Positions 1 to 64,000 of a stretch of DNA of 64,000 nucleotides are shown in pieces. The position numbers and the translations under genes were made by a program. The stretch is from the NCBI RefSeq assembly GCF_900564155.1, contig NZ_LS999839.1, positions 1,919,097-1,983,096 on the forward strand, written 5' to 3'. Numbering within the stretch: the stretch's first letter is position 1; every line of letters begins with the position of its first letter. This stretch comes from Pedobacter schmidteae (GTDB lineage Bacteria; Bacteroidota; Bacteroidia; Sphingobacteriales; Sphingobacteriaceae). The notes beneath the pieces were generated by a model that was not told where the DNA came from, searched no databases, and worked only from the letters and a program-made list of their open reading frames with translations.

Positions 1-25
1 TGAATTAATATGGTTAGTTTTTTGG

Positions 26-57
26 ATGCCGTTGTCGTGACTGACGCGGCATTTTTT
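26..57 (+). terminator. Terminator-like hairpin of an upstream gene
   Basis: The arms ATGCCG (26-31) and CGGCAT (47-52) can pair, with a further GTC/GAC inside, and a run of T follows at 52-57. This fits a rho-independent terminator for a gene left of the window. The hairpin is imperfect and the upstream gene is not visible. Confidence 0.5.
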
Positions 58-99
58 ATGTCTAATGATGAAATAAAATGATTTCCAGATCATTTAGGT

Positions 100-138
100 T
101 TTGTTGTATACAAAAAAATAATATATTTGTATACATAA
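100..138 (+). promoter_or_regulatory. Double GntR operator over the susC promoter (box A)
   Basis: Two palindromes, TTGTATACAA (104-113) and TTTGTATACATA (core 128-135), have centres 23 bp apart. TTTG at 100-103 and TATATTTG at 122-129 are spaced 18 nt and match the Bacteroidota -33 and -7 elements, so each palindrome overlaps or touches one promoter element. Bound repressor would block transcription of the SusC operon. Essentially the same arrangement occurs at 7756-7794 and 14232-14270. The TTGT-NN-ACAA form fits known operators of FadR-type GntR proteins. That the GntR protein encoded at 6990 binds here is inferred. Confidence 0.8.
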
Positions 139-420
139 TGTGAAAAAAGAAACTGAACCGAACCAAAAAGAACTAACCAAACCAAACATTAGTACCACTT
201 AAATTATCTAAACATATCGCGCTATAAAATGCTGATGCCGTTCTGTCGAATGTGCGTCCGGGCTATTGTTTTGTTCAAATTTATGTGCTGTTGATTGTTG
301 GTGTGGCTTAAACTAAACATGAAAGGAGGCCCAGCATGAAAGTGAAATAGCTACTCGATCCAGATCTATCCTAGTAATTATAAATAATAGAGTGTTTACT
401 ATGCAAATCTTACATAGGTA
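137..420 (+). other. Long untranslated leader of the susC operon
   Basis: If transcription starts about 7 nt after TATATTTG, the leader is about 285 nt, against about 70-90 nt for the two sister operons. It has an A/C-rich stretch (about 155-190), a purine-rich AAAGGAGG at 321-328, and very short ORFs. One of these, MQILHR (400-420), stops directly against the susC ATG. No known riboswitch is recognisable. Confidence 0.4.
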
Positions 421-3400
421 ATGAAAACTAATTTTTTTCGGCCGAAAGGCGTTATTAAATGTTGGAGAATAATGAGGTTGACTGCTATAGTTTCTGTAGC
501 GGGTATATTGCAGGCTAAGGCCGAACCATTGCATAATCATTTGTTCATTCAGCAGGACCCTGTCTCTCAAGATGGCAAGGTGGTTGATTCGGAAGGTATA
601 CCCTTGCCGGGGGTAGAAGTGAGGATTGTGGGGTCTAATGTGGTTACAGTAACCAATGGTAGTGGCCAGTATACTATAAAAGCAAAAAAAGGCGACCGGC
701 TTAAATTTCATTTGCTGGGTTATGCAGATGTTGAAAAGATAGCAGATCTTAAATTTACGACCATAACATTGATTTCTTCTGCTCAAAATCTGAACGAATT
801 GGTGGTGGTGGGTTATGGTACCCAAAAGAAAGTAAATTTACTTGGTGCTGTTGCGGCCATAAAAGTGGATGATCAGTTGACCAGCAGGTCCTTGCCAAAT
901 GTTTCCTCTGCATTGCAGGGAATGTTGCCGGGGCTGGCAGTAAATCAGACTTCGGGTATGGCGGGCAACAATAGTGCTACGCTGTTGATCCGCGGTTTGG
1001 GTACTGTAAATGATGCCAATCCGCTGGTTGTGGTAGACGGGATGCCGGATGTCAATATCAACCGGATCAATATGAACGATGTGGAGAGTGTTTCGGTTTT
1101 AAAAGATGCAGCTTCTGCAGCTGTATATGGTTCACGTGGTGCAAATGGTGTAATTCTCATTACTACAAAATCAGGGAAAGGTGCCCAGGGAACAAAAATA
1201 AACGCTTCTATAAGTTCTACTATACAAAAAGCAACCAATGCTTTTGAGTTTATGCCAAATTATGCCAAAGCGCTAACAGTTACGCAGCGTGCGCAGGCGG
1301 TTAGCTTGGTGCCGGCCTCCATTACATTTAAAAATGGAACAATTGACGAATGGTTTGCGAAGAGTATGATTGATCCGCTTCGTTATCCAAATACAGATTG
1401 GTGGGATATTATCACCAGAAACGGACAATTGAACAACTATAATATTTCAGCTACGGGAGGAAACGAGAAGTCGAATTTTTATCTTTCTGTGGGGGCAATG
1501 GATGAAAAGGGAATTCAGATAGAGAATGATTTTAAGCGGTATAATGCACTTTTTAGCTATGATGCAAAAATTAAAAAGAGCATCAATTTAGGTGTTCGGT
1601 TTTCAGGTAATTGGTCAAACCTTAAGTTCAATTATGAAGAGGGCTTTACGGCTAATGGTACCAGTGGACTGGATATTTTTACCGCTCCTGCGGGGGTGAC
1701 ACCTTATGATCCGGTTACCGGGTATTATGGTGGTGCAATGGCTTATAACGAGAGCATTCTGGCCAGTAATCCTTATGTGGATTATATCAATAGGAATAAA
1801 AATAACCTGGAACGGCAGGAGGCGATGGGAAATGTTTACTTCGAGTACAATCCTATTCCGGGGCTAAAAGGACGTATTGACTATAATTTAAATTATGGGA
1901 GTCAGTTTACCTGGCGCGCAGATATTCCTTCCAGAGCCTATAATTTTCAGTTGGATGCTTTTAATAATCGTGCTTATGTTGGCGATAACGAAAGAATTTA
2001 CAATGCGGACAGAAATAACTTTAAAACACAGCTTACTGCGAAAATCAGTTACGATAAGGTGATTGCCAAAAAACATGAATTTAATGTAATGGCTGCTTAT
2101 AGTGAAGAATTCTGGAAAATCAGAACGCTAAGTGCCAACAGGGAAAACCGGTTTCATCCATTGTTGCATGAATTAGATGCTGCTTTAGGTAGTGTAAACA
2201 TCACTAACAATGGGGCGTCCAGTACCGAGGGGATGCGTTCCTATATCGGGCGTTTAAATTATTCGGCGTTTAATAAATATCTGTTTGAGGTGAACTTCAG
2301 GGCTGATGGCTCTTCCCGCTTTATTAAAGGATCTCAATATGGATTTTTCCCGTCGGGAGCTGTAGGATGGCGCTTTACAGAAGAGTCGTTTATCAAACCG
2401 CTTACAGATAAAATAGGACTTACCAATGGTAAATTCAGGGCCTCATATGGTTCTCTGGGGAACAACAATGGAGTTGGTTTGTACGAACAGCAGGAAGTGT
2501 TGACGAATACCAACTATGTGAATAGTACGCTAAATGGATCTGTTGTAAATCAAACCGCGGTTCTGGGCTTTCAGAATAAAAAATTAATCAATAGGGATTT
2601 GACCTGGGAGAAAACGACTATGTTAAACCTGGGGCTTGATATGGCATTTTTGGGAAATAGATTAACTACAGAATTTGATTATTATAACAGGTTGACAACA
2701 GGAATGATTCGTCCGGGAGATTTATCTATCCTGCTGGCTTCGGCACTTAGTATCCCACCACTCAATCAGGGGCCAAGGAAAAATCTTGGAGATCTTCGGA
2801 ACCGTGGACTGGAAGCTAATTTGACCTGGAAAGAGAATAGAGGGGATTTCGGGTATATGTTAAACCTGAATGCCAGTTATAATACTACCGTGTTAGAGAA
2901 ATGGCCTGAATTCCTTGCCCGAAGTGCTGTTTTTATTGATATGCCTTATTATTTTGTATATGCTTATCAATCGTCCGGCATAGCGCAAACCTGGGAAGAT
3001 GTATATAATGCGCCAATACAAGGCGCTTCTCCTGGCGATATTTTGCTGAAGGATTTAAACGGGGATGGCAGGATTGATCACAATGATCAGGTGGCCTATC
3101 CGAATTTTCAAACGCAAAGGCCAACTACAAATTTTGCTTTTAGGGGTAATGTAAGTTGGAAAGGGTTTGATTTGGGGGTGATGCTGCAGGGTGCAACAGG
3201 GCGTAAAGATTATTACAATAACAACATGACCAATACCAAAATTTCGCAGGCTACCAATCAGGCGATAAACTGGAATCAGTATTTAAATACCTGGGCTGTT
3301 GATAACAGGAATGCTGCATTGCCTCGTTTGACCAGTGGAACTGCTGCTGCGCCATTTACCACCAATGCCAGTACATTCTGGCTGGATGATGTGACTTACC

Positions 3401-3609
3401 TGAGGGTGAAAAACTTGCAGCTTGGCTATACATTTAATAAGCCTTACCTGAAAAAAGTAGGGGTAGGAAGTATTCGTATTTACGGTTCGGCTGATAACCT
3501 GGCTACCATCACCAATTATCGTGGTTTGGATCCTGAAAAGGTGAGCTATAGCAATGATGTGTACCCGATTAGTAAAATGTTTGTACTGGGCTTGAATGTT
3601 GAATTATAA
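421..3609 (+). CDS. SusC/RagA-family TonB-dependent outer-membrane receptor
   Basis: A 1062-residue protein of usual SusC length. After a signal region (hydrophobic stretch about residues 17-33) come a carboxypeptidase-regulatory-like domain (about 50-115, with the GIPLPGVEV motif), the NELVVVGYG boundary, a plug domain (about 130-255, with VLKDAASAAVYGSRGANGV) and a C-terminal 22-strand-type barrel ending in LGLNVEL. SusC proteins use TonB energy to move oligosaccharides or other large ligands through the outer membrane with SusD as lid. SusD follows after 12 bp. No sigma/anti-sigma pair is adjacent; the promoter instead carries the GntR-type double palindrome. The ligand is unknown, but co-regulated genes suggest a sugar-acid-containing compound. 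Confidence 0.95.
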   Translation: MKTNFFRPKGVIKCWRIMRLTAIVSVAGILQAKAEPLHNHLFIQQDPVSQDGKVVDSEGIPLPGVEVRIVGSNVVTVTNGSGQYTIKAKKGDRLKFHLLGYADVEKIADLKFTTITLISSAQNLNELVVVGYGTQKKVNLLGAVAAIKVDDQLTSRSLPNVSSALQGMLPGLAVNQTSGMAGNNSATLLIRGLGTVNDANPLVVVDGMPDVNINRINMNDVESVSVLKDAASAAVYGSRGANGVILITTKSGKGAQGTKINASISSTIQKATNAFEFMPNYAKALTVTQRAQAVSLVPASITFKNGTIDEWFAKSMIDPLRYPNTDWWDIITRNGQLNNYNISATGGNEKSNFYLSVGAMDEKGIQIENDFKRYNALFSYDAKIKKSINLGVRFSGNWSNLKFNYEEGFTANGTSGLDIFTAPAGVTPYDPVTGYYGGAMAYNESILASNPYVDYINRNKNNLERQEAMGNVYFEYNPIPGLKGRIDYNLNYGSQFTWRADIPSRAYNFQLDAFNNRAYVGDNERIYNADRNNFKTQLTAKISYDKVIAKKHEFNVMAAYSEEFWKIRTLSANRENRFHPLLHELDAALGSVNITNNGASSTEGMRSYIGRLNYSAFNKYLFEVNFRADGSSRFIKGSQYGFFPSGAVGWRFTEESFIKPLTDKIGLTNGKFRASYGSLGNNNGVGLYEQQEVLTNTNYVNSTLNGSVVNQTAVLGFQNKKLINRDLTWEKTTMLNLGLDMAFLGNRLTTEFDYYNRLTTGMIRPGDLSILLASALSIPPLNQGPRKNLGDLRNRGLEANLTWKENRGDFGYMLNLNASYNTTVLEKWPEFLARSAVFIDMPYYFVYAYQSSGIAQTWEDVYNAPIQGASPGDILLKDLNGDGRIDHNDQVAYPNFQTQRPTTNFAFRGNVSWKGFDLGVMLQGATGRKDYYNNNMTNTKISQATNQAINWNQYLNTWAVDNRNAALPRLTSGTAAAPFTTNASTFWLDDVTYLRVKNLQLGYTFNKPYLKKVGVGSIRIYGSADNLATITNYRGLDPEKVSYSNDVYPISKMFVLGLNVEL

Positions 3610-3621
3610 AAGAAGATCATC

Positions 3622-5463
3622 ATGAAACAAAATTATTTTATACGGCTGTCTCTCTTGATTCTCCTGTTTGGCTCGTTTTTACTGGGTTCATGTAGAAAGG
3701 ATTTGCTGGACCAAAAATCTACAGTTGGCTTGCCTTCGGCTATTTACTGGCAAACGGAGGCTGATGCAACTTCGGCTTTAATGGGTGTTTATAATGCCTT
3801 TCGGGCTAGTTTCGACCGTGATTATCATTTCGATGGGCATGGGGAGTTTGTTAAAGTGTATAATACAGGAGCGGTTACACCTGCGCCACTTGGTGTGAAT
3901 AGTCCGAGTAATTACGGAGGTTCGGCCCTGGAGACTTACAAAAACTTGTATGGTGTGATCACACATGCGAATTATGTTATTGAAAATATAAATCTGCGCA
4001 TGCTGCCTGTTGCAAAGACCGATGCAGCTACCAAAAGCTTGGAAAGTATTGCCGGAGAGGCTCGTTTGTTGCGCGGAATTACCTATTTGCGCTTAATTTC
4101 TTTATGGGGCGATGTGCCTTATGTAGGGAAGATTATCTATAATCCTATAAATGTGGATACATTATCGAGAATGCCGATTAAGCAGGTTAAAGATTCTATT
4201 CTGGCCGATTTTACTTACGCCTTTGAAAAATTGCCGGTAAAAAATCCGGTAATTAGCCGGCCTTCAAAACCTGCGGCACTGGCTTTTAGGGGTAAAATGC
4301 AATTGTTTTGGGCAAGCTGGAATAAATTTGGCTGGCCCGAACTGGATAAATTTACTCCGAGTGTTACTGAAGCAGAAGTAGCCTACAGGGCGGCAGCAGC
4401 CGATTTTAAAGCTGTAATTCAGACCCCTGGTCTGGATCTTTTCCGTGGAGGTGATCCGGGACAATGGGGTACAATGGGGGCTGCAGATGTGTTGCCTAAC
4501 TATTATTATATGTTTATTCCTAATCCGGGTAATTTAAATGCCGGTGGAGAAATGTTGATGGTACTGCCGCATGGCTCTGGCATGACTCCAGTACAGGGTG
4601 ATGAATATCAACGTGTTTTTACGGGGCCGCTAAATGGCTTAGGGCAAAATCAGGTTATACCACGTTACGAACTTGCTAATCGTTATCAGTCGACCATTAC
4701 CGGCGACTTTCTACCACCGCTGGTGCAGATACAGCCGAATGTAGCGGGAGCACGTACAGCGCCAAACTCAGCGATTAATCCTGATAGTTATAAAGACCGG
4801 GATTATCGGATGAAGGCTACGATGTTGTGGGATTATGAAAAAATTATGGGACAGGGAGAGATTGATCAGACTGCCTATGTAAATTTTCTTTATAAAACCT
4901 TCTCTGGTAAGTCGACCATCAATGGGGTGGAGTATTTTAATTTTACGGATAATGGAACCAATTTGTCTGGCTATCAGTTTAGGAAATTTGTTAGGAATTA
5001 TGGCGGTTTGGCCAGGAGTAATGGTGATTTTAACTGGCCGGTAATGCGACTGGCAGATGTATTCTTAATGTATGCCGAAGCAACAAATGCGGTAGATGGG
5101 CCGCAGGCAGATGCGATAGCTTTGGTAAACAGGGTACGCCGCAGAGGTAATCTTCCTCCTTTGGCTGCATCTAAAACTTCAGGTGCTGCAGCATTTTTTA
5201 GTGCTATTGAGCAGGAACGTATTGTTGAGCTGGTGGGTGAAGGTCAGCGCGCATTTGATATACGTCGCTGGCGAGCCATAGAGCGCGTATTCGGGCCGGC
5301 GTATGGTGATGGGAAGTGGTTTATGGATACGCATGGGAACAATTGGGAGCGGTTTTTTCAAAATGCACCCGAGTTGACTTATCAGCGTTGCTATATCTAT
5401 CAGATTCCGGAAACAGAGCGTACCCGCAACAAAAACCTGACCCAAAATACACCATGGAGATAA
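3622..5463 (+). CDS. SusD/RagB-family nutrient-binding lipoprotein
   Basis: A 613-residue lipoprotein. The signal peptide ends in a lipobox (LLGSC, Cys at about residue 24), which places it on the outer membrane. The N-terminal part has the SusD-like TPR region (ATSALMGVYNAFR, then GEARLLRGITYLRLISLWGD) and the C-terminal part has the RagB signature (PVMRLADVFLMYAEA, then RIVELVGEGQRAFDIRRW). SusD caps its SusC partner and captures the substrate. It directly follows susC, as is usual, and is cotranscribed. Ligand specificity cannot be read from the sequence. Confidence 0.95.
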   Translation: MKQNYFIRLSLLILLFGSFLLGSCRKDLLDQKSTVGLPSAIYWQTEADATSALMGVYNAFRASFDRDYHFDGHGEFVKVYNTGAVTPAPLGVNSPSNYGGSALETYKNLYGVITHANYVIENINLRMLPVAKTDAATKSLESIAGEARLLRGITYLRLISLWGDVPYVGKIIYNPINVDTLSRMPIKQVKDSILADFTYAFEKLPVKNPVISRPSKPAALAFRGKMQLFWASWNKFGWPELDKFTPSVTEAEVAYRAAAADFKAVIQTPGLDLFRGGDPGQWGTMGAADVLPNYYYMFIPNPGNLNAGGEMLMVLPHGSGMTPVQGDEYQRVFTGPLNGLGQNQVIPRYELANRYQSTITGDFLPPLVQIQPNVAGARTAPNSAINPDSYKDRDYRMKATMLWDYEKIMGQGEIDQTAYVNFLYKTFSGKSTINGVEYFNFTDNGTNLSGYQFRKFVRNYGGLARSNGDFNWPVMRLADVFLMYAEATNAVDGPQADAIALVNRVRRRGNLPPLAASKTSGAAAFFSAIEQERIVELVGEGQRAFDIRRWRAIERVFGPAYGDGKWFMDTHGNNWERFFQNAPELTYQRCYIYQIPETERTRNKNLTQNTPWR

Positions 5464-5483
5464 CCTTAAAAAAATATAGAAAG

Positions 5484-5888
5484 ATGAAGAGATCACTTTT
5501 TTTTAGCCTGATTTTTTTAGCCCTGCTGGCAGCAGGATGTAAAAAGAGCTTTCCTGTGGACGAGGATGGATTACTGATTACCACCCGGTCGGATTGTTAT
5601 GTGAGTTGCTTTGAAATCCTGGGGGCTGATTATCAGACTGTAAGGACTAAAGCTGCTGTGATTGATACCACCGCACAGACGGTAAACGTGGAAGTGCTGT
5701 TTGGTACAGATTTAAAGAATCTTTATCCGCAGTTTACCCTGGTTACGGATGCCAAATTAGACCCTAAAATTCCGGGTAAAGTTGACTTTTCTGACTTGAG
5801 TAATCCAAAAAAATGGACTGTGGTGTCGGGTAACCGGAAAGTCAGGAAAACTTATACGGTTAATCTTACTGTTCAAAAATTAAATTAA
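5484..5888 (+). CDS. Small lipoprotein with DUF5018-like repeat domain
   Basis: The start at 5484 is chosen because it gives a clean lipoprotein signal (MKRSLFF... to the lipobox LAAGC). An upstream in-frame ATG at 5454 and a longer frame from 5316 overlap susD and spoil the signal. The mature part of about 110 residues has the pattern of domains that read as VDTTAQTVNVEVLFGTDL ... KTYTVNLTV, typical of DUF5018-type beta-sandwich modules in SusCD operons. It probably sits on the cell surface as an accessory ligand-binding protein of the SusCD system. Family assignment rests on pattern memory. Confidence 0.75.
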   Translation: MKRSLFFSLIFLALLAAGCKKSFPVDEDGLLITTRSDCYVSCFEILGADYQTVRTKAAVIDTTAQTVNVEVLFGTDLKNLYPQFTLVTDAKLDPKIPGKVDFSDLSNPKKWTVVSGNRKVRKTYTVNLTVQKLN

Positions 5889-5900
5889 AAAAACAGCGTC

Positions 5901-6893
5901 ATGAAGAATAAATATATTTTATATGTGCTTTTTATGCTTGTTTTTACAGGCTGCAAAGAAAAGGAATATGAAGTTCCAACGCCGCCATCGGGTTTACAGA
6001 ATGACCTGATCAAAAGATCGCTGGGGCCTGGCATTGTAGGAACGGATATTGAATTTGCTTATGCGATGGCTTTGTTGCCGGAAAAAGGGAAGCTTGCCTC
6101 GGCGACGGTTACAGCCTCTATTGCTGGTGCTGCAGGTACTTATATGGACAATAAGTTTTACAGCACCACATCAGGTGGCCTGGAGGTGGGAACGGTTGTG
6201 GGTAGTCTATCGGTAAATAGTGGAAACACCACAACTGTAACGTATAACCCCGATATTTCGGCGGCTACCTTACGTTACTTTTACCGGGTTCCTGAAGAGG
6301 CACGCGGTAAAGAGGTGACTTTTACTTTTTCTGTCACTTCAACTAACGGTGAAACAAATAGCTATAAGGCGGGCCCCTATCCTATCAGAAGAATGGACAT
6401 GAAGAAAGCTCTGGTGGTGATTGATCCTGCTGCATCTTATTTGTCTATAGCTGATATGGCGGTTTACGATGCAACATTTGCTGCGGCCAATCCTTCGAAA
6501 ATCGACCTGGTGTACTTATATCGGGCCATTACAGGTGTAACCTTTAATCATGCTTTGGTGGCGCCTACGGCAAGTGCCGAGTACAGGCCGGGGGTAACCT
6601 TGCCGGCCGGGCTAATCAATAAAACAAAGCTTATTAAGGCATGGGATATCAGGGATCAGCAATTGGTGATTGGAACCGGGCTGGCCACCAGCGTATTTGT
6701 GGATGATGTGGATTTGCAGCAGCGTAATTTTACTGATGCGCCTGATTTTGCCATCAATACACGCGCCGAATCGGGAGTTTGGGTAGAGACTGCTGATGGT
6801 AAATACAGAGCGTATATTTACATCAATAGTGTAATTAATACAACAGCCAGTAAACAAATGACGATTGGCATCAAAAGGCTGACGATGAAATAA
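5901..6893 (+). CDS. Surface lipoprotein, DUF4466/DUF1735-like
   Basis: A 330-residue lipoprotein (lipobox VFTGC, Cys about 18) starting 12 bp after its neighbour and ending the SusCD operon. It is rich in Thr/Ser/Gly beta-strands and seems to have an N-terminal sandwich (about 35-170) and a C-terminal sandwich (about 180-330). The overall form recalls DUF4466-type proteins encoded next to SusCD genes in Pedobacter and Bacteroides. It carries no recognisable catalytic motif, so a binding role at the cell surface is more likely than an enzyme role. The family name is tentative; the lipoprotein call is firm. Confidence 0.65.
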   Translation: MKNKYILYVLFMLVFTGCKEKEYEVPTPPSGLQNDLIKRSLGPGIVGTDIEFAYAMALLPEKGKLASATVTASIAGAAGTYMDNKFYSTTSGGLEVGTVVGSLSVNSGNTTTVTYNPDISAATLRYFYRVPEEARGKEVTFTFSVTSTNGETNSYKAGPYPIRRMDMKKALVVIDPAASYLSIADMAVYDATFAAANPSKIDLVYLYRAITGVTFNHALVAPTASAEYRPGVTLPAGLINKTKLIKAWDIRDQQLVIGTGLATSVFVDDVDLQQRNFTDAPDFAINTRAESGVWVETADGKYRAYIYINSVINTTASKQMTIGIKRLTMK

Positions 6894-6949
6894 ATAGAGA
6901 TGGGTATTAAATGCATAAAATGTTTAGTATCTTGCAGTAATTTTTAATA

Positions 6950-6982
6950 TTGTTTACTTTTTATAAAAGTATTTGTTTACAT
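6950..6982 (+). promoter_or_regulatory. Degenerate double operator before gntR (box B)
   Basis: TTGTTTACTT (6950-6959) and TTGTTTACAT (6973-6982) keep the TTGT-NN-AC half of the TTGT-NN-ACAA pattern and the same 23-bp repeat distance seen at the three operon promoters. It lies directly upstream of the gntR start (6990), so weak autoregulation is likely. The match is poorer than the other three and the promoter elements are not clear. Confidence 0.55.
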
Positions 6983-6989
6983 ATTTGGC

Positions 6990-7628
6990 ATGAAAGAGGA
7001 TTCGCAATCAAACAAAGTATATTCTGAATTGAGGAAAAAGATATTGTCTAATCAACTGGTTCCGGGAACAAGACTGAAGGAGGATGTCTGGGCAACAAAA
7101 ACTGAAGTGAGTCGCGTTTCTGTGCGCGAGGCGCTAAATCGTTTATTGGGCGAAGGTTTGTTGGAACTGGGCGAAAAGGGGGGGTATTACGTAAAAACGA
7201 TGACTGCAGCTGACGTCAGGGAAATCCGGGAGATTCGGGAGTTGTTGGAGTTGGGTGCTTTGAGGTTGGCTTTTAACCATGTTACTGCTGATGATATTGC
7301 TGAGCTGGATCGCATATGTGATGACTTTTCGGCGATGGTGAAAAACGGTTATTTTTCGGGTGCTTGCGAAGCAGATGTAAAGTTTCATGAAACCCTGATC
7401 AATATTTCCGGAAACGCTAAATTGAAGCAGCTTTATGAATTGAGTAATATTCCTTTGTTTCATTTGAAGCTTGGAAGGTCGCAGACCCATATGGATGATT
7501 ACGAGCTGACGGATAAAGAACACCGTGAGATTCTGAAGTCGCTGAAGACAAAGAGCCTGAAAAAGGCAGAAGAGTCTTTAATTAAACACCTTACCCGAGG
7601 TGAGGTGGCTTCATTGGAACTGGAGTAG
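6990..7628 (+). CDS. GntR-family transcriptional regulator, FadR/FCD subfamily
   Basis: A 212-residue regulator. An N-terminal winged helix-turn-helix (about 5-70, recognition region VSRVSVREALNRLL) is followed by an all-helical FCD ligand domain (about 76-208). Candidate metal ligands of the FCD pocket are Asp129, His133, His178 and His200. FCD regulators usually bind sugar acids or other small carboxylates and leave DNA on binding. It stands alone between the SusCD operon and the dehydratase operon. TTGT-NN-ACAA double palindromes lie at 104, 7760 and 14234, with a weaker copy at 6950. I infer it represses all three operons and itself. Confidence 0.92.
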   Translation: MKEDSQSNKVYSELRKKILSNQLVPGTRLKEDVWATKTEVSRVSVREALNRLLGEGLLELGEKGGYYVKTMTAADVREIREIRELLELGALRLAFNHVTADDIAELDRICDDFSAMVKNGYFSGACEADVKFHETLINISGNAKLKQLYELSNIPLFHLKLGRSQTHMDDYELTDKEHREILKSLKTKSLKKAEESLIKHLTRGEVASLELE

Positions 7629-7672
7629 TGAAGTGATCCTGGCCTGCGCCGGGATTATGATAGCATAAGTAA

Positions 7673-7710
7673 AAGCCCGTATCACAATTGTGATGCGGGC
7701 TTCTTTTTTT
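7673..7710 (+). terminator. Rho-independent terminator after gntR
   Basis: A 13-bp stem (7673-7685 with 7690-7702, one G-T pair) with an AATT loop is followed by TTCTTTTTTT. It isolates gntR from the next operon, which has its own promoter at 7756. Confidence 0.9.
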
Positions 7711-7755
7711 TGCGAAAAAAGAATATTAAAAAAATGAGATTAAATGTTATTTCAT

Positions 7756-7794
7756 TTTGTTGTATACAAAAAATAAATATATTTGTATACAAAA
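7756..7794 (+). promoter_or_regulatory. Double GntR operator over the aminotransferase-operon promoter (box C)
   Basis: TTGTATACAA (7760-7769) and TTTGTATACAAA (7782-7793) have centres 23 bp apart. TTTG (7756-7759) and TATATTTG (7778-7785) are spaced 18 nt, identical to box A. The leader to the ATG at 7879 would be about 87 nt and ends in an AAAGGA Shine-Dalgarno-like sequence. Confidence 0.82.
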
Positions 7795-7878
7795 TCAATA
7801 TGTTCGTGCTTTTCATTTTTTATAAAGGGGGCTAATTTCAAATTGATTGGCATTTGTAAAATCTAAAAACTTAAAGGA

Positions 7879-9213
7879 ATGATAAATAGTTGGCTAAAAT
7901 CGGCGGGAGTAATTACCAAAAATGAAAAATGGATCCCTGGAGGGGTTGTTTCACTTAATCGGAAATCTGAGCCGAATATCTGTTTTTCAAGGGGATCTGG
8001 AAGCAGGGTGTGGGATATCGAGGGTAATGAGTATATCGACTACCAGGCTGGATTTGCTGCTGCGTTTCTGGGGCACAACGACCCGGATGTAAATGCTGCA
8101 GTTTTAGCTTCTATAAATGATCAGTCCGTATTGATGGGCGCAGGTCCCACAGATCTGGAAGGGCAATTTGCGGAATTGTTCTGTAAAAGTGTGCCTACGG
8201 CCGAGAAATTGCAGATCACCACTACGGGTTCTGAAGCAACATATCATGCTATCCGCATTGCAAGAGCGGTTACCGGACGAGATCATGTGATCATTATGCA
8301 AGGTGGATACAATGGCTGGCACAATGATGTGGCTGGAAACGTGATTAGTAACCTTCAGGATGTAGGCGAAAGGGTAAGTCCGGGCGAATATCCCTTTGAT
8401 TCTTTGTCGGCAGGAATTCCTGAGCAGCATAAGGCATTGATTCATGTGGTCAACTATAATGATCTGGAATCTGTGGAATACATTACCAAACGTTACCCGG
8501 TGGCTTGTATCATTCTGGAGCCTATCCTGCAAAATGTGGGCATTGTGAAGCCGGAGCAGGGCTATCTGGAAGGTTTGCGCAAGATGGCTGATGATAATGG
8601 ATTTCTGCTGATTTTTGATGAGGTAAAAACAGGTTTTCGTCATGCATTGGGTGGTTTTCAGAGTATTTGTGGTGTTACGCCCGATCTGAGTACTTTCGGT
8701 AAGGCCATAGCCAATGGATATCCCATGGGGGTAATTGCGGGTAAAGCCAAATACATGGATTATTTTGTGCATCCGGATAAAGAAAAAAGAGTGCTCATTG
8801 CAGGTACGTTTAATGCGCATCCATTGACCACTATTGCGGCTATAGCCACCTTGCAGAAGTTGTCTTCGGCAACGGCGTCGGTTTATCAGCATGTAGAGCA
8901 ACTGGGCGCAGTGCTGGAAAGTGGTTTGAATAATATCCTTTCCAAATACGATAAGCCCTTTTATGTTGCCCGTCAGGGATCTGCATTTTGTGTTTATTTT
9001 ATGGATCATGCTCCGAAAGATTTTCACGATATTGCTTTGAATAACGATGCTGCTTTTGATAAAGCATATCGCCATAAGTTAATTGAGGAAGGAATATTTA
9101 ATTTTCCATTGCCTTCTAAACAGGGAAGTATTTCTTTTGCGCACAGTATGGCAGATATAGAAGAGACACTGGAGAAAAATGAAAAAGTATTGTCGGCATT
9201 ATTTAACAGATAA
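7879..9213 (+). CDS. Class III PLP aminotransferase, glutamate-1-semialdehyde aminomutase-like
   Basis: A 444-residue fold-type I PLP enzyme. Visible motifs are TTTGSEATYHAIRIAR (about 114-129, phosphate-binding side), LIFDEVKTGFR with Asp247 for the pyridine nitrogen, and STFGKAIANGYP with Lys275 as Schiff-base lysine. It resembles HemL and related omega-aminotransferases, but its place as first gene of a sugar-acid operon with a GntR operator argues against haem synthesis. A role in removing or moving an amino group on a sugar-derived aldehyde or keto acid is more likely. The stop codon touches the next ATG, so translation is probably coupled. Confidence 0.9.
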   Translation: MINSWLKSAGVITKNEKWIPGGVVSLNRKSEPNICFSRGSGSRVWDIEGNEYIDYQAGFAAAFLGHNDPDVNAAVLASINDQSVLMGAGPTDLEGQFAELFCKSVPTAEKLQITTTGSEATYHAIRIARAVTGRDHVIIMQGGYNGWHNDVAGNVISNLQDVGERVSPGEYPFDSLSAGIPEQHKALIHVVNYNDLESVEYITKRYPVACIILEPILQNVGIVKPEQGYLEGLRKMADDNGFLLIFDEVKTGFRHALGGFQSICGVTPDLSTFGKAIANGYPMGVIAGKAKYMDYFVHPDKEKRVLIAGTFNAHPLTTIAAIATLQKLSSATASVYQHVEQLGAVLESGLNNILSKYDKPFYVARQGSAFCVYFMDHAPKDFHDIALNNDAAFDKAYRHKLIEEGIFNFPLPSKQGSISFAHSMADIEETLEKNEKVLSALFNR

Positions 9214-10392
9214 ATGAAAATAACAGCTATAGAGACGTTTGTGTGCCACGCACGCATGAGGAACTGGATCTTCGTAAAGATAGTAACCGATCAGCCCGGA
9301 CTTTGGGGCTGGGGTGAAGCTACACTGGAATGGCATACCCGTAGTGTTGTGGGGGCTATTGAGGACTTATCGCAGCTGCTTATTGGCGAAGATCCGCGCA
9401 GAATAGAACATTTGTGGCAAATGATGTACCGCCAGCATTTCTGGCATGGTAACGGTATTGTGAGAGGCACTGCTATTAGTGGAATTGACATTGCTTTGTG
9501 GGATATTGCAGGCAAAATACATGGCGTGCCTACCCATGAACTGTGGGGAGGTCGCGTACGTGATTACATCAGGTTGTATTGTCATCTTGGCGGAGGTAAA
9601 ATGGAAGATTTTTACCAGACCCGGCCCGATGATGCCAATCGTTTTGGCGAATTGGCCAGGCAAGCGGTTGAGGACGGCTTTACGGCTTTCAAATCGATGG
9701 CTGTACCCGAAACTATGCCTTTGGAGGGATTAAAACCTATACATTATGCAGAGGCTTGTGTGAAATCTATGCGCGAAGCGGTAGGTAATGACATTGATAT
9801 TATGGTGGATTGCCATGCCCGCCCTAGTCCGCGTATGGGAATGCAGTTTGCAAAAGCGCTGGAGCCTTATGGGTTGTATTTTTTTGAAGAGCCTTGCTGG
9901 CCGGAAAGTATAGATGATATCGCTTTAATTCAAAGAGCTGTATCTACACCAATAGCCAGTGGCGAGCGGCTGGTTACCATCCATGCTTTCAGGGAATTGT
10001 TTGAAAAGAGGGCGGTTAGTGTAATTCAGCCGGATATTACGCATTGTGGTGGATTGAGTGAGGTAAGGCGTATTGCGGCTATGGCCGAGGCGTACCGGAT
10101 TTCGATTGCGCCTCATAATCCGCAGGGACCTGTAAGTACTGCTGCTTCTATTGAATTTGGTTTTGCAACCCCGGGGTATATTATTTGTGAGAGTGTGCAC
10201 AACGATGTGCCATGGCGCGTAGATGTGGTGAGTGAAGGGTTTACGGTGGAGAAGAAAGGCCGGGTTGTGCGTCCGAACACAAGACTTGGTTTGGGTATTG
10301 AAATCAATGAGGAAGAGGTGAAGAAGCACCCATTTGAGCAGGAAGTGTTGCAAAGAACATTTTATAAAGATGGTAGTGTTGGCGATTGGTAG
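9214..10392 (+). CDS. Enolase-superfamily sugar-acid dehydratase (galactonate dehydratase-like)
   Basis: A 392-residue member of the mandelate racemase/muconate lactonising group, close in layout to DgoD. It begins MKITAIETF, and the barrel carries metal ligands Asp199 (in VDCHAR), Glu225 (FFEEP) and Glu251 (GER). His201 of the D-x-H pair and His301 (APHNP) with Asp274 act as acid/base residues, as in galactonate and mannonate dehydratases. Such enzymes turn aldonates into 2-keto-3-deoxy acids. It starts right after the aminotransferase stop. Exact substrate is unknown; the superfamily and dehydratase chemistry are well supported. Confidence 0.9.
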
Positions 10393-10410
10393 ATCAAAAA
10401 AATAAGGCAA

Positions 10411-11184
10411 ATGGAAAAATTGTTTCAGGATAAGGTACTTGTCATCAGCGGAGGTCTGGGAGATATCGGGCAGGCCATCTGTCGTGAATTTGCAGGGCAG
10501 GGGGCAGCCATCGCCATTGGTGGTTTACAGGATGTGGCAGATGCGCAGGTATTTTTAGAAGAACTGAAGCAGTTGTGCAACGTGCCTTCGTATTATACAA
10601 AAGTGGATGTTGCCGATCCGGCAGCTGTTGACAGTTGGTTGCAGGAGGTGGAGTCTCATTTGGGTGTTCCCAGTCTGATCATTTCCAATGCGGCTACCGT
10701 AACCCAGGCGGCTATTCACCAGATGACACCCGAGGAATGGTCGCGGGAGCTGAGGGTGAACCTGGATGGTTCATTTTTCCTGACACAAAAAGCTACCAAA
10801 CGAATGGTGGAGGCGAACTTGCCGGGACACGTTATTTTTATCGGTAGCTGGGCGGCTGAGGCCGTGCATCCTAATCTTCCTGCTTATTGTGTTTCAAAGG
10901 CAGGGGTAAGGATGCTTTGCAGATGTATGGCACTTGAACTGGCTCCGCATCAGATTATGGTCAACGAAATTGCGCCCGGGTATGTTGAGGCTGGCTTAAG
11001 TGCCGAAATATGGGCCAAAAACCCAGGGCTGATTAATGAAGCGGCCAAAAAAGTTCCTGTTGGTAAAATTATGAGTGCTGCCGCTGTGGCGCAGCAGGTT
11101 GCTCATTTGTGTCACCCTGCCAATGAGCATATCACAGGCAGTACCCTGTTGATGGATGGCGGGCTTTCATTGCGCACTTTATGA
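10411..11184 (+). CDS. SDR-family oxidoreductase
   Basis: A 257-residue classical short-chain dehydrogenase. It has a glycine-rich cofactor loop (SGGLGDIG, residues 13-20), an SNAA motif in place of NNAG (about 92-95), catalytic Ser146, Tyr159 and Lys163 (YCVSK), and a C-terminal GSTLLMDGG. All catalytic residues are present, so it should oxidise or reduce a hydroxyl/carbonyl of a pathway intermediate with NAD(P). It lies 18 bp after the dehydratase gene and overlaps the next gene by four bases (ATGA), which indicates translational coupling. Confidence 0.92.
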   Translation: MEKLFQDKVLVISGGLGDIGQAICREFAGQGAAIAIGGLQDVADAQVFLEELKQLCNVPSYYTKVDVADPAAVDSWLQEVESHLGVPSLIISNAATVTQAAIHQMTPEEWSRELRVNLDGSFFLTQKATKRMVEANLPGHVIFIGSWAAEAVHPNLPAYCVSKAGVRMLCRCMALELAPHQIMVNEIAPGYVEAGLSAEIWAKNPGLINEAAKKVPVGKIMSAAAVAQQVAHLCHPANEHITGSTLLMDGGLSLRTL

Positions 11185-12542
11185 TCAGCGATAAATCATT
11201 TACCGGAATCATTGGGGTAGCACAGGAGGACATTACACCTCCGGTTGGTATTTATGCGCGCAGCTGGGGAGCCGCCTTGCAGGATGTTGCAGAAGGGGTT
11301 CACCGGCCATTAAAATTGACCTGTACTACATTTCAGCAAAGCAATGGGGATAAACCTATGGTCCTGATTTCAGCAGATATGGGCTGGTGGAAAAGTGCTG
11401 CAGATGAGCGGGAATTGCGAGGTGCCCTACTGGATGCTTTTCAGCTTCCTTCGTCGCATCTGATGTTTTGTTTGTCGCACACCCATGCCGGGCCTGCGCT
11501 GTTTTCTGAAGATGCTGTTAAGCCTGGTGGCGAATATATTATCCCTTATTTGAAGCTGATCCGGGAAAGGGCGATTGCCGCGGTTGACCAGGCATTAAAA
11601 AGTGCTGCTTTATCGACACTTTCCTGGCGTTATGGTAAATGCAGTCTGGCCACCAATCGTGATTTGCCGGATGTAAACAGCGACAGGTTATTGGTGGGAT
11701 TTAATCCGGATGAACCTGCAGATGATACTTTGCTGGTGGGCCGCATTGTGGACGCAACGGGAAAGATTACGGGTACAATTGTAAATTATGCCTGTCACCC
11801 AACTACATTGGCCTGGGATAACCAATTGATTTCTCCTGATTATGTAGGTGCAATGCGCGAAATGCTTGAGGAAAGTTATACTGCACCCTGTCTTTTTTTA
11901 CAAGGTGCTTCGGGCGAACTGGCGCCTGCAGAGCAATATTCGGGCGATTGCGGATTGGCCGATGCTTATGGTCGCCAGTTGGGGCATGCCGCTATGGCGG
12001 TATTGGAGTCGATGTATCCGGCAAATACGGGCCTCGCTTTAGCTGAGGTGGTGGAGTCGGGTGCGCCACTTGCGGTTTGGAAAAAACATGCCGTTCCACC
12101 GTCTACGGTATTGCGTGTTGAGCAGGTTGATATGGCTATGGTCTTAAAAAAACTGCCTTCATTGCAGGAGATTGAACGTCAATGGAGCGAGTGTGAAGAC
12201 CATGTGTTAAAAGAGCGGCTTTGGCGTATGCGGGGGATCCGCAAAACGGTAGGTGAGGGCGATGTGTCGGTGATGCCGCTTTGGGTATGGAGATTGGGAG
12301 GGGCTTGTATAGTGGGGCAGCCGAATGAGGCTTATTCTTATTTTCAACAAGAACTGCGTAAGCAACTGTATGCGTATCCTGTGGCTGTGATGAACATTGT
12401 GAACGGTTATGCCGGTTACTTACCACCGCAGGAACTATATGTAAAAAATATGTATGCCGTTTGGCAAACACCCTTTGCTGCGGGGGCGCTGGAGCAATTG
12501 ACTGCGACAGCTATTAGCATAGCAAAAAAAATGATGACCTAA
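11181..12542 (+). CDS. Neutral/alkaline ceramidase N-terminal-domain-like protein
   Basis: A 453-residue protein with the metal-site motifs of the neutral ceramidase fold: SHTHAGP (His100, His102) and NYACHPTTL (His206), plus LQGASGELAP where true ceramidases have a GDVSPN-type motif. It has no signal peptide and lacks the C-terminal immunoglobulin-like domain, so it should be cytoplasmic and is unlikely to act on ceramide. Family members of this short kind are common in sugar operons, probably as amide or ester hydrolases of unknown substrate. With an aminotransferase in the same operon, an N-acyl or amide substrate would make sense, but this is inference. Confidence 0.8.
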   Translation: MISDKSFTGIIGVAQEDITPPVGIYARSWGAALQDVAEGVHRPLKLTCTTFQQSNGDKPMVLISADMGWWKSAADERELRGALLDAFQLPSSHLMFCLSHTHAGPALFSEDAVKPGGEYIIPYLKLIRERAIAAVDQALKSAALSTLSWRYGKCSLATNRDLPDVNSDRLLVGFNPDEPADDTLLVGRIVDATGKITGTIVNYACHPTTLAWDNQLISPDYVGAMREMLEESYTAPCLFLQGASGELAPAEQYSGDCGLADAYGRQLGHAAMAVLESMYPANTGLALAEVVESGAPLAVWKKHAVPPSTVLRVEQVDMAMVLKKLPSLQEIERQWSECEDHVLKERLWRMRGIRKTVGEGDVSVMPLWVWRLGGACIVGQPNEAYSYFQQELRKQLYAYPVAVMNIVNGYAGYLPPQELYVKNMYAVWQTPFAAGALEQLTATAISIAKKMMT

Positions 12543-12555
12543 CCAAATAGTCTAC

Positions 12556-14127
12556 ATGAACTCAAATTTTACTGCCCTTGATGCTGCCGTTTTCGGTATT
12601 TATATTCTGGGTATTATTGCGCTTGGTATTTATGCTTCAAGAAAAGGCAGTAGTACAAAAAGAGATTATTTTTTGGCTGGCGATAAGTTGCCATGGTGGA
12701 TGGTTGGGGGGAGTATTATAGCTGCGAATATCAGCAGTCACCAACTGGTGGGTGTAATGGGAGTGGCTTATAGTAGGGGTTTTGTGGCTGTGGTGACCGA
12801 ATGGGGGGCGATATTGATTGGTTTTAACGCTTTGCTTTGGGTTTTTCTGCCTTTTTATCTGCGCAATGGCTTTTATACCATGCCCGAGTTTTTGCAGAAA
12901 CGCTTTGGTGAAGGTGCGCGTACCATTTATTCAGTACTGGTATTGCTGACTTATATTTTTGTTGAGATCAGTGCGGTACTTTACCTGGGGGCCTTATCGC
13001 TGCAGGCGCTTTTGGGTATTCCTATGATCAGTAGTGTGTTGATATTGGCCATTACTACCGGTATTTATACCATTGCCGGTGGATTGCGTGCGGTGATCTG
13101 GACAGAGATGGTGCAGTTGGCGGTGTTGATGTTGGGGATGTTTGCGCTTTCCTATACTACCATAGATGCTGCCGGTGGCTTTTCGGCGGTGCTGGAAACT
13201 ACTAAGGACTGGAAGCTGATGATGCCGGCAAGTGATCCCGATTTTCCATGGACCATGTATTTGGGGGGCTTGTTGTGTATCAGTATTTTTTATAATGCTA
13301 CCAATCAGTTTATTGTGCAGCGTACGTTGGCGGCCAAAAATGAATGGCACGCCCGTATGGGGATCATCTTTGGTGATTATCTGAAATTTTTACTTCCTTT
13401 ATTGATTATTTTTCCTGCCCTGGTTGCTGCAAAATTGTTTCCGCATCTGGATAAACCGGATCTGCTGTTTGCTACTTTGGTGGAGAATTTGTTGCCATCC
13501 GGATTGGTAGGGTTGGTAATGGCTGGCTTGATTGCTGCGGTCATGTCGCACCTTTCGGGTGCTATAAATTCCTGCACTACCATTTTAACTATGGATGTTT
13601 ATTTGCCCTATATCCGGCCTCAGTCGACAGAAAAACAATCTGTAAGATTTGGAAAGGTGACGGGGGTGGTGATCATTACATTGGGTATTATATGTACCGC
13701 CTTGCTTACACAATATTCGCATAAACCTATTTTTATTTATTTGATGAATGCTTACGGCTATTTTACACCGGGTATTGCCACTATGTTTTTGCTGGGGATT
13801 TTGTGGAAACGTACTACGCATGCAGGGGCATTGGTGGCCGGGCTGTTGACTATTCCGTTGTCTTTGGCTATTGAGTATGGGTTCCCTGGAATGCCGTTTT
13901 TTAACCGTACGGGTATTGTTTTTTGGTCCTGCATGGTGTGCTGTGTATTGGTTAGTCTGCTTACCAAACCGAAGCCTGCGGCAGAACTTACAGGGTTGAT
14001 CTGGACGCGTGATAGCCTTTCTTTGCCTCTTGCAGAACGTGCGCAACAACGCGGCTGGCGTAATCCTTTTATCTGGTGGGCAATTGTAACCGTAATGGTG
14101 CTCTATTTCTACATCAAATACGCGTAG
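12556..14127 (+). CDS. Sodium:solute symporter (SSS family)
   Basis: A 523-residue inner-membrane protein with about 13 hydrophobic helices. N-terminal features such as RDYFLAGDKLPWWMVGGS and AANISSHQLVGVMG are typical of the SGLT/SSS group. These carriers couple sodium entry to uptake of sugars, sugar acids or amino acids. It is the last gene of the operon, 13 bp after the ceramidase-like gene, and is the likely inner-membrane uptake route for the compound handled by the locus. Confidence 0.92.
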   Translation: MNSNFTALDAAVFGIYILGIIALGIYASRKGSSTKRDYFLAGDKLPWWMVGGSIIAANISSHQLVGVMGVAYSRGFVAVVTEWGAILIGFNALLWVFLPFYLRNGFYTMPEFLQKRFGEGARTIYSVLVLLTYIFVEISAVLYLGALSLQALLGIPMISSVLILAITTGIYTIAGGLRAVIWTEMVQLAVLMLGMFALSYTTIDAAGGFSAVLETTKDWKLMMPASDPDFPWTMYLGGLLCISIFYNATNQFIVQRTLAAKNEWHARMGIIFGDYLKFLLPLLIIFPALVAAKLFPHLDKPDLLFATLVENLLPSGLVGLVMAGLIAAVMSHLSGAINSCTTILTMDVYLPYIRPQSTEKQSVRFGKVTGVVIITLGIICTALLTQYSHKPIFIYLMNAYGYFTPGIATMFLLGILWKRTTHAGALVAGLLTIPLSLAIEYGFPGMPFFNRTGIVFWSCMVCCVLVSLLTKPKPAAELTGLIWTRDSLSLPLAERAQQRGWRNPFIWWAIVTVMVLYFYIKYA

Positions 14128-14231
14128 TTTTTATCGCTCAATTAATTAATCCTTTTATTTACAGTGTTTAAGGGTTTACTGTTTTTGTTTGCCAGGTTTA
14201 TAGGCGGGCACAAATATATTTTTCGACATTC

Positions 14232-14270
14232 TTTTTTGTATACAAAAAAATTATATATTTGTATACATAT
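14232..14270 (+). promoter_or_regulatory. Double GntR operator over the Nramp-operon promoter (box D)
   Basis: A long palindrome TTTTTTGTATACAAAAAA (14232-14249) and TTTGTATACATA (core 14260-14267) have centres 23 bp apart. TATATTTG (14254-14261) is the -7 element; the -33 element is either TTTG at 14235 (15 nt spacing) or less clear. The site is nearly the same as boxes A and C and ties this operon to the same repressor. Confidence 0.8.
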
Positions 14271-14343
14271 GTTTTGAGAACTTTAAATGTCTGTTGTCAA
14301 AACAGGTAGCCAAATAATCTAAATATTACCAAAAACCGGGTTG

Positions 14344-15546
14344 ATGAAAAATTTAAAAAAATGGTTGGTTTCCATAGGGCCTGGAATTGTGACTGCAGCT
14401 ATTGTATTTGGGCCAAGTAAAATTACAATTACCTCAAAAATGGGGGCTATGTATGGTTATAGCTTGTTGTGGGTAGCAGTTGTGGCTGTTTTTTTTATGA
14501 TTGTATTTACTTCCATCAGCTCACGGATTGGCCTGGCCAGTGATGTTTCGTTGTTAAGTACTATCCGCAACCATTACGGCAAATGGGTTTCCATATGTAT
14601 GGGGATTGGCATTTTTCTGGTAGCTGCGTCTTTTCAGGCAGGAAACTCTATTGGCGTTGGTATTGCTGTAGGCGAGGCTACCGGTACACCGCCTGCACGT
14701 TGGATTATCCTTTTTAATGCCATTGCCATCGGGCTACTGTTTTTTCGAAATTTTTATAAAACCCTCGAAAGATTGGTGATTACCATTGTAACCTTAATGC
14801 TCTTTTCGTTTTTAACCACCATGTTTTTGTCTAAGCCCGATGTTACGGGGATTGTAAAAGGCTTTGTTCCTTCCATTCCGGTAGGTTCGGGGGGCTTGCT
14901 CATTGCTTTTTTTGCTTCCTGTTTTTCTATTGTGGGGGCCTTTTATCAGTCTTATTTAATTCAGGCACGCAAAAAAATCAGTCCCGATCTGGTATTGGAT
15001 AACAGTAAGGGGCTGGCAGGAATGATTATTTTAGGGGTGATGAGCTCGGTGCTGATGATATGTGGTGCAGCGGTATTGCACGAGCAGGGAATTCCTGTAA
15101 ACAAGGCCTCGGATATGGCCAGGGCATTGGAGCCATTATTTGGTCATAATGCTGCGCTGTTGTTTTTGATTGGCTTGTTTGGTTCTTCATTCTCCTCGTT
15201 GGTGGGTAACGCAACTATTGGTGGTTCGCTACTTTCTGATGGTTTTGGCTATGGAAGTCAGCTCGACTCAAAGGTAGTAAAAGCACTCATAGCGCTGGTA
15301 ATGATAATAGGCGCTTCCATTGCCATCGGGTATGAAAAGCCGCCGTTGGAGCTGATCATTTTTGCACAGAGTGTAACCATATTTCTAGTGCCCTTTATTG
15401 GAGCGGCCATGTATATGCTGGCCAATAAACGCAGTTTAATGGGGGGCTATGTCAATACGCCGTTTATGCGCTATGCCGGATTTACGGGTATTTTGCTGCT
15501 GGTTCTTCTGGCGATATATAATTTTAATGAACTGTTTTTAAAATAA
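14344..15546 (+). CDS. Nramp-superfamily carrier lacking metal-ligand motifs
   Basis: A 400-residue, 11-helix membrane protein that aligns along its length with MntH/Nramp proteins. A TTG just upstream (14341) is in frame, but ATG at 14344 is preferred. Helix 1 has GPSK (residues 23-26) where Nramp has the metal-binding DPGN. Helix 6 has SIV (195-197) before GAFYQSYLIQ, where Nramp has MPH before NxYLHSxLVQ. All main metal ligands are therefore replaced. It heads an operon with an aldolase and sugar dehydrogenase under the GntR operator. I infer it carries an organic substrate, perhaps a sugar acid, and not manganese or iron. Confidence 0.85.
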   Translation: MKNLKKWLVSIGPGIVTAAIVFGPSKITITSKMGAMYGYSLLWVAVVAVFFMIVFTSISSRIGLASDVSLLSTIRNHYGKWVSICMGIGIFLVAASFQAGNSIGVGIAVGEATGTPPARWIILFNAIAIGLLFFRNFYKTLERLVITIVTLMLFSFLTTMFLSKPDVTGIVKGFVPSIPVGSGGLLIAFFASCFSIVGAFYQSYLIQARKKISPDLVLDNSKGLAGMIILGVMSSVLMICGAAVLHEQGIPVNKASDMARALEPLFGHNAALLFLIGLFGSSFSSLVGNATIGGSLLSDGFGYGSQLDSKVVKALIALVMIIGASIAIGYEKPPLELIIFAQSVTIFLVPFIGAAMYMLANKRSLMGGYVNTPFMRYAGFTGILLLVLLAIYNFNELFLK

Positions 15547-15574
15547 TGGAATAACGAACATAAAAACACACAAT

Positions 15575-16591
15575 ATGAGTAATTTAACCCTGTTAGAACA
15601 AGAGATCTTAAAACCTTCAGAAGCGTTGGTTGAAGATGTGAGCCGTATAAAAGGCGACATTATGCTATTGGGCGTTGCTGGTAAAATGGGCCCTTCAATG
15701 GCTCGTGTAGCTCGTCAGGCGGTTGATATTGCAGGAACCGGTCAACGCATTATTGGGGTCTCCCGCTTTTCAGACCCTGCATCCCGTGCTGCGCTCGAAG
15801 CTTCGGGTGTGGAGACTATTGCTGCCGATTTGTTGAATGAGGCAGAATTGGCTGCACTTCCGGATGCTCCCAATGTGATCTATCTTGCAGGGCATAAATT
15901 TGGTACCACAGGTAAAGAGGCTTTTACCTGGGCCATGAATGCTTATCTTCCTGGCCGTGTGGCCGAAAAATACCGCAATTCCAATATCGTTGCATTTTCT
16001 TCAGGGAATGTATTGCCGTTTGTGCCGGTTACCTCAGGAGGGGTGTCTGAGGAAACCAGTCCCGAGCCTATAGGCGAGTATGCGCAGTCCTGCCTGGGGC
16101 GCGAAAGGATATTTGAATATTTTTCGCAAAAAAATGATACCCCAATGCTGATCTACCGGTTAAACTATGCGGTTGATTTCCGCTACGGGGTGTTGGTAGA
16201 AATTGCGAAGTCAGTTTTGAGCGGAAAAGCCATCGACCTGCGTACCGAAAACGTAAATGTCATCTGGCAGGGTGATGCCAACGAAGTTGCCATCCGATCT
16301 TTGCTGCATTGCGAATCGCCTGCAAAAATACTAAATGTTACCGGCCCGGAAACCCTGTCCATTAAATGGGCAGCCCACCAGTTTGGAACTATTTTTGGTA
16401 AAGAGCCAAGTTTTGTAAATGAAAGCGCAGGTACTGCTTTATTAAACAATGCTTCCGAATGTCATCGTTTATTTGGTTATCCTAAAGTTACGGTTCGGGA
16501 AATTATTGAGCTTACGGCTACCTGGATGCAGGAGGGGGGAGAAGCATTGAACAAACCAACACATTTTCAGGAAAGATCAGGTAAATTTTAA
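15575..16591 (+). CDS. NAD(P)-dependent epimerase/dehydratase-like protein
   Basis: A 338-residue extended-SDR protein. The nucleotide loop GVAGKMGPSM (about 33-42) and the FSSGNVLPF stretch with the active-site serine region (about 141-149) are visible. Tyr169 sits in the place of the catalytic Tyr, but the Lys four residues on is Cys173 (YAQSCLGRE), so the YxxxK pair is broken. Either another residue replaces the lysine or the protein acts differently. It is 28 bp after the Nramp-like gene and 3 bp before the aldolase-like gene, so the three are cotranscribed and probably work on one intermediate. Confidence 0.82.
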   Translation: MSNLTLLEQEILKPSEALVEDVSRIKGDIMLLGVAGKMGPSMARVARQAVDIAGTGQRIIGVSRFSDPASRAALEASGVETIAADLLNEAELAALPDAPNVIYLAGHKFGTTGKEAFTWAMNAYLPGRVAEKYRNSNIVAFSSGNVLPFVPVTSGGVSEETSPEPIGEYAQSCLGRERIFEYFSQKNDTPMLIYRLNYAVDFRYGVLVEIAKSVLSGKAIDLRTENVNVIWQGDANEVAIRSLLHCESPAKILNVTGPETLSIKWAAHQFGTIFGKEPSFVNESAGTALLNNASECHRLFGYPKVTVREIIELTATWMQEGGEALNKPTHFQERSGKF

Positions 16592-16594
16592 GTT

Positions 16595-17656
16595 ATGGCA
16601 GCACAATTATTATCCACACAAAAGCAGGCTATTCTGAGGCAAGGAACGGTTATTCCTGCTCATCCGCTGGCACTTAATTCAAGCCGGGAATTGAATGAAG
16701 ATTACCAGCGTCAGCTTACCCGCTATTACCTGGCATCGGGTGCGGGTGGGGTAGCTGTTGGGGTACACAGCACACAGTTTGCTATTCGCAATCCGCAGGT
16801 TAACCTCTACGAAAGGGTACTTGCGCTGGCTGCCGAGGAAATTGCTAAATCGGGTGCTCAGGATCGTTTTATCAGTGTTGCGGGTATTTGCGGTGATACC
16901 GATCAGGCCATTCGCGAGGCAAAACTTAGCCTGAGTTATGGTTATGACCTGGGTTTGCTGAGCATGGGTGGCTTGCAGGATAAAACAGAGGAGGAGATAC
17001 TGGACCGGACCAGGGCGGTGGCTGCTATAATGCCGGTATTTGGGTTTTATTTGCAGCCTAGTGTAGGTGGGCGTATCTTTTCTTATGATTTCTGGCTTCA
17101 GTTTGCCGATATTGAAAATGTACTGGCCATTAAAGCGGCGCCATTTAACCGTTATCAAACGCTGGATATGGTGCGGGCGGTGTGCCATTCTAAAAGAAAT
17201 AAAGAGATTACCCTTTATACCGGTAATGATGACAATATTGTAGCCGATTTGCTGACGACTTATCGGTTTGAGATTGATGGAGAAACTGTTAGCAAAAGAT
17301 TTGAAGGAGGTTTGTTGGGGCATTGGGCGGTATGGACGGAGGCTGCGGTAAGGCTTTTTGTCGAAATTAAGCAATGTCGTGATGCGGGATATGAGGGTGT
17401 AGCTAATTTCCTGGCCAAGGGCGTGGCGGTAACCGATATGAACGCTGCTATTTTTGATCCTTCGCACGGTTTTCATGGTTGTATCCCTGGAATTCACGAA
17501 GTATTGAGAAGGCAGGGCCTGATGGAGGGTATCTGGTGTCTGGATCCACATGAGGATTTGTCGCCGGGACAAGCCGATGAGATTAGTCGGGTATGCAAGG
17601 CTTATCCCGAGCTTATAGATGACGATTTTGTGAGGTCTTTTCTCGCAAAAAACTAA
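16595..17656 (+). CDS. DHDPS/KDG-aldolase family lyase
   Basis: A 353-residue class I aldolase-type barrel. Lys180 (LAIKAAPFNRY) is the likely Schiff-base lysine and Tyr152 (FGFYLQPSVGG) the partner tyrosine. It is longer than DHDPS (about 290) because of an extended C-terminal part. With an acid-sugar dehydratase under the same regulator, cleavage or dehydration of a 2-keto-3-deoxy acid is the simplest role, not lysine synthesis. The usual GxxGE motif near residue 50 is altered (GAGGVAVG), which supports a different substrate. Confidence 0.85.
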   Translation: MAAQLLSTQKQAILRQGTVIPAHPLALNSSRELNEDYQRQLTRYYLASGAGGVAVGVHSTQFAIRNPQVNLYERVLALAAEEIAKSGAQDRFISVAGICGDTDQAIREAKLSLSYGYDLGLLSMGGLQDKTEEEILDRTRAVAAIMPVFGFYLQPSVGGRIFSYDFWLQFADIENVLAIKAAPFNRYQTLDMVRAVCHSKRNKEITLYTGNDDNIVADLLTTYRFEIDGETVSKRFEGGLLGHWAVWTEAAVRLFVEIKQCRDAGYEGVANFLAKGVAVTDMNAAIFDPSHGFHGCIPGIHEVLRRQGLMEGIWCLDPHEDLSPGQADEISRVCKAYPELIDDDFVRSFLAKN

Positions 17657-17666
17657 TAACTGTTTC

Positions 17667-19181
17667 ATGATATTAAAGACCGGTGCTATGACACGTCTGA
17701 TCAGAATAATTGCTTTATTGCCATTGGCAGGCTTGTTTATCCATTGTAATTCCTCCATGCTTAATAATCCGCCCGAACAGCAGTTCCGGATAGGGGCAAG
17801 TACGGTTGGCATACAATCGGTAGCTACAAACTTAAATGTGCCATGGCAAATTGCCTGCGGCCCTGATCAGCAGATCTGGTATACCGAACAATCGGGTAAC
17901 ATCAGCAAAGTTAATCCGGAGACTGGAAAAATAAGGCGCTTGCTAAGGCTGCCTGATGTGATTCGCGACCGTACGTCGGGCTTGCTGGGGATGACCTTGC
18001 ATCCTGATCTGAAGATTAAACCTTATGTTTTTATTAACTATACGGGTTATTCCAAAACAAAAAGCAGGGTGTCGAAAGTGGTGCGTTATACTTATGATGC
18101 GCAAAAAGATACGTTGATTAGTCCGGTTGTATTTCTGGAATATCCGGCCTGGACTTCTCATTTTGGCTCCCGTATTGCCATTGCGCCTGATGGAAAGGTG
18201 ATGATTTCTACCGGTGATGGTGCACAGGACGATAATGCGCAGAACATCAAATCGCCGAATGGAAAAGTGCTGCGTTATAATTTAGACGGCAGTATTCCCG
18301 GTGATAATCCCTTTAAGGGAAATCCGGTATGGGCCTGGGGTTTGCGCAATCCGCAAGGACTGGTATATGCCAATGGTAAGCTATATTGTTCGGACCATGG
18401 TGATGCTACCGATGATGAGGTGAACCTGATTCGTAAGGGCGCTAATTACGGATGGCCATTTGTAGAAGGTTTTGTGGATACAGAGAAAGAAAAGCTTTTT
18501 GCCAAAGATTCTGTAGTTACGGCGCCACTGCAGGCATGGACACCTACTGTTGCACCGGCAGGAATGGCCTATTATGCTTCAGATAAGATTCCGGAGCTTA
18601 AGGGGCAATTGTTGCTGACTACGCTTAAAGGCAATAGCCTGAGGGCGCTAAAGTTAAATGCTGCCGGGACCGGAATTATTAAAGACATCAATTACTTTGA
18701 GAAGGTTTTTGGACGTTTGCGTTCTGTATGTGTGTCGCCTGCGGGGGATGTATATATTGCGACCAGTAACCGCGACTGGAACCCTAATGCTAAGCCGGCC
18801 AAAAATGATGACCGGATTATACGTATATACAGATTGGATGCAAAACATGCGCATCCCGGGGCTAGATCGGCCGTTATTGTCCATAAAAGTACCGAAATAC
18901 TAAACAAAGGTGCTTTGTTGTATACCAATTATTGTGCATCCTGCCATAAAGATGACGGTAAGGGTGTAGAAAATACCTTCCCGGCTTTGTTGAAGTCGTC
19001 GGTTGTTGCGGGAGATAAAAAACTACTGCTGCATACCGTGCTGAATGGCCGCAAGGTGATGCCTAAATTCTCTTTTATTGAGGATAATGACCTGGCGGTG
19101 CTGCTCACTTACGTGCGTAAGCAGTTCGGCCCGGCTGCTGATGCGGTGTCGATTGAAGAGGTTAAGAACGCCAGGAAATAA
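17667..19181 (+). CDS. PQQ-type sugar dehydrogenase fused to cytochrome c
   Basis: A 504-residue exported protein. The N-terminus is hydrophobic and ends near FIHCNSS, possibly a lipoprotein signal with a poor lipobox; an alternative ATG lies at 17688. Residues about 50-390 form a glucose/sorbosone dehydrogenase-type beta-propeller (ISTGDGAQDDNAQN, WAWGLRNPQGL, GANYGWPFVEG). A C-terminal class I cytochrome c domain has CASCH (Cys423, Cys426, His427) and a likely axial Met in VMPKF. It should oxidise an aldose or alcohol in the periplasm and pass electrons to the respiratory chain. It ends the operon, 10 bp after the aldolase gene. Confidence 0.88.
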   Translation: MILKTGAMTRLIRIIALLPLAGLFIHCNSSMLNNPPEQQFRIGASTVGIQSVATNLNVPWQIACGPDQQIWYTEQSGNISKVNPETGKIRRLLRLPDVIRDRTSGLLGMTLHPDLKIKPYVFINYTGYSKTKSRVSKVVRYTYDAQKDTLISPVVFLEYPAWTSHFGSRIAIAPDGKVMISTGDGAQDDNAQNIKSPNGKVLRYNLDGSIPGDNPFKGNPVWAWGLRNPQGLVYANGKLYCSDHGDATDDEVNLIRKGANYGWPFVEGFVDTEKEKLFAKDSVVTAPLQAWTPTVAPAGMAYYASDKIPELKGQLLLTTLKGNSLRALKLNAAGTGIIKDINYFEKVFGRLRSVCVSPAGDVYIATSNRDWNPNAKPAKNDDRIIRIYRLDAKHAHPGARSAVIVHKSTEILNKGALLYTNYCASCHKDDGKGVENTFPALLKSSVVAGDKKLLLHTVLNGRKVMPKFSFIEDNDLAVLLTYVRKQFGPAADAVSIEEVKNARK

Positions 19182-19187
19182 ACAAAA

Positions 19188-19211
19188 ACTGGCCATTCTG
19201 GTGTGGCCAGT
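19188..19211 (+). terminator. Hairpin after the third operon
   Basis: ACTGGCCA (19188-19195) pairs with TGGCCAGT (19204-19211) with an 8-nt loop. The following sequence CTAAATATT is only weakly T-rich, so termination may be partial. It lies between convergent genes. Confidence 0.55.
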
Positions 19212-19240
19212 CTAAATATTCCTTGCAGAAGAATTGTCGA

Positions 19241-19822
19241 TTATAAAATTTGATGCAACTGTAAGTATTGCAGGAGCATAATGGTTTTTCCATCCTTAAT
19301 TTCTCCTGTTTCCATCATTTTTATGGCTTGTTCTATACCTATTTCCAACACTTCGATGTTTTCTTCTTCGTGAGCTAAGCCACCGCCATCACTTACTTTC
19401 ATGGTTTTCGAATATTCGGCAATAAAAAAATACAAGATTTCGGTAACTGAGCCGGGCGACATATAGGCTTCAAATATTTTCTTTACGGCTGTTACTTTGT
19501 AACCTGTTTCTTCCTCTGTTTCACGTTTGATACAGTCTTCGGGGTTGTCTTTGTCTAGCAAGCCGGCGCAGGCTTCTATCAGCATGCCTGTTTCATTTCC
19601 GTTTATAAAAGTTGGCAGACGGAACTGTCTGGTCAGGATTACTGTTTTTTGCTCCACATTGTACAGTAAAATTGTAGCGCCGTTTCCGCGGTCGTAAGCT
19701 TCTCTGCTTTGTGTTTGCAGGCTTCCATCTTTTTTCAGGTACTCATAAGTGATTTTTCGTAAGGTGTACCAGTTGTCGGAAAGAATTTCGGTGTCGAGAA
19801 TGTTGATTTTAGGAGGATGCAT
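19241..19822 (-). CDS. nudK: NUDIX hydrolase, GDP-mannose pyrophosphatase type
   Basis: The start at 19822 (MHPPKINIL) gives 193 residues, the usual NudK length; an upstream in-frame start at 19861 adds a stretch without family support. The Nudix box runs [14 protein letters not shown] then ETEEETG, followed by [14 protein letters not shown] and ENIEVLEI, all closely like E. coli NudK. NudK hydrolyses GDP-mannose and related nucleotide sugars to the sugar phosphate and GMP. It is a single-gene unit convergent to the catabolic locus and looks like housekeeping. Confidence 0.9.
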
Positions 19823-19991
19823 AAAGTGTTTGATGTAAAAAAATAAAATTAACCCGGCCATAAATTCGGGCCCGCTAAAGAAACGAAATAATGAAGCGCA
19901 TCATATCCGTTATTTCAGCTTTGTTGAAAATTAATACAATATCTAGTTTTAGCTAACAACTATTTAATGCTTTTTAGTGGCAGTATCCAGC

Positions 19992-20090
19992 TCTACCTGC
20001 TAGATTAGGTGTACATAGTAGGTGGGTTAAAGGTGCCTTATTGGTGTATAACACCTATGAGGTACCTGTGAAGTAGGTGTGATGTACCTT
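19992..20090. repeat. Cluster of degenerate GGTG repeats in an otherwise empty interval
   Basis: The interval 19823-20111 has no gene. Within it, TAGGTG-like hexamers occur at 20006, 20019, 20030, 20041 and 20074, with inverted forms at 19993 (CTACCTGC) and 20052 (CACCTA). The first four are 13, 11 and 11 bp apart, near one DNA turn. The array lies upstream of nudK (minus strand) and beyond the tRNA-Asn terminator. A protein-binding array is possible; so is a decayed repeat. Confidence 0.5.
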
Positions 20091-20111
20091 TTATGTATAG
20101 AGCGGACATAG

Positions 20112-20141
20112 AAAAGCCTTTCACTACCGTGAAAGGCTTTT
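20112..20141 (-). terminator. Terminator of the first tRNA-Asn gene
   Basis: A perfect 13-bp stem (20112-20124 with 20129-20141) has a 4-nt loop and T/A runs at both ends. It starts right at the 3' end of the tRNA on the minus strand. Confidence 0.88.
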
Positions 20142-20142
20142 G

Positions 20143-20216
20143 CTCCCTCTGCTGGGCTCGAACCAGCGACCCTCTGATTAACAGTCAGATGCTCTAACCA
20201 GCTGAGCTAAGAAGGA
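20143..20216 (-). tRNA. tRNA-Asn (GUU), copy 1
   Basis: The minus strand folds as a 74-nt cloverleaf. The acceptor TCCTTCT pairs with AGAGGGA (one T-G pair), the discriminator is G, the anticodon loop CTGTTAA has anticodon GTT, and the T-loop is TTCGAGC. The CCA end is not encoded. The same tRNA occurs at 30004-30077, and about 70 bp of upstream sequence is also similar. Confidence 0.96.
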
Positions 20217-20321
20217 GTGCTGGTTGCCAAAATGTGGTTTTTGATCTGTTAATGATACAAAACTTGTGTCCGTTTTGGGAGCGCAATATTAAGAAATTCC
20301 ATTCAGATTGCCTAGAAGATT

Positions 20322-21482
20322 TTAAAATATTTTCTGAATACTTTCTGCGGCGTAACCGGCGCTGGCCGTCATGCCCTTGCCGCCAATTGCTGTGCGGATG
20401 TGGATACAGTTGTCTATGTCGTAGGTTACGATGTGCTTAGTTGGGTGCTGTGGATAAAAGCCGGCCCAGGTACTTTGTAGTTTGCGTACATCAAAATCTA
20501 CAATGCGCGCTGCTTCCTGTAGCATCAGTTCGTTAATGTGGTGACTGAGATCGAAACCCAGGTCGTCGAAATGGTTTACATCAGCGTACACGTGCGAATC
20601 GCCAATAATAATACTGTTGTCTGTTGCCTGCTTAAACAGTATATGGATGCCCCATTTTTTTAGCTCTTCGTAATGTGAAGGCGTTTTTAGGGTTTTGAAA
20701 GAAGGGCAATAATGCTCAAAGCTCTCGTACCTCCTGGTGGTTAGGCCGGTTAAGATGTTTCCTGCCAGTCGTATATCGGCCATAGGCACTGTACGCATCA
20801 TCTGGAGTTTGCTTACCACGATGCCGCTTTGGCTAAACAGTTCGGGGTATAGCAGTTTAAATTCGTAACCGTTACAGATCAGCGCTTTCTGGGCCGTAAA
20901 AGGCTTGTCGTTGGCTTTTAAACCTACTTTTACGCCATTGCCATTACTTTCGCAAACTGTTACCGGACTGTTGTATTGCAACGTATAGGTTTTAAATTTA
21001 GCCTGCATGTACTGATGCAGACGGTAAATCATCAATTCGGGTTCTACACTGATTTCCTGTGGGAAAAATATCGCTTCCTTTGCATAAGTAGATTTAATGG
21101 CAGGATACTGATTTAAAATGGCCGCCTGATTTAATAGCTCGGTGTCATAACCCAGGCTATCGTAATGTGCTTTCAGCTCGTGTATCAATGTCTGTTCATC
21201 CTCATCGGAGGCGATGTAAAGACTGCCGTTGTTGCGTACCGAAATGTCAAACTCTTGCTGGATAGACTTATAGATTTCAAGTCCTGCTACACCATATTCA
21301 AACCATTCGGCTTCCATGCCTGATGGCACGACCTGACCGAAATTGCGTACCGTGGCGCCCACAGGATAATTATCTTTTTCCAGCTGCAATACTGTTTTGC
21401 CGGCAGCTAAGGCATGATAAGCATGGAAAGTGCCCAATACACCGCCGCCAATTACAATAAGATCAAAATGTTTAGGAGTCAT
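20322..21482 (-). CDS. FAD-dependent oxidoreductase of the phosphonate-associated TIGR03364 type
   Basis: A 386-residue DAO-family flavoprotein. The Rossmann motif IVIGGGVLGTFHAYHAL (about 10-26) binds FAD and a C-terminal GGKGMTASAG closes the site. The stretch VGATVRNFGQVVPSGM fits the subgroup placed in phosphonate gene clusters, where an amine oxidation of an aminoalkylphosphonate is proposed. Two genes upstream in the same direction is a PhnX-like hydrolase, the other marker of this cluster. It lies 77 bp after the carrier gene and is the last gene of the operon. Substrate is inferred from context. Confidence 0.82.
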   Translation of the reverse strand: MTPKHFDLIVIGGGVLGTFHAYHALAAGKTVLQLEKDNYPVGATVRNFGQVVPSGMEAEWFEYGVAGLEIYKSIQQEFDISVRNNGSLYIASDEDEQTLIHELKAHYDSLGYDTELLNQAAILNQYPAIKSTYAKEAIFFPQEISVEPELMIYRLHQYMQAKFKTYTLQYNSPVTVCESNGNGVKVGLKANDKPFTAQKALICNGYEFKLLYPELFSQSGIVVSKLQMMRTVPMADIRLAGNILTGLTTRRYESFEHYCPSFKTLKTPSHYEELKKWGIHILFKQATDNSIIIGDSHVYADVNHFDDLGFDLSHHINELMLQEAARIVDFDVRKLQSTWAGFYPQHPTKHIVTYDIDNCIHIRTAIGGKGMTASAGYAAESIQKIF

Positions 21483-21559
21483 GTTGTTTTTTTGCTGAGG
21501 CCTGGCCGCTTTTTAAATTTCGGATTGGCTCAAATTTATATTAAAAATGGTTAATTCTA

Positions 21560-22891
21560 CTACTTAATTGGTGTACTGCTTAATGCTGGTCCTGTAGGTA
21601 CCATCTGTTGTTTTCTATGTGTTGCTAACTTTTTTTTCCGGAAATAGAGAAGCGAAAGCACACTACATATGCCACCAATAAATGGCACGGCAATTAAACA
21701 CTGCTTAAAAAAGTGCATCCAGCTTACATGGGTTGCCCCAAATTCGTGTAGCATCAATATTGAGAAACTACCTGCGTAGCCTATAGAATCGGCTACGTAC
21801 ATAATAAAACCGATGTTACTTTTGTAATGAAAATTGGCAATCATCCGCTCAAAGAAAATGGCATTGTAAGGAATGTAGGCCATGTACAGCCCCATGCCCA
21901 ATAAGGCCATCCAACTTACTGGGTTAATGTAGTTTTTGTCAAAAAGATAGGTGCTTAGACCAATGAGTAGGCAGCCGGTAATAATCATTACATGGATAAC
22001 GGTAAAGGCTTTGAGGTTATCTTTGATCAGGATCAACAGCCCTAGCATGACCAGCACCACAATCGAAATTAAAGTGTCAATTTGCGTGTAAATATGATTA
22101 TCGTGGATGCCTAAGCCGGCCCATATTTCTACCTCAAAATTATCGCGCATATCGCGGATACAGGTAAGCAGCACGTAAATGATAATGCTGAGTATAATGC
22201 CTGGTAAAAAGGTGACTATAAACTTATGCCGTTGTTGGGCGTCCATGGGCACGCGCTCGGTGCGTAGCTGCTTGTCTTCTTTTGAGGGTGGCGGTATTAC
22301 TTCTAAACAATATACAAAAAGGAGCAGGGGAAGCAGAAAAACAAGACCGGTAAAAAAAGGCATCCAGTAATCACTTACTGTGGCAACCGACATCAAGGTA
22401 CGTGCTATCGTTTTTACAAAACCAGAGGCAAATATTAAACTGATAGACATTAAGGCCCCCATAAATTCGGTTGTCTTGCGGCCTTCTAAATAACTGAATA
22501 CCAAGCCCCAGATCATTCCCAAAGGAAAGCCGTTTAGGAAAAGGAAAACAATATTATAAGGTGCCGGTACCAAGGCGAAACCCAATAAGGCAAGCCATGA
22601 AAGAACAATTAGCAAAATAATGCTCCTGGCGCGGTTGTTTTTATTTGATTCGGAAATAAAACGGATACCATAAAACTTACTGAGGGTGTAGCCGGCCATT
22701 TGCACAACCACCAACCAGACTTTGTAATCGAGGTGCAGAAATTCCTGATGCTCGAAAGTGGCCGAAACAAATGCTTTCCTAAAGGCGTACATACTGGTAT
22801 AACAGCCAAAAGCAGCCATACCACCAAACACAGTGATTAACCAATAAGGCCATTTTTGTGCTTTATTGCGGGCAATATGAAGAAAGTTCAT
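21560..22891 (-). CDS. DUF5690-type MFS-like membrane carrier
   Basis: A 443-residue integral membrane protein with about 12 hydrophobic segments. The N-terminal GGMAAFGCYTSMYAFRKAF resembles DUF5690 proteins, an MFS-related group of Bacteroidota. It lies 5 bp after the PhnX-like hydrolase gene and 77 bp before the FAD oxidoreductase gene, so it probably takes up the (amino)phosphonate or exports a product. The family has no proven substrate that I know of. Confidence 0.8.
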   Translation of the reverse strand: MNFLHIARNKAQKWPYWLITVFGGMAAFGCYTSMYAFRKAFVSATFEHQEFLHLDYKVWLVVVQMAGYTLSKFYGIRFISESNKNNRARSIILLIVLSWLALLGFALVPAPYNIVFLFLNGFPLGMIWGLVFSYLEGRKTTEFMGALMSISLIFASGFVKTIARTLMSVATVSDYWMPFFTGLVFLLPLLLFVYCLEVIPPPSKEDKQLRTERVPMDAQQRHKFIVTFLPGIILSIIIYVLLTCIRDMRDNFEVEIWAGLGIHDNHIYTQIDTLISIVVLVMLGLLILIKDNLKAFTVIHVMIITGCLLIGLSTYLFDKNYINPVSWMALLGMGLYMAYIPYNAIFFERMIANFHYKSNIGFIMYVADSIGYAGSFSILMLHEFGATHVSWMHFFKQCLIAVPFIGGICSVLSLLYFRKKKLATHRKQQMVPTGPALSSTPIK

Positions 22892-22896
22892 CTTTC

Positions 22897-23577
22897 CTAG
22901 CCGGCAATAATGTCCAGCACCTCTGCTACGTTATCGATAATATGAGTAGGCTGGTATGGCGCCAGTTCGTGGCGTGTAAAAGCCCCCGTGGTAACGCCGA
23001 TTACATATTTACATCCGGTGTTTTTTCCCTCGTTGATGTCCACCTCGGTATCGCCGACTTTTGCAATTTCTGCGGTGTCGGTAATGTCAAGCTGCTGCAT
23101 CATCTTATAGATCATATCGGGGTATGGACGGCCATTTTTTACCTCATCGCTGGCAACTACTACATCTACTTTGTCGGCCCAATTAAGCCTTTCGATAATT
23201 ACATCGGCAATGTCTTTAGAAAAGCCGGTATCCAGGCCAATTTTGATGCCTTGGCTACGCAAAGCTTCAAATGTTTCTTCTGCTTGCGGAAGAGGAAGGA
23301 TCTGATCGGAGGTTTGATAAAAATGCAGCATATTGGCTACAAAATCTTTGTGTATTACTCCGATTAGTTCTTCGGTAATCAGGGCTGTATTTGGCTCATA
23401 TACCTGTAGCATCATTTTAATGGCTAAAGGTTTTTCATAACCCATTATCGGGTTAATGTCTTTTAACGGAATTTCATAACCGGAATGTTTCATGGCCTGC
23501 TGAAAAGCAAGACCCACATAATTCTCATCCTTAACGGTTGTGCCCGCCATATCGAACACCACTAATTTGATTGACAT
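22897..23577 (-). CDS. Phosphonatase-like HAD hydrolase (PhnX-like)
   Basis: The start at 23577 (MSIKLVVFDM) gives 226 residues; a longer in-frame start at 23616 would lie inside the operator repeats. HAD motif I is FDMAGTTV with nucleophile Asp9, matching the DxAGTTV form of phosphonoacetaldehyde hydrolase. The cap has MGYEK (45-49), which corresponds to MGLLK of PhnX where the lysine forms a Schiff base; motif III/IV is KVGDTEVDINEGKNTG. It should split a carbon-phosphorus bond or a phosphate ester. It is the first gene of the hydrolase-carrier-oxidoreductase operon. Confidence 0.85.
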   Translation of the reverse strand: MSIKLVVFDMAGTTVKDENYVGLAFQQAMKHSGYEIPLKDINPIMGYEKPLAIKMMLQVYEPNTALITEELIGVIHKDFVANMLHFYQTSDQILPLPQAEETFEALRSQGIKIGLDTGFSKDIADVIIERLNWADKVDVVVASDEVKNGRPYPDMIYKMMQQLDITDTAEIAKVGDTEVDINEGKNTGCKYVIGVTTGAFTRHELAPYQPTHIIDNVAEVLDIIAG

Positions 23578-23606
23578 ATTGTTTGTTTTTTTTTTAAATA
23601 ATACAA

Positions 23607-23637
23607 TTGTAAACAATGTTTATTATTTGTAAACAAA
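23607..23637 (-). promoter_or_regulatory. Double TTGTTTACAA box over the phosphonate operon promoter
   Basis: On the minus strand TTGTTTACAA occurs twice (23627-23636 and 23607-23616), 20 bp apart. TTTG within the first copy and TACAATTG (close to TAnnTTTG) within the second could be the -33 and -7 elements. The layout mirrors the GntR boxes of the first 15 kb, but spacing is 20 and not 23 bp. The XRE-cupin protein at 24668 or the GntR protein at 6990 are both possible binders. Confidence 0.6.
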
Positions 23638-23683
23638 AGTCTGGATTATCAAATTGTTAATTTTGTATCGCCTTATGTTACTG

Positions 23684-24574
23684 TTATTTTGTAAATGCTT
23701 CTAGCACTGGTCTTCCGCGCCAGCTTTGGGGTTGTTGCAGTCCCATTATCCAGGCTAGTGTAGCGGCGGTATCATAAGTAATAATCACATCTTTAAGCTC
23801 GTGGTTTTTGCGTACGCCGGGGCCGGTAATGATCCAGGGGATCTGAACTTCATCTAAGGACTTCCCGCCATGGCCTTTCCCTGTGCCTCCATGATCGGCA
23901 GTAACCAGGATAATGGTTTCGTTTTGAATACCTGCATCTTTAACGGCCTGTACAATTTTGCCAATACGCTGATCTACCTGTTCCAATTGTTTATAATATT
24001 CGGGAGTACGGTGTCCGATGCTGTGCCCGGTACCATCCGGCTCATCCAGATGTAGAAAAGTGAAAAATGGTTTTTCGTTTCTGATGATCGTAGCAGTAGT
24101 GTCGGTACAGAAATCGTCTTTGTCTTTTCCATTAACCACAATATTAACGGCGTTTTTTTCGAACAGATAGCCAATGCCGCCCCAGCTGTAAATAACGGCC
24201 GTTTTGGCAGTTTTTTTCTGCTCCCTGATTACGCTGAATATGGTTGGGAATAAGCCATAGGAGTTTTTAGTTACAGATGGGATTTCGGGAATCTTGCTAT
24301 CCCATTCGGTATAACCATGCTCGGTAGGTCCCGCTCCCATCAATAAAGAGGCCCAGTTTACGGCACTTGATGATGGCAGCACACAGCGGGCCTTGTCTGT
24401 CCAAGAACCATTGCGCATTAGGTTTTTAAGGTTTGGCATGTTGGCTTCTTGCAGCGCATAGCCGCCAAAACCATCACAGCCGATTAAAACAACGTGTTTA
24501 ATTTTTTTTACTTGTGCCAGGGATGATAGGCTTATGCATAGCAATAGCCATGCGCCTATTAATTTTGTTTTCAT
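23684..24574 (-). CDS. Exported alkaline phosphatase/nucleotide pyrophosphatase-family protein
   Basis: A 296-residue protein from Met at 24574 (a second ATG lies at 24580). A signal peptide ends near SLSSLAQ. Core motifs of the AP superfamily are present: LIGCDGFGG (metal Asp), PSSSAVNWASLLMG with the Ser/Thr nucleophile region, LDEPDGTGHSIGH and VTADHGGTGKGHGG with Asp/His ligands. It should hydrolyse phosphoesters, or a phosphonate as in PhnA-like enzymes, in the periplasm. It lies upstream of the PhnX-like operon on the same strand, separated by the operator region. Confidence 0.85.
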   Translation of the reverse strand: MKTKLIGAWLLLCISLSSLAQVKKIKHVVLIGCDGFGGYALQEANMPNLKNLMRNGSWTDKARCVLPSSSAVNWASLLMGAGPTEHGYTEWDSKIPEIPSVTKNSYGLFPTIFSVIREQKKTAKTAVIYSWGGIGYLFEKNAVNIVVNGKDKDDFCTDTTATIIRNEKPFFTFLHLDEPDGTGHSIGHRTPEYYKQLEQVDQRIGKIVQAVKDAGIQNETIILVTADHGGTGKGHGGKSLDEVQIPWIITGPGVRKNHELKDVIITYDTAATLAWIMGLQQPQSWRGRPVLEAFTK

Positions 24575-24667
24575 ATTCATACATTTTTGACCATTGCAAA
24601 ACTAATGGTGATTTATGAGTATGAAGATAGGGTATTGTTAAGTATTTATAAACTTTGTTTAGTTGTT

Positions 24668-25261
24668 TTATTCAAAAAAATAAATCACCAGCATTAATGC
24701 CCTGGTATCGCCAATATTAACGGGGGTATGAGAAAGGCGACCATCAAAAAGCATGGAATCACCTTTTTCGAGTATAATTTTCTTTTTAGAGAATTGATAT
24801 TCTACCTTGCCTTCAATCATGTATTTAAATTCGAAAGCTTCGGTTTTGACCATTGGGCGGTGTGCATTTACTTCCAGCTCCAGCAGCACAAAATCGGCTG
24901 TTGAGAATTTAATATTTTTGGTTAAGATGCGCGAGTAGTTAAAGCCAATAGCCTGCTCTTTTTCAAATTTCTGATACTGGTCTTTCCGTTTTACCAGCAC
25001 CGGTGCATCTTTTTTATGGAAATTGATGTCTTTAAAAAAGCTGTTTAAGTCAATCTCCAGACTTTTAATGATATCCATCAATACCATTAAAGAGGGGATG
25101 GTGCGGCTATTTTCAATCTGAGAAATAAGGCCTTTACTTACTGATGCTTTATCTGCAAGCTCCTGAACAGTAATGCCTAGTTCTTTACGGCGTTCTTTAA
25201 TTTTGAGGCTTATCTGTAAAAGAATTTCTTCTTGCATAGGTTGAAACGAGATTGATGCCAC
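24668..25261 (-). CDS. XRE-family regulator with C-terminal cupin domain
   Basis: A 197-residue protein; a start at 25237 (MQEEILL) is also possible. It has an HTH_3 domain (about 15-70: GITVQELADKASVSKGLISQIENSRT) and a cupin domain (about 120-195: FEFKYMIEGKVEYQF, LEKGDSMLFDGRLSHTPVNIG). Such regulators sense a small ligand through the cupin. It is directly upstream of the phosphatase gene on the same strand and is the best local candidate to control the phosphonate-type cluster. Confidence 0.9.
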   Translation of the reverse strand: MASISFQPMQEEILLQISLKIKERRKELGITVQELADKASVSKGLISQIENSRTIPSLMVLMDIIKSLEIDLNSFFKDINFHKKDAPVLVKRKDQYQKFEKEQAIGFNYSRILTKNIKFSTADFVLLELEVNAHRPMVKTEAFEFKYMIEGKVEYQFSKKKIILEKGDSMLFDGRLSHTPVNIGDTRALMLVIYFFE

Positions 25262-25343
25262 GAATGTATTATTTTTTGTTAAGAAATAATATTGATGTTT
25301 TTTTCAGGCAGGAGATGTTGGATTTTTCTATTATTTTTATGGT

Positions 25344-25808
25344 ATGCAACAGATATTCGCTGAAGAGACTTTTTCTGCACCCCGGTGGCTCAAAATTATA
25401 TGTTACGTTTCGAGTTTTGTATTGTTCTTGCTGGGTGTTGAGCTGCTCATGATGAAAGATGCACCTACCGAGGTTTTGTTTGTAGTCCCTTTGATTTTTT
25501 TTGTTGTGCTTTCCATGCTGATGTATACGCGGCTAAAATTGGTGATTTCAAATGCCGGCATCCGTTATATTGGTGGCTTAAGGAAACATGATTTTTCCTG
25601 GGGCGATATTACAGGAATTGATATGGTGCGGTTGGGGAAATTTGAAACGCCAAATGCAACCATATACTATTCGGGCAGGAAACTGGGGTTGAGTATGGGA
25701 TTTTATCTTAAACCGAATTATAACAGAATTTTATCAATGTTGGAAATGAAAGTTCAGCCTGGGGTGTTTACAGAGGAGTATTGGAGCATTGCTAAGCTGA
25801 TCAAATAA
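25344..25808 (+). CDS. Hypothetical membrane protein with PH-like domain
   Basis: A 154-residue protein. Two hydrophobic helices (about 17-36 and 45-61) are followed by a soluble part (about 65-150) whose pattern LVISNAGIRYIGG ... FSWGDITGIDMVR ... LGLSMGFYL is like bacterial PH-type domains of the STM3941 kind. The role is unknown. It is divergent from the XRE regulator and 15 bp before a second small gene. Confidence 0.65.
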   Translation: MQQIFAEETFSAPRWLKIICYVSSFVLFLLGVELLMMKDAPTEVLFVVPLIFFVVLSMLMYTRLKLVISNAGIRYIGGLRKHDFSWGDITGIDMVRLGKFETPNATIYYSGRKLGLSMGFYLKPNYNRILSMLEMKVQPGVFTEEYWSIAKLIK

Positions 25809-25823
25809 AGTTTAATATAACTT

Positions 25824-26135
25824 ATGACAAATAAGATTGATGAAATGCTATCTATGTTTGGATTGAATGAGTCCGACAGTATTGTACCGATGCTGGATAC
25901 TTTTCGGGATGAGGAAGAAATTCGGGAATATTGCTGGCTGGTTTTACGAACGTATCCGGATTTAAAAAAGGAAAGCTGGTTAGTTGGAATTGAAGGTGGA
26001 GATTACATTTACAGCTTTGGTGGGCATTATGTGTTCATCACAGATGACATCTGGAGTTTTAATCTGGTAGCCAGCGCACCTGTATTGAAGTTGCTTGCTG
26101 AAAGCATGGTTATGTTAAAGGGTGCTGATCGTTGA
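25824..26135 (+). CDS. Hypothetical small acidic protein
   Basis: A 103-residue soluble protein with no signal or membrane segment and many Asp/Glu (MTNKIDEMLSMFGLNESDS). I do not recognise a family. It lies 15 bp after the PH-like gene and probably shares its mRNA. The pair sits inside the tRNA-Asn-bounded block. Confidence 0.55.
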   Translation: MTNKIDEMLSMFGLNESDSIVPMLDTFRDEEEIREYCWLVLRTYPDLKKESWLVGIEGGDYIYSFGGHYVFITDDIWSFNLVASAPVLKLLAESMVMLKGADR

Positions 26136-26232
26136 AGTTCTTTATCATCTGTTTTATAGGTTTTGGAATTGATTCATGATTTAAATCCTTTATGCCTTTT
26201 TGGGAATCGTGTTTTTTTGTCAGAAAACTAAA

Positions 26233-26261
26233 AAAGCCTTTCAGTGAAACTGAAAGGCTTT
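26233..26261 (-). terminator. Terminator beside the tRNA-like remnant
   Basis: A perfect 13-bp stem (26233-26245 with 26249-26261) has a GAA loop. Its sequence is close to the tRNA-Asn terminator at 20112 (AAAGCCTTTCA arm shared). It is placed just downstream of the tRNA-like fragment, as in the intact copies. Confidence 0.8.
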
Positions 26262-26266
26262 GTATT

Positions 26267-26297
26267 TGGCTCCCTGTAGCGGGGAATTCTCGAACCA
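26267..26297 (-). pseudogene. tRNA 3'-end remnant, tRNA-Asn-like
   Basis: The minus strand reads TGGTTCGAGAATTCCCCGCT then ACAGGGAGCCA: a T-loop TTCGAGA, an acceptor 3' strand ending GGGAG, and a CCA end. Discriminator G with GGGAG fits tRNA-Asn-like ends. The T-stem does not pair well and nothing like the D- or anticodon arm follows upstream, so this is a fragment. Its own terminator remains at 26233. Confidence 0.6.
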
Positions 26298-26330
26298 AGT
26301 AATAGATTTTGAAAAGAATCCCATGGTACA

Positions 26331-27029
26331 TTAGGACATGTTTAGGTTAGGGAATTTGTCTTGTAAAGTTTTTACGAATTTTTCGCCAACTACCTGATAT
26401 TTAGCTCTTGTTTCTAATTGCTTTTTTAAGTTGAGTAAATCTGCAGGGTCAACGATATAATTAAGCCTATCGTGAATTTCAAGCGATAAGGGATGTCCAT
26501 CCATATCAAAAGTGATAACATGCGTTTTTGGCAAATATTCTTCTGATGATTTGGAATAGACGCCCAATTGCGATTTTAGGATGCCTCCATAACGAAGCCT
26601 CGCTTTTTCAATTCTAAAAGTATCAAATTGGATGTGCTCGTCCAATTCACCAACGGTATTGGTGCTTAAAAAATGCAAATCGTTTCCACTTAAAACCCAG
26701 AAACAATCCGTTTCAATTCGTCTGAGTTTTACACCAACAGCGGATAATGCCACATTTTTTAACCCATCAGTTACCAATTCTTGCACCTTATTGGCTGTTG
26801 ACTGGGGAACAGATGCGGAAGTGAAGGCATCAATGGATTTACCTTTCATCCATTGTGTTAGTTTTGAAAAATCCTGGGCTAAAAGGTCTTGTTTGTACCG
26901 GTTATATTTAGTTCTTTCAACATCTAAATCAATTTCTGATTTTGCTGTTTTGTGTTTTTTATTCATGATTATCATGAAAGCTACACCTGCAATAATTACT
27001 ACGACTGGAATTAAAAATAATGGATTCAT
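26331..27029 (-). CDS. Hypothetical membrane-anchored protein
   Basis: A 232-residue protein with one N-terminal transmembrane helix (about 4-22, MNPLFLIPVVVIIAGVAF) and a soluble remainder. I recognise no family. The middle part (FWVLSGNDLHFLS, then a run of beta-strands) could be a PH-like fold, which is a guess. Its stop codon is only 34 bp from the tRNA-like remnant, so it would be the edge gene of an inserted segment. Confidence 0.6.
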   Translation of the reverse strand: MNPLFLIPVVVIIAGVAFMIIMNKKHKTAKSEIDLDVERTKYNRYKQDLLAQDFSKLTQWMKGKSIDAFTSASVPQSTANKVQELVTDGLKNVALSAVGVKLRRIETDCFWVLSGNDLHFLSTNTVGELDEHIQFDTFRIEKARLRYGGILKSQLGVYSKSSEEYLPKTHVITFDMDGHPLSLEIHDRLNYIVDPADLLNLKKQLETRAKYQVVGEKFVKTLQDKFPNLNMS

Positions 27030-27058
27030 ACTTTTTTGTGTTTAAATATTAGTTGTGT

Positions 27059-28519
27059 TTATTTTTTAGTGATTTGAATTTCGGTTTTCAGGGTGCCTCT
27101 TGTTAAGGTAACGGAATTGACCTTTCCATTACTGAAGTCGAATTTTAATAGGTTGGGATAATCCACAATCTTAAATAATCCGTTTTTCAGATAAACCAAT
27201 TCATTGTCGTTTTTTCCCTTAAAGAAATCCAGAAACGGAGATTCAACATAAAGACGATTGTTCTTTTCCACGATTTTGGGCTCCATTCCCTGTCCATACA
27301 GGAAATCGTTGTAGGTTCCAATGAGTTGTTTTTTTAAACTCAATGGTATTTCCTGAACATCTTCATTGACTGTTTTATTCCAGTCCATTAATGCGAGGAT
27401 TTTTACTCTAGTATGATTCATTACCGGAAAACGATTCGGTTTTTCGCCATTGGCAAGATATACCATCCCGTTACCGTCTGTCATGGTAGCCAAAACGTTG
27501 CCGCCAACTCCAGTGTTGGAACCACTACAGGCAAACCAATCGTAATTGTCGTAACCGAAAGACTTTTGCCATCCGTGACCCCAGCCTCCAACGGCATTTT
27601 TTAAAGCGGCTACTTCCGTCATTTTTTTTGCCACATGGCGAGAAATTACCTTATTATTCTTGTTGCGCAAGGCATTTTGAATTTCAATCGAAATCTCAGC
27701 TAACTCTGTGGGTGTTGACCAAAGTCCAGACGGGCCAACTTGGGGCGTGATTGGCAGGCCGGTTTTGATTACTTTTCCGTCTTTGTCGTGCACCAAAGCT
27801 ACATTGGTAAGAAACTCCTTTTCATTGGGCTGTATCATGGTAGTGTTTTTCAGGCCAAGTGGAGAAAACAGGTATTGTTGTGCGAGCGCTGCAATTGATT
27901 TGCTGAATGTATCTTCCAAGGCCATTTGGATGATGGTGTAACCTCCGCCACTGTATTGCCAATTGGTTCCCGGCTCAAACAGAAATTCGATTTCTTTGTC
28001 GTATCTCGGGATTTTTCCCAAAAGACTTTCTTCTAGGGTTGGGATTTTTTCGCCTTCATAATGGTCTTCAAAGCCTTCCTGAGATGTTCCGGCTGTATGG
28101 CTTAAGAATTGTTTCCAGGTTGGGCTGTTGTTTTCCGTAAACTTGCTTTTTGGCAGATGCCATCTTTTTAGGGATTTGTCAATTGGCTCATTGAGATTAA
28201 TCAAACCTTTTTCTTCCAAGATAAAACAAAGAAGTGCCGTGATTGGCTTGGCGATAGAGGCCGTAGAGAAGGCGGTGTTTTCATCTATCTTTTCTGGGGA
28301 TTCCGCTGACTTGACTCCGAATTGTTTGGAATAGACAATTTTGTAATTTTCAAAAATTACGACACTGAAGCCCGGGAGTTTGTATTTCTGTAATTGTTGT
28401 TCAATATTCAAACTGTCTGTTAAAAAGCTATAGTCTCTTTTTTTCGACAATGCTTTATTTCTTATCTGGCAACTAGAAATGGTTAGTATAAGAATGAGTA
28501 AGTAAAGGGCCCTTTTCAT
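27059..28519 (-). CDS. Serine hydrolase, beta-lactamase (class C-like) family lipoprotein
   Basis: The start at 28519 gives a lipoprotein signal (lipobox ISSC); the longer frame to 28624 has no support. The 486-residue protein has the SxxK motif in STASIAKPITALL, a Tyr motif in YSGGGYTIIQMAL and a C-terminal beta-rich extension of about 100 residues (NRLYVESPFLDFF), the layout of Pab87/EstB-type hydrolases. No clear KTG triad is visible (HGWQKSFG region), so a peptidase or esterase role is more likely than antibiotic resistance. It lies 29 bp before the unknown gene at 27029 on the same strand. Confidence 0.87.
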   Translation of the reverse strand: MKRALYLLILILTISSCQIRNKALSKKRDYSFLTDSLNIEQQLQKYKLPGFSVVIFENYKIVYSKQFGVKSAESPEKIDENTAFSTASIAKPITALLCFILEEKGLINLNEPIDKSLKRWHLPKSKFTENNSPTWKQFLSHTAGTSQEGFEDHYEGEKIPTLEESLLGKIPRYDKEIEFLFEPGTNWQYSGGGYTIIQMALEDTFSKSIAALAQQYLFSPLGLKNTTMIQPNEKEFLTNVALVHDKDGKVIKTGLPITPQVGPSGLWSTPTELAEISIEIQNALRNKNNKVISRHVAKKMTEVAALKNAVGGWGHGWQKSFGYDNYDWFACSGSNTGVGGNVLATMTDGNGMVYLANGEKPNRFPVMNHTRVKILALMDWNKTVNEDVQEIPLSLKKQLIGTYNDFLYGQGMEPKIVEKNNRLYVESPFLDFFKGKNDNELVYLKNGLFKIVDYPNLLKFDFSNGKVNSVTLTRGTLKTEIQITKK

Positions 28520-28671
28520 CGTATCGTTTTTTAGGTTAAAAATTATTTCGATACAAACATGGGGAAGAAACAAAACTTGTGCGACCGAATAAAAGTAGTC
28601 GAACGCATTTGTCGAAAAAAACAAGTACGGATAATTAAAAACACCCGTACGAGTAACTGCAAGTTGTTGTT

Positions 28672-29811
28672 TTACAAATTTTTGCGATAATCTGTTGGCG
28701 TGCTACCCGTATGCTTTTTAAAAGCAGTATTAAATGAAGATTTTGAGTTAAAGCCTACGTAGTATAGAATTTCGAGGATGGTTAGCTTACTTTTTGCCTC
28801 GTCTTTTAAAATATGCATTGCATTTTCGATCCGATAGGTATTGACGAAATCATAAAAATGCTGCCCCAATTGATGATTAATCAAAAGTGACAGGTCACGG
28901 ACAGGAACCCTAATGCCCTTAGAGACATCTTGAATGGTTAAGGATGGGTTAAGAAATGGCTTTTCGTCCGTCATATATTGCTGTAATTTCAATAAGTCTT
29001 CATGATATTCTTTTTCACTTACTGCTGGCTGCTCACCGTTTTTTTCTTCTAAAACAAGGTCGGAAACCAATTTTAATTTTGAATCAATATTTCTAAATAG
29101 ATCGGGGTTGTTTAACGCTTTGAATAGGTGCCAGCAAATCATAAAAAGCGATGAAACCAAAAGCCCAATCCTTATTCCTTCAGAGAGATGTGGATAATCA
29201 GAAAATTTTAAAATGTTTTTTAAAAGAGCAATCATATATAGCGTTGCAAGTACGCTGGTAAACTGAAACAGCCAATTGTATGAAATGATACTGCTGCCTG
29301 CATAGTTTTGCTGGTATAGCTTTTTTGCTTTTCTTAACAACATAAAAATGGCAGTAAAATAAGCGATTACCTGAAGATGGAAAAGTATATGGTTGAACTG
29401 CAATTCGAACCTGCTTTGGCGATTGATGATAAAATCAATTTTAGTCGCCATATCAACCATATAGAAACGGGGCAATAAAACGACATTCGCAATTAAAAAT
29501 GGCAACAGATGAAGGATATGTTTAGTCTTCAGCTTAAAATCGGCATAACAAACCGACAAAACGTATAGGTAAAAAACAGGGACTTGTAGGAAAGAAAATG
29601 TAATCCTGAACATGCCCAGATTTGAAGGGCCACTAACGGCTAAGTTCCACAAAGGCTGGCTAATATCTATAGCTGTTAGTAATAGAAAAATAGCAAACAG
29701 CGCATTGCTTCTCTTGTGTTTTGTTTTGACGGTAAGTAGAAAAAATGCAAGAAATAGTGAAATGAACAGGGAAATTACGGTTACAATAACTAATAAATTG
29801 ATTTTGTCCAT
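28672..29811 (-). CDS. AraC-family regulator with N-terminal membrane domain
   Basis: A 379-residue protein. About seven hydrophobic helices (residues about 5-235) precede a C-terminal AraC DNA-binding domain (about 275-379) ending in VGFNSKSSFNTAFKKHTGSTPTDYR. Membrane-bound AraC regulators of this kind are common in Bacteroidota, often sensing an extracellular signal. It is read in the same direction as the beta-lactamase-family gene, 152 bp upstream, which it may control. Confidence 0.88.
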   Translation of the reverse strand: MDKINLLVIVTVISLFISLFLAFFLLTVKTKHKRSNALFAIFLLLTAIDISQPLWNLAVSGPSNLGMFRITFSFLQVPVFYLYVLSVCYADFKLKTKHILHLLPFLIANVVLLPRFYMVDMATKIDFIINRQSRFELQFNHILFHLQVIAYFTAIFMLLRKAKKLYQQNYAGSSIISYNWLFQFTSVLATLYMIALLKNILKFSDYPHLSEGIRIGLLVSSLFMICWHLFKALNNPDLFRNIDSKLKLVSDLVLEEKNGEQPAVSEKEYHEDLLKLQQYMTDEKPFLNPSLTIQDVSKGIRVPVRDLSLLINHQLGQHFYDFVNTYRIENAMHILKDEAKSKLTILEILYYVGFNSKSSFNTAFKKHTGSTPTDYRKNL

Positions 29812-29967
29812 TCCTTGTTCTTTTTTGTTGGTGGTTTTGTTAAAGATCGCTCTTTTTAGCTCACAGATAAAGGGTGCAGCTTAATCTCTTACTATCTGTC
29901 CGTTCAGGGGCCGAATTTAGATAAAATTTATGATCATTGGTTAGGTCGGCTTTATACGATCATAAAC

Positions 29968-30000
29968 AAAAAAAGCTGCAACATATGTTGCAGCTTTTTT
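29968..30000 (-). terminator. Terminator of the second tRNA-Asn gene
   Basis: A perfect 20-bp palindrome GCTGCAACATATGTTGCAGC (29975-29994) is flanked by an A run (29968-29974) and a T run (29995-30000). It differs in sequence from the copy-1 terminator. Confidence 0.88.
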
Positions 30001-30003
30001 AAG

Positions 30004-30077
30004 CTCCCTCTGCTGGGCTCGAACCAGCGACCCTCTGATTAACAGTCAGATGCTCTAACCAGCTGAGCTAAGAAGGA
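30004..30077 (-). tRNA. tRNA-Asn (GUU), copy 2
   Basis: The 74-nt sequence is the same as tRNA-Asn at 20143-20216, on the same strand. Upstream flanks (30078 onward on the plus strand) share TGCTGGTTGCCAAAA and TTTTTGATCTGTTAA with copy 1 and then drift. The terminators differ. Duplication therefore included the promoter side. Confidence 0.96.
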
Positions 30078-30217
30078 GTGCTGGTTGCCAAAACGTTGTT
30101 TTTGATCTGTTAAAGATGTAAAACATTTGTTCGTTTTGGGAATGCAATATTAGGGGTTTTAATTTATTTATGCAATATTTGCAGTGAAAAAAGTAAAAAA
30201 AATATTAAATAATTTAT

Positions 30218-31138
30218 ATGAGCTTGATAATCATAGGTACTGTAGCTTTTGATGCTATAGAAACCCCCTTCGGAAAAACGGATAAAATTGTAGGTGGTGC
30301 GGCAACATACGCTAGTTTAGCTGCTTCTTACTTCTACGATAAGGTGAAAATTGTGGGAGTTGTAGGCGACGACTTTCATCAAAACGATATTGATACCTTT
30401 ACCAATCATGGTATTGACACCGAAGGATTACAAATCAAGGAAGGTGAGAAATCATTTTTTTGGTCGGGTAAATACCACAATGATATGAATAGCCGGGATA
30501 CATTGGTTACAGAACTGAATGTGCTGGCCGATTTTGATCCGGTTATTCCGGAGAATTACCAGGACTGCGAATTTTTGATGTTGGGTAACTTAACACCAAT
30601 TGTACAGCAAACGGTAATCAAAAGGCTTAAAAACAAGCCTAAGCTGATTGTGCTGGATACGATGAATTTCTGGATGGACATTATGATGCCTGATTTGCTG
30701 GAAACCATTAAAATGGTGGATGTATTGACCATCAATGATGCTGAGGCGCGCCAGCTATCCGGCGAATATTCGTTGGTGAAAGCTGCTGCGAAAATTCTGC
30801 AGATGGGCCCGAAATACCTGATCATTAAAAAAGGTGAGCATGGTGCATTGTTGTTTCACGAAGATAAAGTGTTCTCGGCCCCGGCACTTCCTTTGGCCGA
30901 GGTTTTTGACCCAACCGGAGCAGGTGATACTTTTGCCGGAGGTTTTATCGGTTATATGGCAAAAGTTGGAACGGTAAACTTCAACAATATGAAAAATGCC
31001 ATTATTTTCGGTTCTGCACTGGCATCGTTCTGCGTAGAGAAATTTGGTATTGAGAAAATCCTGAACCTGACTGATGCTGAAGTGGCAGGACGTGTGCAGG
31101 AGTTTGTGAACTTAAGCTCTTTTACTATCGAGGCTTAA
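30218..31138 (+). CDS. PfkB-family sugar/nucleoside kinase
   Basis: A 306-residue ribokinase-family protein. The N-terminal GGAATYASLAASYF motif and the C-terminal DPTGAGDTFAGGFIGY with the catalytic Asp and anion hole are intact. It should phosphorylate a sugar or nucleoside with ATP in the cytoplasm; the substrate is not clear. The gene stands alone with a terminator after it. Confidence 0.93.
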   Translation: MSLIIIGTVAFDAIETPFGKTDKIVGGAATYASLAASYFYDKVKIVGVVGDDFHQNDIDTFTNHGIDTEGLQIKEGEKSFFWSGKYHNDMNSRDTLVTELNVLADFDPVIPENYQDCEFLMLGNLTPIVQQTVIKRLKNKPKLIVLDTMNFWMDIMMPDLLETIKMVDVLTINDAEARQLSGEYSLVKAAAKILQMGPKYLIIKKGEHGALLFHEDKVFSAPALPLAEVFDPTGAGDTFAGGFIGYMAKVGTVNFNNMKNAIIFGSALASFCVEKFGIEKILNLTDAEVAGRVQEFVNLSSFTIEA

Positions 31139-31159
31139 GCGATAATCATATTTTTAGAG

Positions 31160-31190
31160 AGGCTATTCACGATGGTGAATGGCCTTTTTT
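31160..31190 (+). terminator. Terminator after the PfkB kinase gene
   Basis: An 11-bp stem (31160-31170 with 31175-31185, one T-G pair) with loop GATG is followed by a T run to 31190. It touches the stop codon of the convergent cytochrome b5-like gene. Confidence 0.87.
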
Positions 31191-31428
31191 ATGCTGGCAG
31201 TTTTCCTATGGCAGTAAATTTTTCAAATACGGCTTCCGTATGCGGAGCATCAGGTAGCTCTTCTGTTAAATCCTGCCCGGCCCAATGTTCATAATGTTTG
31301 CCATTGCGCCATAAGCGGCTTTCGGTTACATCGTAAATAATACCCCTATACGCTACCCATATTTGTGGCTTATCTTGCCCATTACGTAAGGCCAGCTGTT
31401 GTTTGGTGTATACCGGCAGGTTATCCAT
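31189..31428 (-). CDS. Cytochrome b5-like haem/steroid-binding protein
   Basis: The start at 31428 gives 79 residues (MDNLPVYTKQQLALRNG), the size of a single domain. Conserved pieces are IWVAYRGIIYDVT, LWRNGKHYEHWAGQDLTE and APHTEAVFEKF, with candidate haem-ligand histidines in GKHYEHWAG and APH. It has no signal peptide. Its first eight bases overlap the end of the upstream membrane-protein gene, so the two are translated together and the membrane protein may be its redox partner. Confidence 0.82.
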   Translation of the reverse strand: MDNLPVYTKQQLALRNGQDKPQIWVAYRGIIYDVTESRLWRNGKHYEHWAGQDLTEELPDAPHTEAVFEKFTAIGKLPA

Positions 31429-32032
31429 TAGCTTTAGCGCTTTTGCTTTTAAAAAGTTCAAACAGGTATACGGACATCAAAAGCATGTTCATCAAGTAGA
31501 AGTAGGCCTCAATAGGCACATCAAAAAGATTCAGCTTCAATGTTGCATTTTTGTTGAAGGTAAGGATAGGTGTCTGTTTCAGGAACATACAGGTCAGGTA
31601 AAATGGAATCAGCAGTGCCGTGTAGCTGCGGTAAAACCGATACATAAATCGCAACTTATTCCGGTATTCAACATACATCAGTAGTATGAATAGTATGAAA
31701 AAAGTGCTTAGGGTATACCATTTCAGGTAGCCAAAAAATAGCATCGCAACACAAATACCCAGTAAAAGGTTACTTAAAGAAAGACTGAACTTTTCAAGTG
31801 CGTTGTTGGGAAATCTGGAATTGAGAAAAAGATAGGTGAACAGCCCTACTGTAGGGACAGCAAAAGTAGTGGCAATGGTGTAAAGCGGGATTCCCATCAC
31901 TAAGGGATTGTCAAAATTGCTGGTGTCAAAAGAAAGGATTTGTAGGGCATTGAATAAAAATGTTAAAGCAGAGAAGAAAATTCCGGTGAGACAAACTGCC
32001 GCTAAAAATGCTTTTGGATAACTGTTGTTCAT
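31421..32032 (-). CDS. Multi-helix membrane protein with lycopene-cyclase-like C-terminus
   Basis: A 203-residue protein with about six transmembrane helices. The final part, ILTFNKNATLKLN then LFDVPIEAYFYLMNM and LLMSVYLFELFK, recalls the helix of heterodimeric lycopene cyclase domains (IPxEDFFY...LYEYLK). The usual Glu-Glu/Asp pair is Glu-Ala here. I regard this as a possible distant relative only. It overlaps the cytochrome b5-like gene by 8 bp. Confidence 0.6.
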   Translation of the reverse strand: MNNSYPKAFLAAVCLTGIFFSALTFLFNALQILSFDTSNFDNPLVMGIPLYTIATTFAVPTVGLFTYLFLNSRFPNNALEKFSLSLSNLLLGICVAMLFFGYLKWYTLSTFFILFILLMYVEYRNKLRFMYRFYRSYTALLIPFYLTCMFLKQTPILTFNKNATLKLNLFDVPIEAYFYLMNMLLMSVYLFELFKSKSAKANG

Positions 32033-32133
32033 GTATCAGGATAAGGTCAGCTCCAAAAATAAGTATTTGTGCAAATAATTTAATTCCTTTATCTTCATTC
32101 CTATTATCTAAATACATTTATAAGCTCATCCCT

Positions 32134-33033
32134 ATGAAAAAAACATTACTACTACTTACGCTTATAACGGCAGGTTTATACGGCTATAGCCAGGAAACCG
32201 CCAAAGTAGACACTACAAAACGCTGGACCATTCATGGCGAAAATACTTTTCTGATCAACCAGAGTTCTTTCTCTAACTGGTCGGCCGGAGGGGTGAATTC
32301 CATTGCCGGGAACCTGGTGTTTAACTACGATTTTAATTATAAAAAAGACAAGTGGAGTTGGGATAATAAGGTGATTGTTGGCTATGGCTTAAGCAAGCAG
32401 GAAGATTTGGGCTTACGGAAAAATGACGACAGGCTCATTCTAAACAGTTTGTTGGGGTATAAAGCTGCGCAATATTGGTTGTATACTTTTTATATGAACT
32501 TTCAAACGCAGTTTACTAAGGGATATAGTTATACCGGTACAACCCGAACCTTAATCTCTGATGCATTTGCACCTGCTTACCTCACTTTTGGGCCAGGTTT
32601 TGCTTATAAGAAATCTGACAATTTCAGGGTCAATATTTCTCCTTTCGCGTCGCGGGTTGTAATTGTACAAAATGATAGCCTGTCTAGAGAAGGTGCATTT
32701 GGTGTCGATCGTGGTAAGAAGACCAGATTTGAATTCGGCGCTTCTGTTGATGCTTACTATAAAGTTCAGTTGATGGAAAACATTGGGTTTGAAAATATTT
32801 TAAAGCTTTATTCTAATTATCTGGATAAGCCACAGAATATTTATACAGATTACACAGCCAATATTTTTATGAAAGTAAACAAGTTTGTAACTGTTAATGC
32901 TGGTGTACAAATGATTTATGATGATAAAACCAAAATAAAGGTTTTTGACGGTGCCGGAAATTTGATTGATGATGACAGAAAAGCCTTGCAGGTAAAGCAG
33001 ATATTTGGAGCCGGGTTTACGTATAAGTTTTAA
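32134..33033 (+). CDS. DUF3078 exported outer-membrane-like protein
   Basis: The start at 32134 (MKKTLLLLTLITAGLYGYSQ) gives a clear signal peptide and 299 mature-plus-signal residues; the frame opens at 32008 without support. The mature part begins WTIHGENTFLINQSSFSNW and alternates polar and aromatic residues to a C-terminal FGAGFTYKF, typical of outer-membrane beta-barrels. DUF3078 proteins are widespread in Bacteroidota with unknown role. It is divergent from the membrane-protein gene at 32032. Confidence 0.8.
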   Translation: MKKTLLLLTLITAGLYGYSQETAKVDTTKRWTIHGENTFLINQSSFSNWSAGGVNSIAGNLVFNYDFNYKKDKWSWDNKVIVGYGLSKQEDLGLRKNDDRLILNSLLGYKAAQYWLYTFYMNFQTQFTKGYSYTGTTRTLISDAFAPAYLTFGPGFAYKKSDNFRVNISPFASRVVIVQNDSLSREGAFGVDRGKKTRFEFGASVDAYYKVQLMENIGFENILKLYSNYLDKPQNIYTDYTANIFMKVNKFVTVNAGVQMIYDDKTKIKVFDGAGNLIDDDRKALQVKQIFGAGFTYKF

Positions 33034-33121
33034 GAAAAGCCTACACGCGACAGGATGGGCTTTAGGAATTGCGCTGAAAATTGCCCGATTTATGCTATAT
33101 TAGAGCTATAGATAGGATTTT

Positions 33122-34036
33122 ATGTCAAACATCAACCTGATTATTGAAGAACGCCCAGCCAGCATAGGTAGTTTTATGGTGGGTCGGTTATTGCCTTTTC
33201 GTGAAAAAAGGATGGTAGGCCCTTTTGCTTTTATTGATCATATGGGACCGGTGTGTATGAGCGATACCGAGAATATGGATGTGCCGCCGCATCCGCACAT
33301 TGGCCTGTCAACCCTTACCTACCTTTTTGAAGGAAGCATTATGCATCGCGATAGCTTGGGTACGGAGGTGGAGATAAAGCCTGGTCAGGTGAACTGGATG
33401 ACTGCCGGAAAGGGGATAGTTCACTCGGAAAGAACACCTGCCTATCTGCGCAATTCGGACAAATTGATGCATGGTTTGCAGATTTGGGTAGCTTTGCCCA
33501 AACATCTGGAAGAAATGGAACCCGAGTTTTTTCATGTGGAAGGAAAAGGATTGCCCGAATGGACGGAGCAGGGCGTGCGCTTTAAACTGATTGCCGGGGA
33601 AGTTTTTGGCAAAAAATCTGACGTACCGGTATACAGCCCGCTTTATTTTCTGGAACTGAAAACCGATAGTCCGCAAACCATCAAAATAGGTAAAGACTTG
33701 TTTGGCGAAAGCGCCTTATATATTTTGGAAGGAGGCGTTGAAAGTGAAGGCCATACCTTTGGCCCAAAACAATTGCTGGTGGCAAAGGACAGTAAACTTT
33801 GTGAGTTTAATATGCAGGAGAATACCACCATCTATATTTTTGGTGGTGAACCTTTTGATGAAGGGCGCATCATTTATTGGAATTTTGTAGCCTCAACAGC
33901 CGAAAGGATTGAAGAAGCCAAAACGATGTGGCTGGAGCAATCTTTTGCACCGGTGCCCGGCGAAACAGATTTTGTTCCCCTGCCGCCGCAAAGCAAAAAT
34001 GTAAAACCTCATGACCCGGCTGCTGATAAACATTAG
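33122..34036 (+). CDS. Pirin-family bicupin protein
   Basis: A 304-residue bicupin. The pirin N-terminal motif PPHPHIGLSTLTYLFEG with later MHRDSLG and ...IVHSERTP supplies the His/His/His/Glu iron site. Members include quercetin dioxygenases and transcription cofactors; the activity here is not known. It stands between the DUF3078 gene and a small GNAT gene. Confidence 0.92.
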   Translation: MSNINLIIEERPASIGSFMVGRLLPFREKRMVGPFAFIDHMGPVCMSDTENMDVPPHPHIGLSTLTYLFEGSIMHRDSLGTEVEIKPGQVNWMTAGKGIVHSERTPAYLRNSDKLMHGLQIWVALPKHLEEMEPEFFHVEGKGLPEWTEQGVRFKLIAGEVFGKKSDVPVYSPLYFLELKTDSPQTIKIGKDLFGESALYILEGGVESEGHTFGPKQLLVAKDSKLCEFNMQENTTIYIFGGEPFDEGRIIYWNFVASTAERIEEAKTMWLEQSFAPVPGETDFVPLPPQSKNVKPHDPAADKH

Positions 34037-34073
34037 TGTATATTGGCAGTTATAAAAACACAGATTGATACCC

Positions 34074-34355
34074 ATGAATATTGAACAACACAATACAGAT
34101 AAGAATGGTTCTTTTAAGGCAGTGGAAAATGGACAGGAAGCAGGTATAATGACTTATGTATGGGCCGGTCCGGGAAAGTTTATTATTGATCATACAGAAG
34201 TAAACGAGGCCTTCTCGGGTAAAGGTGTTGGTAAAAAGCTGGTGTTGGCTGCCGTTCAATATGCCCGTGACAATAAAACGAAAATTCTACCACTTTGCCC
34301 TTACGCAAAAAGTGTATTTGACAAAAATCCGGACCTTCAGGATGTCCTGTTTTAA
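34074..34355 (+). CDS. Small GNAT-family N-acetyltransferase (COG2388-like)
   Basis: About 93 residues from ATG 34074 (MNIEQHN); ATG 34065 is an alternative. The single compact GNAT domain has HTEVNEAFSGKGVGKKLVLAAV for acetyl-CoA binding and CPYAKSVFDKNP near the end. These short YjdJ-type proteins are found in most bacteria; the acceptor is unknown. It converges on the sterol desaturase gene with a 10-bp gap. Confidence 0.87.
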   Translation: MNIEQHNTDKNGSFKAVENGQEAGIMTYVWAGPGKFIIDHTEVNEAFSGKGVGKKLVLAAVQYARDNKTKILPLCPYAKSVFDKNPDLQDVLF

Positions 34356-34366
34356 ATGTATCAGAC

Positions 34367-35257
34367 TTAATCCTGTTTTAACAGTTGTTGCTGCATCACT
34401 TTTGCCGTTTGTGTGCTGCCGTCATGGCTCCAGCCCGGTGGATATAAGCAATATTTGATCTTGTCGCTTAGTCGGGGTGCTTTTTTAACATCAGCAATTA
34501 AAGCTCTGAACTCGTGAAATATGATGTTTACAGCGCCTGTATCTTCCGGTTGTTTGGTAAGTCCGTATGCGATTTCTTCCTCATCAATTTCCTGCTGGAA
34601 AGTACCAAAAATGCGGTCCCATAGAATGAGTACCATGCCCATGTTTTTGTCCAGGTAACGCAGGTTGCTGGCATGATGAACGCGGTGATGGGATGGTGTA
34701 ACGAAGATATATTCGAATAAGGGATGAAGTTTACCTACGGTTTGGGTATGCACCAGATTACCATAAATCTGTGTGATGAGGTAGGCAAAAAGGATATCGA
34801 AAGCATTAAAACCCATCAAGGCCAGGGGCAGATAAAAAAACACGCGGTACAGCGGCTCAAAAACCGTAGAGCGGAAGCCGGTAGTCAGGTTAAAATACTC
34901 GGAGGAGTGATGGGTTACGTGCATGGCCCAGAAAAACCGCACATAGTGTCCGGTATAGTGTAAAACCCAATACAGGAAATCCTGTGCCAGAATTAATACA
35001 ATCCAGTATACGTAGACATTGGATATCTGAAACAGTTTATGGTGCTGGTACACATACTCGAGTAGCATGAAGGTTGCCGCTTTTGTAGTCACGTTAATGA
35101 CAAAAGCGGCAACCATTAGGTATACATTAGTGAGGGTGTCACGCCCACGATAGAGTTTTCTATCATGGGCATAACTGAAATACATTTCAATTAAACTTAG
35201 TAAGGTTACAAAACCGAATAAAGCAACTACGGTTATACTTTTATCTAATTGAATCAT
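34367..35257 (-). CDS. Sterol desaturase/fatty acid hydroxylase-family protein
   Basis: A 296-residue membrane protein with about five helices and the di-iron histidine clusters of the superfamily: HYTGHY, HVTHHSSEY and HRVHH. It should hydroxylate or desaturate a lipid using oxygen. It starts 6 bp after the DUF4249 gene stop and may be the last gene of the TonB-receptor operon, though a functional link is not evident. Confidence 0.9.
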   Translation of the reverse strand: MIQLDKSITVVALFGFVTLLSLIEMYFSYAHDRKLYRGRDTLTNVYLMVAAFVINVTTKAATFMLLEYVYQHHKLFQISNVYVYWIVLILAQDFLYWVLHYTGHYVRFFWAMHVTHHSSEYFNLTTGFRSTVFEPLYRVFFYLPLALMGFNAFDILFAYLITQIYGNLVHTQTVGKLHPLFEYIFVTPSHHRVHHASNLRYLDKNMGMVLILWDRIFGTFQQEIDEEEIAYGLTKQPEDTGAVNIIFHEFRALIADVKKAPRLSDKIKYCLYPPGWSHDGSTQTAKVMQQQLLKQD

Positions 35258-35263
35258 TTTTTG

Positions 35264-36061
35264 TTAAGGTATCGTTAATGTTTTTCGTTGTATCGTGTGG
35301 GCACTGAAAAAGCCCAATACATCACCGCTGAAATTGGTTATTGGATTACTTGGTGCGGCACCATTGTCTGCTCCGCTGGCCCCATTGAGGGTAAACAGAT
35401 AAGTAAATACTGCTGCATCAACACAATGCATTTCTGCCGTTAGCTTATCGCCACTTTTAAAATTCAGGGCTTTATTTTTGGTGTCGTTCTGAAATACCAG
35501 GTAATCGTTAATCTCGCGGCCGGTTGTAAAGTCATCATTCATTACTTTGTATTGTTTCTGAATTTTGTCGTTTACATATTGCTGAAACCAGTAGAAATTT
35601 TTTATGTCCCCTGGATCTTTAAATTTTACCATTGGGGTTACCCTTGTGGTATCAAAGTCGCCCGGTTTCAGGGTGAAATCCATAAAAGGCACAACCTGTG
35701 GCATGGTACTACTGGCTTTAAACGATTGACCATTAATACTTACAGTCAAATTATAGGTTTCGCCAGGAGTGCCGTTCACTGTTGTTGTGGTATAAATGCC
35801 TTTTCCTGTTTCTGTTAACACTGTGGTAGTTCCTTTGTTTTCAATTTTTACATTGGCGCCACTAACGCCGTTAAACTGATTGTCGTCGCTAAACGCCTTG
35901 GTTTCACTGATGTATACTTTACATATACCCGGTTCATTGGTGATGCTACCCTCAATCACGTACTTAAGTACATTGTCTTTGGGCTTCAGCTCTATGGCTT
36001 TTTCGCATGACCATTGGACAGATATGATGAGCAAAAGTATAAAACGAAGTAATATTTTCAT
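35264..36061 (-). CDS. DUF4249 lipoprotein
   Basis: The start at 36061 (MKILLRFILLLIISVQWSCEKA) gives a lipoprotein with Cys at about 19; the longer frame overlaps the receptor gene. The 265-residue protein is beta-rich (YVIEGSITNEPGICKVYISET), the form of DUF4249 proteins, which are encoded directly after STN-type TonB receptors in Bacteroidota. It starts 4 bp after the receptor stop, so coupling is likely and the two probably form a surface complex. Confidence 0.85.
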   Translation of the reverse strand: MKILLRFILLLIISVQWSCEKAIELKPKDNVLKYVIEGSITNEPGICKVYISETKAFSDDNQFNGVSGANVKIENKGTTTVLTETGKGIYTTTTVNGTPGETYNLTVSINGQSFKASSTMPQVVPFMDFTLKPGDFDTTRVTPMVKFKDPGDIKNFYWFQQYVNDKIQKQYKVMNDDFTTGREINDYLVFQNDTKNKALNFKSGDKLTAEMHCVDAAVFTYLFTLNGASGADNGAAPSNPITNFSGDVLGFFSAHTIQRKTLTIP

Positions 36062-36065
36062 AAGT

Positions 36066-38708
36066 CTAAAATTTAAAATTATACGAAATTGACGGAACGA
36101 ACCTGAATAGCGTTGTCCGGACAGCTTCCGTTCTGTTAGGATCTGTTTCTTTGTCTCTGAAGGTAATGCGGTAGGCATTTTCGCGCCCGTAAGCATTGTA
36201 CAAACTGAAGTTCAGCTCAGAGGAGAATTTTTTGGTTTGTTTCAGCAAACGTGTTGCACCCAGATCAAGGCGATGGTAGCTTGGCATCCGGTCGGCATTG
36301 CGGTCGGAAAAGTAGAAATAGCTGTGCTCCAAAAGTTTGTATTTTCCGTTGGGAAAAGTAACTGCATTTCCGGTCGAGAATACCCAGTTGGCCGATAATG
36401 ACCACTTTTTGCTAAGCTGATACATGCTCACTAAAGAAATATCATGTGTGCGGTCTTGTCTGGCGTTGTACCATTCGTTGTTGTTGATGCCGTCAATTTT
36501 TCTTTCCGATTTGGAAATGGTATAACCAATCCAACCTGTAAGTCTACCAGCTTTCTTTTTCAATAAAAACTCAGCTCCATAAGCCCTTCCTTTTCCAAAA
36601 AGCAATTGTGTTTCAATGGGCTTATTGGTGAAAATATCAGCTCCATTTCTGTAATCGATCTGGTTTTGAAGGGTTTTGTAATAAGTTTCAACGGTAAGTT
36701 CATACTTGTCGCCCAGGTTTTTGTAGTAGCCCAATGATACCTGATCGCTCAGTTCGGGTTTAATGATATTGGTGCTGGCCACCCATCTGTCTGTTGGCGA
36801 GGAAGCATTTGAATTGGAGATCAGATGTAGGTTTTGCGCATTTCTGACATAAGAGGCTTTAACTGATGTAGACTCATTTAATTGTAAGGCCACCGCCAGT
36901 CTAGGCTCAAAGTTGACATAAGTCTTTACAATTTCACCTTTTTTGTAGCTGGTTGATCCGATTACATTGCCGGCGGCATCCAGGGTATAATATTCACCTT
37001 TTCCAAGAATGCTGAAAGCGGAAACGCGCAGGCCATAAGTAAAGTTTAGTGCATTACTGGCTTTCCAGGTATTGCTGACGTAAGCCGCATTTTCCATTGA
37101 AAACCTGTTTTGAAGGTTTTGGGAGTTGAAACCTGAATTGCCTGTTGCCCTTACCTCGCCAGGTTTGATGGTATGATATATGGCATTTAGTCCAAAACTG
37201 AGTGTATTTTTATCGTTCACATACCATTGAAAATCCTGCTTGAAATTCCAGTCTCTGATTTGTGAAAATAAGCTTAGCGAGAATTCATCACCGCTAGATT
37301 GGATTTTATAGTTGTAATTGCTAAAAATTGCCGAGGTATTGGAAAACAGCTTGCTGCTAAATACGTGGTTCCACCTTAGGGTTGATGTGGCATTACCCCA
37401 GTTGATCCCCGAGAGGTTGTCGGAACCCAGTACGTCTTTTCCAAAATAACCCGATATATATAGACGGTCCTTGTCGCCCAGTATATAGTTGGCTTTTATA
37501 TTGAAGTCGTAAAAGTAGAGCTTTGAATTTTTTGTTGAAGAATCGGCCGAAAACTTCAGAAACATATCGGCATAGGTTCTTCGGGCCGAGATGAGAAAGG
37601 AAGATTTTTCCTTTTGGATAGGCCCTTCTACATTTATGCGGGCGGCAATAAGTCCTACCCCACCACTTACACCAAACTTCTGGTTGTTTCCGTCGTTCAT
37701 CTTTACATCTAGCACCGACGACAGGCCGCCACCGTATTGCGCTGGCATACCACTTTTATAAAGCGTTACATTTTTAATTGCATCGGAGTTAAAGGTTGAA
37801 AAAAAGCCCAGCAGGTGGGAGGCATTGTAAACCGGTGCTTCGTCCAAAAGGATCATATTTTGGTCAGCCCCACCGCCACGTACAAAAAAGCCGCCGCTTC
37901 CTTCACCTGAAGTTTTTACGCCAGGTAGCAATTGTAAGGTTTTGATTACGTCGCGCTCTCCCAGTAGTACCGGAACATTTTTGGTTTCGCTGATACTTAA
38001 ACGTTCCATGCCCATCTGTGGGTTTTCGATATTTCTTTTGGCTGAGTTTGAAGTGATGGTTACCGTCTCCAGCTCATTCAGGTCATCGTCTAAGGCAATA
38101 TTGAGGCTGGTGTTTTTATCCAGGTTTACATTCACCTTGCGACTTTTTGAACCCACTGCATTTACGGTGATGGTATGGTTGCCCGTAGGAAGGCTAAGGG
38201 AGTAAAAGCCATATTCGTTGCTGGCAGTAACATAGTTAGTACCTGCAACACGCAGGGTTGCGGCAATAAGTGTTTCGCCTGTGCTGGCCGATTTAATAGT
38301 ACCACTTAAAGTCCGTTTTTCCTGACTTTGAACCGGATTTGCCGCCGGTTCGGCCTCCGGCTTTTTTTCTTTAGAAGGGTCAAAACGTATGAAAATTTCG
38401 TTACCCAAAGGACTGAATTCAAGGGGATGTCCGATAAATGCAGCTTCCAGCACATCGGCGATGGTTTTGTCTTTTGCAGTTACAGTAATTTTTATTTTAC
38501 TTACGGCAACCTGCTCATTGTAAGTAAATTTGATGCCACTAATTCCGGTAATCTTATCCAGTGCGGCTTTTAAGTATTCATTTTTTATGGTAAGGGTTAT
38601 TTTTTTACTTAGTTGTTCCTGCGCGTAGGTTTGGCTCTGCACCAGCAAAAGCAGTAACAATAAGAGGGCAATAAAGGTCAGTAACCTGACCGGTGCGTTT
38701 GATTTCAT
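36066..38708 (-). CDS. TonB-dependent receptor with STN and carboxypeptidase-like domains
   Basis: An 880-residue outer-membrane receptor. The signal peptide ends near QTYAQ. An STN domain (about 35-110: LKAALDKITGISGIKFTYN) is followed by a carboxypeptidase-regulatory-like domain (about 130-215), a plug (about 235-345: LPGVKTSGEGSGGFFVRGG) and a barrel ending in SISYNFKF. The STN domain and the FecR-like and sigma genes upstream on the same strand make a cell-surface signalling system: ligand binding outside releases the sigma factor. The ligand may be a siderophore or another compound. Confidence 0.93.
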   Translation of the reverse strand: MKSNAPVRLLTFIALLLLLLLLVQSQTYAQEQLSKKITLTIKNEYLKAALDKITGISGIKFTYNEQVAVSKIKITVTAKDKTIADVLEAAFIGHPLEFSPLGNEIFIRFDPSKEKKPEAEPAANPVQSQEKRTLSGTIKSASTGETLIAATLRVAGTNYVTASNEYGFYSLSLPTGNHTITVNAVGSKSRKVNVNLDKNTSLNIALDDDLNELETVTITSNSAKRNIENPQMGMERLSISETKNVPVLLGERDVIKTLQLLPGVKTSGEGSGGFFVRGGGADQNMILLDEAPVYNASHLLGFFSTFNSDAIKNVTLYKSGMPAQYGGGLSSVLDVKMNDGNNQKFGVSGGVGLIAARINVEGPIQKEKSSFLISARRTYADMFLKFSADSSTKNSKLYFYDFNIKANYILGDKDRLYISGYFGKDVLGSDNLSGINWGNATSTLRWNHVFSSKLFSNTSAIFSNYNYKIQSSGDEFSLSLFSQIRDWNFKQDFQWYVNDKNTLSFGLNAIYHTIKPGEVRATGNSGFNSQNLQNRFSMENAAYVSNTWKASNALNFTYGLRVSAFSILGKGEYYTLDAAGNVIGSTSYKKGEIVKTYVNFEPRLAVALQLNESTSVKASYVRNAQNLHLISNSNASSPTDRWVASTNIIKPELSDQVSLGYYKNLGDKYELTVETYYKTLQNQIDYRNGADIFTNKPIETQLLFGKGRAYGAEFLLKKKAGRLTGWIGYTISKSERKIDGINNNEWYNARQDRTHDISLVSMYQLSKKWSLSANWVFSTGNAVTFPNGKYKLLEHSYFYFSDRNADRMPSYHRLDLGATRLLKQTKKFSSELNFSLYNAYGRENAYRITFRDKETDPNRTEAVRTTLFRFVPSISYNFKF

Positions 38709-38813
38709 ATAGTGTGTGTGTTAAGGTTATCAGTCCTGTCTCAAATTATTTCTGTTTTATGGGAATAAGTTGGGGCAGGATTCATAACTTTATAATTGAA
38801 TATTGATTTATCT

Positions 38814-38891
38814 ATGCCCTTTAGTTCTCAAGGCTTGGGCATGTTAAATGAATTGAGATATTTGCCTGGTTTTGTTTTGCATTGCCAGGCA
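38814..38891 (-). repeat. Two intergenic hairpins between fecR-like and receptor genes
   Basis: ATGCCC pairs with GGGCAT (38814-38841), and TGCCTGG (38863-38869) pairs with CCAGGCA (38885-38891). Neither has a T run on the minus strand. They lie in the 184-bp gap and could slow or trim the shared transcript, or mark the 3' end of the fecR mRNA. Confidence 0.4.
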
Positions 38892-38892
38892 T

Positions 38893-39882
38893 TTATTTTA
38901 TGATTACATAGCGCCCTCCATCTTTCTTCCATTTAACTTCCATTACTGTACATAGTTTGTTTAAAGTTTCATTTAACGGATCGGTCATGTTTAGATTTCC
39001 GTAAAATGTTCTTGCCGGCAAACCATCATCTAGCTGGATATTGATGTTGTACTGGTTTTGCAGGTCGTTGCTTACTTCCTGAAGTGCTGCTCCCTTATAA
39101 TCATATAAGCCTAACCGCTTATTAAGGAAAGCAGCAGCCTCCGGATAGTTGACCTTGGTGATACGCAATGCCTGTTTATCAACAATAATGCGCTGATTGG
39201 CGGTTATGGTATCACGTTGGGTGTGATTTTGGCCTTTTAGGGCCACGGTTACCTTTCCGGTAACCAGGGTTACATTTATGGTGTGTTGTTGTGTGTAGGC
39301 AGTAACATTAAAACTGGTACCCAGTACCGTGGTGTTTACATCACCACTTTTAATGATAAATGGATGTTTGGCATCGTGGCTTACTTCAAAAAAAGCTTCA
39401 CCTTCAAGAGATACCTGTCTTTCCGGGCCATCAAATTTAACCGGATAGCTTAGTTTACTATTGGGACTAAGCCAAACTTTGGTGCCATCGGCCAGCTGCA
39501 GTTGCTGACGTCCGGCCGCGGTATTGGCTAGTTGATACGATGTGCCTGTATGCAGCAGGTTAGTCAGGTTGCTCCGGTAAAAATAAATTCCGGTCAACAT
39601 CAGCAATACTGCGGCCACCCCAATCCATCTCTGTAAGCCCGTATAAATACGGCTGGCAGGTTTTAACCGGATCTGCTTTGCCTCTGGTTTCAGGAAAGGA
39701 GGAACTAAACCCTGTTCCGGTTGCGCATCGATTTGCTCCCAGGTATGCGACATTAAAGCCGTCATCTCCCGATCGTTATTGTTTTTGTTCAGTAATGCAA
39801 AGAATTGTTCAAGTTCTTCTGCAGTGCAACGGTTGTGCAGATACTGATCATATAGGTATTTAAAATGCTCTTTTTCTTCCAC
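38893..39882 (-). CDS. FecR-family anti-sigma factor
   Basis: A 329-residue protein. It has an N-terminal cytoplasmic part (about 1-85), one transmembrane helix (about 86-103, WIGVAAVLLMLTGIYFY), a FecR beta domain (about 115-215, with LADGTKVWLSPNSKLSYPV and EGEAFFEVSHDAKHPF) and a C-terminal DUF4974-type domain. It holds the sigma factor until the receptor's STN domain signals through the periplasm. It is encoded 69 bp after the sigma gene and before the receptor. Confidence 0.93.
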   Translation of the reverse strand: MEEKEHFKYLYDQYLHNRCTAEELEQFFALLNKNNNDREMTALMSHTWEQIDAQPEQGLVPPFLKPEAKQIRLKPASRIYTGLQRWIGVAAVLLMLTGIYFYRSNLTNLLHTGTSYQLANTAAGRQQLQLADGTKVWLSPNSKLSYPVKFDGPERQVSLEGEAFFEVSHDAKHPFIIKSGDVNTTVLGTSFNVTAYTQQHTINVTLVTGKVTVALKGQNHTQRDTITANQRIIVDKQALRITKVNYPEAAAFLNKRLGLYDYKGAALQEVSNDLQNQYNINIQLDDGLPARTFYGNLNMTDPLNETLNKLCTVMEVKWKKDGGRYVIIK

Positions 39883-39951
39883 TGAGTTCTAATTTGCAGG
39901 CCGCGGTTTGGCTACCCGTTTATTACAATACAATTGAAAAAGGAAAGGGGA

Positions 39952-40560
39952 CTAGTGCGGGCGAAAATAATTTGAAGCAGCAATAATAAAACAAACCATA
40001 CTGCCATGTTTGCTCACATAGATGCGGATGAACTTTGTAGCCTCTACCATATGGTTTTTTACTGTATTTTTTGATATGTTGAGCCTTTCAGCGATCTGAT
40101 CGTGTGTCAAATCTTCGTCCCGGCTCAGCTGATAAATAATTTTCTTTTGAGGCGGTAACAAGGCTATGGCTTCATTGTAGGTCTTAACCAGCTCCTTCTC
40201 CAGCAAATTGTCTTCTGTGGCATTGCGGATGGCTTCGATATAGCCTAATACTTCCTCCTGCAGACTTTTTTCGCGGGCTACTTTTTTGAGATGGTTCAGG
40301 ACGTGGTTGAGTGTGATTTTTTTGATGTAGGCATTAAAATTTAAATCAATATTGATCTGTTCTTTTTTTTGCCATAGACGTATGAAAACCTCCTGAACAA
40401 TTTCTTCGGCAGTTTCGGGCGATTTGCAAAGGTTGCAGGCGTAAGTGTACATTTTGCTTCTGTACTGATTGTAGATCTGGGCAAAGGCTAGCTGATCGCC
40501 ATTCCTAAGTTTGGTTAGCAGCTCATTGTCACCAGTAAAATCCGATTGATCTGTACGCAT
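39952..40560 (-). CDS. ECF sigma-70 factor
   Basis: A 202-residue ECF sigma factor of the Bacteroidota FecI-like type. Region 2 (about 25-90: YACNLCKSPETAEEIVQEV) binds core polymerase and the -10 element; region 4 (about 130-185: LTHDQIAERLNISKNTVKNH) reads the -35 element. It begins the sigma / FecR / receptor / DUF4249 cascade and most likely drives the receptor genes. Confidence 0.94.
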   Translation of the reverse strand: MRTDQSDFTGDNELLTKLRNGDQLAFAQIYNQYRSKMYTYACNLCKSPETAEEIVQEVFIRLWQKKEQINIDLNFNAYIKKITLNHVLNHLKKVAREKSLQEEVLGYIEAIRNATEDNLLEKELVKTYNEAIALLPPQKKIIYQLSRDEDLTHDQIAERLNISKNTVKNHMVEATKFIRIYVSKHGSMVCFIIAASNYFRPH

Positions 40561-40628
40561 GAAAATTTATTGGTCCAATGTTAAATAAATTTTTCAATAC
40601 AAAAAAATCATGCGTCAGGCTGAGTCGT

Positions 40629-41747
40629 TTAGCGGCCTGTCAGGTCGATCTCAAATCTATCAAATAAAGTAGCTTCTGCGGGCTCCGCACCATGATTTTT
40701 ATGTGGAACAGTATAATACTCTCCTTTAATGTTAAAACTGAACGGATTTTTCTCGATGGCAATTTTTAGGAAGCCATGTCTGTTATCACAATAATTTTCA
40801 AGCTGTACCTGGTCAAGCAATGGACTTTCTGTATAATAGGCCGGATCCATTGGATCGGCCAGGGTATGGAGCTCCTCAAAACCTCCTGCTCCGGCAACGA
40901 TAAATGGTACTGTTTTTCCATCCTCGTATTGTTTGCTAAAACGCTGATAGTTGTGTACATGTCCGCTAAAAACAACATCTGGCTTAACGCCAGCCTCTTC
41001 GAATGCCGAATCGAGAAATTCAATCATATTCAAACTTGAGCCATGGTTAATGTCGGCTGAGTAGGGGGCATGGTGTAGACAAACAATAATGGCTTTTTCG
41101 GCGCTATGCTTTGCCGCATTTTGTAGCTCCTGGATAAACCAGCTTCTTTGCTCTTTTTTTATACTACCATATTTGGGTACATTGGTGTATAGGCCTATTA
41201 TTGTGGCCAGTGGTGCTTCCATGGTCCAATAAACATGGGGTTGTACCTGACTCTTTCGCCCGGTATCTTTTCCAAAATAAATGGTTTTTGGACAAGTATT
41301 ACAAAAGGTAGTGTAAAATGCTTCCAGGCTTTCGTAGTGCTCCTCATTATCCGGATTTATATCGCTATCGTGGTTGCCGGCAATGGCATAAATTGGCGCA
41401 GGGTAATGTTCAAATGGTGTTAAAAACTGATTGTTATATTGTTCAGCTTCGCCATAATGGTATACAATGTCGCCCAGGTGATATAAAAATGCGGGACTGT
41501 CATCAGCTGCCGAACTGCAATGTTGGGCAGTCATATGGGCGACTACCTGCTGCTGGAAAGTTCCGTTATTTAGTCCACCGGTATCGCCAACCATATGGAA
41601 AATCAGTTTTTCTTTGTGCTTTGCATAGTCTACGCTCAACCGGTACGGATAACTTCCGGAAGGCAGAGGTAAAGGTTGGAACTTATGAGCATCGTCAATT
41701 CTTTCTGTTTTCAAAACAGCGCTGTACAAAGTTTTTGTGCTGATCAT
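40629..41747 (-). CDS. Calcineurin-like metallophosphoesterase
   Basis: A protein of 372 residues from ATG 41747 (41753 is also possible). Metal-site motifs are HMVGDTGG (about 52-59), HLGDIVYHYG, AIAGNHDSD and FSGHVHNYQRF. No signal peptide is evident, so it is probably cytoplasmic. The purple-acid-phosphatase-like layout suggests phosphomonoester or diester hydrolysis. It stands alone between the sigma gene and a divergent small lipoprotein gene. Confidence 0.88.
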   Translation of the reverse strand: MISTKTLYSAVLKTERIDDAHKFQPLPLPSGSYPYRLSVDYAKHKEKLIFHMVGDTGGLNNGTFQQQVVAHMTAQHCSSAADDSPAFLYHLGDIVYHYGEAEQYNNQFLTPFEHYPAPIYAIAGNHDSDINPDNEEHYESLEAFYTTFCNTCPKTIYFGKDTGRKSQVQPHVYWTMEAPLATIIGLYTNVPKYGSIKKEQRSWFIQELQNAAKHSAEKAIIVCLHHAPYSADINHGSSLNMIEFLDSAFEEAGVKPDVVFSGHVHNYQRFSKQYEDGKTVPFIVAGAGGFEELHTLADPMDPAYYTESPLLDQVQLENYCDNRHGFLKIAIEKNPFSFNIKGEYYTVPHKNHGAEPAEATLFDRFEIDLTGR

Positions 41748-41949
41748 AACCATATGCTTGTGTTTACAATAAAATTAAAGCACTGATATTAAGGGAGTGT
41801 TAAGAAATTGATAATTGCTAACTATTCAGGTTTTAAAGTCAACTGTAGTTTTTTTGTAATTAAAAGATAATAAGGCTTCTGTTTAAATTGTGTTGTAACA
41901 ATTAAAAAGAATTATTCTCTAATTTTGAAACCGAATTTTTAAAATCTTT

Positions 41950-42132
41950 ATGAAACGTATCGTCTTTATGGCAGCTTTGGTTGTGAGCCTGAGCGCTTGT
42001 GATAACACTAAAAAATTGCAGCTTAGAGCGCCTCAGCCAAAAGGCACTGAAGCTACAGCATTAGCTGAAACTAAAAAATCAGATAGCTTACTGACTGATT
42101 CTATAAAAAAAGATACGGTAGCTGCACACTGA
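41950..42132 (+). CDS. Small lipoprotein, hypothetical
   Basis: Only 60 residues: a lipoprotein signal (MKRIVFMAALVVSLSAC) and a short polar tail rich in Lys, Asp and Thr. TAATTTTG at 41920-41927 fits a -7 promoter element about 22 bp before the start, which supports expression. Function is unknown; it may be one of the small abundant envelope lipoproteins of this group. Confidence 0.65.
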   Translation: MKRIVFMAALVVSLSACDNTKKLQLRAPQPKGTEATALAETKKSDSLLTDSIKKDTVAAH

Positions 42133-42206
42133 CATAAGGTTGTCAGTACGTGGGTTTAGATTTGTCTGATAAATGATGGGAAGCCATCTTATGTAAACAA
42201 ATTTAT

Positions 42207-42680
42207 ATGCTAATGAACATGGAAAAGCAAACATTAAGATCGTTCCCTGTGATAGGGATTACAGTTCGGACCAGCAATGCAGAAGGGGCTGCGGCGAAGG
42301 ATATTCCGGAGCTTTGGGCCAGATTTTGGGCAACGGATGTTGCTGCACAAATACCAGGTAAAGTGGGAAATGACATTTATAGCATTTATACCGCGTATGA
42401 AGGCGATTATACACAACCTTATACCACATTGATAGGCTATAGAGTAGCGCACCTGGATCAGGTTCCGGAAGGCTTTACCGGGATGATGATTGATGAGGGG
42501 CCCTATATGAAATGTACTGCAAAAGGAAATCTTTCGCAAGGTGTAGTATTTGATGCCTGGCTGGAAATCTGGAATGCCGAAATTCCACGTGCTTATATTG
42601 CTGATTTTGAGGTTTATGGCGACCGTGCCCAAAATCCGGAAGATGCAGAAGTAGACATTTACCTTTCCGTAAAAGCATAA
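42207..42680 (+). CDS. GyrI-like/effector-binding domain protein
   Basis: A 157-residue single-domain protein; ATG at 42213 or 42219 could also start it. The pattern FPVIGITVRTSN ... IPELWARFWA ... GYRVAHLDQVPEGFTGMMI ... EIWNAEIPRAYIADFEVYG matches the AraC-effector-binding/GyrI-like fold. It has no DNA-binding part, so it probably binds a small hydrophobic ligand. Confidence 0.87.
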   Translation: MLMNMEKQTLRSFPVIGITVRTSNAEGAAAKDIPELWARFWATDVAAQIPGKVGNDIYSIYTAYEGDYTQPYTTLIGYRVAHLDQVPEGFTGMMIDEGPYMKCTAKGNLSQGVVFDAWLEIWNAEIPRAYIADFEVYGDRAQNPEDAEVDIYLSVKA

Positions 42681-42742
42681 GTTAAATTCCTGCAAATGAG
42701 ACCCTGGCTGTGTTTGTGATTTTTTTGGACCATGGAATACAA

Positions 42743-42777
42743 ATTGTAAATCGTTAACTAACTTTTTACTAAGTTTG
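42743..42777 (+). promoter_or_regulatory. Promoter of the M13 peptidase gene
   Basis: ATTG (42743-42746) and TAAGTTTG (42770-42777) are spaced 23 nt and fit the Bacteroidota -33/-7 consensus. The start codon is at 42798, leaving a leader of about 14 nt. Confidence 0.6.
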
Positions 42778-42797
42778 AATATACTAACTCATAACTT

Positions 42798-44840
42798 ATG
42801 ATAAAATTGAATCAATCAAAAGGGATTTTCTTGTTTGCAGGAACAGCTTTATTTTTGGCGGCATGTAGCCATTCGGAAGTAAAACAGGATTTACAATCAG
42901 GAATACTCCTCAAAAACATGGACACTACAGTTGTTCCAGGTAACAATTTTACAGCCTATGTGAACGGTGCATGGATGAAAAGTACCCAGATTCCTTCAGA
43001 TAAGGCGCGCTATGGTGTGATGGACATTATCAATGACAAGGCGCAGGAAGATGTAAAAGAAATTATTGAAGCTGCGGCGAAGAATAAAGGAAAAGAAGGG
43101 TCGGAAGAACAGAAAATAGGTGATTTCTATGAATCTTATATGAATATGAAGGTTCGGGATGCCGTAGGTTTAACCCCCTTGACCGCCGAGTTTAAAAAGA
43201 TCGACGCCTTAACCAGCAATAAAGACCTGGCCAGTTATTTTGCATATGCCAATAAGCTTGGTTTCAAAATTCCTTTTAGCCTGGGAGTAATGGAGGATTT
43301 TAAAGATCCGAAAAAATACATGTTGTTTACCTGGCAGGGTGGCCTGGGGTTGCCTGATCGCGATTTTTATACGCTTACAGATGCTAAATCCAAAGAGATT
43401 CGGAGCAAATATGTATTGCACATAGAAAATATGTTGAAAATTGCTGGAATAGCTGATGCAAAAATAAAAGCAGATCAGATTATGGCTTTGGAGACTTTAT
43501 TGGCGTCTAAGCATATGAAAAAGGAAGAGACCAGAAACATGGCTGGATTGTATAATAAGTATGCAGTGAAGGACCTGAACAAGTTGCTGGCTGATTTCGA
43601 TTGGAATACGCTGTTGAGCCAGGCCGGTATTAAAGGAGTGGACAGTCTGGTGGTGACCCAGGTAGATTATACTAAAAATCTGACAGCAATTTTGAAAGAT
43701 ACTCCTATAGATACCTGGAGAAATTATTTGAAATGGAGCGTTATTACCGGTAGCGCATCTACGCTAAATACCGCGCTGGATCAGGAAAACTTTAATTTTT
43801 ATGGTAAAACCCTGAAAGGTATTAAAGAACAAAAACCACAATGGCGCAGAGCAGTTGATGTAGTGAACGGAAACCTGGGCGAAATGGTAGGTAAGCTGTA
43901 TGTGGAGAAACATTTCCCGGCTGAAGCCAAAGAACGTATGGTGAAATTGGTGGGCAATCTTTTGAAAGCTTATGAAGAAAGCATTAAAACTTTAGATTGG
44001 ATGAGTCCAGAGACTAAAAAAGAGGCTTTGGTAAAGGTGAGCAAATTTACACTTAAAATTGGCTATCCCGATAAATGGAGAGATTATACGGCTTTGAAGG
44101 TGGTGAAGGACGATTTGTATGGCAATAACATTCGCGCTACTGAATTTGAATACAACAGAAGTATTAATAAATTAGGTAAGCCTGTTGATCGTACCGAGTG
44201 GGGGATGACTCCGCAAACCGTAAATGCTTACTATAATCCTCCAATGAACGAAATTGTATTTCCTGCAGCAATTTTACAACCCCCTTTCTTTGATATGAAT
44301 GCTGACGATGCGGTTAACTATGGCGGTATCGGTGCGGTAATCGGGCATGAGATTGGACACGGTTTTGATGATCAGGGCAGCACTTTTGATGGTGATGGGG
44401 TGATGCGTAATTGGTGGACAAAAAAGGACAATGACGAGTTTAAAAAAAGAACCAGTGCACTTGTGGCTCAATATAGCTCCTTTAAGGTATTTCCAGATCT
44501 GAATGTAAATGGCGATTTTACATTGGGTGAAAATATTGGTGACCTTGGTGGTTTAACTATTGCGCTGAAGGCCTATAAGGCAAGTTTAAACGGAAAGCCT
44601 GCGCCTGCTATGGATGGCTTTTCGGGCGAGCAAAGGGTGTTTATTGGCTGGGGACAAGCCTGGTTAAGTAAATCAACCAATGAAGCTTTAAGAAATCAGG
44701 TAGGAACTGATCCGCATTCACCTGCTCAGTTCAGGGTAAACGGTGTGGTAAGGAATATTCCAGAGTTTTATACTGCATTTAATGTAAAGCCGACGGACTC
44801 CTTATATCTTGCTCCTGAGAAGAGAGTGAAAATCTGGTAA
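42798..44840 (+). CDS. M13 (neprilysin-family) zinc metallopeptidase lipoprotein
   Basis: A 680-residue lipoprotein (lipobox LAAC, Cys about 25) of usual M13 length. The zinc motif HEIGH spans residues 517-521, the downstream GENIGDLGG supplies the third ligand Glu, and NAYYNPPMNEIVFPAAILQ binds peptide substrate. Members cleave oligopeptides; here it should act in the periplasm or at the surface. It is a single-gene unit with a strong terminator. Confidence 0.95.
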   Translation: MIKLNQSKGIFLFAGTALFLAACSHSEVKQDLQSGILLKNMDTTVVPGNNFTAYVNGAWMKSTQIPSDKARYGVMDIINDKAQEDVKEIIEAAAKNKGKEGSEEQKIGDFYESYMNMKVRDAVGLTPLTAEFKKIDALTSNKDLASYFAYANKLGFKIPFSLGVMEDFKDPKKYMLFTWQGGLGLPDRDFYTLTDAKSKEIRSKYVLHIENMLKIAGIADAKIKADQIMALETLLASKHMKKEETRNMAGLYNKYAVKDLNKLLADFDWNTLLSQAGIKGVDSLVVTQVDYTKNLTAILKDTPIDTWRNYLKWSVITGSASTLNTALDQENFNFYGKTLKGIKEQKPQWRRAVDVVNGNLGEMVGKLYVEKHFPAEAKERMVKLVGNLLKAYEESIKTLDWMSPETKKEALVKVSKFTLKIGYPDKWRDYTALKVVKDDLYGNNIRATEFEYNRSINKLGKPVDRTEWGMTPQTVNAYYNPPMNEIVFPAAILQPPFFDMNADDAVNYGGIGAVIGHEIGHGFDDQGSTFDGDGVMRNWWTKKDNDEFKKRTSALVAQYSSFKVFPDLNVNGDFTLGENIGDLGGLTIALKAYKASLNGKPAPAMDGFSGEQRVFIGWGQAWLSKSTNEALRNQVGTDPHSPAQFRVNGVVRNIPEFYTAFNVKPTDSLYLAPEKRVKIW

Positions 44841-44860
44841 GGGAAAATTTCCTATTTTAA

Positions 44861-44896
44861 AAAAAGTCCGCTTCATTATTTGAAGCGGACTTTTTT
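44861..44896 (+). terminator. Bidirectional terminator between M13 and CBS genes
   Basis: A 15-bp stem, AAAAAGTCCGCTTCA (44861-44875) with its complement (44881-44895), encloses a 5-nt loop and has A and T runs on both sides. It can serve both convergent genes. Confidence 0.92.
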
Positions 44897-44936
44897 GTAG
44901 GTGCTCGTTACAAACTTATGTTGGTTTTATACCTTT

Positions 44937-45365
44937 TTAGCTGCTGATATAGTTTTGTAGTTGTGAGATGGTGTCTTTCTGATCTTCAATGATATATTTA
45001 ACGAGGTCTCCAATAGATACCATTCCTAGTAGTTGCTGATGCTCCATCACCGGGAGATGACGAATATGTTTATCGGTCATAATTCCCATGCAGAAATCTA
45101 TGCTGTCTGATGGACTTACCGTAACGGGATTGGCTGTCATTACTTCGCCGATATCGGTGTCGGCAGAGGACTTACCATGTAAAATAATTTTCCGGGCATA
45201 ATCTCTTTCCGTAAAAATTCCTTTCAACTCCTGCCCCTCTAGAATAAGCAGGGCACTAATGTTTTTTTCCATCATTACTTTTAGGGCTTCCAAAACAGAA
45301 GTTTGTTCGGTTACGGAAAAAAGCTGGCCTGGTTTTGTGCTGAGTAAATGTTTTACGGTTTTCAT
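44937..45365 (-). CDS. CBS-pair protein
   Basis: A 142-residue protein made of two CBS motifs (about 8-60 and 75-130), with ISALLILEGQELKGIFTERDYARK in the first and HIRHLPVMEHQQLLGMVSIGDLV in the second. CBS pairs bind adenosine nucleotides as energy sensors. The gene is alone and gives no further clue. Confidence 0.92.
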   Translation of the reverse strand: MKTVKHLLSTKPGQLFSVTEQTSVLEALKVMMEKNISALLILEGQELKGIFTERDYARKIILHGKSSADTDIGEVMTANPVTVSPSDSIDFCMGIMTDKHIRHLPVMEHQQLLGMVSIGDLVKYIIEDQKDTISQLQNYISS

Positions 45366-45455
45366 AAGCGATTCATATTTAGCTTATTAAATTTAACTAA
45401 AAAAAAACAGAATCGCAATGTATGCTGTAAAAACGGTAAATTTTTAATGGTCTGA

Positions 45456-46964
45456 TTAAATGATAGATAGAATTTCCTCCACATATTTCCGGTCATTCGC
45501 CAATCGGGGAACTTTATGCTGGCCACCCAGTTTTCCCTTTGATTTTAGCCAGTTGTAAAAGGTGTTGGCCGGAGCATTGTGCACTTTAGGTCGGCGCAGG
45601 GCCATATCTTTAAAACGTTTGGCATCGTAATCAGAGTTTACTTCTCTCAGTGTTTGATCTAGAATGTCCACAAATTTCTCAAAATCATTTGGCTGCTGGT
45701 CAAATTCAATAATCCACTCATGGCCGCCCGCCTCTTGTCCTTTAAAATAAATCGGACAAGCAGTATAATCTTTAAAGACAGCATTTGTTTCTATGCAGGC
45801 TTTGCAAATCGCTTGCTCGGCATTGTCGATGATCACTTCCTCACCAAAAGCGTTAATGAAATGTTTGGTCCGGCCGGTAATCTTAATCCGATATGGGTAA
45901 AGATTAGTAAATTGAACGGTGTCGCCGATCATATATCGCCATAATCCACCATTGGTAGAAATAATGATTGCATAGTTTCGGTTTAGTTCTACTTCACCAA
46001 GTGAGAGAGTTTGGGGTTGCTCATGCTCAATATGTTCCAAGGGTAAGAACTCATAATAAATGCCGTAATCCAGCATCAGCAACATCTCGTCGGAGTTTAC
46101 TTCGTCCTGTATACCAAAAAAACCTTCTGAAGCATTATATGTCTCCAAATAATACATATCATTGCATGGTATCAGCTCTTTAAACTGTTCTCTGTAAGGC
46201 TTAAAATTAACCGCTCCATGTATATAAAGTTCAAGGTTTGGCCAAACTTCCAGCAAGTGTTTTTTGCCAGTCATTTCCAATACTTTTTTTGCAAGAACAA
46301 TGGTCCAGGTAGGTACGCCGGCAATATTGGTCACATTTTCTTTGATGGTTGCCTCTGCCATCCTTTCCATTTTATCCTCATAATTGTCCATCAGTGCAAT
46401 GGAAATATTAGGTGTACGGTAATACTCAGCCCAAACGGGCAGATTTTTGATCAACACAGCTGATAAATCTCCGTAAAATGAGTCTTCATTGAGTTGATTG
46501 ATCTGATGACTTCCCCCTAAAACCAGGCCTTTGCCCGTAAGGATCTGGTTATCGGGCCGATTGTTACAGAAGATGGAAAGCATGTCTTTACCACCCTTAA
46601 AATGGCATTCCTGTAAAGACTCCTCAGATACGGGAATAAACTTACTTCTGTCGCTGGTGGTGCCTGATGATTTGGCAAACCATTTGATTTCCGAAGGCCA
46701 CAGGATGTTCTGTTCACCCTTTAGCATTCTTTCTATGTAAGGTTTTAAGGTATCGTAATTTTGTATGGGAACCCTTTGTTTAAACTGCTGTGGAGAAAGG
46801 ATAGATGAGTAATCGTATTTTAATCCCCACTCTGTATATCCGGCACTTGATATGAGTTTATGAAACCACTCTTCCTGCACATCGTGTGGATATTTCATAA
46901 ACAGCTCGATCTGGTGAACGCGCTTTTTCATATACCAGGTGAAAATTGAATTTACAATGGCCAT
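45456..46964 (-). CDS. GH3-family (auxin-responsive promoter-like) protein
   Basis: A 502-residue member of the GH3/acyl-adenylate fold. KWFAKSSGTTSDRSKFIPVS (about 97-116) carries the ATP-binding signature, ASEGFFGIQDE and MIGDTVQFTNLYPYRIKITGRTKH follow further on. Plant GH3 enzymes join amino acids to acyl acids; bacterial members are common in Bacteroidota and their substrates are not settled. It lies 21 bp after lptB on the same strand. Confidence 0.92.
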   Translation of the reverse strand: MAIVNSIFTWYMKKRVHQIELFMKYPHDVQEEWFHKLISSAGYTEWGLKYDYSSILSPQQFKQRVPIQNYDTLKPYIERMLKGEQNILWPSEIKWFAKSSGTTSDRSKFIPVSEESLQECHFKGGKDMLSIFCNNRPDNQILTGKGLVLGGSHQINQLNEDSFYGDLSAVLIKNLPVWAEYYRTPNISIALMDNYEDKMERMAEATIKENVTNIAGVPTWTIVLAKKVLEMTGKKHLLEVWPNLELYIHGAVNFKPYREQFKELIPCNDMYYLETYNASEGFFGIQDEVNSDEMLLMLDYGIYYEFLPLEHIEHEQPQTLSLGEVELNRNYAIIISTNGGLWRYMIGDTVQFTNLYPYRIKITGRTKHFINAFGEEVIIDNAEQAICKACIETNAVFKDYTACPIYFKGQEAGGHEWIIEFDQQPNDFEKFVDILDQTLREVNSDYDAKRFKDMALRRPKVHNAPANTFYNWLKSKGKLGGQHKVPRLANDRKYVEEILSII

Positions 46965-46985
46965 ATGTTATGTTTTGAATAAGGA

Positions 46986-47720
46986 TTATAGGTTTTTTTT
47001 ACGAAGTACAAAATTTGAGCCCAGGTATACCCTTCTTACCATTTCATTAGCAGCAAGAACCTCAGGGGTGCCAGATTCAAGAATTTTTCCTTCAAACAAT
47101 AAATAGGCCCTGTCAGTAATAGATAAGGTTTCCTGTACATTATGGTCAGTAATCAATATACCAATGTTTTTCTGTTTCAGCTTGGCTACAATCGTTTGGA
47201 TTTCTTCAACAGCAATCGGATCTACCCCTGCAAAAGGCTCATCCAACAATATGAAATTAGGGCTTGCAGCCAGAGCCCTCGCAATTTCCGTCCGGCGTCT
47301 TTCTCCACCAGAAAGTAAATCACCTCGGTTTTTGCGCACTTTGTGTAAACTGAATTCACTGATGAGTTCTTCCAGCTTTTCGTGACGTTCTTCTTTGGTC
47401 ATACCGGTCATTTCCAGGATAGCCATGATGTTGTCTTCAACAGATAGTTTTCTGAAAACGGAAGCTTCCTGGGCCAGATATCCAATGCCTTTTTGGGCCC
47501 GGCGATACATAGGATCTTTTGTGATATCCTGTTCATCTAAAAAAATAGTGCCCTCATTTGGCTTAATCAGGCCAACAATCATATAAAATGAAGTTGTTTT
47601 TCCTGCCCCGTTTGGCCCCAGCAGCCCCACTATCTCACCCTGACTCACATCAAATGAAACATCATTAACAACGGTGCGCTGTTTATATTTTTTAATGAGA
47701 TGCTCGGCTCTTAATATCAT
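46986..47720 (-). CDS. lptB: LPS export ABC transporter ATP-binding protein
   Basis: The start at 47720 ([12 protein letters not shown]) gives 244 residues, the LptB length; the frame extends into recJ. Walker [10 protein letters not shown], signature LSGGERRR and Walker [14 protein letters not shown] are intact. LptB powers movement of lipopolysaccharide from the inner membrane through LptFG and the Lpt bridge. The cluster recJ-lptB-GH3 is on one strand. Confidence 0.95.
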
Positions 47721-47739
47721 TGTAATTATGGTTGTAGAA

Positions 47740-49473
47740 TTACGATTTTGGATTTTGAGGTCCAATTTCTCCTTCCAGTTTTATTCCTTTAATGTTCAAC
47801 TGTAACCGCCTTTGTGCTTTCCATACATTTTCTTCAATGGTATAACAAACAGAAAAAGGCTTATTTGGATGCAGCAAGTGTTCATAAGCTTCTGCCAATC
47901 CAAATCCTATGCATTCAAAAATAGGGGAATTTTGTTGTTTTATGGTTAATTTTAAATGTTTTGTCCCAACAACGAATGGGCGTCCCACAAAAGTTACATC
48001 ATGACTTGCAAATACCGGAGCCATATTGCCGGGACCAAATGGTGCCATTTGAGCAATAATGCGCTGGAATTTGCCGTCTATTTGTGAGAGCTGAATTTGA
48101 TTGTCTATTCTGATCTCGGGACTAAGCAGGTCGCTGGTGATGCTGGCTTTGACAATTTCTTCAAAACGAAGTGTAAAGGCATCTATGTTCTCGGGCTTTA
48201 TGGTTAAGCCGGCGGCAAACTTATGTCCGCCAAATTGAACCAGCAAATCCTCGCAGCCCAGTAACGCCTCGTAAAGGTCAAAGCCTGCCACCGAGCGTGC
48301 CGAACCTGTAAGGAGCCCATTTGATTTTGTCAGGACAACGGTAGGGCGGTAATAGGTTTCAGTTAATCGGGAAGCAACAATTCCAATCACTCCCTTATTC
48401 CAGTTTTCGTGGTAAACTACGGTTGTGCTTTTACCCATCAGGATCTCGCATTCTCCTATTAAGGCGAGTGCTTCGGCAGTGATACTCTGATCTGAGGTCT
48501 TTCGTTCCGTATTTTGCAGATTGATGAGTAAACTCTGTTCCTGGGCCAGGTCATTTTCTGTGCACAGCAACATCTTTACAGCCTGGTTGGCATGATCCAT
48601 CCGTCCCGCAGCATTGATGCGCGGTGCCAATGTAAATACGACATCAGTAAGTGTGTAATCCTTGTTTTTTCCGGAACTATCCATCAGCGCTTTTAAGCCG
48701 ACACAAGGCGCAGTGTTCAGTTTGATCAGGCCATGATAGGCCAGTATCCGGTTTTCATCCTCTACTGGTACTATATCGGCAGCAATACTCACCATTACCA
48801 GGTCTATATATTGTTCGTATTGTGTAGCAGGCAATTGATGAATTATACAGTAAGCCTGGGCCAGTTTAAATCCGATACCACAGCCGGCAAGTTCTTTAAA
48901 TGGATAGGAACAATCGGCACGTTTGGGATCAAGAATGGCTACGGCCGCCGGGAGTTCTTCACCGGGTAGATGGTGGTCGCAAATGATAAAATCAATACCC
49001 AGACTATTCGCATAGGCAATTTTGTCAACGGACTTGATGCCACAGTCCAAAGCCACAATTAAGCTAAAACCCGAATTTTTTGCATAATCAATGCCTGCCG
49101 TAGATATGCCATAGCCTTCCTTATGCCTATCCGGGATATAATAGGCAATATGTGGTGTGAATTGCCTGAAAAAACTAAATGCTAATGCTACGGACGTGGT
49201 CCCATCTACATCATAATCGCCATATACCAATATTTTTTCGCCACTTTTTATTGCGCTGTCAATACGCTCAATCGCTTTGTCCATGTCCTTCATCAGGAAG
49301 GGATCGTGTAGCCTGCTCATTTGCGGCCTGAAATATTCGCGGGCATCGTCAAAGGAAGTAACACCTCTTTGAACCAGAATTTGAGCTAAGCTTCTATCTA
49401 TATTTAATTTCTGTGCAAGCAGGTCTGTTGTTCCCGGACTGGCCTGAGCCTCCTGCACCCATCTTTTCTTCAT
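47740..49473 (-). CDS. recJ: Single-stranded-DNA-specific exonuclease RecJ
   Basis: Start at 49473 (MKKRWVQEA) gives 577 residues; 49494 is an in-frame alternative. DHH motifs are present: [29 protein letters not shown] and the DHHA1 part with [11 protein letters not shown]. RecJ degrades single-stranded DNA 5'-3' in recombination and repair. The stop is 19 bp before the lptB start. Confidence 0.95.
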
Positions 49474-49617
49474 TATTATCTCTTTGTATATCAATTGTTA
49501 TGAATTTTGCATGACCTTATTGACATCAATTATCCTCCATAAGTTCGTACAGGTTCCATATCTTTGCAACGATTCGTAAATATATCATTTAATTTCTTCT
49601 AACTAATAACTACGCCA

Positions 49618-50382
49618 TTGCAAGTTTTCACATTATACGAGGGGTCTTATTCTGTTGACATCAGCAAAAAGTTTATTCCTTTTAATCCGGAAACGGATGA
49701 CCCAAAAAGCCGACCAGCATCGCTGTTTGTTCACATACAACCTTTCCTGGTTAAACTGGAGAATTCACTTGTGCTTTTGGACACAGGGCTTGGCTACAGT
49801 GATAAAAATGGAGCGTTAATTTTACATGAAAATATTAGAAAAGCAGGATTTGAACCTGATGAAGTGGACATGGTATTGATGTCTCATCTACATTTTGACC
49901 ATTCGGGGGGGATGATTCATCAGTCTGCGGGCCGGATGGAACTGAGTTTTCCGCATGCCAATTATGTCATTCAACGTGGAGAGTGGGAGAGTGCTTTTAC
50001 CAATAAATCCTCTTCTTATAAAACGGAGATATTTGAATTTTTGCAGCGTAATGCTCAGCTTACTTTTATTGAGGGCTCAGGTGAGCTAACCACAGAGATT
50101 AGTTACGAGCTAACGGGTGCGCATACGCCTTTTCACCAGGTTTTTTTGCTGGATGATGGAAAGGACAAGGTGTTTTTTGGGGGAGACGTTTTGCCAGAGC
50201 CGGAAGAATTGCTGAGGAAGTTTATTGCCAAATATGATTTTGATGGGAGAAAGGGAATGGAGCTACGGGAGGAGTTTGGAAAAAGAGCCGCTGCTGAGCA
50301 ATGGAACTGCCTTTTTTATCACGGAAAATCGCGCGCTACAGGATACGTTGGCCTTACCGACGGGCAATTTAAGATCTATTAA
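49618..50382 (+). CDS. MBL-fold metallo-hydrolase
   Basis: A 254-residue metallo-beta-lactamase-fold protein. The metal motif MSHLHFDHSGG (His90, His92, Asp94, His95) is intact, followed by LTGAHTPFHQVFLL and FGGDVLPEP. No ATG lies near the N-terminus; TTG at 49618 (MQVFTLYEG) gives the right length. It probably hydrolyses a small ester or thioester, but the substrate is unknown. It is divergent from recJ. Confidence 0.88.
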   Translation: MQVFTLYEGSYSVDISKKFIPFNPETDDPKSRPASLFVHIQPFLVKLENSLVLLDTGLGYSDKNGALILHENIRKAGFEPDEVDMVLMSHLHFDHSGGMIHQSAGRMELSFPHANYVIQRGEWESAFTNKSSSYKTEIFEFLQRNAQLTFIEGSGELTTEISYELTGAHTPFHQVFLLDDGKDKVFFGGDVLPEPEELLRKFIAKYDFDGRKGMELREEFGKRAAAEQWNCLFYHGKSRATGYVGLTDGQFKIY

Positions 50383-50397
50383 AATCCAGATATATAG

Positions 50398-50790
50398 TTA
50401 AAGTTGTTTAAGGAGTTCTATTAATCTTTCGATAGACAAGGGCTTAGAAATAAAGCCTTTAACTTTTGCATAAGTTTTTGCTTTTTCAATGTCGTTCTCG
50501 TACACAGAGGATGAAAGCATATACATGTCTACTCTTTTGGTAACGTGTAACTCTTCATAGGCATCCAGAAACTCCCAGCCATTTAATACTGGCATGTTGA
50601 TGTCAATTAACACCAGATGCGGGAAGCTTTCCTGATTTAGTGTGGCTTTTAAATGATCGATAGCCAGAAGGCCATTCGCCTTGGATACCATATTTACGTC
50701 ATAACCAGTTTTCTCAACTATCTTTTTGATGATAAAGATGTTAATGTCATCGTCATCAATAACGAGAAGGTTAATTTTATTATCCATCAT
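50398..50790 (-). CDS. Stand-alone response regulator receiver protein
   Basis: A 130-residue single REC domain. Acidic pocket IDDDD (11-15), phospho-acceptor Asp63 (LIDINMP), and Lys116 (ISKPL) are all present. With no output domain, it probably works by protein contact in a phosphorelay, like CheY/Spo0F types. Its partner kinase is not nearby; the hybrid kinase at 62915 is 12 kb away. Confidence 0.93.
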   Translation of the reverse strand: MMDNKINLLVIDDDDINIFIIKKIVEKTGYDVNMVSKANGLLAIDHLKATLNQESFPHLVLIDINMPVLNGWEFLDAYEELHVTKRVDMYMLSSSVYENDIEKAKTYAKVKGFISKPLSIERLIELLKQL

Positions 50791-50889
50791 AAAGTTGTTT
50801 GGCCCCTAACCAAATATTGGTATTGATATAAAGTTATGAAATATGTCGGTAAATTGGTTTAACTAATAAACTTTTATTTTGAGAATAAA

Positions 50890-50917
50890 AAAAAGCCATT
50901 ATCAATAATGGCTTTTT
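50890..50917 (-). terminator. Terminator of the YceI gene
   Basis: A 12-bp stem (50890-50901 with 50906-50917) has a TCAA loop and a long A run on the plus strand, that is a T run for minus-strand transcripts. It lies 15 bp after the YceI stop. Confidence 0.9.
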
Positions 50918-50931
50918 GGTTCAAACAGAGG

Positions 50932-51525
50932 TTATTTTCTGGCTACAAGTTTTATGGCCAGTTCAAACTCGTCGTAAATCATTTTATCTCCTACATCAGG
51001 AAAAATGCCTTTAGATCTGTATTTTATACCGTATTTGGTACGGTCAACGATCACTTTGTCGGCTGTTGCTGTGATTGATCCATCAGCATTCCATACTACA
51101 GTTGCAGGGAAAGTGATAGAATTGGTAACACCTTTTATAGTCAGGTCGCCGGTTACATTTGCAACATCAGCACTGGCTGAAACTACTTTTTTAATCACAA
51201 ATGTCGAGGTTGCAAACTTATCTGTACCAAAAAAATCGTCAGCTTTTAAATGACCTTCCAGTCTTTCGCTTTTATCGGCATCTTTAATTGTGGTCATATT
51301 GATCACAAAATTCCCACCTGTAAGTTTTTTGCCATCAAACAATAGATTACCTGATTGAAGGCCAATAGTGCCATTATGGCTACCGGTCAATTTTTTGCCT
51401 ACCCAGGTAAGGGTAGATTGAGTTGCATCTACTTTGTAGGTTACAGGTTTTAAAACCGGTGCTATGAAAGCCGATGAAATGATGGCCAGCAGGATAAAAG
51501 CCAGGGATGTAAGTTTTAATTTCAT
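50932..51525 (-). CDS. YceI-family lipid-binding protein
   Basis: A 197-residue exported protein (signal about 1-22). The YceI lipocalin-like pattern YKVDATQSTLTWVGKKLTGS ... LLFDGKKLTGGNFVINM ... DFFGTDKFATSTFVIKKV ... VTGDLTIKGVTNSITFPATV is complete. Family members bind isoprenoids in the periplasm. Single-gene unit. Confidence 0.94.
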   Translation of the reverse strand: MKLKLTSLAFILLAIISSAFIAPVLKPVTYKVDATQSTLTWVGKKLTGSHNGTIGLQSGNLLFDGKKLTGGNFVINMTTIKDADKSERLEGHLKADDFFGTDKFATSTFVIKKVVSASADVANVTGDLTIKGVTNSITFPATVVWNADGSITATADKVIVDRTKYGIKYRSKGIFPDVGDKMIYDEFELAIKLVARK

Positions 51526-51553
51526 TTTTTTATGATTTAGTGGTTAAACCAGA

Positions 51554-51615
51554 AACCAGTTCTGGCCTTTTGATACATCTATAGAAAACAAATGTATCAA
51601 AAGGTTTAACTGGTT
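51554..51615 (-). repeat. Long two-part hairpin between yceI-like gene and gcvP
   Basis: CCTTTTGATACAT (51566-51578) pairs with ATGTATCAAAAGG (51592-51604), and outside it AACCAGT (51554-51560) pairs with ACTGGTT (51609-51615). No T run follows on the minus strand. It sits 23 bp after the gcvP stop, so an mRNA 3'-end hairpin is the simplest view. Confidence 0.6.
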
Positions 51616-51637
51616 GGACGCTTATCTGTTTTTTTAT

Positions 51638-54514
51638 TTAAGCGAAATGCTCTTCGTAGCTTTCTATTGGCGGACAAGCACAAACCAATGATCTGTCGCC
51701 AAACGAATCGTTAACCCTACCTACGGAAGGCCAGAATTTATAGGCCGCTACATATGGCAATGGGAATGCTGCTGTTTGTCTGCTGTAGGCATGGTTCCAG
51801 TCATCACCAGTGACTACCGAAGCAGTATGAGGTGCATTTTTTAATGGATTATCCGTTTTGTCAAGGGATCCACTCTCCACAGCCGCTACCTCTTTCCTGA
51901 TGGCAATTAAGGCATCACAGAAACGATCAAGTTCGTGTTTTGGCTCGCTTTCAGTAGGCTCTATCATTAAGGTACCTGCAACAGGGAAAGAAACCGTTGG
52001 CGCGTGGAAACCGTAATCCATTAAACGTTTTGCAATGTCAACAACCTCAATTCCGTAGTTTTTGAAGCCTCTGCAATCCAGGATCATTTCATGTGCACAA
52101 CGCCCGTTTGCACCCGAATATAAAACCGGGTAGTGGGTTTCTAAACGTGCCTTCATATAATTGGCGTTTAGTATTGCGTATCTTGTGGCATTGGTTAAAC
52201 CTTCTGTTCCCATCATGGCAATGTAAGCATGAGAAATGATTAAGATTGAAGCTGAGCCCCAAGGAGCAGATGATACGGCATGGATAGATTTCTCGTTATT
52301 GATATTTACCACAGCATGACCTGGCAAGTAAGGCACCAGGTGTTTGGCCACACCAATTGGTCCCATACCAGGGCCACCACCACCGTGAGGAATACAAAAA
52401 GTTTTATGTAAGTTCAGGTGGCAAACATCAGCACCGATATTACCCGGGCTGGTTAGGCCAACCTGTGCATTCATGTTTGCGCCATCCATATACACCTGAC
52501 CACCATTTTGGTGAATGATGTTACAGATGTCAACAATGCTTTCTTCAAAAACACCGTGGGTTGAAGGGTAAGTAACCATTAAGCAGGAAAGATTAGCCGC
52601 ATGCTCTTCAGCTTTTGCTTTTAAATCTTCCACATCAATGTTTCCGTTTTCCAGTGATTTTACGATTACAATCTTCATCCCAGCCATGGCAGCAGAGGCT
52701 GGGTTGGTTCCATGTGCAGATGAAGGTATCAAAGCGATGTTACGATGTGCATCGCCGCGATCATTATGGTATGCCCTGATCACCATTAAGCCAGCGTACT
52801 CACCTTGAGCACCCGCATTAGGTTGTAAGCTCATCGCTGCAAAACCAGTGATTTCACTTAACCATCTGTCCAGCTCATTAAAAACAGTATAATAACCTAA
52901 AACCTGATCAGCAGGTGCAAATGGGTGAATTTTACCGAATTCAGGCCAGGTTACCGGAATCATTTCTGTGGTTGCATTCAGTTTCATAGTACATGAACCC
53001 AATGCAATCATCGAATGACAAAGTGAAAGGTCTTTTGTTTCCAGTGATTTGATGTAACGCAACATCTCGTGTTCAGAGTGGTGAGCGTTAAATATAGGAT
53101 GACTTAAATAGGCTGAAGTTCGTTGTAAAACTGCTGGAATTACAGTCTGCACATTTTGATCTTCAATTTCCACAGCATCAGCAGCAATTGCTTTTACTTT
53201 TGCAAATATTTTTGTCAGCAGTTTAATATCTTCCAGTGACGTTGTTTCATCCAGTGCGATGGTAACGATACTGCCATTGTAATGCAGGTTCAGTTCATTA
53301 TCCAGACATTCCCTGTGAATCGAATCTGCCAGGTCACCCAGATCTAACTGTATGGTGTCAAAGTAAACTTTGTTTAATTGTTTGTAGCCTATTTTTTCTA
53401 ATGACTTTGCTAATGTAACAGCCAGCCCATGTGTACGCTCGGCAATCAATTTTAAGCCTTTTGGTCCGTGGTAAACGGCATAGAAACCAGCCATTATAGC
53501 CAATAGAGCCTGTGCTGTACAGATGTTGGAAGTGGCTTTATCCCTGCGAATGTGTTGCTCTCTGGTTTGTAAAGCCATACGCAAAGCGTAATTGTTATTG
53601 CTATCAATGGTTACGCCAATGATCCGACCAGGAATAGCACGTTTATATTCGTCTTTTGTAGCAAAATATGCAGCGTGCGGACCTCCGAAGCCCATCGGTA
53701 CACCAAAACGTTGAGAAGTACCTACCACAACATCAGCACCCCATTCTCCCGGAGGAGTTAATAAGGTAAGACTAAGCAGGTCGGCCACAACGGTAACCTT
53801 TACATTTTTATCGTGTGCCTTCTGAGCAAAAGCGGTATAGTCAAACACTTCACCATTGCCCGCAGGATATTGAATGATGGCGCCAAAGAACTCCTGATTA
53901 AGCTCAAAAGACTCGTGATCGCCGATAACCAGTTCAATGCCATATGGATTGGCGCGGGTTTTTAAAATATCAATGGTTTGCGGAAATAGTAATTCAGAGA
54001 CAAAGAATTTAGTGGCTTGCTGGTTTTTGCGCAAGCTATATTGCATAAACATGGCCTCAGCTGCAGCGGTGCCCTCGTCAAGAAGGGATGCATTGGCTAT
54101 TTCCATACCGGTAAGGTCAATTACCATGGTCTGGAAATTTAAAAGGGCCTGTAGGCGGCCTTGAGCAATTTCGGCCTGGTATGGCGTATACTGTGTATAC
54201 CATCCCGGATTTTCCATTACGTTGCGCAATATTACGCCTGGAGTAATGGTGTCATAATAACCCTGGCCAATATATGATTTGAAAACTTTATTTAAGGAAG
54301 CCGTTTGTTTTAATGCCGCAAGGTAATCCACTTCAGATTTAGCCTGAGGTAAATTTAAGGGCTGTTTTAACCGGATAGATTGCGGAACAGTTTGTTCGAT
54401 TAATTCGTCAACCGAATCTACTCCGATGGTTTGCAGCATTGCATTGGTATCCTGTGTGTTGGGTGCAATGTGGCGGTCTTTAAAGTTCTCTTTGTAATGA
54501 ATATCTAAGCTCAT
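51638..54514 (-). CDS. gcvP: Glycine dehydrogenase (aminomethyl-transferring), P-protein
   Basis: The start at 54514 ([11 protein letters not shown]) gives 958 residues, the single-chain P-protein length; the frame extends to 54541. It has an N-terminal half with [21 protein letters not shown] and a C-terminal half with the PLP site [20 protein letters not shown]. The enzyme removes CO2 from glycine and loads the aminomethyl group on the H-protein. The other gcv genes are not in the window, and no glycine riboswitch is evident upstream. Confidence 0.97.
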
Positions 54515-54604
54515 GAAGTCTATGAATAAAAAGTTGCGCAAAGGTAATAAAAAATACCCTTAGCTTCAGTTAAAAAGACTTCATAAACTTGTAAGAAATG
54601 TGAA

Positions 54605-55168
54605 TTATTCGCCGGCAACAGCCCAACCGGTGCCTTTTTCGTATTTCAGTTTATAGGTTTTGGTGATGAAACTGCTGCCGGTATTTTTGTCCCGATAAAA
54701 AATACTAAATGCATTCTCTACTTTTTTGAGCATTACAGTTACTTTGGCGCTTTTGTTTCCCGACTTGTCAAGTGTGGCCGGTTGATCTTCATCCAGCGTG
54801 TATTCCATCACTTTTACAGTGGCTTTATTTTGTTCCTGTTTCAGTATAAAGGGCTTGGATTTATCCGTTAGTGTGATCAGGTAAGTATAAATACTATTTT
54901 TAGAGAGGAATTTCTTTTTCTGCTCCAGTAATGCTACTTTGATGTAGCCCTTGTCGTCCAGCTCTTTAAATTTAGCCAGCTCGACTTTGTCGTTCTCGTT
55001 TTTAATTTTAATTTCTCCGAGCATTATCTTTTCCGTTTCGTATACCGGGTTTGATTTTAAATAGCCGGTAATCAGGTCTGAAGCCGCCGATTGATCCAGA
55101 TTGGCATTGTTGCCACAACCGGCAATAAAAATCAGCAAAAAAAGAAATAAGGAAGTATGTGTTTTCAT
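54605..55168 (-). CDS. Hypothetical lipoprotein
   Basis: A 187-residue lipoprotein (lipobox IAGC, Cys about 18). The mature part mixes lysine-rich strands (KVMEYTLDEDQPA, YKLKYEKGTGWAVAG). I do not recognise a family. It lies between gcvP and pdxJ on the same strand without close spacing. Confidence 0.75.
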   Translation of the reverse strand: MKTHTSLFLFLLIFIAGCGNNANLDQSAASDLITGYLKSNPVYETEKIMLGEIKIKNENDKVELAKFKELDDKGYIKVALLEQKKKFLSKNSIYTYLITLTDKSKPFILKQEQNKATVKVMEYTLDEDQPATLDKSGNKSAKVTVMLKKVENAFSIFYRDKNTGSSFITKTYKLKYEKGTGWAVAGE

Positions 55169-55211
55169 TAGTATAGGTGTTATGTGCTTATGCAGGTTTC
55201 ATTACCGGATT

Positions 55212-55931
55212 TTAGGATTTCAATTGCTGCAGGTACATTTGTATGGTATTTTCCATACCAAAATATAAGGCATCACAAACCAACGCATGGCCAATACTTA
55301 CCTCGAGCAGGCCCGGAATGCTCTGTGCAAAATACTTCAGGTTATGTAAATCAAGATCGTGGCCAGCGTTAATGCCCAGTCCCAATTCATTGGCTTTATG
55401 AGCCGCCGCAATATAAGGTAAAATGGCTTTTTCCCTATTTTCGTAATAATTGTGGGCATAAGCTTCGGTATACAGTTCAATTCTGTCTGTGCCTGTCAGG
55501 GCGGCTCCCTCAATCATTTCAACCACCGGATCTACAAAAATGGAAACTCTTATACCTGCAGCCTTAAACAGGCCAACCATTTCTTTTAAATAGTCGGTAT
55601 GTTTTAAGGTGTCCCAACCATGGTTGGAAGTGATTTGTCCATCTGAGTCGGGCACTAATGTAACCTGAGCAGGCTTATTTGCCAGAACAAGGTCTACAAA
55701 TTTCTGTTCCCTGCAATTGCCTTCAATATTAAATTCTGTAGCAATTACGGCTTTTAAATCGTATACATCCCGGTATCGGATATGTCTTTCATCAGGACGG
55801 GGGTGTACTGTTATGCCTTCAGCACCAAAACGTTCACAGTCTAAAGCCACTTTTATAAGGTCCGGATTATTCCCGCCACGGCTATTGCGAAGCGTAGCAA
55901 TTTTATTGATATTTACAGATAGGTGTGCCAT
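55212..55931 (-). CDS. pdxJ: Pyridoxine 5'-phosphate synthase
   Basis: The start at 55931 ([20 protein letters not shown]) gives 239 residues, the PdxJ length. [12 protein letters not shown] (phosphate and active site), [18 protein letters not shown] and [14 protein letters not shown] are diagnostic. It joins 3-amino-2-oxopropyl phosphate and deoxyxylulose phosphate in vitamin B6 synthesis. The lone gene is read leftwards; the next gene is divergent. Confidence 0.97.
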
Positions 55932-56064
55932 GCACAAATATAAAACTATTCCCATATAAACATGTATGAAGCATAAAGCATTGGTTATTGCCTAAACCTA
56001 AAATAATTTTACGTTTATCGGCTAAATGATCTATTTTTGGCTAAAAAGTAAATCATATTTATCA

Positions 56065-58086
56065 ATGAAATCGACGCTCTTAGTGTGTGTTGCAATGTTG
56101 TTTTCATCAATTGCAATAAGCCAGAATGCTCCAAATCAACAATTCCTGACTGATCGGCCGGATCTGATCATCAAAGCTGATGAACTTAAGAATTTTCCCG
56201 GAGGGCAACTTATTGAAATGCTATTGGGCCGACTGCCTGGCCTGGACCATATGAATGTCCAGATACAGGAAAATGAGATCGTCTTTTTGGTCGACGGTTT
56301 TATATGGCAAAGCATTGATGCTATTCCTATACACAACATTGAAGAAATAGCCTATTATCGGGGTGGATTAAGTGCCAAACTTGGTGTTCAGAACGGACGG
56401 GCTGCCGCTGGTGTAATAGTGATTACGACTAAAACTTCAAAGTTCAGGCAACCGATAAGTGCAGAAATAAACGTCTTGCTAGGAAACAATTCGTTTGAGG
56501 AAGAGTTGATGGGAGGGAAAAGAAGTACACTTCAGCGATATCATATGGTTTTATCGCAAGGGCTGGAGCAGTTTTCCTGGCGTGCATCTGCAGTATACAA
56601 TAAGGCCTCGAGAAACCTTACCGGTTATGATTTTACGGATCAGCTTCAACTGAACGGAGATGTCAGGTTCGCACCGGTACAGTGGCTGGAATTGGGATTG
56701 AATGCAAACTATGCGCCTACCGATGGCGTGGCTCCGGTTAAGCGAATTGGAGGGAGTTATGATTTAAAAGTTTTTGAGAATAAGGTTAGCCTGGATAACT
56801 GGAATGGTCTATTCAATATAAAACTGAAACCATTGAAAGGCTTGCTGAACGAAGTTAGTATATTGAAAAACAATAACAGTTCGGACGTTTATACAAAAAA
56901 GGTTACTAATAATGGTAATGAACAATTCACTTCCGAAGACCTTGGGAGCATAAAATTTAATAGCCTTTCGTTAATGAATAATCTGAGCTATCGTTTGGGT
57001 ATTGCTGCTGATAAAATTAAATTTAAAGCGGTTGGGATATTCCAGTATAATGATCTTAAAATTGATCAGGAAATATTGGGTGTCAACTATATAGGTCCAA
57101 ATTCGCAGTTGGAAATGACCATGGAGAATGCAATGTGGTCAAGAATGAAGTTTTATGTATTTGGGGGTGATTTAACGGTTAACCTTTATAATCTCTTGTC
57201 GATCCAGGCTGGTGTTCGAGGTGATAAATATAAGGGCTCATCTGAAAAACCTTTATATGCCCCATTTTATTACGCTGATTTAAATCTGAAGCAGGCATTC
57301 CTGCAGGATGTGGCCGCAGTTAATGAGTTTCGTTTTTACAGTTCCTATGGGCAATACCGGTGTGATGTTGAAGTACAGGGACTTCCCGATAATTTTGGAT
57401 ACGACTTTATGCCAGGAGTTCCCAATAACAATGCTTTGAACCTTTCCTCAGAAAAAATGAAGATGCAAAATTACGGTATAAAAACAGTATATTTTGGAGA
57501 CAGGTTACATTTGTCTGGCGATTGGTACCAGAACGACAGCTATATATATTGGTACATTAATGTACCAGGAGCTGGCGGAATGGGGGCTGGTACGACATTT
57601 TTGCTCCCCGTTAAAAATACGGGTTGGCGCTTATGGGCCTCGGCTAATGCTATAACAAATTCTAAGTTTAAATGGAACACCGGATTTAACCTGTTTAAAA
57701 ATAATACGGTGATCAAGCAAAATTTAGGTGCTATCTCTTCGTTTGATGTAAAGTTTGAAAATAAACCTGCTCTGCAAGCGGGAATGCAGCAAGGTTTTTC
57801 CTATGCTAACCTGTCTTTGAACTTAAACGGAAGTGCTTATTTCGATCATCCCTTATTAACAGTAACGAATAGCGGAAACGGACTGCAGTATCATATGGAA
57901 GAAAGTACTTTTGTCAATTTGAATTATTTATCCCTGGGATATCGATTTAAAAAAGAGATGATTGGGGCTGTGCTTAAAAATGTGAATATCAGTTTGGTCG
58001 CCAGAAATATCGGGCAATATAAAAAAAGGTTAACAGATGCAACGATGTCCCGTACCATTGGCTTGGCCATTAATGCCAATTTATAA
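56065..58086 (+). CDS. Orphan TonB-dependent receptor-like protein
   Basis: From ATG 56065 (MKSTLLVCVAMLFSSIAISQ) it has a signal peptide and 673 residues; 56026 is an alternative start. A plug domain (about 35-125: PGGQLIEMLLGRLPGLDHM and EIAYYRGGLSAKLGVQNGRAAAGVIVITTK) is followed by a barrel that is shorter than in SusC. No SusD, sigma or FecR gene is adjacent. Substrate unknown. Confidence 0.82.
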   Translation: MKSTLLVCVAMLFSSIAISQNAPNQQFLTDRPDLIIKADELKNFPGGQLIEMLLGRLPGLDHMNVQIQENEIVFLVDGFIWQSIDAIPIHNIEEIAYYRGGLSAKLGVQNGRAAAGVIVITTKTSKFRQPISAEINVLLGNNSFEEELMGGKRSTLQRYHMVLSQGLEQFSWRASAVYNKASRNLTGYDFTDQLQLNGDVRFAPVQWLELGLNANYAPTDGVAPVKRIGGSYDLKVFENKVSLDNWNGLFNIKLKPLKGLLNEVSILKNNNSSDVYTKKVTNNGNEQFTSEDLGSIKFNSLSLMNNLSYRLGIAADKIKFKAVGIFQYNDLKIDQEILGVNYIGPNSQLEMTMENAMWSRMKFYVFGGDLTVNLYNLLSIQAGVRGDKYKGSSEKPLYAPFYYADLNLKQAFLQDVAAVNEFRFYSSYGQYRCDVEVQGLPDNFGYDFMPGVPNNNALNLSSEKMKMQNYGIKTVYFGDRLHLSGDWYQNDSYIYWYINVPGAGGMGAGTTFLLPVKNTGWRLWASANAITNSKFKWNTGFNLFKNNTVIKQNLGAISSFDVKFENKPALQAGMQQGFSYANLSLNLNGSAYFDHPLLTVTNSGNGLQYHMEESTFVNLNYLSLGYRFKKEMIGAVLKNVNISLVARNIGQYKKRLTDATMSRTIGLAINANL

Positions 58087-58233
58087 CATTATCGTCTACT
58101 TGTCGCTGTGAATACTTCTGTGCTTTGTTGATCATGCACCTTTTATTTAAGTTGATGAGTAATTCGATAATGTGTTGAAACTAAAAGATTATTTCTTATT
58201 TTGTTGTCTGCCGTAATCATTAACTACTACAAC

Positions 58234-59808
58234 ATGTCAGCAAAACTACACCTGGTATTTATATGTCTGTTGGGATTGTCCAATTTTGCTTATGCTCAGC
58301 AAGAGGCCGCCGGTTTTAAAGGCTATCCTGTTATTGCGCATGCGGATACGCTATTTCATATTAAGAATAAACTGGGCTCTTTATCGGCAGCCGAGAGAGC
58401 CGATCGAACTGCTGCAAAAGTAGAGGCGCTGGCTGAGGATTTGCTATTTGTTCCCGATTCACTGGTTACCGAAGCTGATTCTACTTTGGTTGCGATAGTT
58501 TATAAGGGGGATGTATTGTTGAGCCTGTCTAAAGCAGATGCAGATTCTGTGAAAATGGAAAGGACGGTTATGGCAAAAGCTTACCAGGAAATTATCATTA
58601 ACAACATCAATACTTATAAAAAAAATACAGATTTGACCGAATTGCTGAAGCGTGGTGCCCTGGGTTTGCTCATCATTTTTATTTTAGGAATGTGTATTTA
58701 TTTCCTGAATAAATATTCTAACCGTTTTAATGCCTGGCTTCGCGTAAAACTCCATGAAAGGATCTCGGGATTTAAGATTAAAAATTATGAACTGATTAAC
58801 CGGAAAAATGAATTGATCCTGATCAGAAAATTCCTGAATCTGATTAAGATAGTGATCATTCTTGTGCTGGTTTATCTTACGCTTCCTATTGTATTCAGGT
58901 TGTTCCCCTGGACAAAACCCTGGAGCGACGAATTGATCGGTTTTGTATTGAATCCGCTGAAAAATATGTTTAGTGCGGTCATTGATTTTATTCCGAACCT
59001 CATTAAAATTGTGGTGATTGTTTTTGTGTTTCATTACATCAAAAAAGCTGTAAAATTTTTGGCGGATGAAATTGAGACCGAAAAATTAAAGATCAACGGT
59101 TTCTATTCCGATTGGGCAAGGCCAACCTATAACATTGTACGTATTGTATTAAATGCATTTATGCTGGTGGTGATCTGGCCTGCTATTCCGGGATCGGATT
59201 CCGGGATATTCAAAGGTATATCTGTATTTCTGGGGCTACTTATTTCTTTCGGCTCTTCATCTGCTATTAGCAATGGTGTTGCAGGGATGGTGATCACTTA
59301 TATGCGGCCCTTTAAAATTGGTGATGTGGTGAAAATCGGAGATACCAGCGGTACGGTGCAGGAAAAATCGCTGCTGGTGACCCGTGTGTTGACTTTTAAA
59401 AATGAATTAATTACCATCCCCAATAGCGCTATTTTAAATGGTAATACCGTTAATTATAGTAGTATGGCAGCTCAGGATGGCCTGATTATTCATACTTCGG
59501 TGACTTTAGGTTACGATATTTTATGGAGCCAGGCTCATGAACTATTGATCGGTGCTGCACTGGCCTCCGATGGTGTAATAAAGGAAAAGAAACCTTTTGT
59601 TTTGCAGACTAGTCTGGAAGATTGGTATGTGACCTACGAATTGAATGCTTATATTAGCAATCCTAATAAGATGCCAGCTATCTATTCCGAAATTCATAAA
59701 AATATCCATCTCTCATTTGATGCGGCAGGTGTCGAAATCATGTCGCCACACTATCAGGCCATCAGGGATGGCAATGCCAGTACAGTACCGGATGCTAAAG
59801 AATCCTGA
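58234..59808 (+). CDS. MscS-family mechanosensitive channel
   Basis: The start at 58234 (MSAKLHLVFICLLGLSNFAYAQ) gives a signal peptide; upstream TTG codons are unlikely starts. The 524-residue protein has a periplasmic N-terminal part, four to five membrane helices (about 130-335) and the MscS core: SSSAISNGVAGMVITYMRPFKIGDVVKIG and TIPNSAILNGNTVNYS. It should release osmolytes under hypo-osmotic stress. The next gene follows closely. Confidence 0.92.
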   Translation: MSAKLHLVFICLLGLSNFAYAQQEAAGFKGYPVIAHADTLFHIKNKLGSLSAAERADRTAAKVEALAEDLLFVPDSLVTEADSTLVAIVYKGDVLLSLSKADADSVKMERTVMAKAYQEIIINNINTYKKNTDLTELLKRGALGLLIIFILGMCIYFLNKYSNRFNAWLRVKLHERISGFKIKNYELINRKNELILIRKFLNLIKIVIILVLVYLTLPIVFRLFPWTKPWSDELIGFVLNPLKNMFSAVIDFIPNLIKIVVIVFVFHYIKKAVKFLADEIETEKLKINGFYSDWARPTYNIVRIVLNAFMLVVIWPAIPGSDSGIFKGISVFLGLLISFGSSSAISNGVAGMVITYMRPFKIGDVVKIGDTSGTVQEKSLLVTRVLTFKNELITIPNSAILNGNTVNYSSMAAQDGLIIHTSVTLGYDILWSQAHELLIGAALASDGVIKEKKPFVLQTSLEDWYVTYELNAYISNPNKMPAIYSEIHKNIHLSFDAAGVEIMSPHYQAIRDGNASTVPDAKES

Positions 59809-59827
59809 TTAATAAATGCCTCTTGTT

Positions 59828-60817
59828 ATGAAAGTTTATACGTGTCGTACTTTGAAGTTTGTTGGGGTCTTTTGCTTATTCCTTTGCATTACATTAACCA
59901 GCAGAGGGCAAATTACAGTTGAAAACTATAAGCGGTATTTTGCGCTGGTTAACTATGAAAATAAGATCCAGGTAGTACTGCGCAAATTTAAAAGAGAAAA
60001 TATTGATTCCTTTTTGATTGTTGATCCTACAGAATTGGTCACCAGAATAATTCCCGTTGGCAGTTTGGAACCGAAAGAGATGAGCTGGCCAAATGTAGTC
60101 GAGAATCTCAGCGCCTCGTCTTATATTAAAGCCATTAATGTAGCTATGCAATTATCGGGTAATTTGCAGGATGCCGGAATAACTCATGGCTTTCCAAAAG
60201 AAAAAGGGGTAACTTTAACCATTGATCTTTGCCCATCTCATAAACCCCTTGATAGGATTATTTTTACCTCATTAATGACTGAATTTCAGCGAGTCGAAAA
60301 GCCTGTTCCGATTGCGCTGTCTGTCAGTGGGAGATGGATGCTTACCCATGGTAATGACTTAAAGTGGCTAAAGGAGTTAGTTGCTTCAGGTGATATCGAT
60401 ATTACCTGGGTAAATCATTCCTACAACCATTGGGTAAGTACTAAAGCTCCACTAAAAACTAATTTTCTATTGGAGCCAGGGACTGATCTTAATTTTGAAA
60501 TATTGGGCACGGAAATCGCAATGATCCAGCAGGGCTTGCTGCCTTCTGTTTTTTTTAGGTTTCCAGGTTTGGTTTCCGATAAAGAGGTTGTTAGCCGATT
60601 GCTCTCTTATGGTATTATCCCGGTTGGCAGCGATGCTTGGTTAGCAAAAGGTCAGATAGCTAATGCGGGCAGTATAGTTTTAATTCATGGCAATGGAAAT
60701 GAACCGGTTGGTGTTAAAGATTTTATTCAGCTTTTAAGGAATAAACAAGCAGATGTTACCAATAAACATTGGTTGTTATATGATTTAAGTGGAAGTATTG
60801 AAGATGAATTTGAATAA
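59828..60817 (+). CDS. Polysaccharide deacetylase (NodB)-like protein
   Basis: From ATG 59828, 329 residues with a signal peptide (to about RGQ); 59816 is also possible. NodB-type motifs are visible: LTIDLCPSH with Asp133 as base but Leu134 where a second Asp usually binds metal, NHSYNHW (His197, His201), FRFPGL and LIHGNGNE. The loss of the second Asp makes deacetylase activity uncertain. It lies 19 bp after the MscS gene. Confidence 0.75.
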   Translation: MKVYTCRTLKFVGVFCLFLCITLTSRGQITVENYKRYFALVNYENKIQVVLRKFKRENIDSFLIVDPTELVTRIIPVGSLEPKEMSWPNVVENLSASSYIKAINVAMQLSGNLQDAGITHGFPKEKGVTLTIDLCPSHKPLDRIIFTSLMTEFQRVEKPVPIALSVSGRWMLTHGNDLKWLKELVASGDIDITWVNHSYNHWVSTKAPLKTNFLLEPGTDLNFEILGTEIAMIQQGLLPSVFFRFPGLVSDKEVVSRLLSYGIIPVGSDAWLAKGQIANAGSIVLIHGNGNEPVGVKDFIQLLRNKQADVTNKHWLLYDLSGSIEDEFE

Positions 60818-60828
60818 TAGGTCATTCA

Positions 60829-60881
60829 TGTCAATAAACGAAAAGGGGATACAAACTGTATCCCCTTTTCGTTTATTGACA
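60829..60881. terminator. 25-bp perfect bidirectional hairpin terminator
   Basis: Bases 60829-60853 pair without mismatch with 60857-60881 around an AAC loop. The arm holds AACGAAAAGGGGATACA. It is placed between the convergent deacetylase-like and ahcY genes and should end transcripts from both sides, although a T run lies inside the stem and not after it. Confidence 0.8.
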
Positions 60882-60904
60882 GCTATTTAACTGTTTTCCT
60901 ATCG

Positions 60905-62221
60905 TTAGTATCTGTAAGCTTCTGGCTTAAATGGACCTTCAACAGGAACACCAATATAATCAGCCTGGTGTTGATCTAAAACATCAAGTTCTACACCAAT
61001 TTTAGCCAAATGTAAACGCGCTACTTTCTCATCTAAATATTTAGGAAGAACATATACTTTGTTCTCATATTTATCTGTGTTAGTCCAAAGTTCCAATTGA
61101 GCTAGCGTTTGGTTGGTGAATGAGTTAGACATTACAAAACTAGGGTGACCAGTTGCACAACCTAAGTTTACCAAACGACCTTCAGCTAATAGAATGATGT
61201 CTTTACCGTCAATAGTGTATTTATCAACTTGAGGCTTGATCTCTACTTTAGTATCGCCGTAGTTTTCGTTTAACCAGGCAACATCAATTTCGTTGTCAAA
61301 GTGCCCGATGTTACAAACGATCGCTTTATCTTTCATGGCTTTGAAGTGCTCAGCCCGAACGATATCGCAGTTACCTGTAGTGGTAACAATGATGTCAGCT
61401 TCTTTAACAGCTGTAGCGAATTTTTTAACTTCATAACCTTCCATCGCAGCTTGTAAGGCACAGATCGGATCAATTTCTGAAACGATAACACGTACACCTT
61501 GTGAGCTTAAAGATTCTGCAGAACCTTTACCTACATCACCGTAACCAGCAACAACAGCTACTTTACCAGCCATCATTACGTCTGTAGCACGACGAATCGC
61601 ATCTACTAACGACTCACGGCAACCGTATTTGTTATCAAATTTAGATTTGGTAACCGAATCGTTTACGTTGATTGCCGGTAAATGCAAAGTGCCGTTTTTC
61701 ATGCGCTCATATAAACGGTGTACTCCCGTAGTAGTTTCTTCAGATAAACCTTTGATTGCCGGAATTAATTCAGGAAATCTATCGAATACCATATTGGTCA
61801 AATCACCACCATCATCCAGGATCATGTTAAGTGGTTGACGCTCAGGACCGAAATGTAAAGTTTGTTCGATACACCAGTCAAAACTCTCTTCATCTAAACC
61901 TTTCCAGGCATACACCTGAATACCAGCAGCAGCAATAGCCGCAGCGGCATGATCCTGAGTTGAAAAAATGTTGCATGATGACCAGGTCACTTCTGCTCCA
62001 AGTTCTACCAATGTTTCAATTAAAACCGCAGTTTGGATGGTCATGTGTAAACATCCTGCAATGCGAGCACCTTTTAAAGGTTTTGATGGTCCGAATTCTT
62101 CACGCAATGACATTAATCCAGGCATTTCTGCCTCTGCCAGTCCGATCTCTTTGCGGCCCCATTCTGCCAGTGAAATGTCCTTAACTTTGTAAGGAACGTA
62201 AGTTGTCTCTACTGATGACAT
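60905..62221 (-). CDS. ahcY: Adenosylhomocysteinase
   Basis: A 438-residue NAD-dependent enzyme. Features are [13 protein letters not shown], the NAD loop [27 protein letters not shown] and the C-terminal [12 protein letters not shown] ... [17 protein letters not shown]. It splits S-adenosylhomocysteine into adenosine and homocysteine in the methyl cycle. It has its own clear promoter and no SAH riboswitch. Confidence 0.98.
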
Positions 62222-62243
62222 ATTTTTTTGTTTAAATGAAATG

Positions 62244-62275
62244 CAAATTTACAGCATTCCTTTATCAATAACAAA
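62244..62275 (-). promoter_or_regulatory. Promoter of ahcY
   Basis: On the minus strand TTTG (62275-62272) and TAAATTTG (62251-62244) are spaced 20 nt, a full match to the Bacteroidota consensus. The start codon is at 62221. Confidence 0.8.
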
Positions 62276-62385
62276 AAAGTATGGTGCGAATATATAATGT
62301 TGACATTGAGGTCGTAAAACAGGTTTATGCCGTTCGCATGCAAAGTAATTTCAGGGTAAAAACTAAGCCTGTGGCAAGCCAAATC

Positions 62386-62416
62386 TTTGATGATAGCTCC
62401 AAGTACAGTACATTTG
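62386..62416 (+). promoter_or_regulatory. Promoter of the bacilliredoxin gene
   Basis: TTTG (62386-62389) and TACATTTG (62409-62416) are spaced 19 nt, a full match to the consensus. The start codon is at 62455, so the leader is about 32 nt. Confidence 0.8.
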
Positions 62417-62454
62417 TATTTATAAATTAGAAATTATTAAAATATTTAAAGCAT

Positions 62455-62865
62455 ATGTATCCGGAATATTTAGTAGAACCAATGCGTGCAGAACTTACCA
62501 AAGTAGGTTTTGAGGAATTAAAAACTGCAGACGATGTTGATAACGCCCTTGCTGGTGAAGGAACAGTATTTGTTGTAGTCAACTCTGTATGCGGCTGTGC
62601 GGCGGCAAATGCGCGACCGGCTGCAAGGTTGGCGGCGGCAAACGAAAAACACCCAGATAAGTTGGTTACGGTTTTTGCAGGTATGGAAAAAGAAGCGGTA
62701 GATAGGGCGAGAGGATATATGATCCCTTTTCCTCCTTCATCGCCGGCGATGGCTTTGTTTAAAGATGGTAAACTGGTTCATATGATCGAACGCCACCAAA
62801 TTGAGGGACGTCCTGCACAAATGATTGCCGATAGTCTGATTGGCGCATTTGAACAATATTGCTAA
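62455..62865 (+). CDS. BrxA/BrxB-family bacilliredoxin
   Basis: A 136-residue thioredoxin-fold protein of the YphP/YqiW family. The CGC active site is at 46-48 (VNSVCGCAAANARPA), with IPFPPSSPAM as cis-Pro loop and VHMIERHQIEGRPAQMIA following. It reduces mixed disulfides with low-molecular-weight thiols. Single gene with its own promoter. Confidence 0.95.
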   Translation: MYPEYLVEPMRAELTKVGFEELKTADDVDNALAGEGTVFVVVNSVCGCAAANARPAARLAAANEKHPDKLVTVFAGMEKEAVDRARGYMIPFPPSSPAMALFKDGKLVHMIERHQIEGRPAQMIADSLIGAFEQYC

Positions 62866-62914
62866 TCGAATTGAACAAGAAGTTTATAGGGGAGTCTGAT
62901 AAGATATCCCCTTT

Positions 62915-64000
62915 TTATTTTTCCGAAATGTGGTGCAACACTTTTCGATACAGTTCGTCAGGTAAAAAAGGTTTAATGACAATGTCATCAATTCCGGCCT
63001 CCATCACTCTAAGCTCTATCTCTTCAGGCAAATTAGCTGTAAGTGCAATGATTGGTATCGTAACCCCGTTCTGACGCATTTTCATGCTGGATTTGTAGCC
63101 ATCCATTACTGGCATATGTAAGTCCATTAACACCAGTTTGTGTCTGCCTACATCCAGTTTGTCCAGCGCCTCCTGTCCATTTAGGGCTACCTCAATGGTA
63201 GCTCCCCAACGTTCCAGGTACCTTTGTGCTACCAGTACGTTCATCAGGTTGTCTTCTACCAGTAATATATGTATGCCCGTTAAGGGTTTATCACTTTCTG
63301 CAGGGAGTTGGTCTGTTGTTTTATGCTCTAGCTTTTTTATACTTTTCTCAAACGTTTGTATGAAATAAAAAGTCGAGCCTTTACCTTCATCACTTTGAAG
63401 GTTTAGTGCTGAACTTTGTAGTTCCAATATCCGCTTACAAATGGCCAGTCCCAGGCCGGTTCCTCCAAAGCCCCTTGATGTAGAAGAGTCGGCTTGGGTA
63501 AACCGCTCAAAAATGACTTTTTGTTTTTCTTTGGAAATGCCAATTCCGGTATCTTTAACCTCAATGTTCAACGTAATGGTAGCCTCTGTCTGACTGGTTA
63601 CAGTAACGCCAACCTGCACAAATCCTTTGTTGGTAAATTTTATGGCATTGTGAACCAGATTGGTCATCACTTGTGATAAACGTGTAGGATCACCTAATAA
63701 TTTATTGTTTAGTGTGCTATCCACATGAAGGGTTAGACCAATGCCTTTGTCATGTGCAGCGCTCTGCAAACCCGAAACGATATTACCGGCAATGGAGGCT
63801 ACATTCATTTCGATGTGTTCAAATGCTACTTTCCCCGCCTCAATTTTATTCAGATCTAAAATGTCGTTAACAATAGATAAAAGATTGTTTGCTGAAAAAA
63901 GCATGACATCAAGTTGTTCTTTCTGGTCGTCCCTGGGGGTGTTTTTTAAGAGCAGGTGGCTCATACCAATTACCGCATTCAGTGGTGTTCTGATCTCGTG
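62915..64000 (-). CDS. Hybrid sensor histidine kinase/response regulator (partial)
   Basis: Partial: the gene continues past the window end, and the first visible codon (63998-64000) is the phospho-accepting His of HEIRTPLNAVIG. The 361 residues shown hold the second HisKA helix, an HATPase_c domain (about 85-200: QVMTNLVHNAIKFT, VKDTGIGISKEKQ, GFGGTGLGLAI) and a C-terminal REC domain (about 240-355: ILLVEDNLMNVLVAQ, LVLMDLHMPVMDG, IVIKPF). The sensor part is outside the window. Confidence 0.93.
   Translation of the reverse strand, partial: HEIRTPLNAVIGMSHLLLKNTPRDDQKEQLDVMLFSANNLLSIVNDILDLNKIEAGKVAFEHIEMNVASIAGNIVSGLQSAAHDKGIGLTLHVDSTLNNKLLGDPTRLSQVMTNLVHNAIKFTNKGFVQVGVTVTSQTEATITLNIEVKDTGIGISKEKQKVIFERFTQADSSTSRGFGGTGLGLAICKRILELQSSALNLQSDEGKGSTFYFIQTFEKSIKKLEHKTTDQLPAESDKPLTGIHILLVEDNLMNVLVAQRYLERWGATIEVALNGQEALDKLDVGRHKLVLMDLHMPVMDGYKSSMKMRQNGVTIPIIALTANLPEEIELRVMEAGIDDIVIKPFLPDELYRKVLHHISEK

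Follow-up and report, generated by a model that had tools for sequence, protein, structure and literature searches.

An Nramp-family protein with replaced metal ligands, encoded in a putative sugar-acid operon of Pedobacter schmidteae, is a candidate organic-acid carrier

We analyzed a 64,000-nucleotide stretch of the Pedobacter schmidteae chromosome (the window) and found that it encodes an Nramp-fold carrier in which the canonical metal ligands have been replaced. The protein appears to be a secondary importer with the LeuT fold that descended within the Nramp family (PF01566) and takes up an organic acid, most likely a sugar acid or a sugar lactone; we assign this reading a probability of roughly 0.7. 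An organic substrate is suggested because the helix-1 Asp and helix-3 Glu are gone, the partner genes are conserved, the gene lies behind a private operator, and organic-type transporters occur at 8 of 13 related loci that have no Nramp gene. A first, sequence-only reading of this DNA had proposed an Nramp branch that transports an organic compound; among the readings considered here, that one is best supported. The substrate is probably a sugar acid, a class named from the gene neighbors only.

The carrier gene runs from an ATG at 14344 to a stop at 15546, with an in-frame TTG at 14341. The sequence-only reading had described the protein as MntH-like through both ends. In agreement with this, it matched PF01566 as a full-length family member (residues 31 to 372; E = 2.3e-71; 241.1 bits against a cutoff of 29.8) and scored 92 bits against the NCBIfam model Nramp_1 ("Nramp family divalent metal transporter"; cutoff, 50). 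The solved structures that it matched in phmmer searches were Nramp-family proteins (21 distinct sequences).

Inspection of the metal site revealed that helix 1 carries GPSK in place of DPGN. Gly23 aligned with the canonical Asp in an alignment to solved structures, in a MAFFT alignment of 87 homologues, and in profile-profile comparisons (hhalign). Helix 6 carries Ser-Ile-Val in place of Met-Pro-His; this region aligned without gaps in phmmer and MAFFT and in hhalign comparisons with profiles of Asp-type noncanonical and PxpT-like proteins. The third hhalign comparison, with the canonical set, gave a gapped helix-6 alignment and was set aside, as the other methods agreed on the ungapped one. 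Neither the gapped nor the ungapped alignment restored Met, His, Asp, or Glu in helix 6. Helix 3 has Asn101 instead of an acidic residue, so that the protein lacks the DPGN, MPH, and acidic helix-3 features of canonical Nramp/SLC11 sequences. Both substitutions pointed out from the sequence therefore held, and no alignment put Asp and Met back at the metal site. The source genome also encodes a canonical Nramp protein with DPGN and MPH. An AlphaFold model of the carrier with five relatives had a mean pLDDT of 49.4, and no claim made here rests on it; viral contigs were scanned three times for further relatives usable in structure modeling, and none was found.

Table 1. Positions of the carrier gene, its metal-site codons, and the surrounding genes and operators in the window
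Feature	Position	Strand	Basis
Operator before susC	104..135	+	exact match
SusC-like TonB-dependent receptor, plug and carboxypeptidase-regulatory-like domains	421..3609	+	family match
SusD-family protein	3622..5463	+	family match
GntR/FCD regulator, probable owner of the operator	6990..7628	+	family match
Operator before aminotransferase unit	7760..7791	+	exact match
Class III aminotransferase	7879..9213	+	family match
Galactonate dehydratase-like enolase-superfamily enzyme	9214..10392	+	NF010624, 337.7 bits (cutoff, 311)
Short-chain dehydrogenase (SDR)	10411..11184	+	family match
Neutral ceramidase-like hydrolase	11181..12542	+	family match
Sodium:solute symporter (SSS), second transporter of the regulon	12556..14127	+	family match
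Operator before Nramp unit, two TTGTATACA half-sites	14236..14267	+	exact match
Nramp-fold carrier, GPSK/SIV type, 400 aa	14344..15546	+	ORF list, Pfam, alignments
G23-P24-S25-K26 codons, helix 1, replacing DPGN	14410..14421	+	alignment to solved Nramps, MAFFT, profiles
Q98-A-G-N101 codons, helix 3; N101 replaces DraNramp E134	14635..14646	+	alignments
S195-I196-V197 codons, helix 6, replacing M-P-H	14926..14934	+	alignments
Epimerase/dehydratase-like protein, triad partner 1	15575..16591	+	Pfam Epimerase, 26.4 bits (cutoff, 20.9)
DHDPS-like protein, Schiff-base Lys retained, triad partner 2	16595..17656	+	Pfam DHDPS, 21.0 bits (just below cutoff, 22.1)
Glucose/sorbosone dehydrogenase domain plus cytochrome c; N terminus resembles a lipoprotein signal (by eye)	17667..19181	+	domain match

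The carrier gene is followed by the epimerase-like gene, the DHDPS-like (aldolase) gene, and the gene for a glucose/sorbosone dehydrogenase with cytochrome c, with intergenic gaps of 28, 3, and 10 nucleotides (Table 1). The operon of epimerase-, aldolase-, and sugar dehydrogenase-like genes noted in the sequence-only reading is thus present, but it is the epimerase and the aldolase that are the conserved partners; together with the Nramp gene, we refer to them as the triad. Seven of the 12 triad loci (the window, L048 to L050, and L054 to L056) also have a sugar dehydrogenase homologue nearby. In the DHDPS-like family, the Schiff-base Lys was invariant across 19 aligned sequences. In the epimerase-like family, the GxxGKMG stretch and the extended-SDR Tyr are kept in the 19 aligned sequences, and the usual Lys four residues on is Cys or Val. 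With the Tyr kept and the Lys replaced, the chemistry of this family may be unusual. The closest solved structures to the DHDPS-like protein were weak matches only (E = 0.032 and 0.071), and the epimerase-like protein had none at 0.01; we therefore ascribe no exact reaction to either partner. A partner of the class I aldolase type implies a keto-acid substrate or intermediate.

Three units of the window lie behind the same operator, TTGTATACA-N14-TTGTATACA: the susC/susD unit, the unit that runs from the aminotransferase gene through the galactonate dehydratase-like, SDR, and ceramidase-like genes to the SSS gene, and the Nramp unit. The sequence-only reading had noted an operator common to the Nramp and SusCD units. 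The case is stronger than it was then stated, as the three sites are the only exact matches in the whole 6.2-Mb genome (one of them with a minus-strand match as well), the genome contains 0 matches to the reversed pattern, and shuffling of the window gave an expectation of 0.00. The operator is retained in three Pedobacter loci (L048 to L050), and exact copies among the fetched loci were confined to own-genome and Pedobacter loci. Mismatched copies were sought in the window and 11 loci; when as many as 3 of the 18 fixed bases were allowed to differ, no copy was found in L051 to L058, and the perfect palindromes listed 5' of the Nramp gene in seven of these (not L052) included no comparable double site. 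The GntR/FCD protein encoded in the window is probably the repressor to which the operator belongs. A weak copy (3 of 18 mismatched) lies at 6950 to 6981, directly before the GntR/FCD gene, and a similar one precedes the GntR gene of L048 (at 2591); autoregulation through the weak copy is possible.

Elsewhere in the window, a minus-strand cluster (20322 to 25261) encodes a TIGR03364 FAD oxidoreductase (above cutoff), a PhnX-like hydrolase (just below cutoff), a helix-turn-helix (HTH) regulator, and a phosphatase/sulfatase-superfamily protein (weak matches), and perhaps serves phosphonate breakdown. Two minus-strand tRNA genes with equal Rfam scores (20143 to 20216 and 30004 to 30077) flank it.

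The phylogeny and gene neighborhoods of GPSK-type homologues, proposed as a check along with the sequence-only reading, were then examined, the former in a tree of 86 homologues built by a quick method with SH-aLRT support only. The homologues were gathered with the carrier as the query, apart from a family search of its own genome, which favors its own type and makes the sample uneven. The tree and the counts omit the second, very divergent match of L059; L003, L004, and L006 duplicated other rows and were dropped, and copies from longer stretches that proved identical were collapsed into one. The carrier fell in a clade of 12 (SH-aLRT, 99), comprising 11 Bacteroidota proteins, among them a 60%-identical copy from its own genome, and one from Brevibacillus massiliensis (49%). 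In all 12, the same epimerase and aldolase genes adjoin the Nramp gene. All 12 also have Gly at the Asp position, Asn in helix 3, and Ser or Thr at the Met position. The open frames are full length throughout, and helices 1, 3, and 6 are strongly conserved.

Helix 1 reads GPSK in 9 of the 12 members, placing Lys at the Asn-ligand position, and GPGS in the other 3. GPGS is the wider form, and Lys26 is therefore a local addition; the GPSK signature is present in the carrier as first described but marks a local variant rather than the type. The carrier's wider group (24 rows, mostly GP(G/S)(S/K) proteins; SH-aLRT, 90) stands apart from the GPGT proteins. The carrier gene is patchy, with a match of at least 60% identity in 4 of 25 genomes of the genus (that of the window included), and among the 11 other loci with the triad, only 3, each from Pedobacter, were found to have the aminotransferase/dehydratase/SSS unit upstream. 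The second triad of the source genome (G000:C1:5219513-5220709; L047 and L053) comprises the 60%-identical Nramp-like gene, an epimerase gene, and an aldolase gene, with SusC/SusD-like genes also there; the operator had no match at this locus. In B. massiliensis, the epimerase-like gene is split over two frames (L052, 7841 to 8853), and the Nramp-like and aldolase genes are intact.

The linkage was also apparent at the level of whole genomes. Five of 395 Bacteroidota genomes gave a DHDPS-like match at E ≤ 1e-60, and these are the very five with an Nramp match (E ≤ 2e-58, at most four candidates scored per genome); in one of these (G210) the two genes lie on different contigs. By our own arithmetic, which ignores relatedness and linkage, the chance of such an overlap is about 1 in 8e10. 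Among 398 Bacillota genomes, five encode a DHDPS-like protein, and the Nramp gene adjoins it only in Brevibacillus.

To these loci we compared 13 that have no Nramp gene, namely, 9 of 20 plasmid records with a DHDPS-like gene and all 4 Bacillota genome loci of this kind. The epimerase-like gene adjoins the DHDPS-like gene in all 13, and at the eight loci mentioned above organic-type transporters lie close by: sugar ABC systems in Paenibacillus (L117), Streptomyces (L120), and Glaciihabitans (L125), an ABC system with a solute-binding protein in G500 (L138), a tripartite tricarboxylate system in Nitratireductor (L122), a major facilitator superfamily (MFS) carrier in Rhodococcus (L121), and other ABC systems in Sulfitobacter (L123) and Tistrella (L124). 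The remaining five yielded no transporter, L118 and L119 by annotation and L139 to L141 by eye; L118 covers 10 kb at the end of its record. Gfo/Idh-like genes and/or a gene for a repeat protein of about 650 residues recur both in Nramp-bearing loci (L051, L052 [a fragment], and L054 to L056) and in Nramp-less ones (L117, L118, L120, L138, and L141). Some bacteria thus seem to feed this pathway through the Nramp-like carrier, and others through transporters for sugars or carboxylates. No other line of evidence speaks as strongly for an organic substrate as this replacement. The argument is not a clean one, because 6 of the 12 Nramp-bearing loci hold another organic-type carrier (SSS in the window and L048 to L050, ABC permeases in L052, and MFS in L051) and no transporter was seen in 5 of the 13 loci that lack the Nramp gene. 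No further inner-membrane carrier was recognized by eye among the listed open reading frames of L053 to L058.

The second carriers bear on the alternative that survives best, namely, that the protein is a divergent metal carrier that supplies the pathway's metal-dependent enzymes with Mg2+, Mn2+, or Ca2+ and is coinduced with them. Enolase-superfamily enzymes require Mg2+, and the second carriers could themselves bring in the organic substrate. MumT of Acinetobacter is reportedly a manganese importer. A ycsG-like gene, that of MumT, is placed among the urea-utilization genes of Acinetobacter baumannii in PMC10448178, which also reports that overexpression of YcsG, encoded in a 5-oxoprolinase operon, raised cellular Mn2+, and whose authors regard it as a third Mn2+ importer. 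We nonetheless consider a metal substrate unlikely for the carrier studied here: the Asp and Glu ligands are gone, the Asn ligand is Lys in most of the clade, and in the eight Nramp-less loci listed above the partner genes keep company with sugar or carboxylate transporters. An Rfam scan of the window, in which only the two tRNAs scored above threshold, likewise found no M-box or manganese riboswitch.

Since LeuT-fold proteins include exchangers, the carrier might instead export or exchange a product of the pathway, such as pyruvate or another small acid, and leave import to the SSS protein or another carrier. The presence of two inner-membrane carriers in the window's regulon, and of a second carrier near half of the Nramp-bearing loci, would fit such a division of labor. 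In L053 to L058, however, the Nramp protein is likely the importer, as no further inner-membrane carrier was seen there, and we regard this alternative as less probable again than metal transport. The loss of all known ligands would by itself allow a further reading, in which the protein transports nothing and is either a sensor (transceptor) or an inactive carrier; this is hardly credible given the intact frames, the conserved helices, and the conserved linkage in the clade.

Import of an organic acid also accords with the wider family. The 86 proteins divide into 53 with Gly and 33 with Asp at the Asp position; in helix 3, Asn accompanies Gly in 52 of 53, and Glu or Asp accompanies Asp in 32 of 33. 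Of 27 proteins with GPGT in helix 1, 24 have pxp (5-oxoprolinase) genes within the range scanned, mostly 1.5 kb to either side. Two more have pxp genes a few kilobases off (L083 and L087), and the last (L131, Haloarcula) adjoins hydantoinase/oxoprolinase genes. In longer stretches, pxpA, pxpB, and pxpC occurred together in 20 of 21 GPGT loci. No pxp genes were found beside the 33 Asp-type relatives or in the longer stretches of three of them, in the scanned stretches of the 11 other triad-clade loci, or among the Pfam matches of the unit in the window. The source genome encodes, next to pxpA and pxpC, a very divergent Nramp-family protein with GPGF (L005; G000:C1:520516-521499).

In haloarchaea, 5 loci with GPGS proteins were opened, and all 5 have Gfo/Idh oxidoreductases close to the GPGS protein; one of these (L130) also has an epimerase-like gene (53% identity) nearby. 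On a Haladaptatus plasmid (L127), a GPGS-type homologue sits between sulfatase and heparinase II/III genes, followed by Gfo/Idh genes. Bacillota homologues of the GPGS type (L103 to L105; 38 to 41% identity) are near DHDPS-family and enolase-superfamily genes. A protein of about 430 residues in L103, with no Pfam match, seems on visual inspection to have counterparts in L104 and L105. In the tree, the canonical proteins form a long branch beside the GPGT group; given this long branch, the Gly-type branches may be one group or several, and Gly may be ancestral or of more than one origin.

These patterns lead us to a broader proposal, which we hold with less assurance than the main reading, though we lean toward it: PF01566 would contain one or more large organic-acid branches marked by helix-1 Gly and helix-3 Asn and serving at least two substrate groups, 5-oxoproline (GPGT, with pxpABC) and sugar or keto acids (GPGS/GPSK, with the epimerase and aldolase, or with Gfo/Idh in haloarchaea). 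Nramp proteins are regarded as transporters of metal ions, a label that annotation pipelines propagate; two pxp-linked relatives that we scanned also exceeded the NCBI cutoff for "Nramp family divalent metal transporter." If the proposal is true, many genes with this name move no metal, and metal transport is one of several uses of the fold. A simple residue rule, Gly/Asn versus Asp/Glu, would then separate organic-acid from metal carriers, and the kinship of metal and organic-substrate carriers within one family would become testable with existing proteins.

In amino-acid carriers of the APC superfamily, a broken helix 1 serves as a carboxylate-binding loop, and we envisage a similar role here within an alternating-access LeuT-fold cycle. 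With the carrier open to the outside, the carboxylate of the substrate would dock on the broken helix 1, where GP(S/G)(K/S) stands for DPGN and where backbone amides, together with Lys26 or Ser, could meet its charge. The rest of the site would be lined by polar side chains from helices 3 and 6 (Gln98, Asn101, Ser192, Ser195, and Gln202), and Lys26, where present, may repel cations and attract the acid. The carrier would then close and open inward, import being the presumed direction, and the substrate would pass to the epimerase-like and Schiff-base DHDPS-like enzymes of the same transcript. The lipoprotein-like sugar dehydrogenase of that transcript possibly makes the acid in the periplasm, and the putative GntR/FCD repressor would free all three units on binding a sugar-acid inducer.

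Comparison with known systems places the carrier apart from each of them. With the canonical Nramp/MntH proteins, BfraNramp included, it shares the family and the full-length alignment but not the DPGN, the MPH, or the helix-3 Glu. In BfraNramp, a clade B protein, changing the helix-1 Asp (D38A) or the helix-3 Glu (E116A) abolished metal transport in each case, and the helix-3 position is Glu, Asp, or Asn across several Nramp-related clades (PMC12873925). The NRMT magnesium carriers, such as EleNRMT, are like the carrier a noncanonical branch of PF01566 with a changed TM1/TM6 site; they keep the TM1 Asp in a DxxG-TxxA/T motif (PMC8806188), whereas the carrier has Gly in its place and reads GPSK and S192-C-F-S195. 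The existence of a PF01566 outgroup distinct from both NRMT and Slc11 has been described (PMC9606685), and the Nramp outgroup has been suggested to be evolutionarily linked to carriers of nonmetal substrates (PMC4072509). MumT, compared by description, resembles the carrier in belonging to the Nramp family, its gene being linked to urea-utilization genes, and differs in its reported role as a manganese importer.

Close parallels are PxpT of Corynebacterium glutamicum and YcsG of Bacillus subtilis, Nramp-related proteins proposed to carry 5-oxoproline. PxpT is required for growth on 5-oxoproline, and its authors leave metal transport possible (PMC13274462). These proteins share with the carrier the PF01566 fold and a catabolic operon setting, and PxpT is under a GntR-type regulator (same source). 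By proxy of pxp-linked homologues, which were compared in place of PxpT and YcsG themselves, they also share the helix-1 Gly and the helix-3 Asn. The pxp-linked homologues nevertheless form a separate clade with about 25 to 31% identity to the carrier; they have GPGT in helix 1 and TTVVPYN in helix 6, as opposed to GPSK/GPGS in the carrier's clade and SCFSIVG in the carrier, and they lie beside pxpABC rather than beside an epimerase and an aldolase. We searched open-licence papers for Nramp proteins that act on organic substrates or are encoded in loci for polysaccharides or sugar acids; the matches listed included PxpT/YcsG for 5-oxoproline, and no sugar-acid case was seen among them. An organic Nramp-related branch is thus already on record (PMC13274462), and what the carrier would add is a second such branch in a sugar-acid setting.
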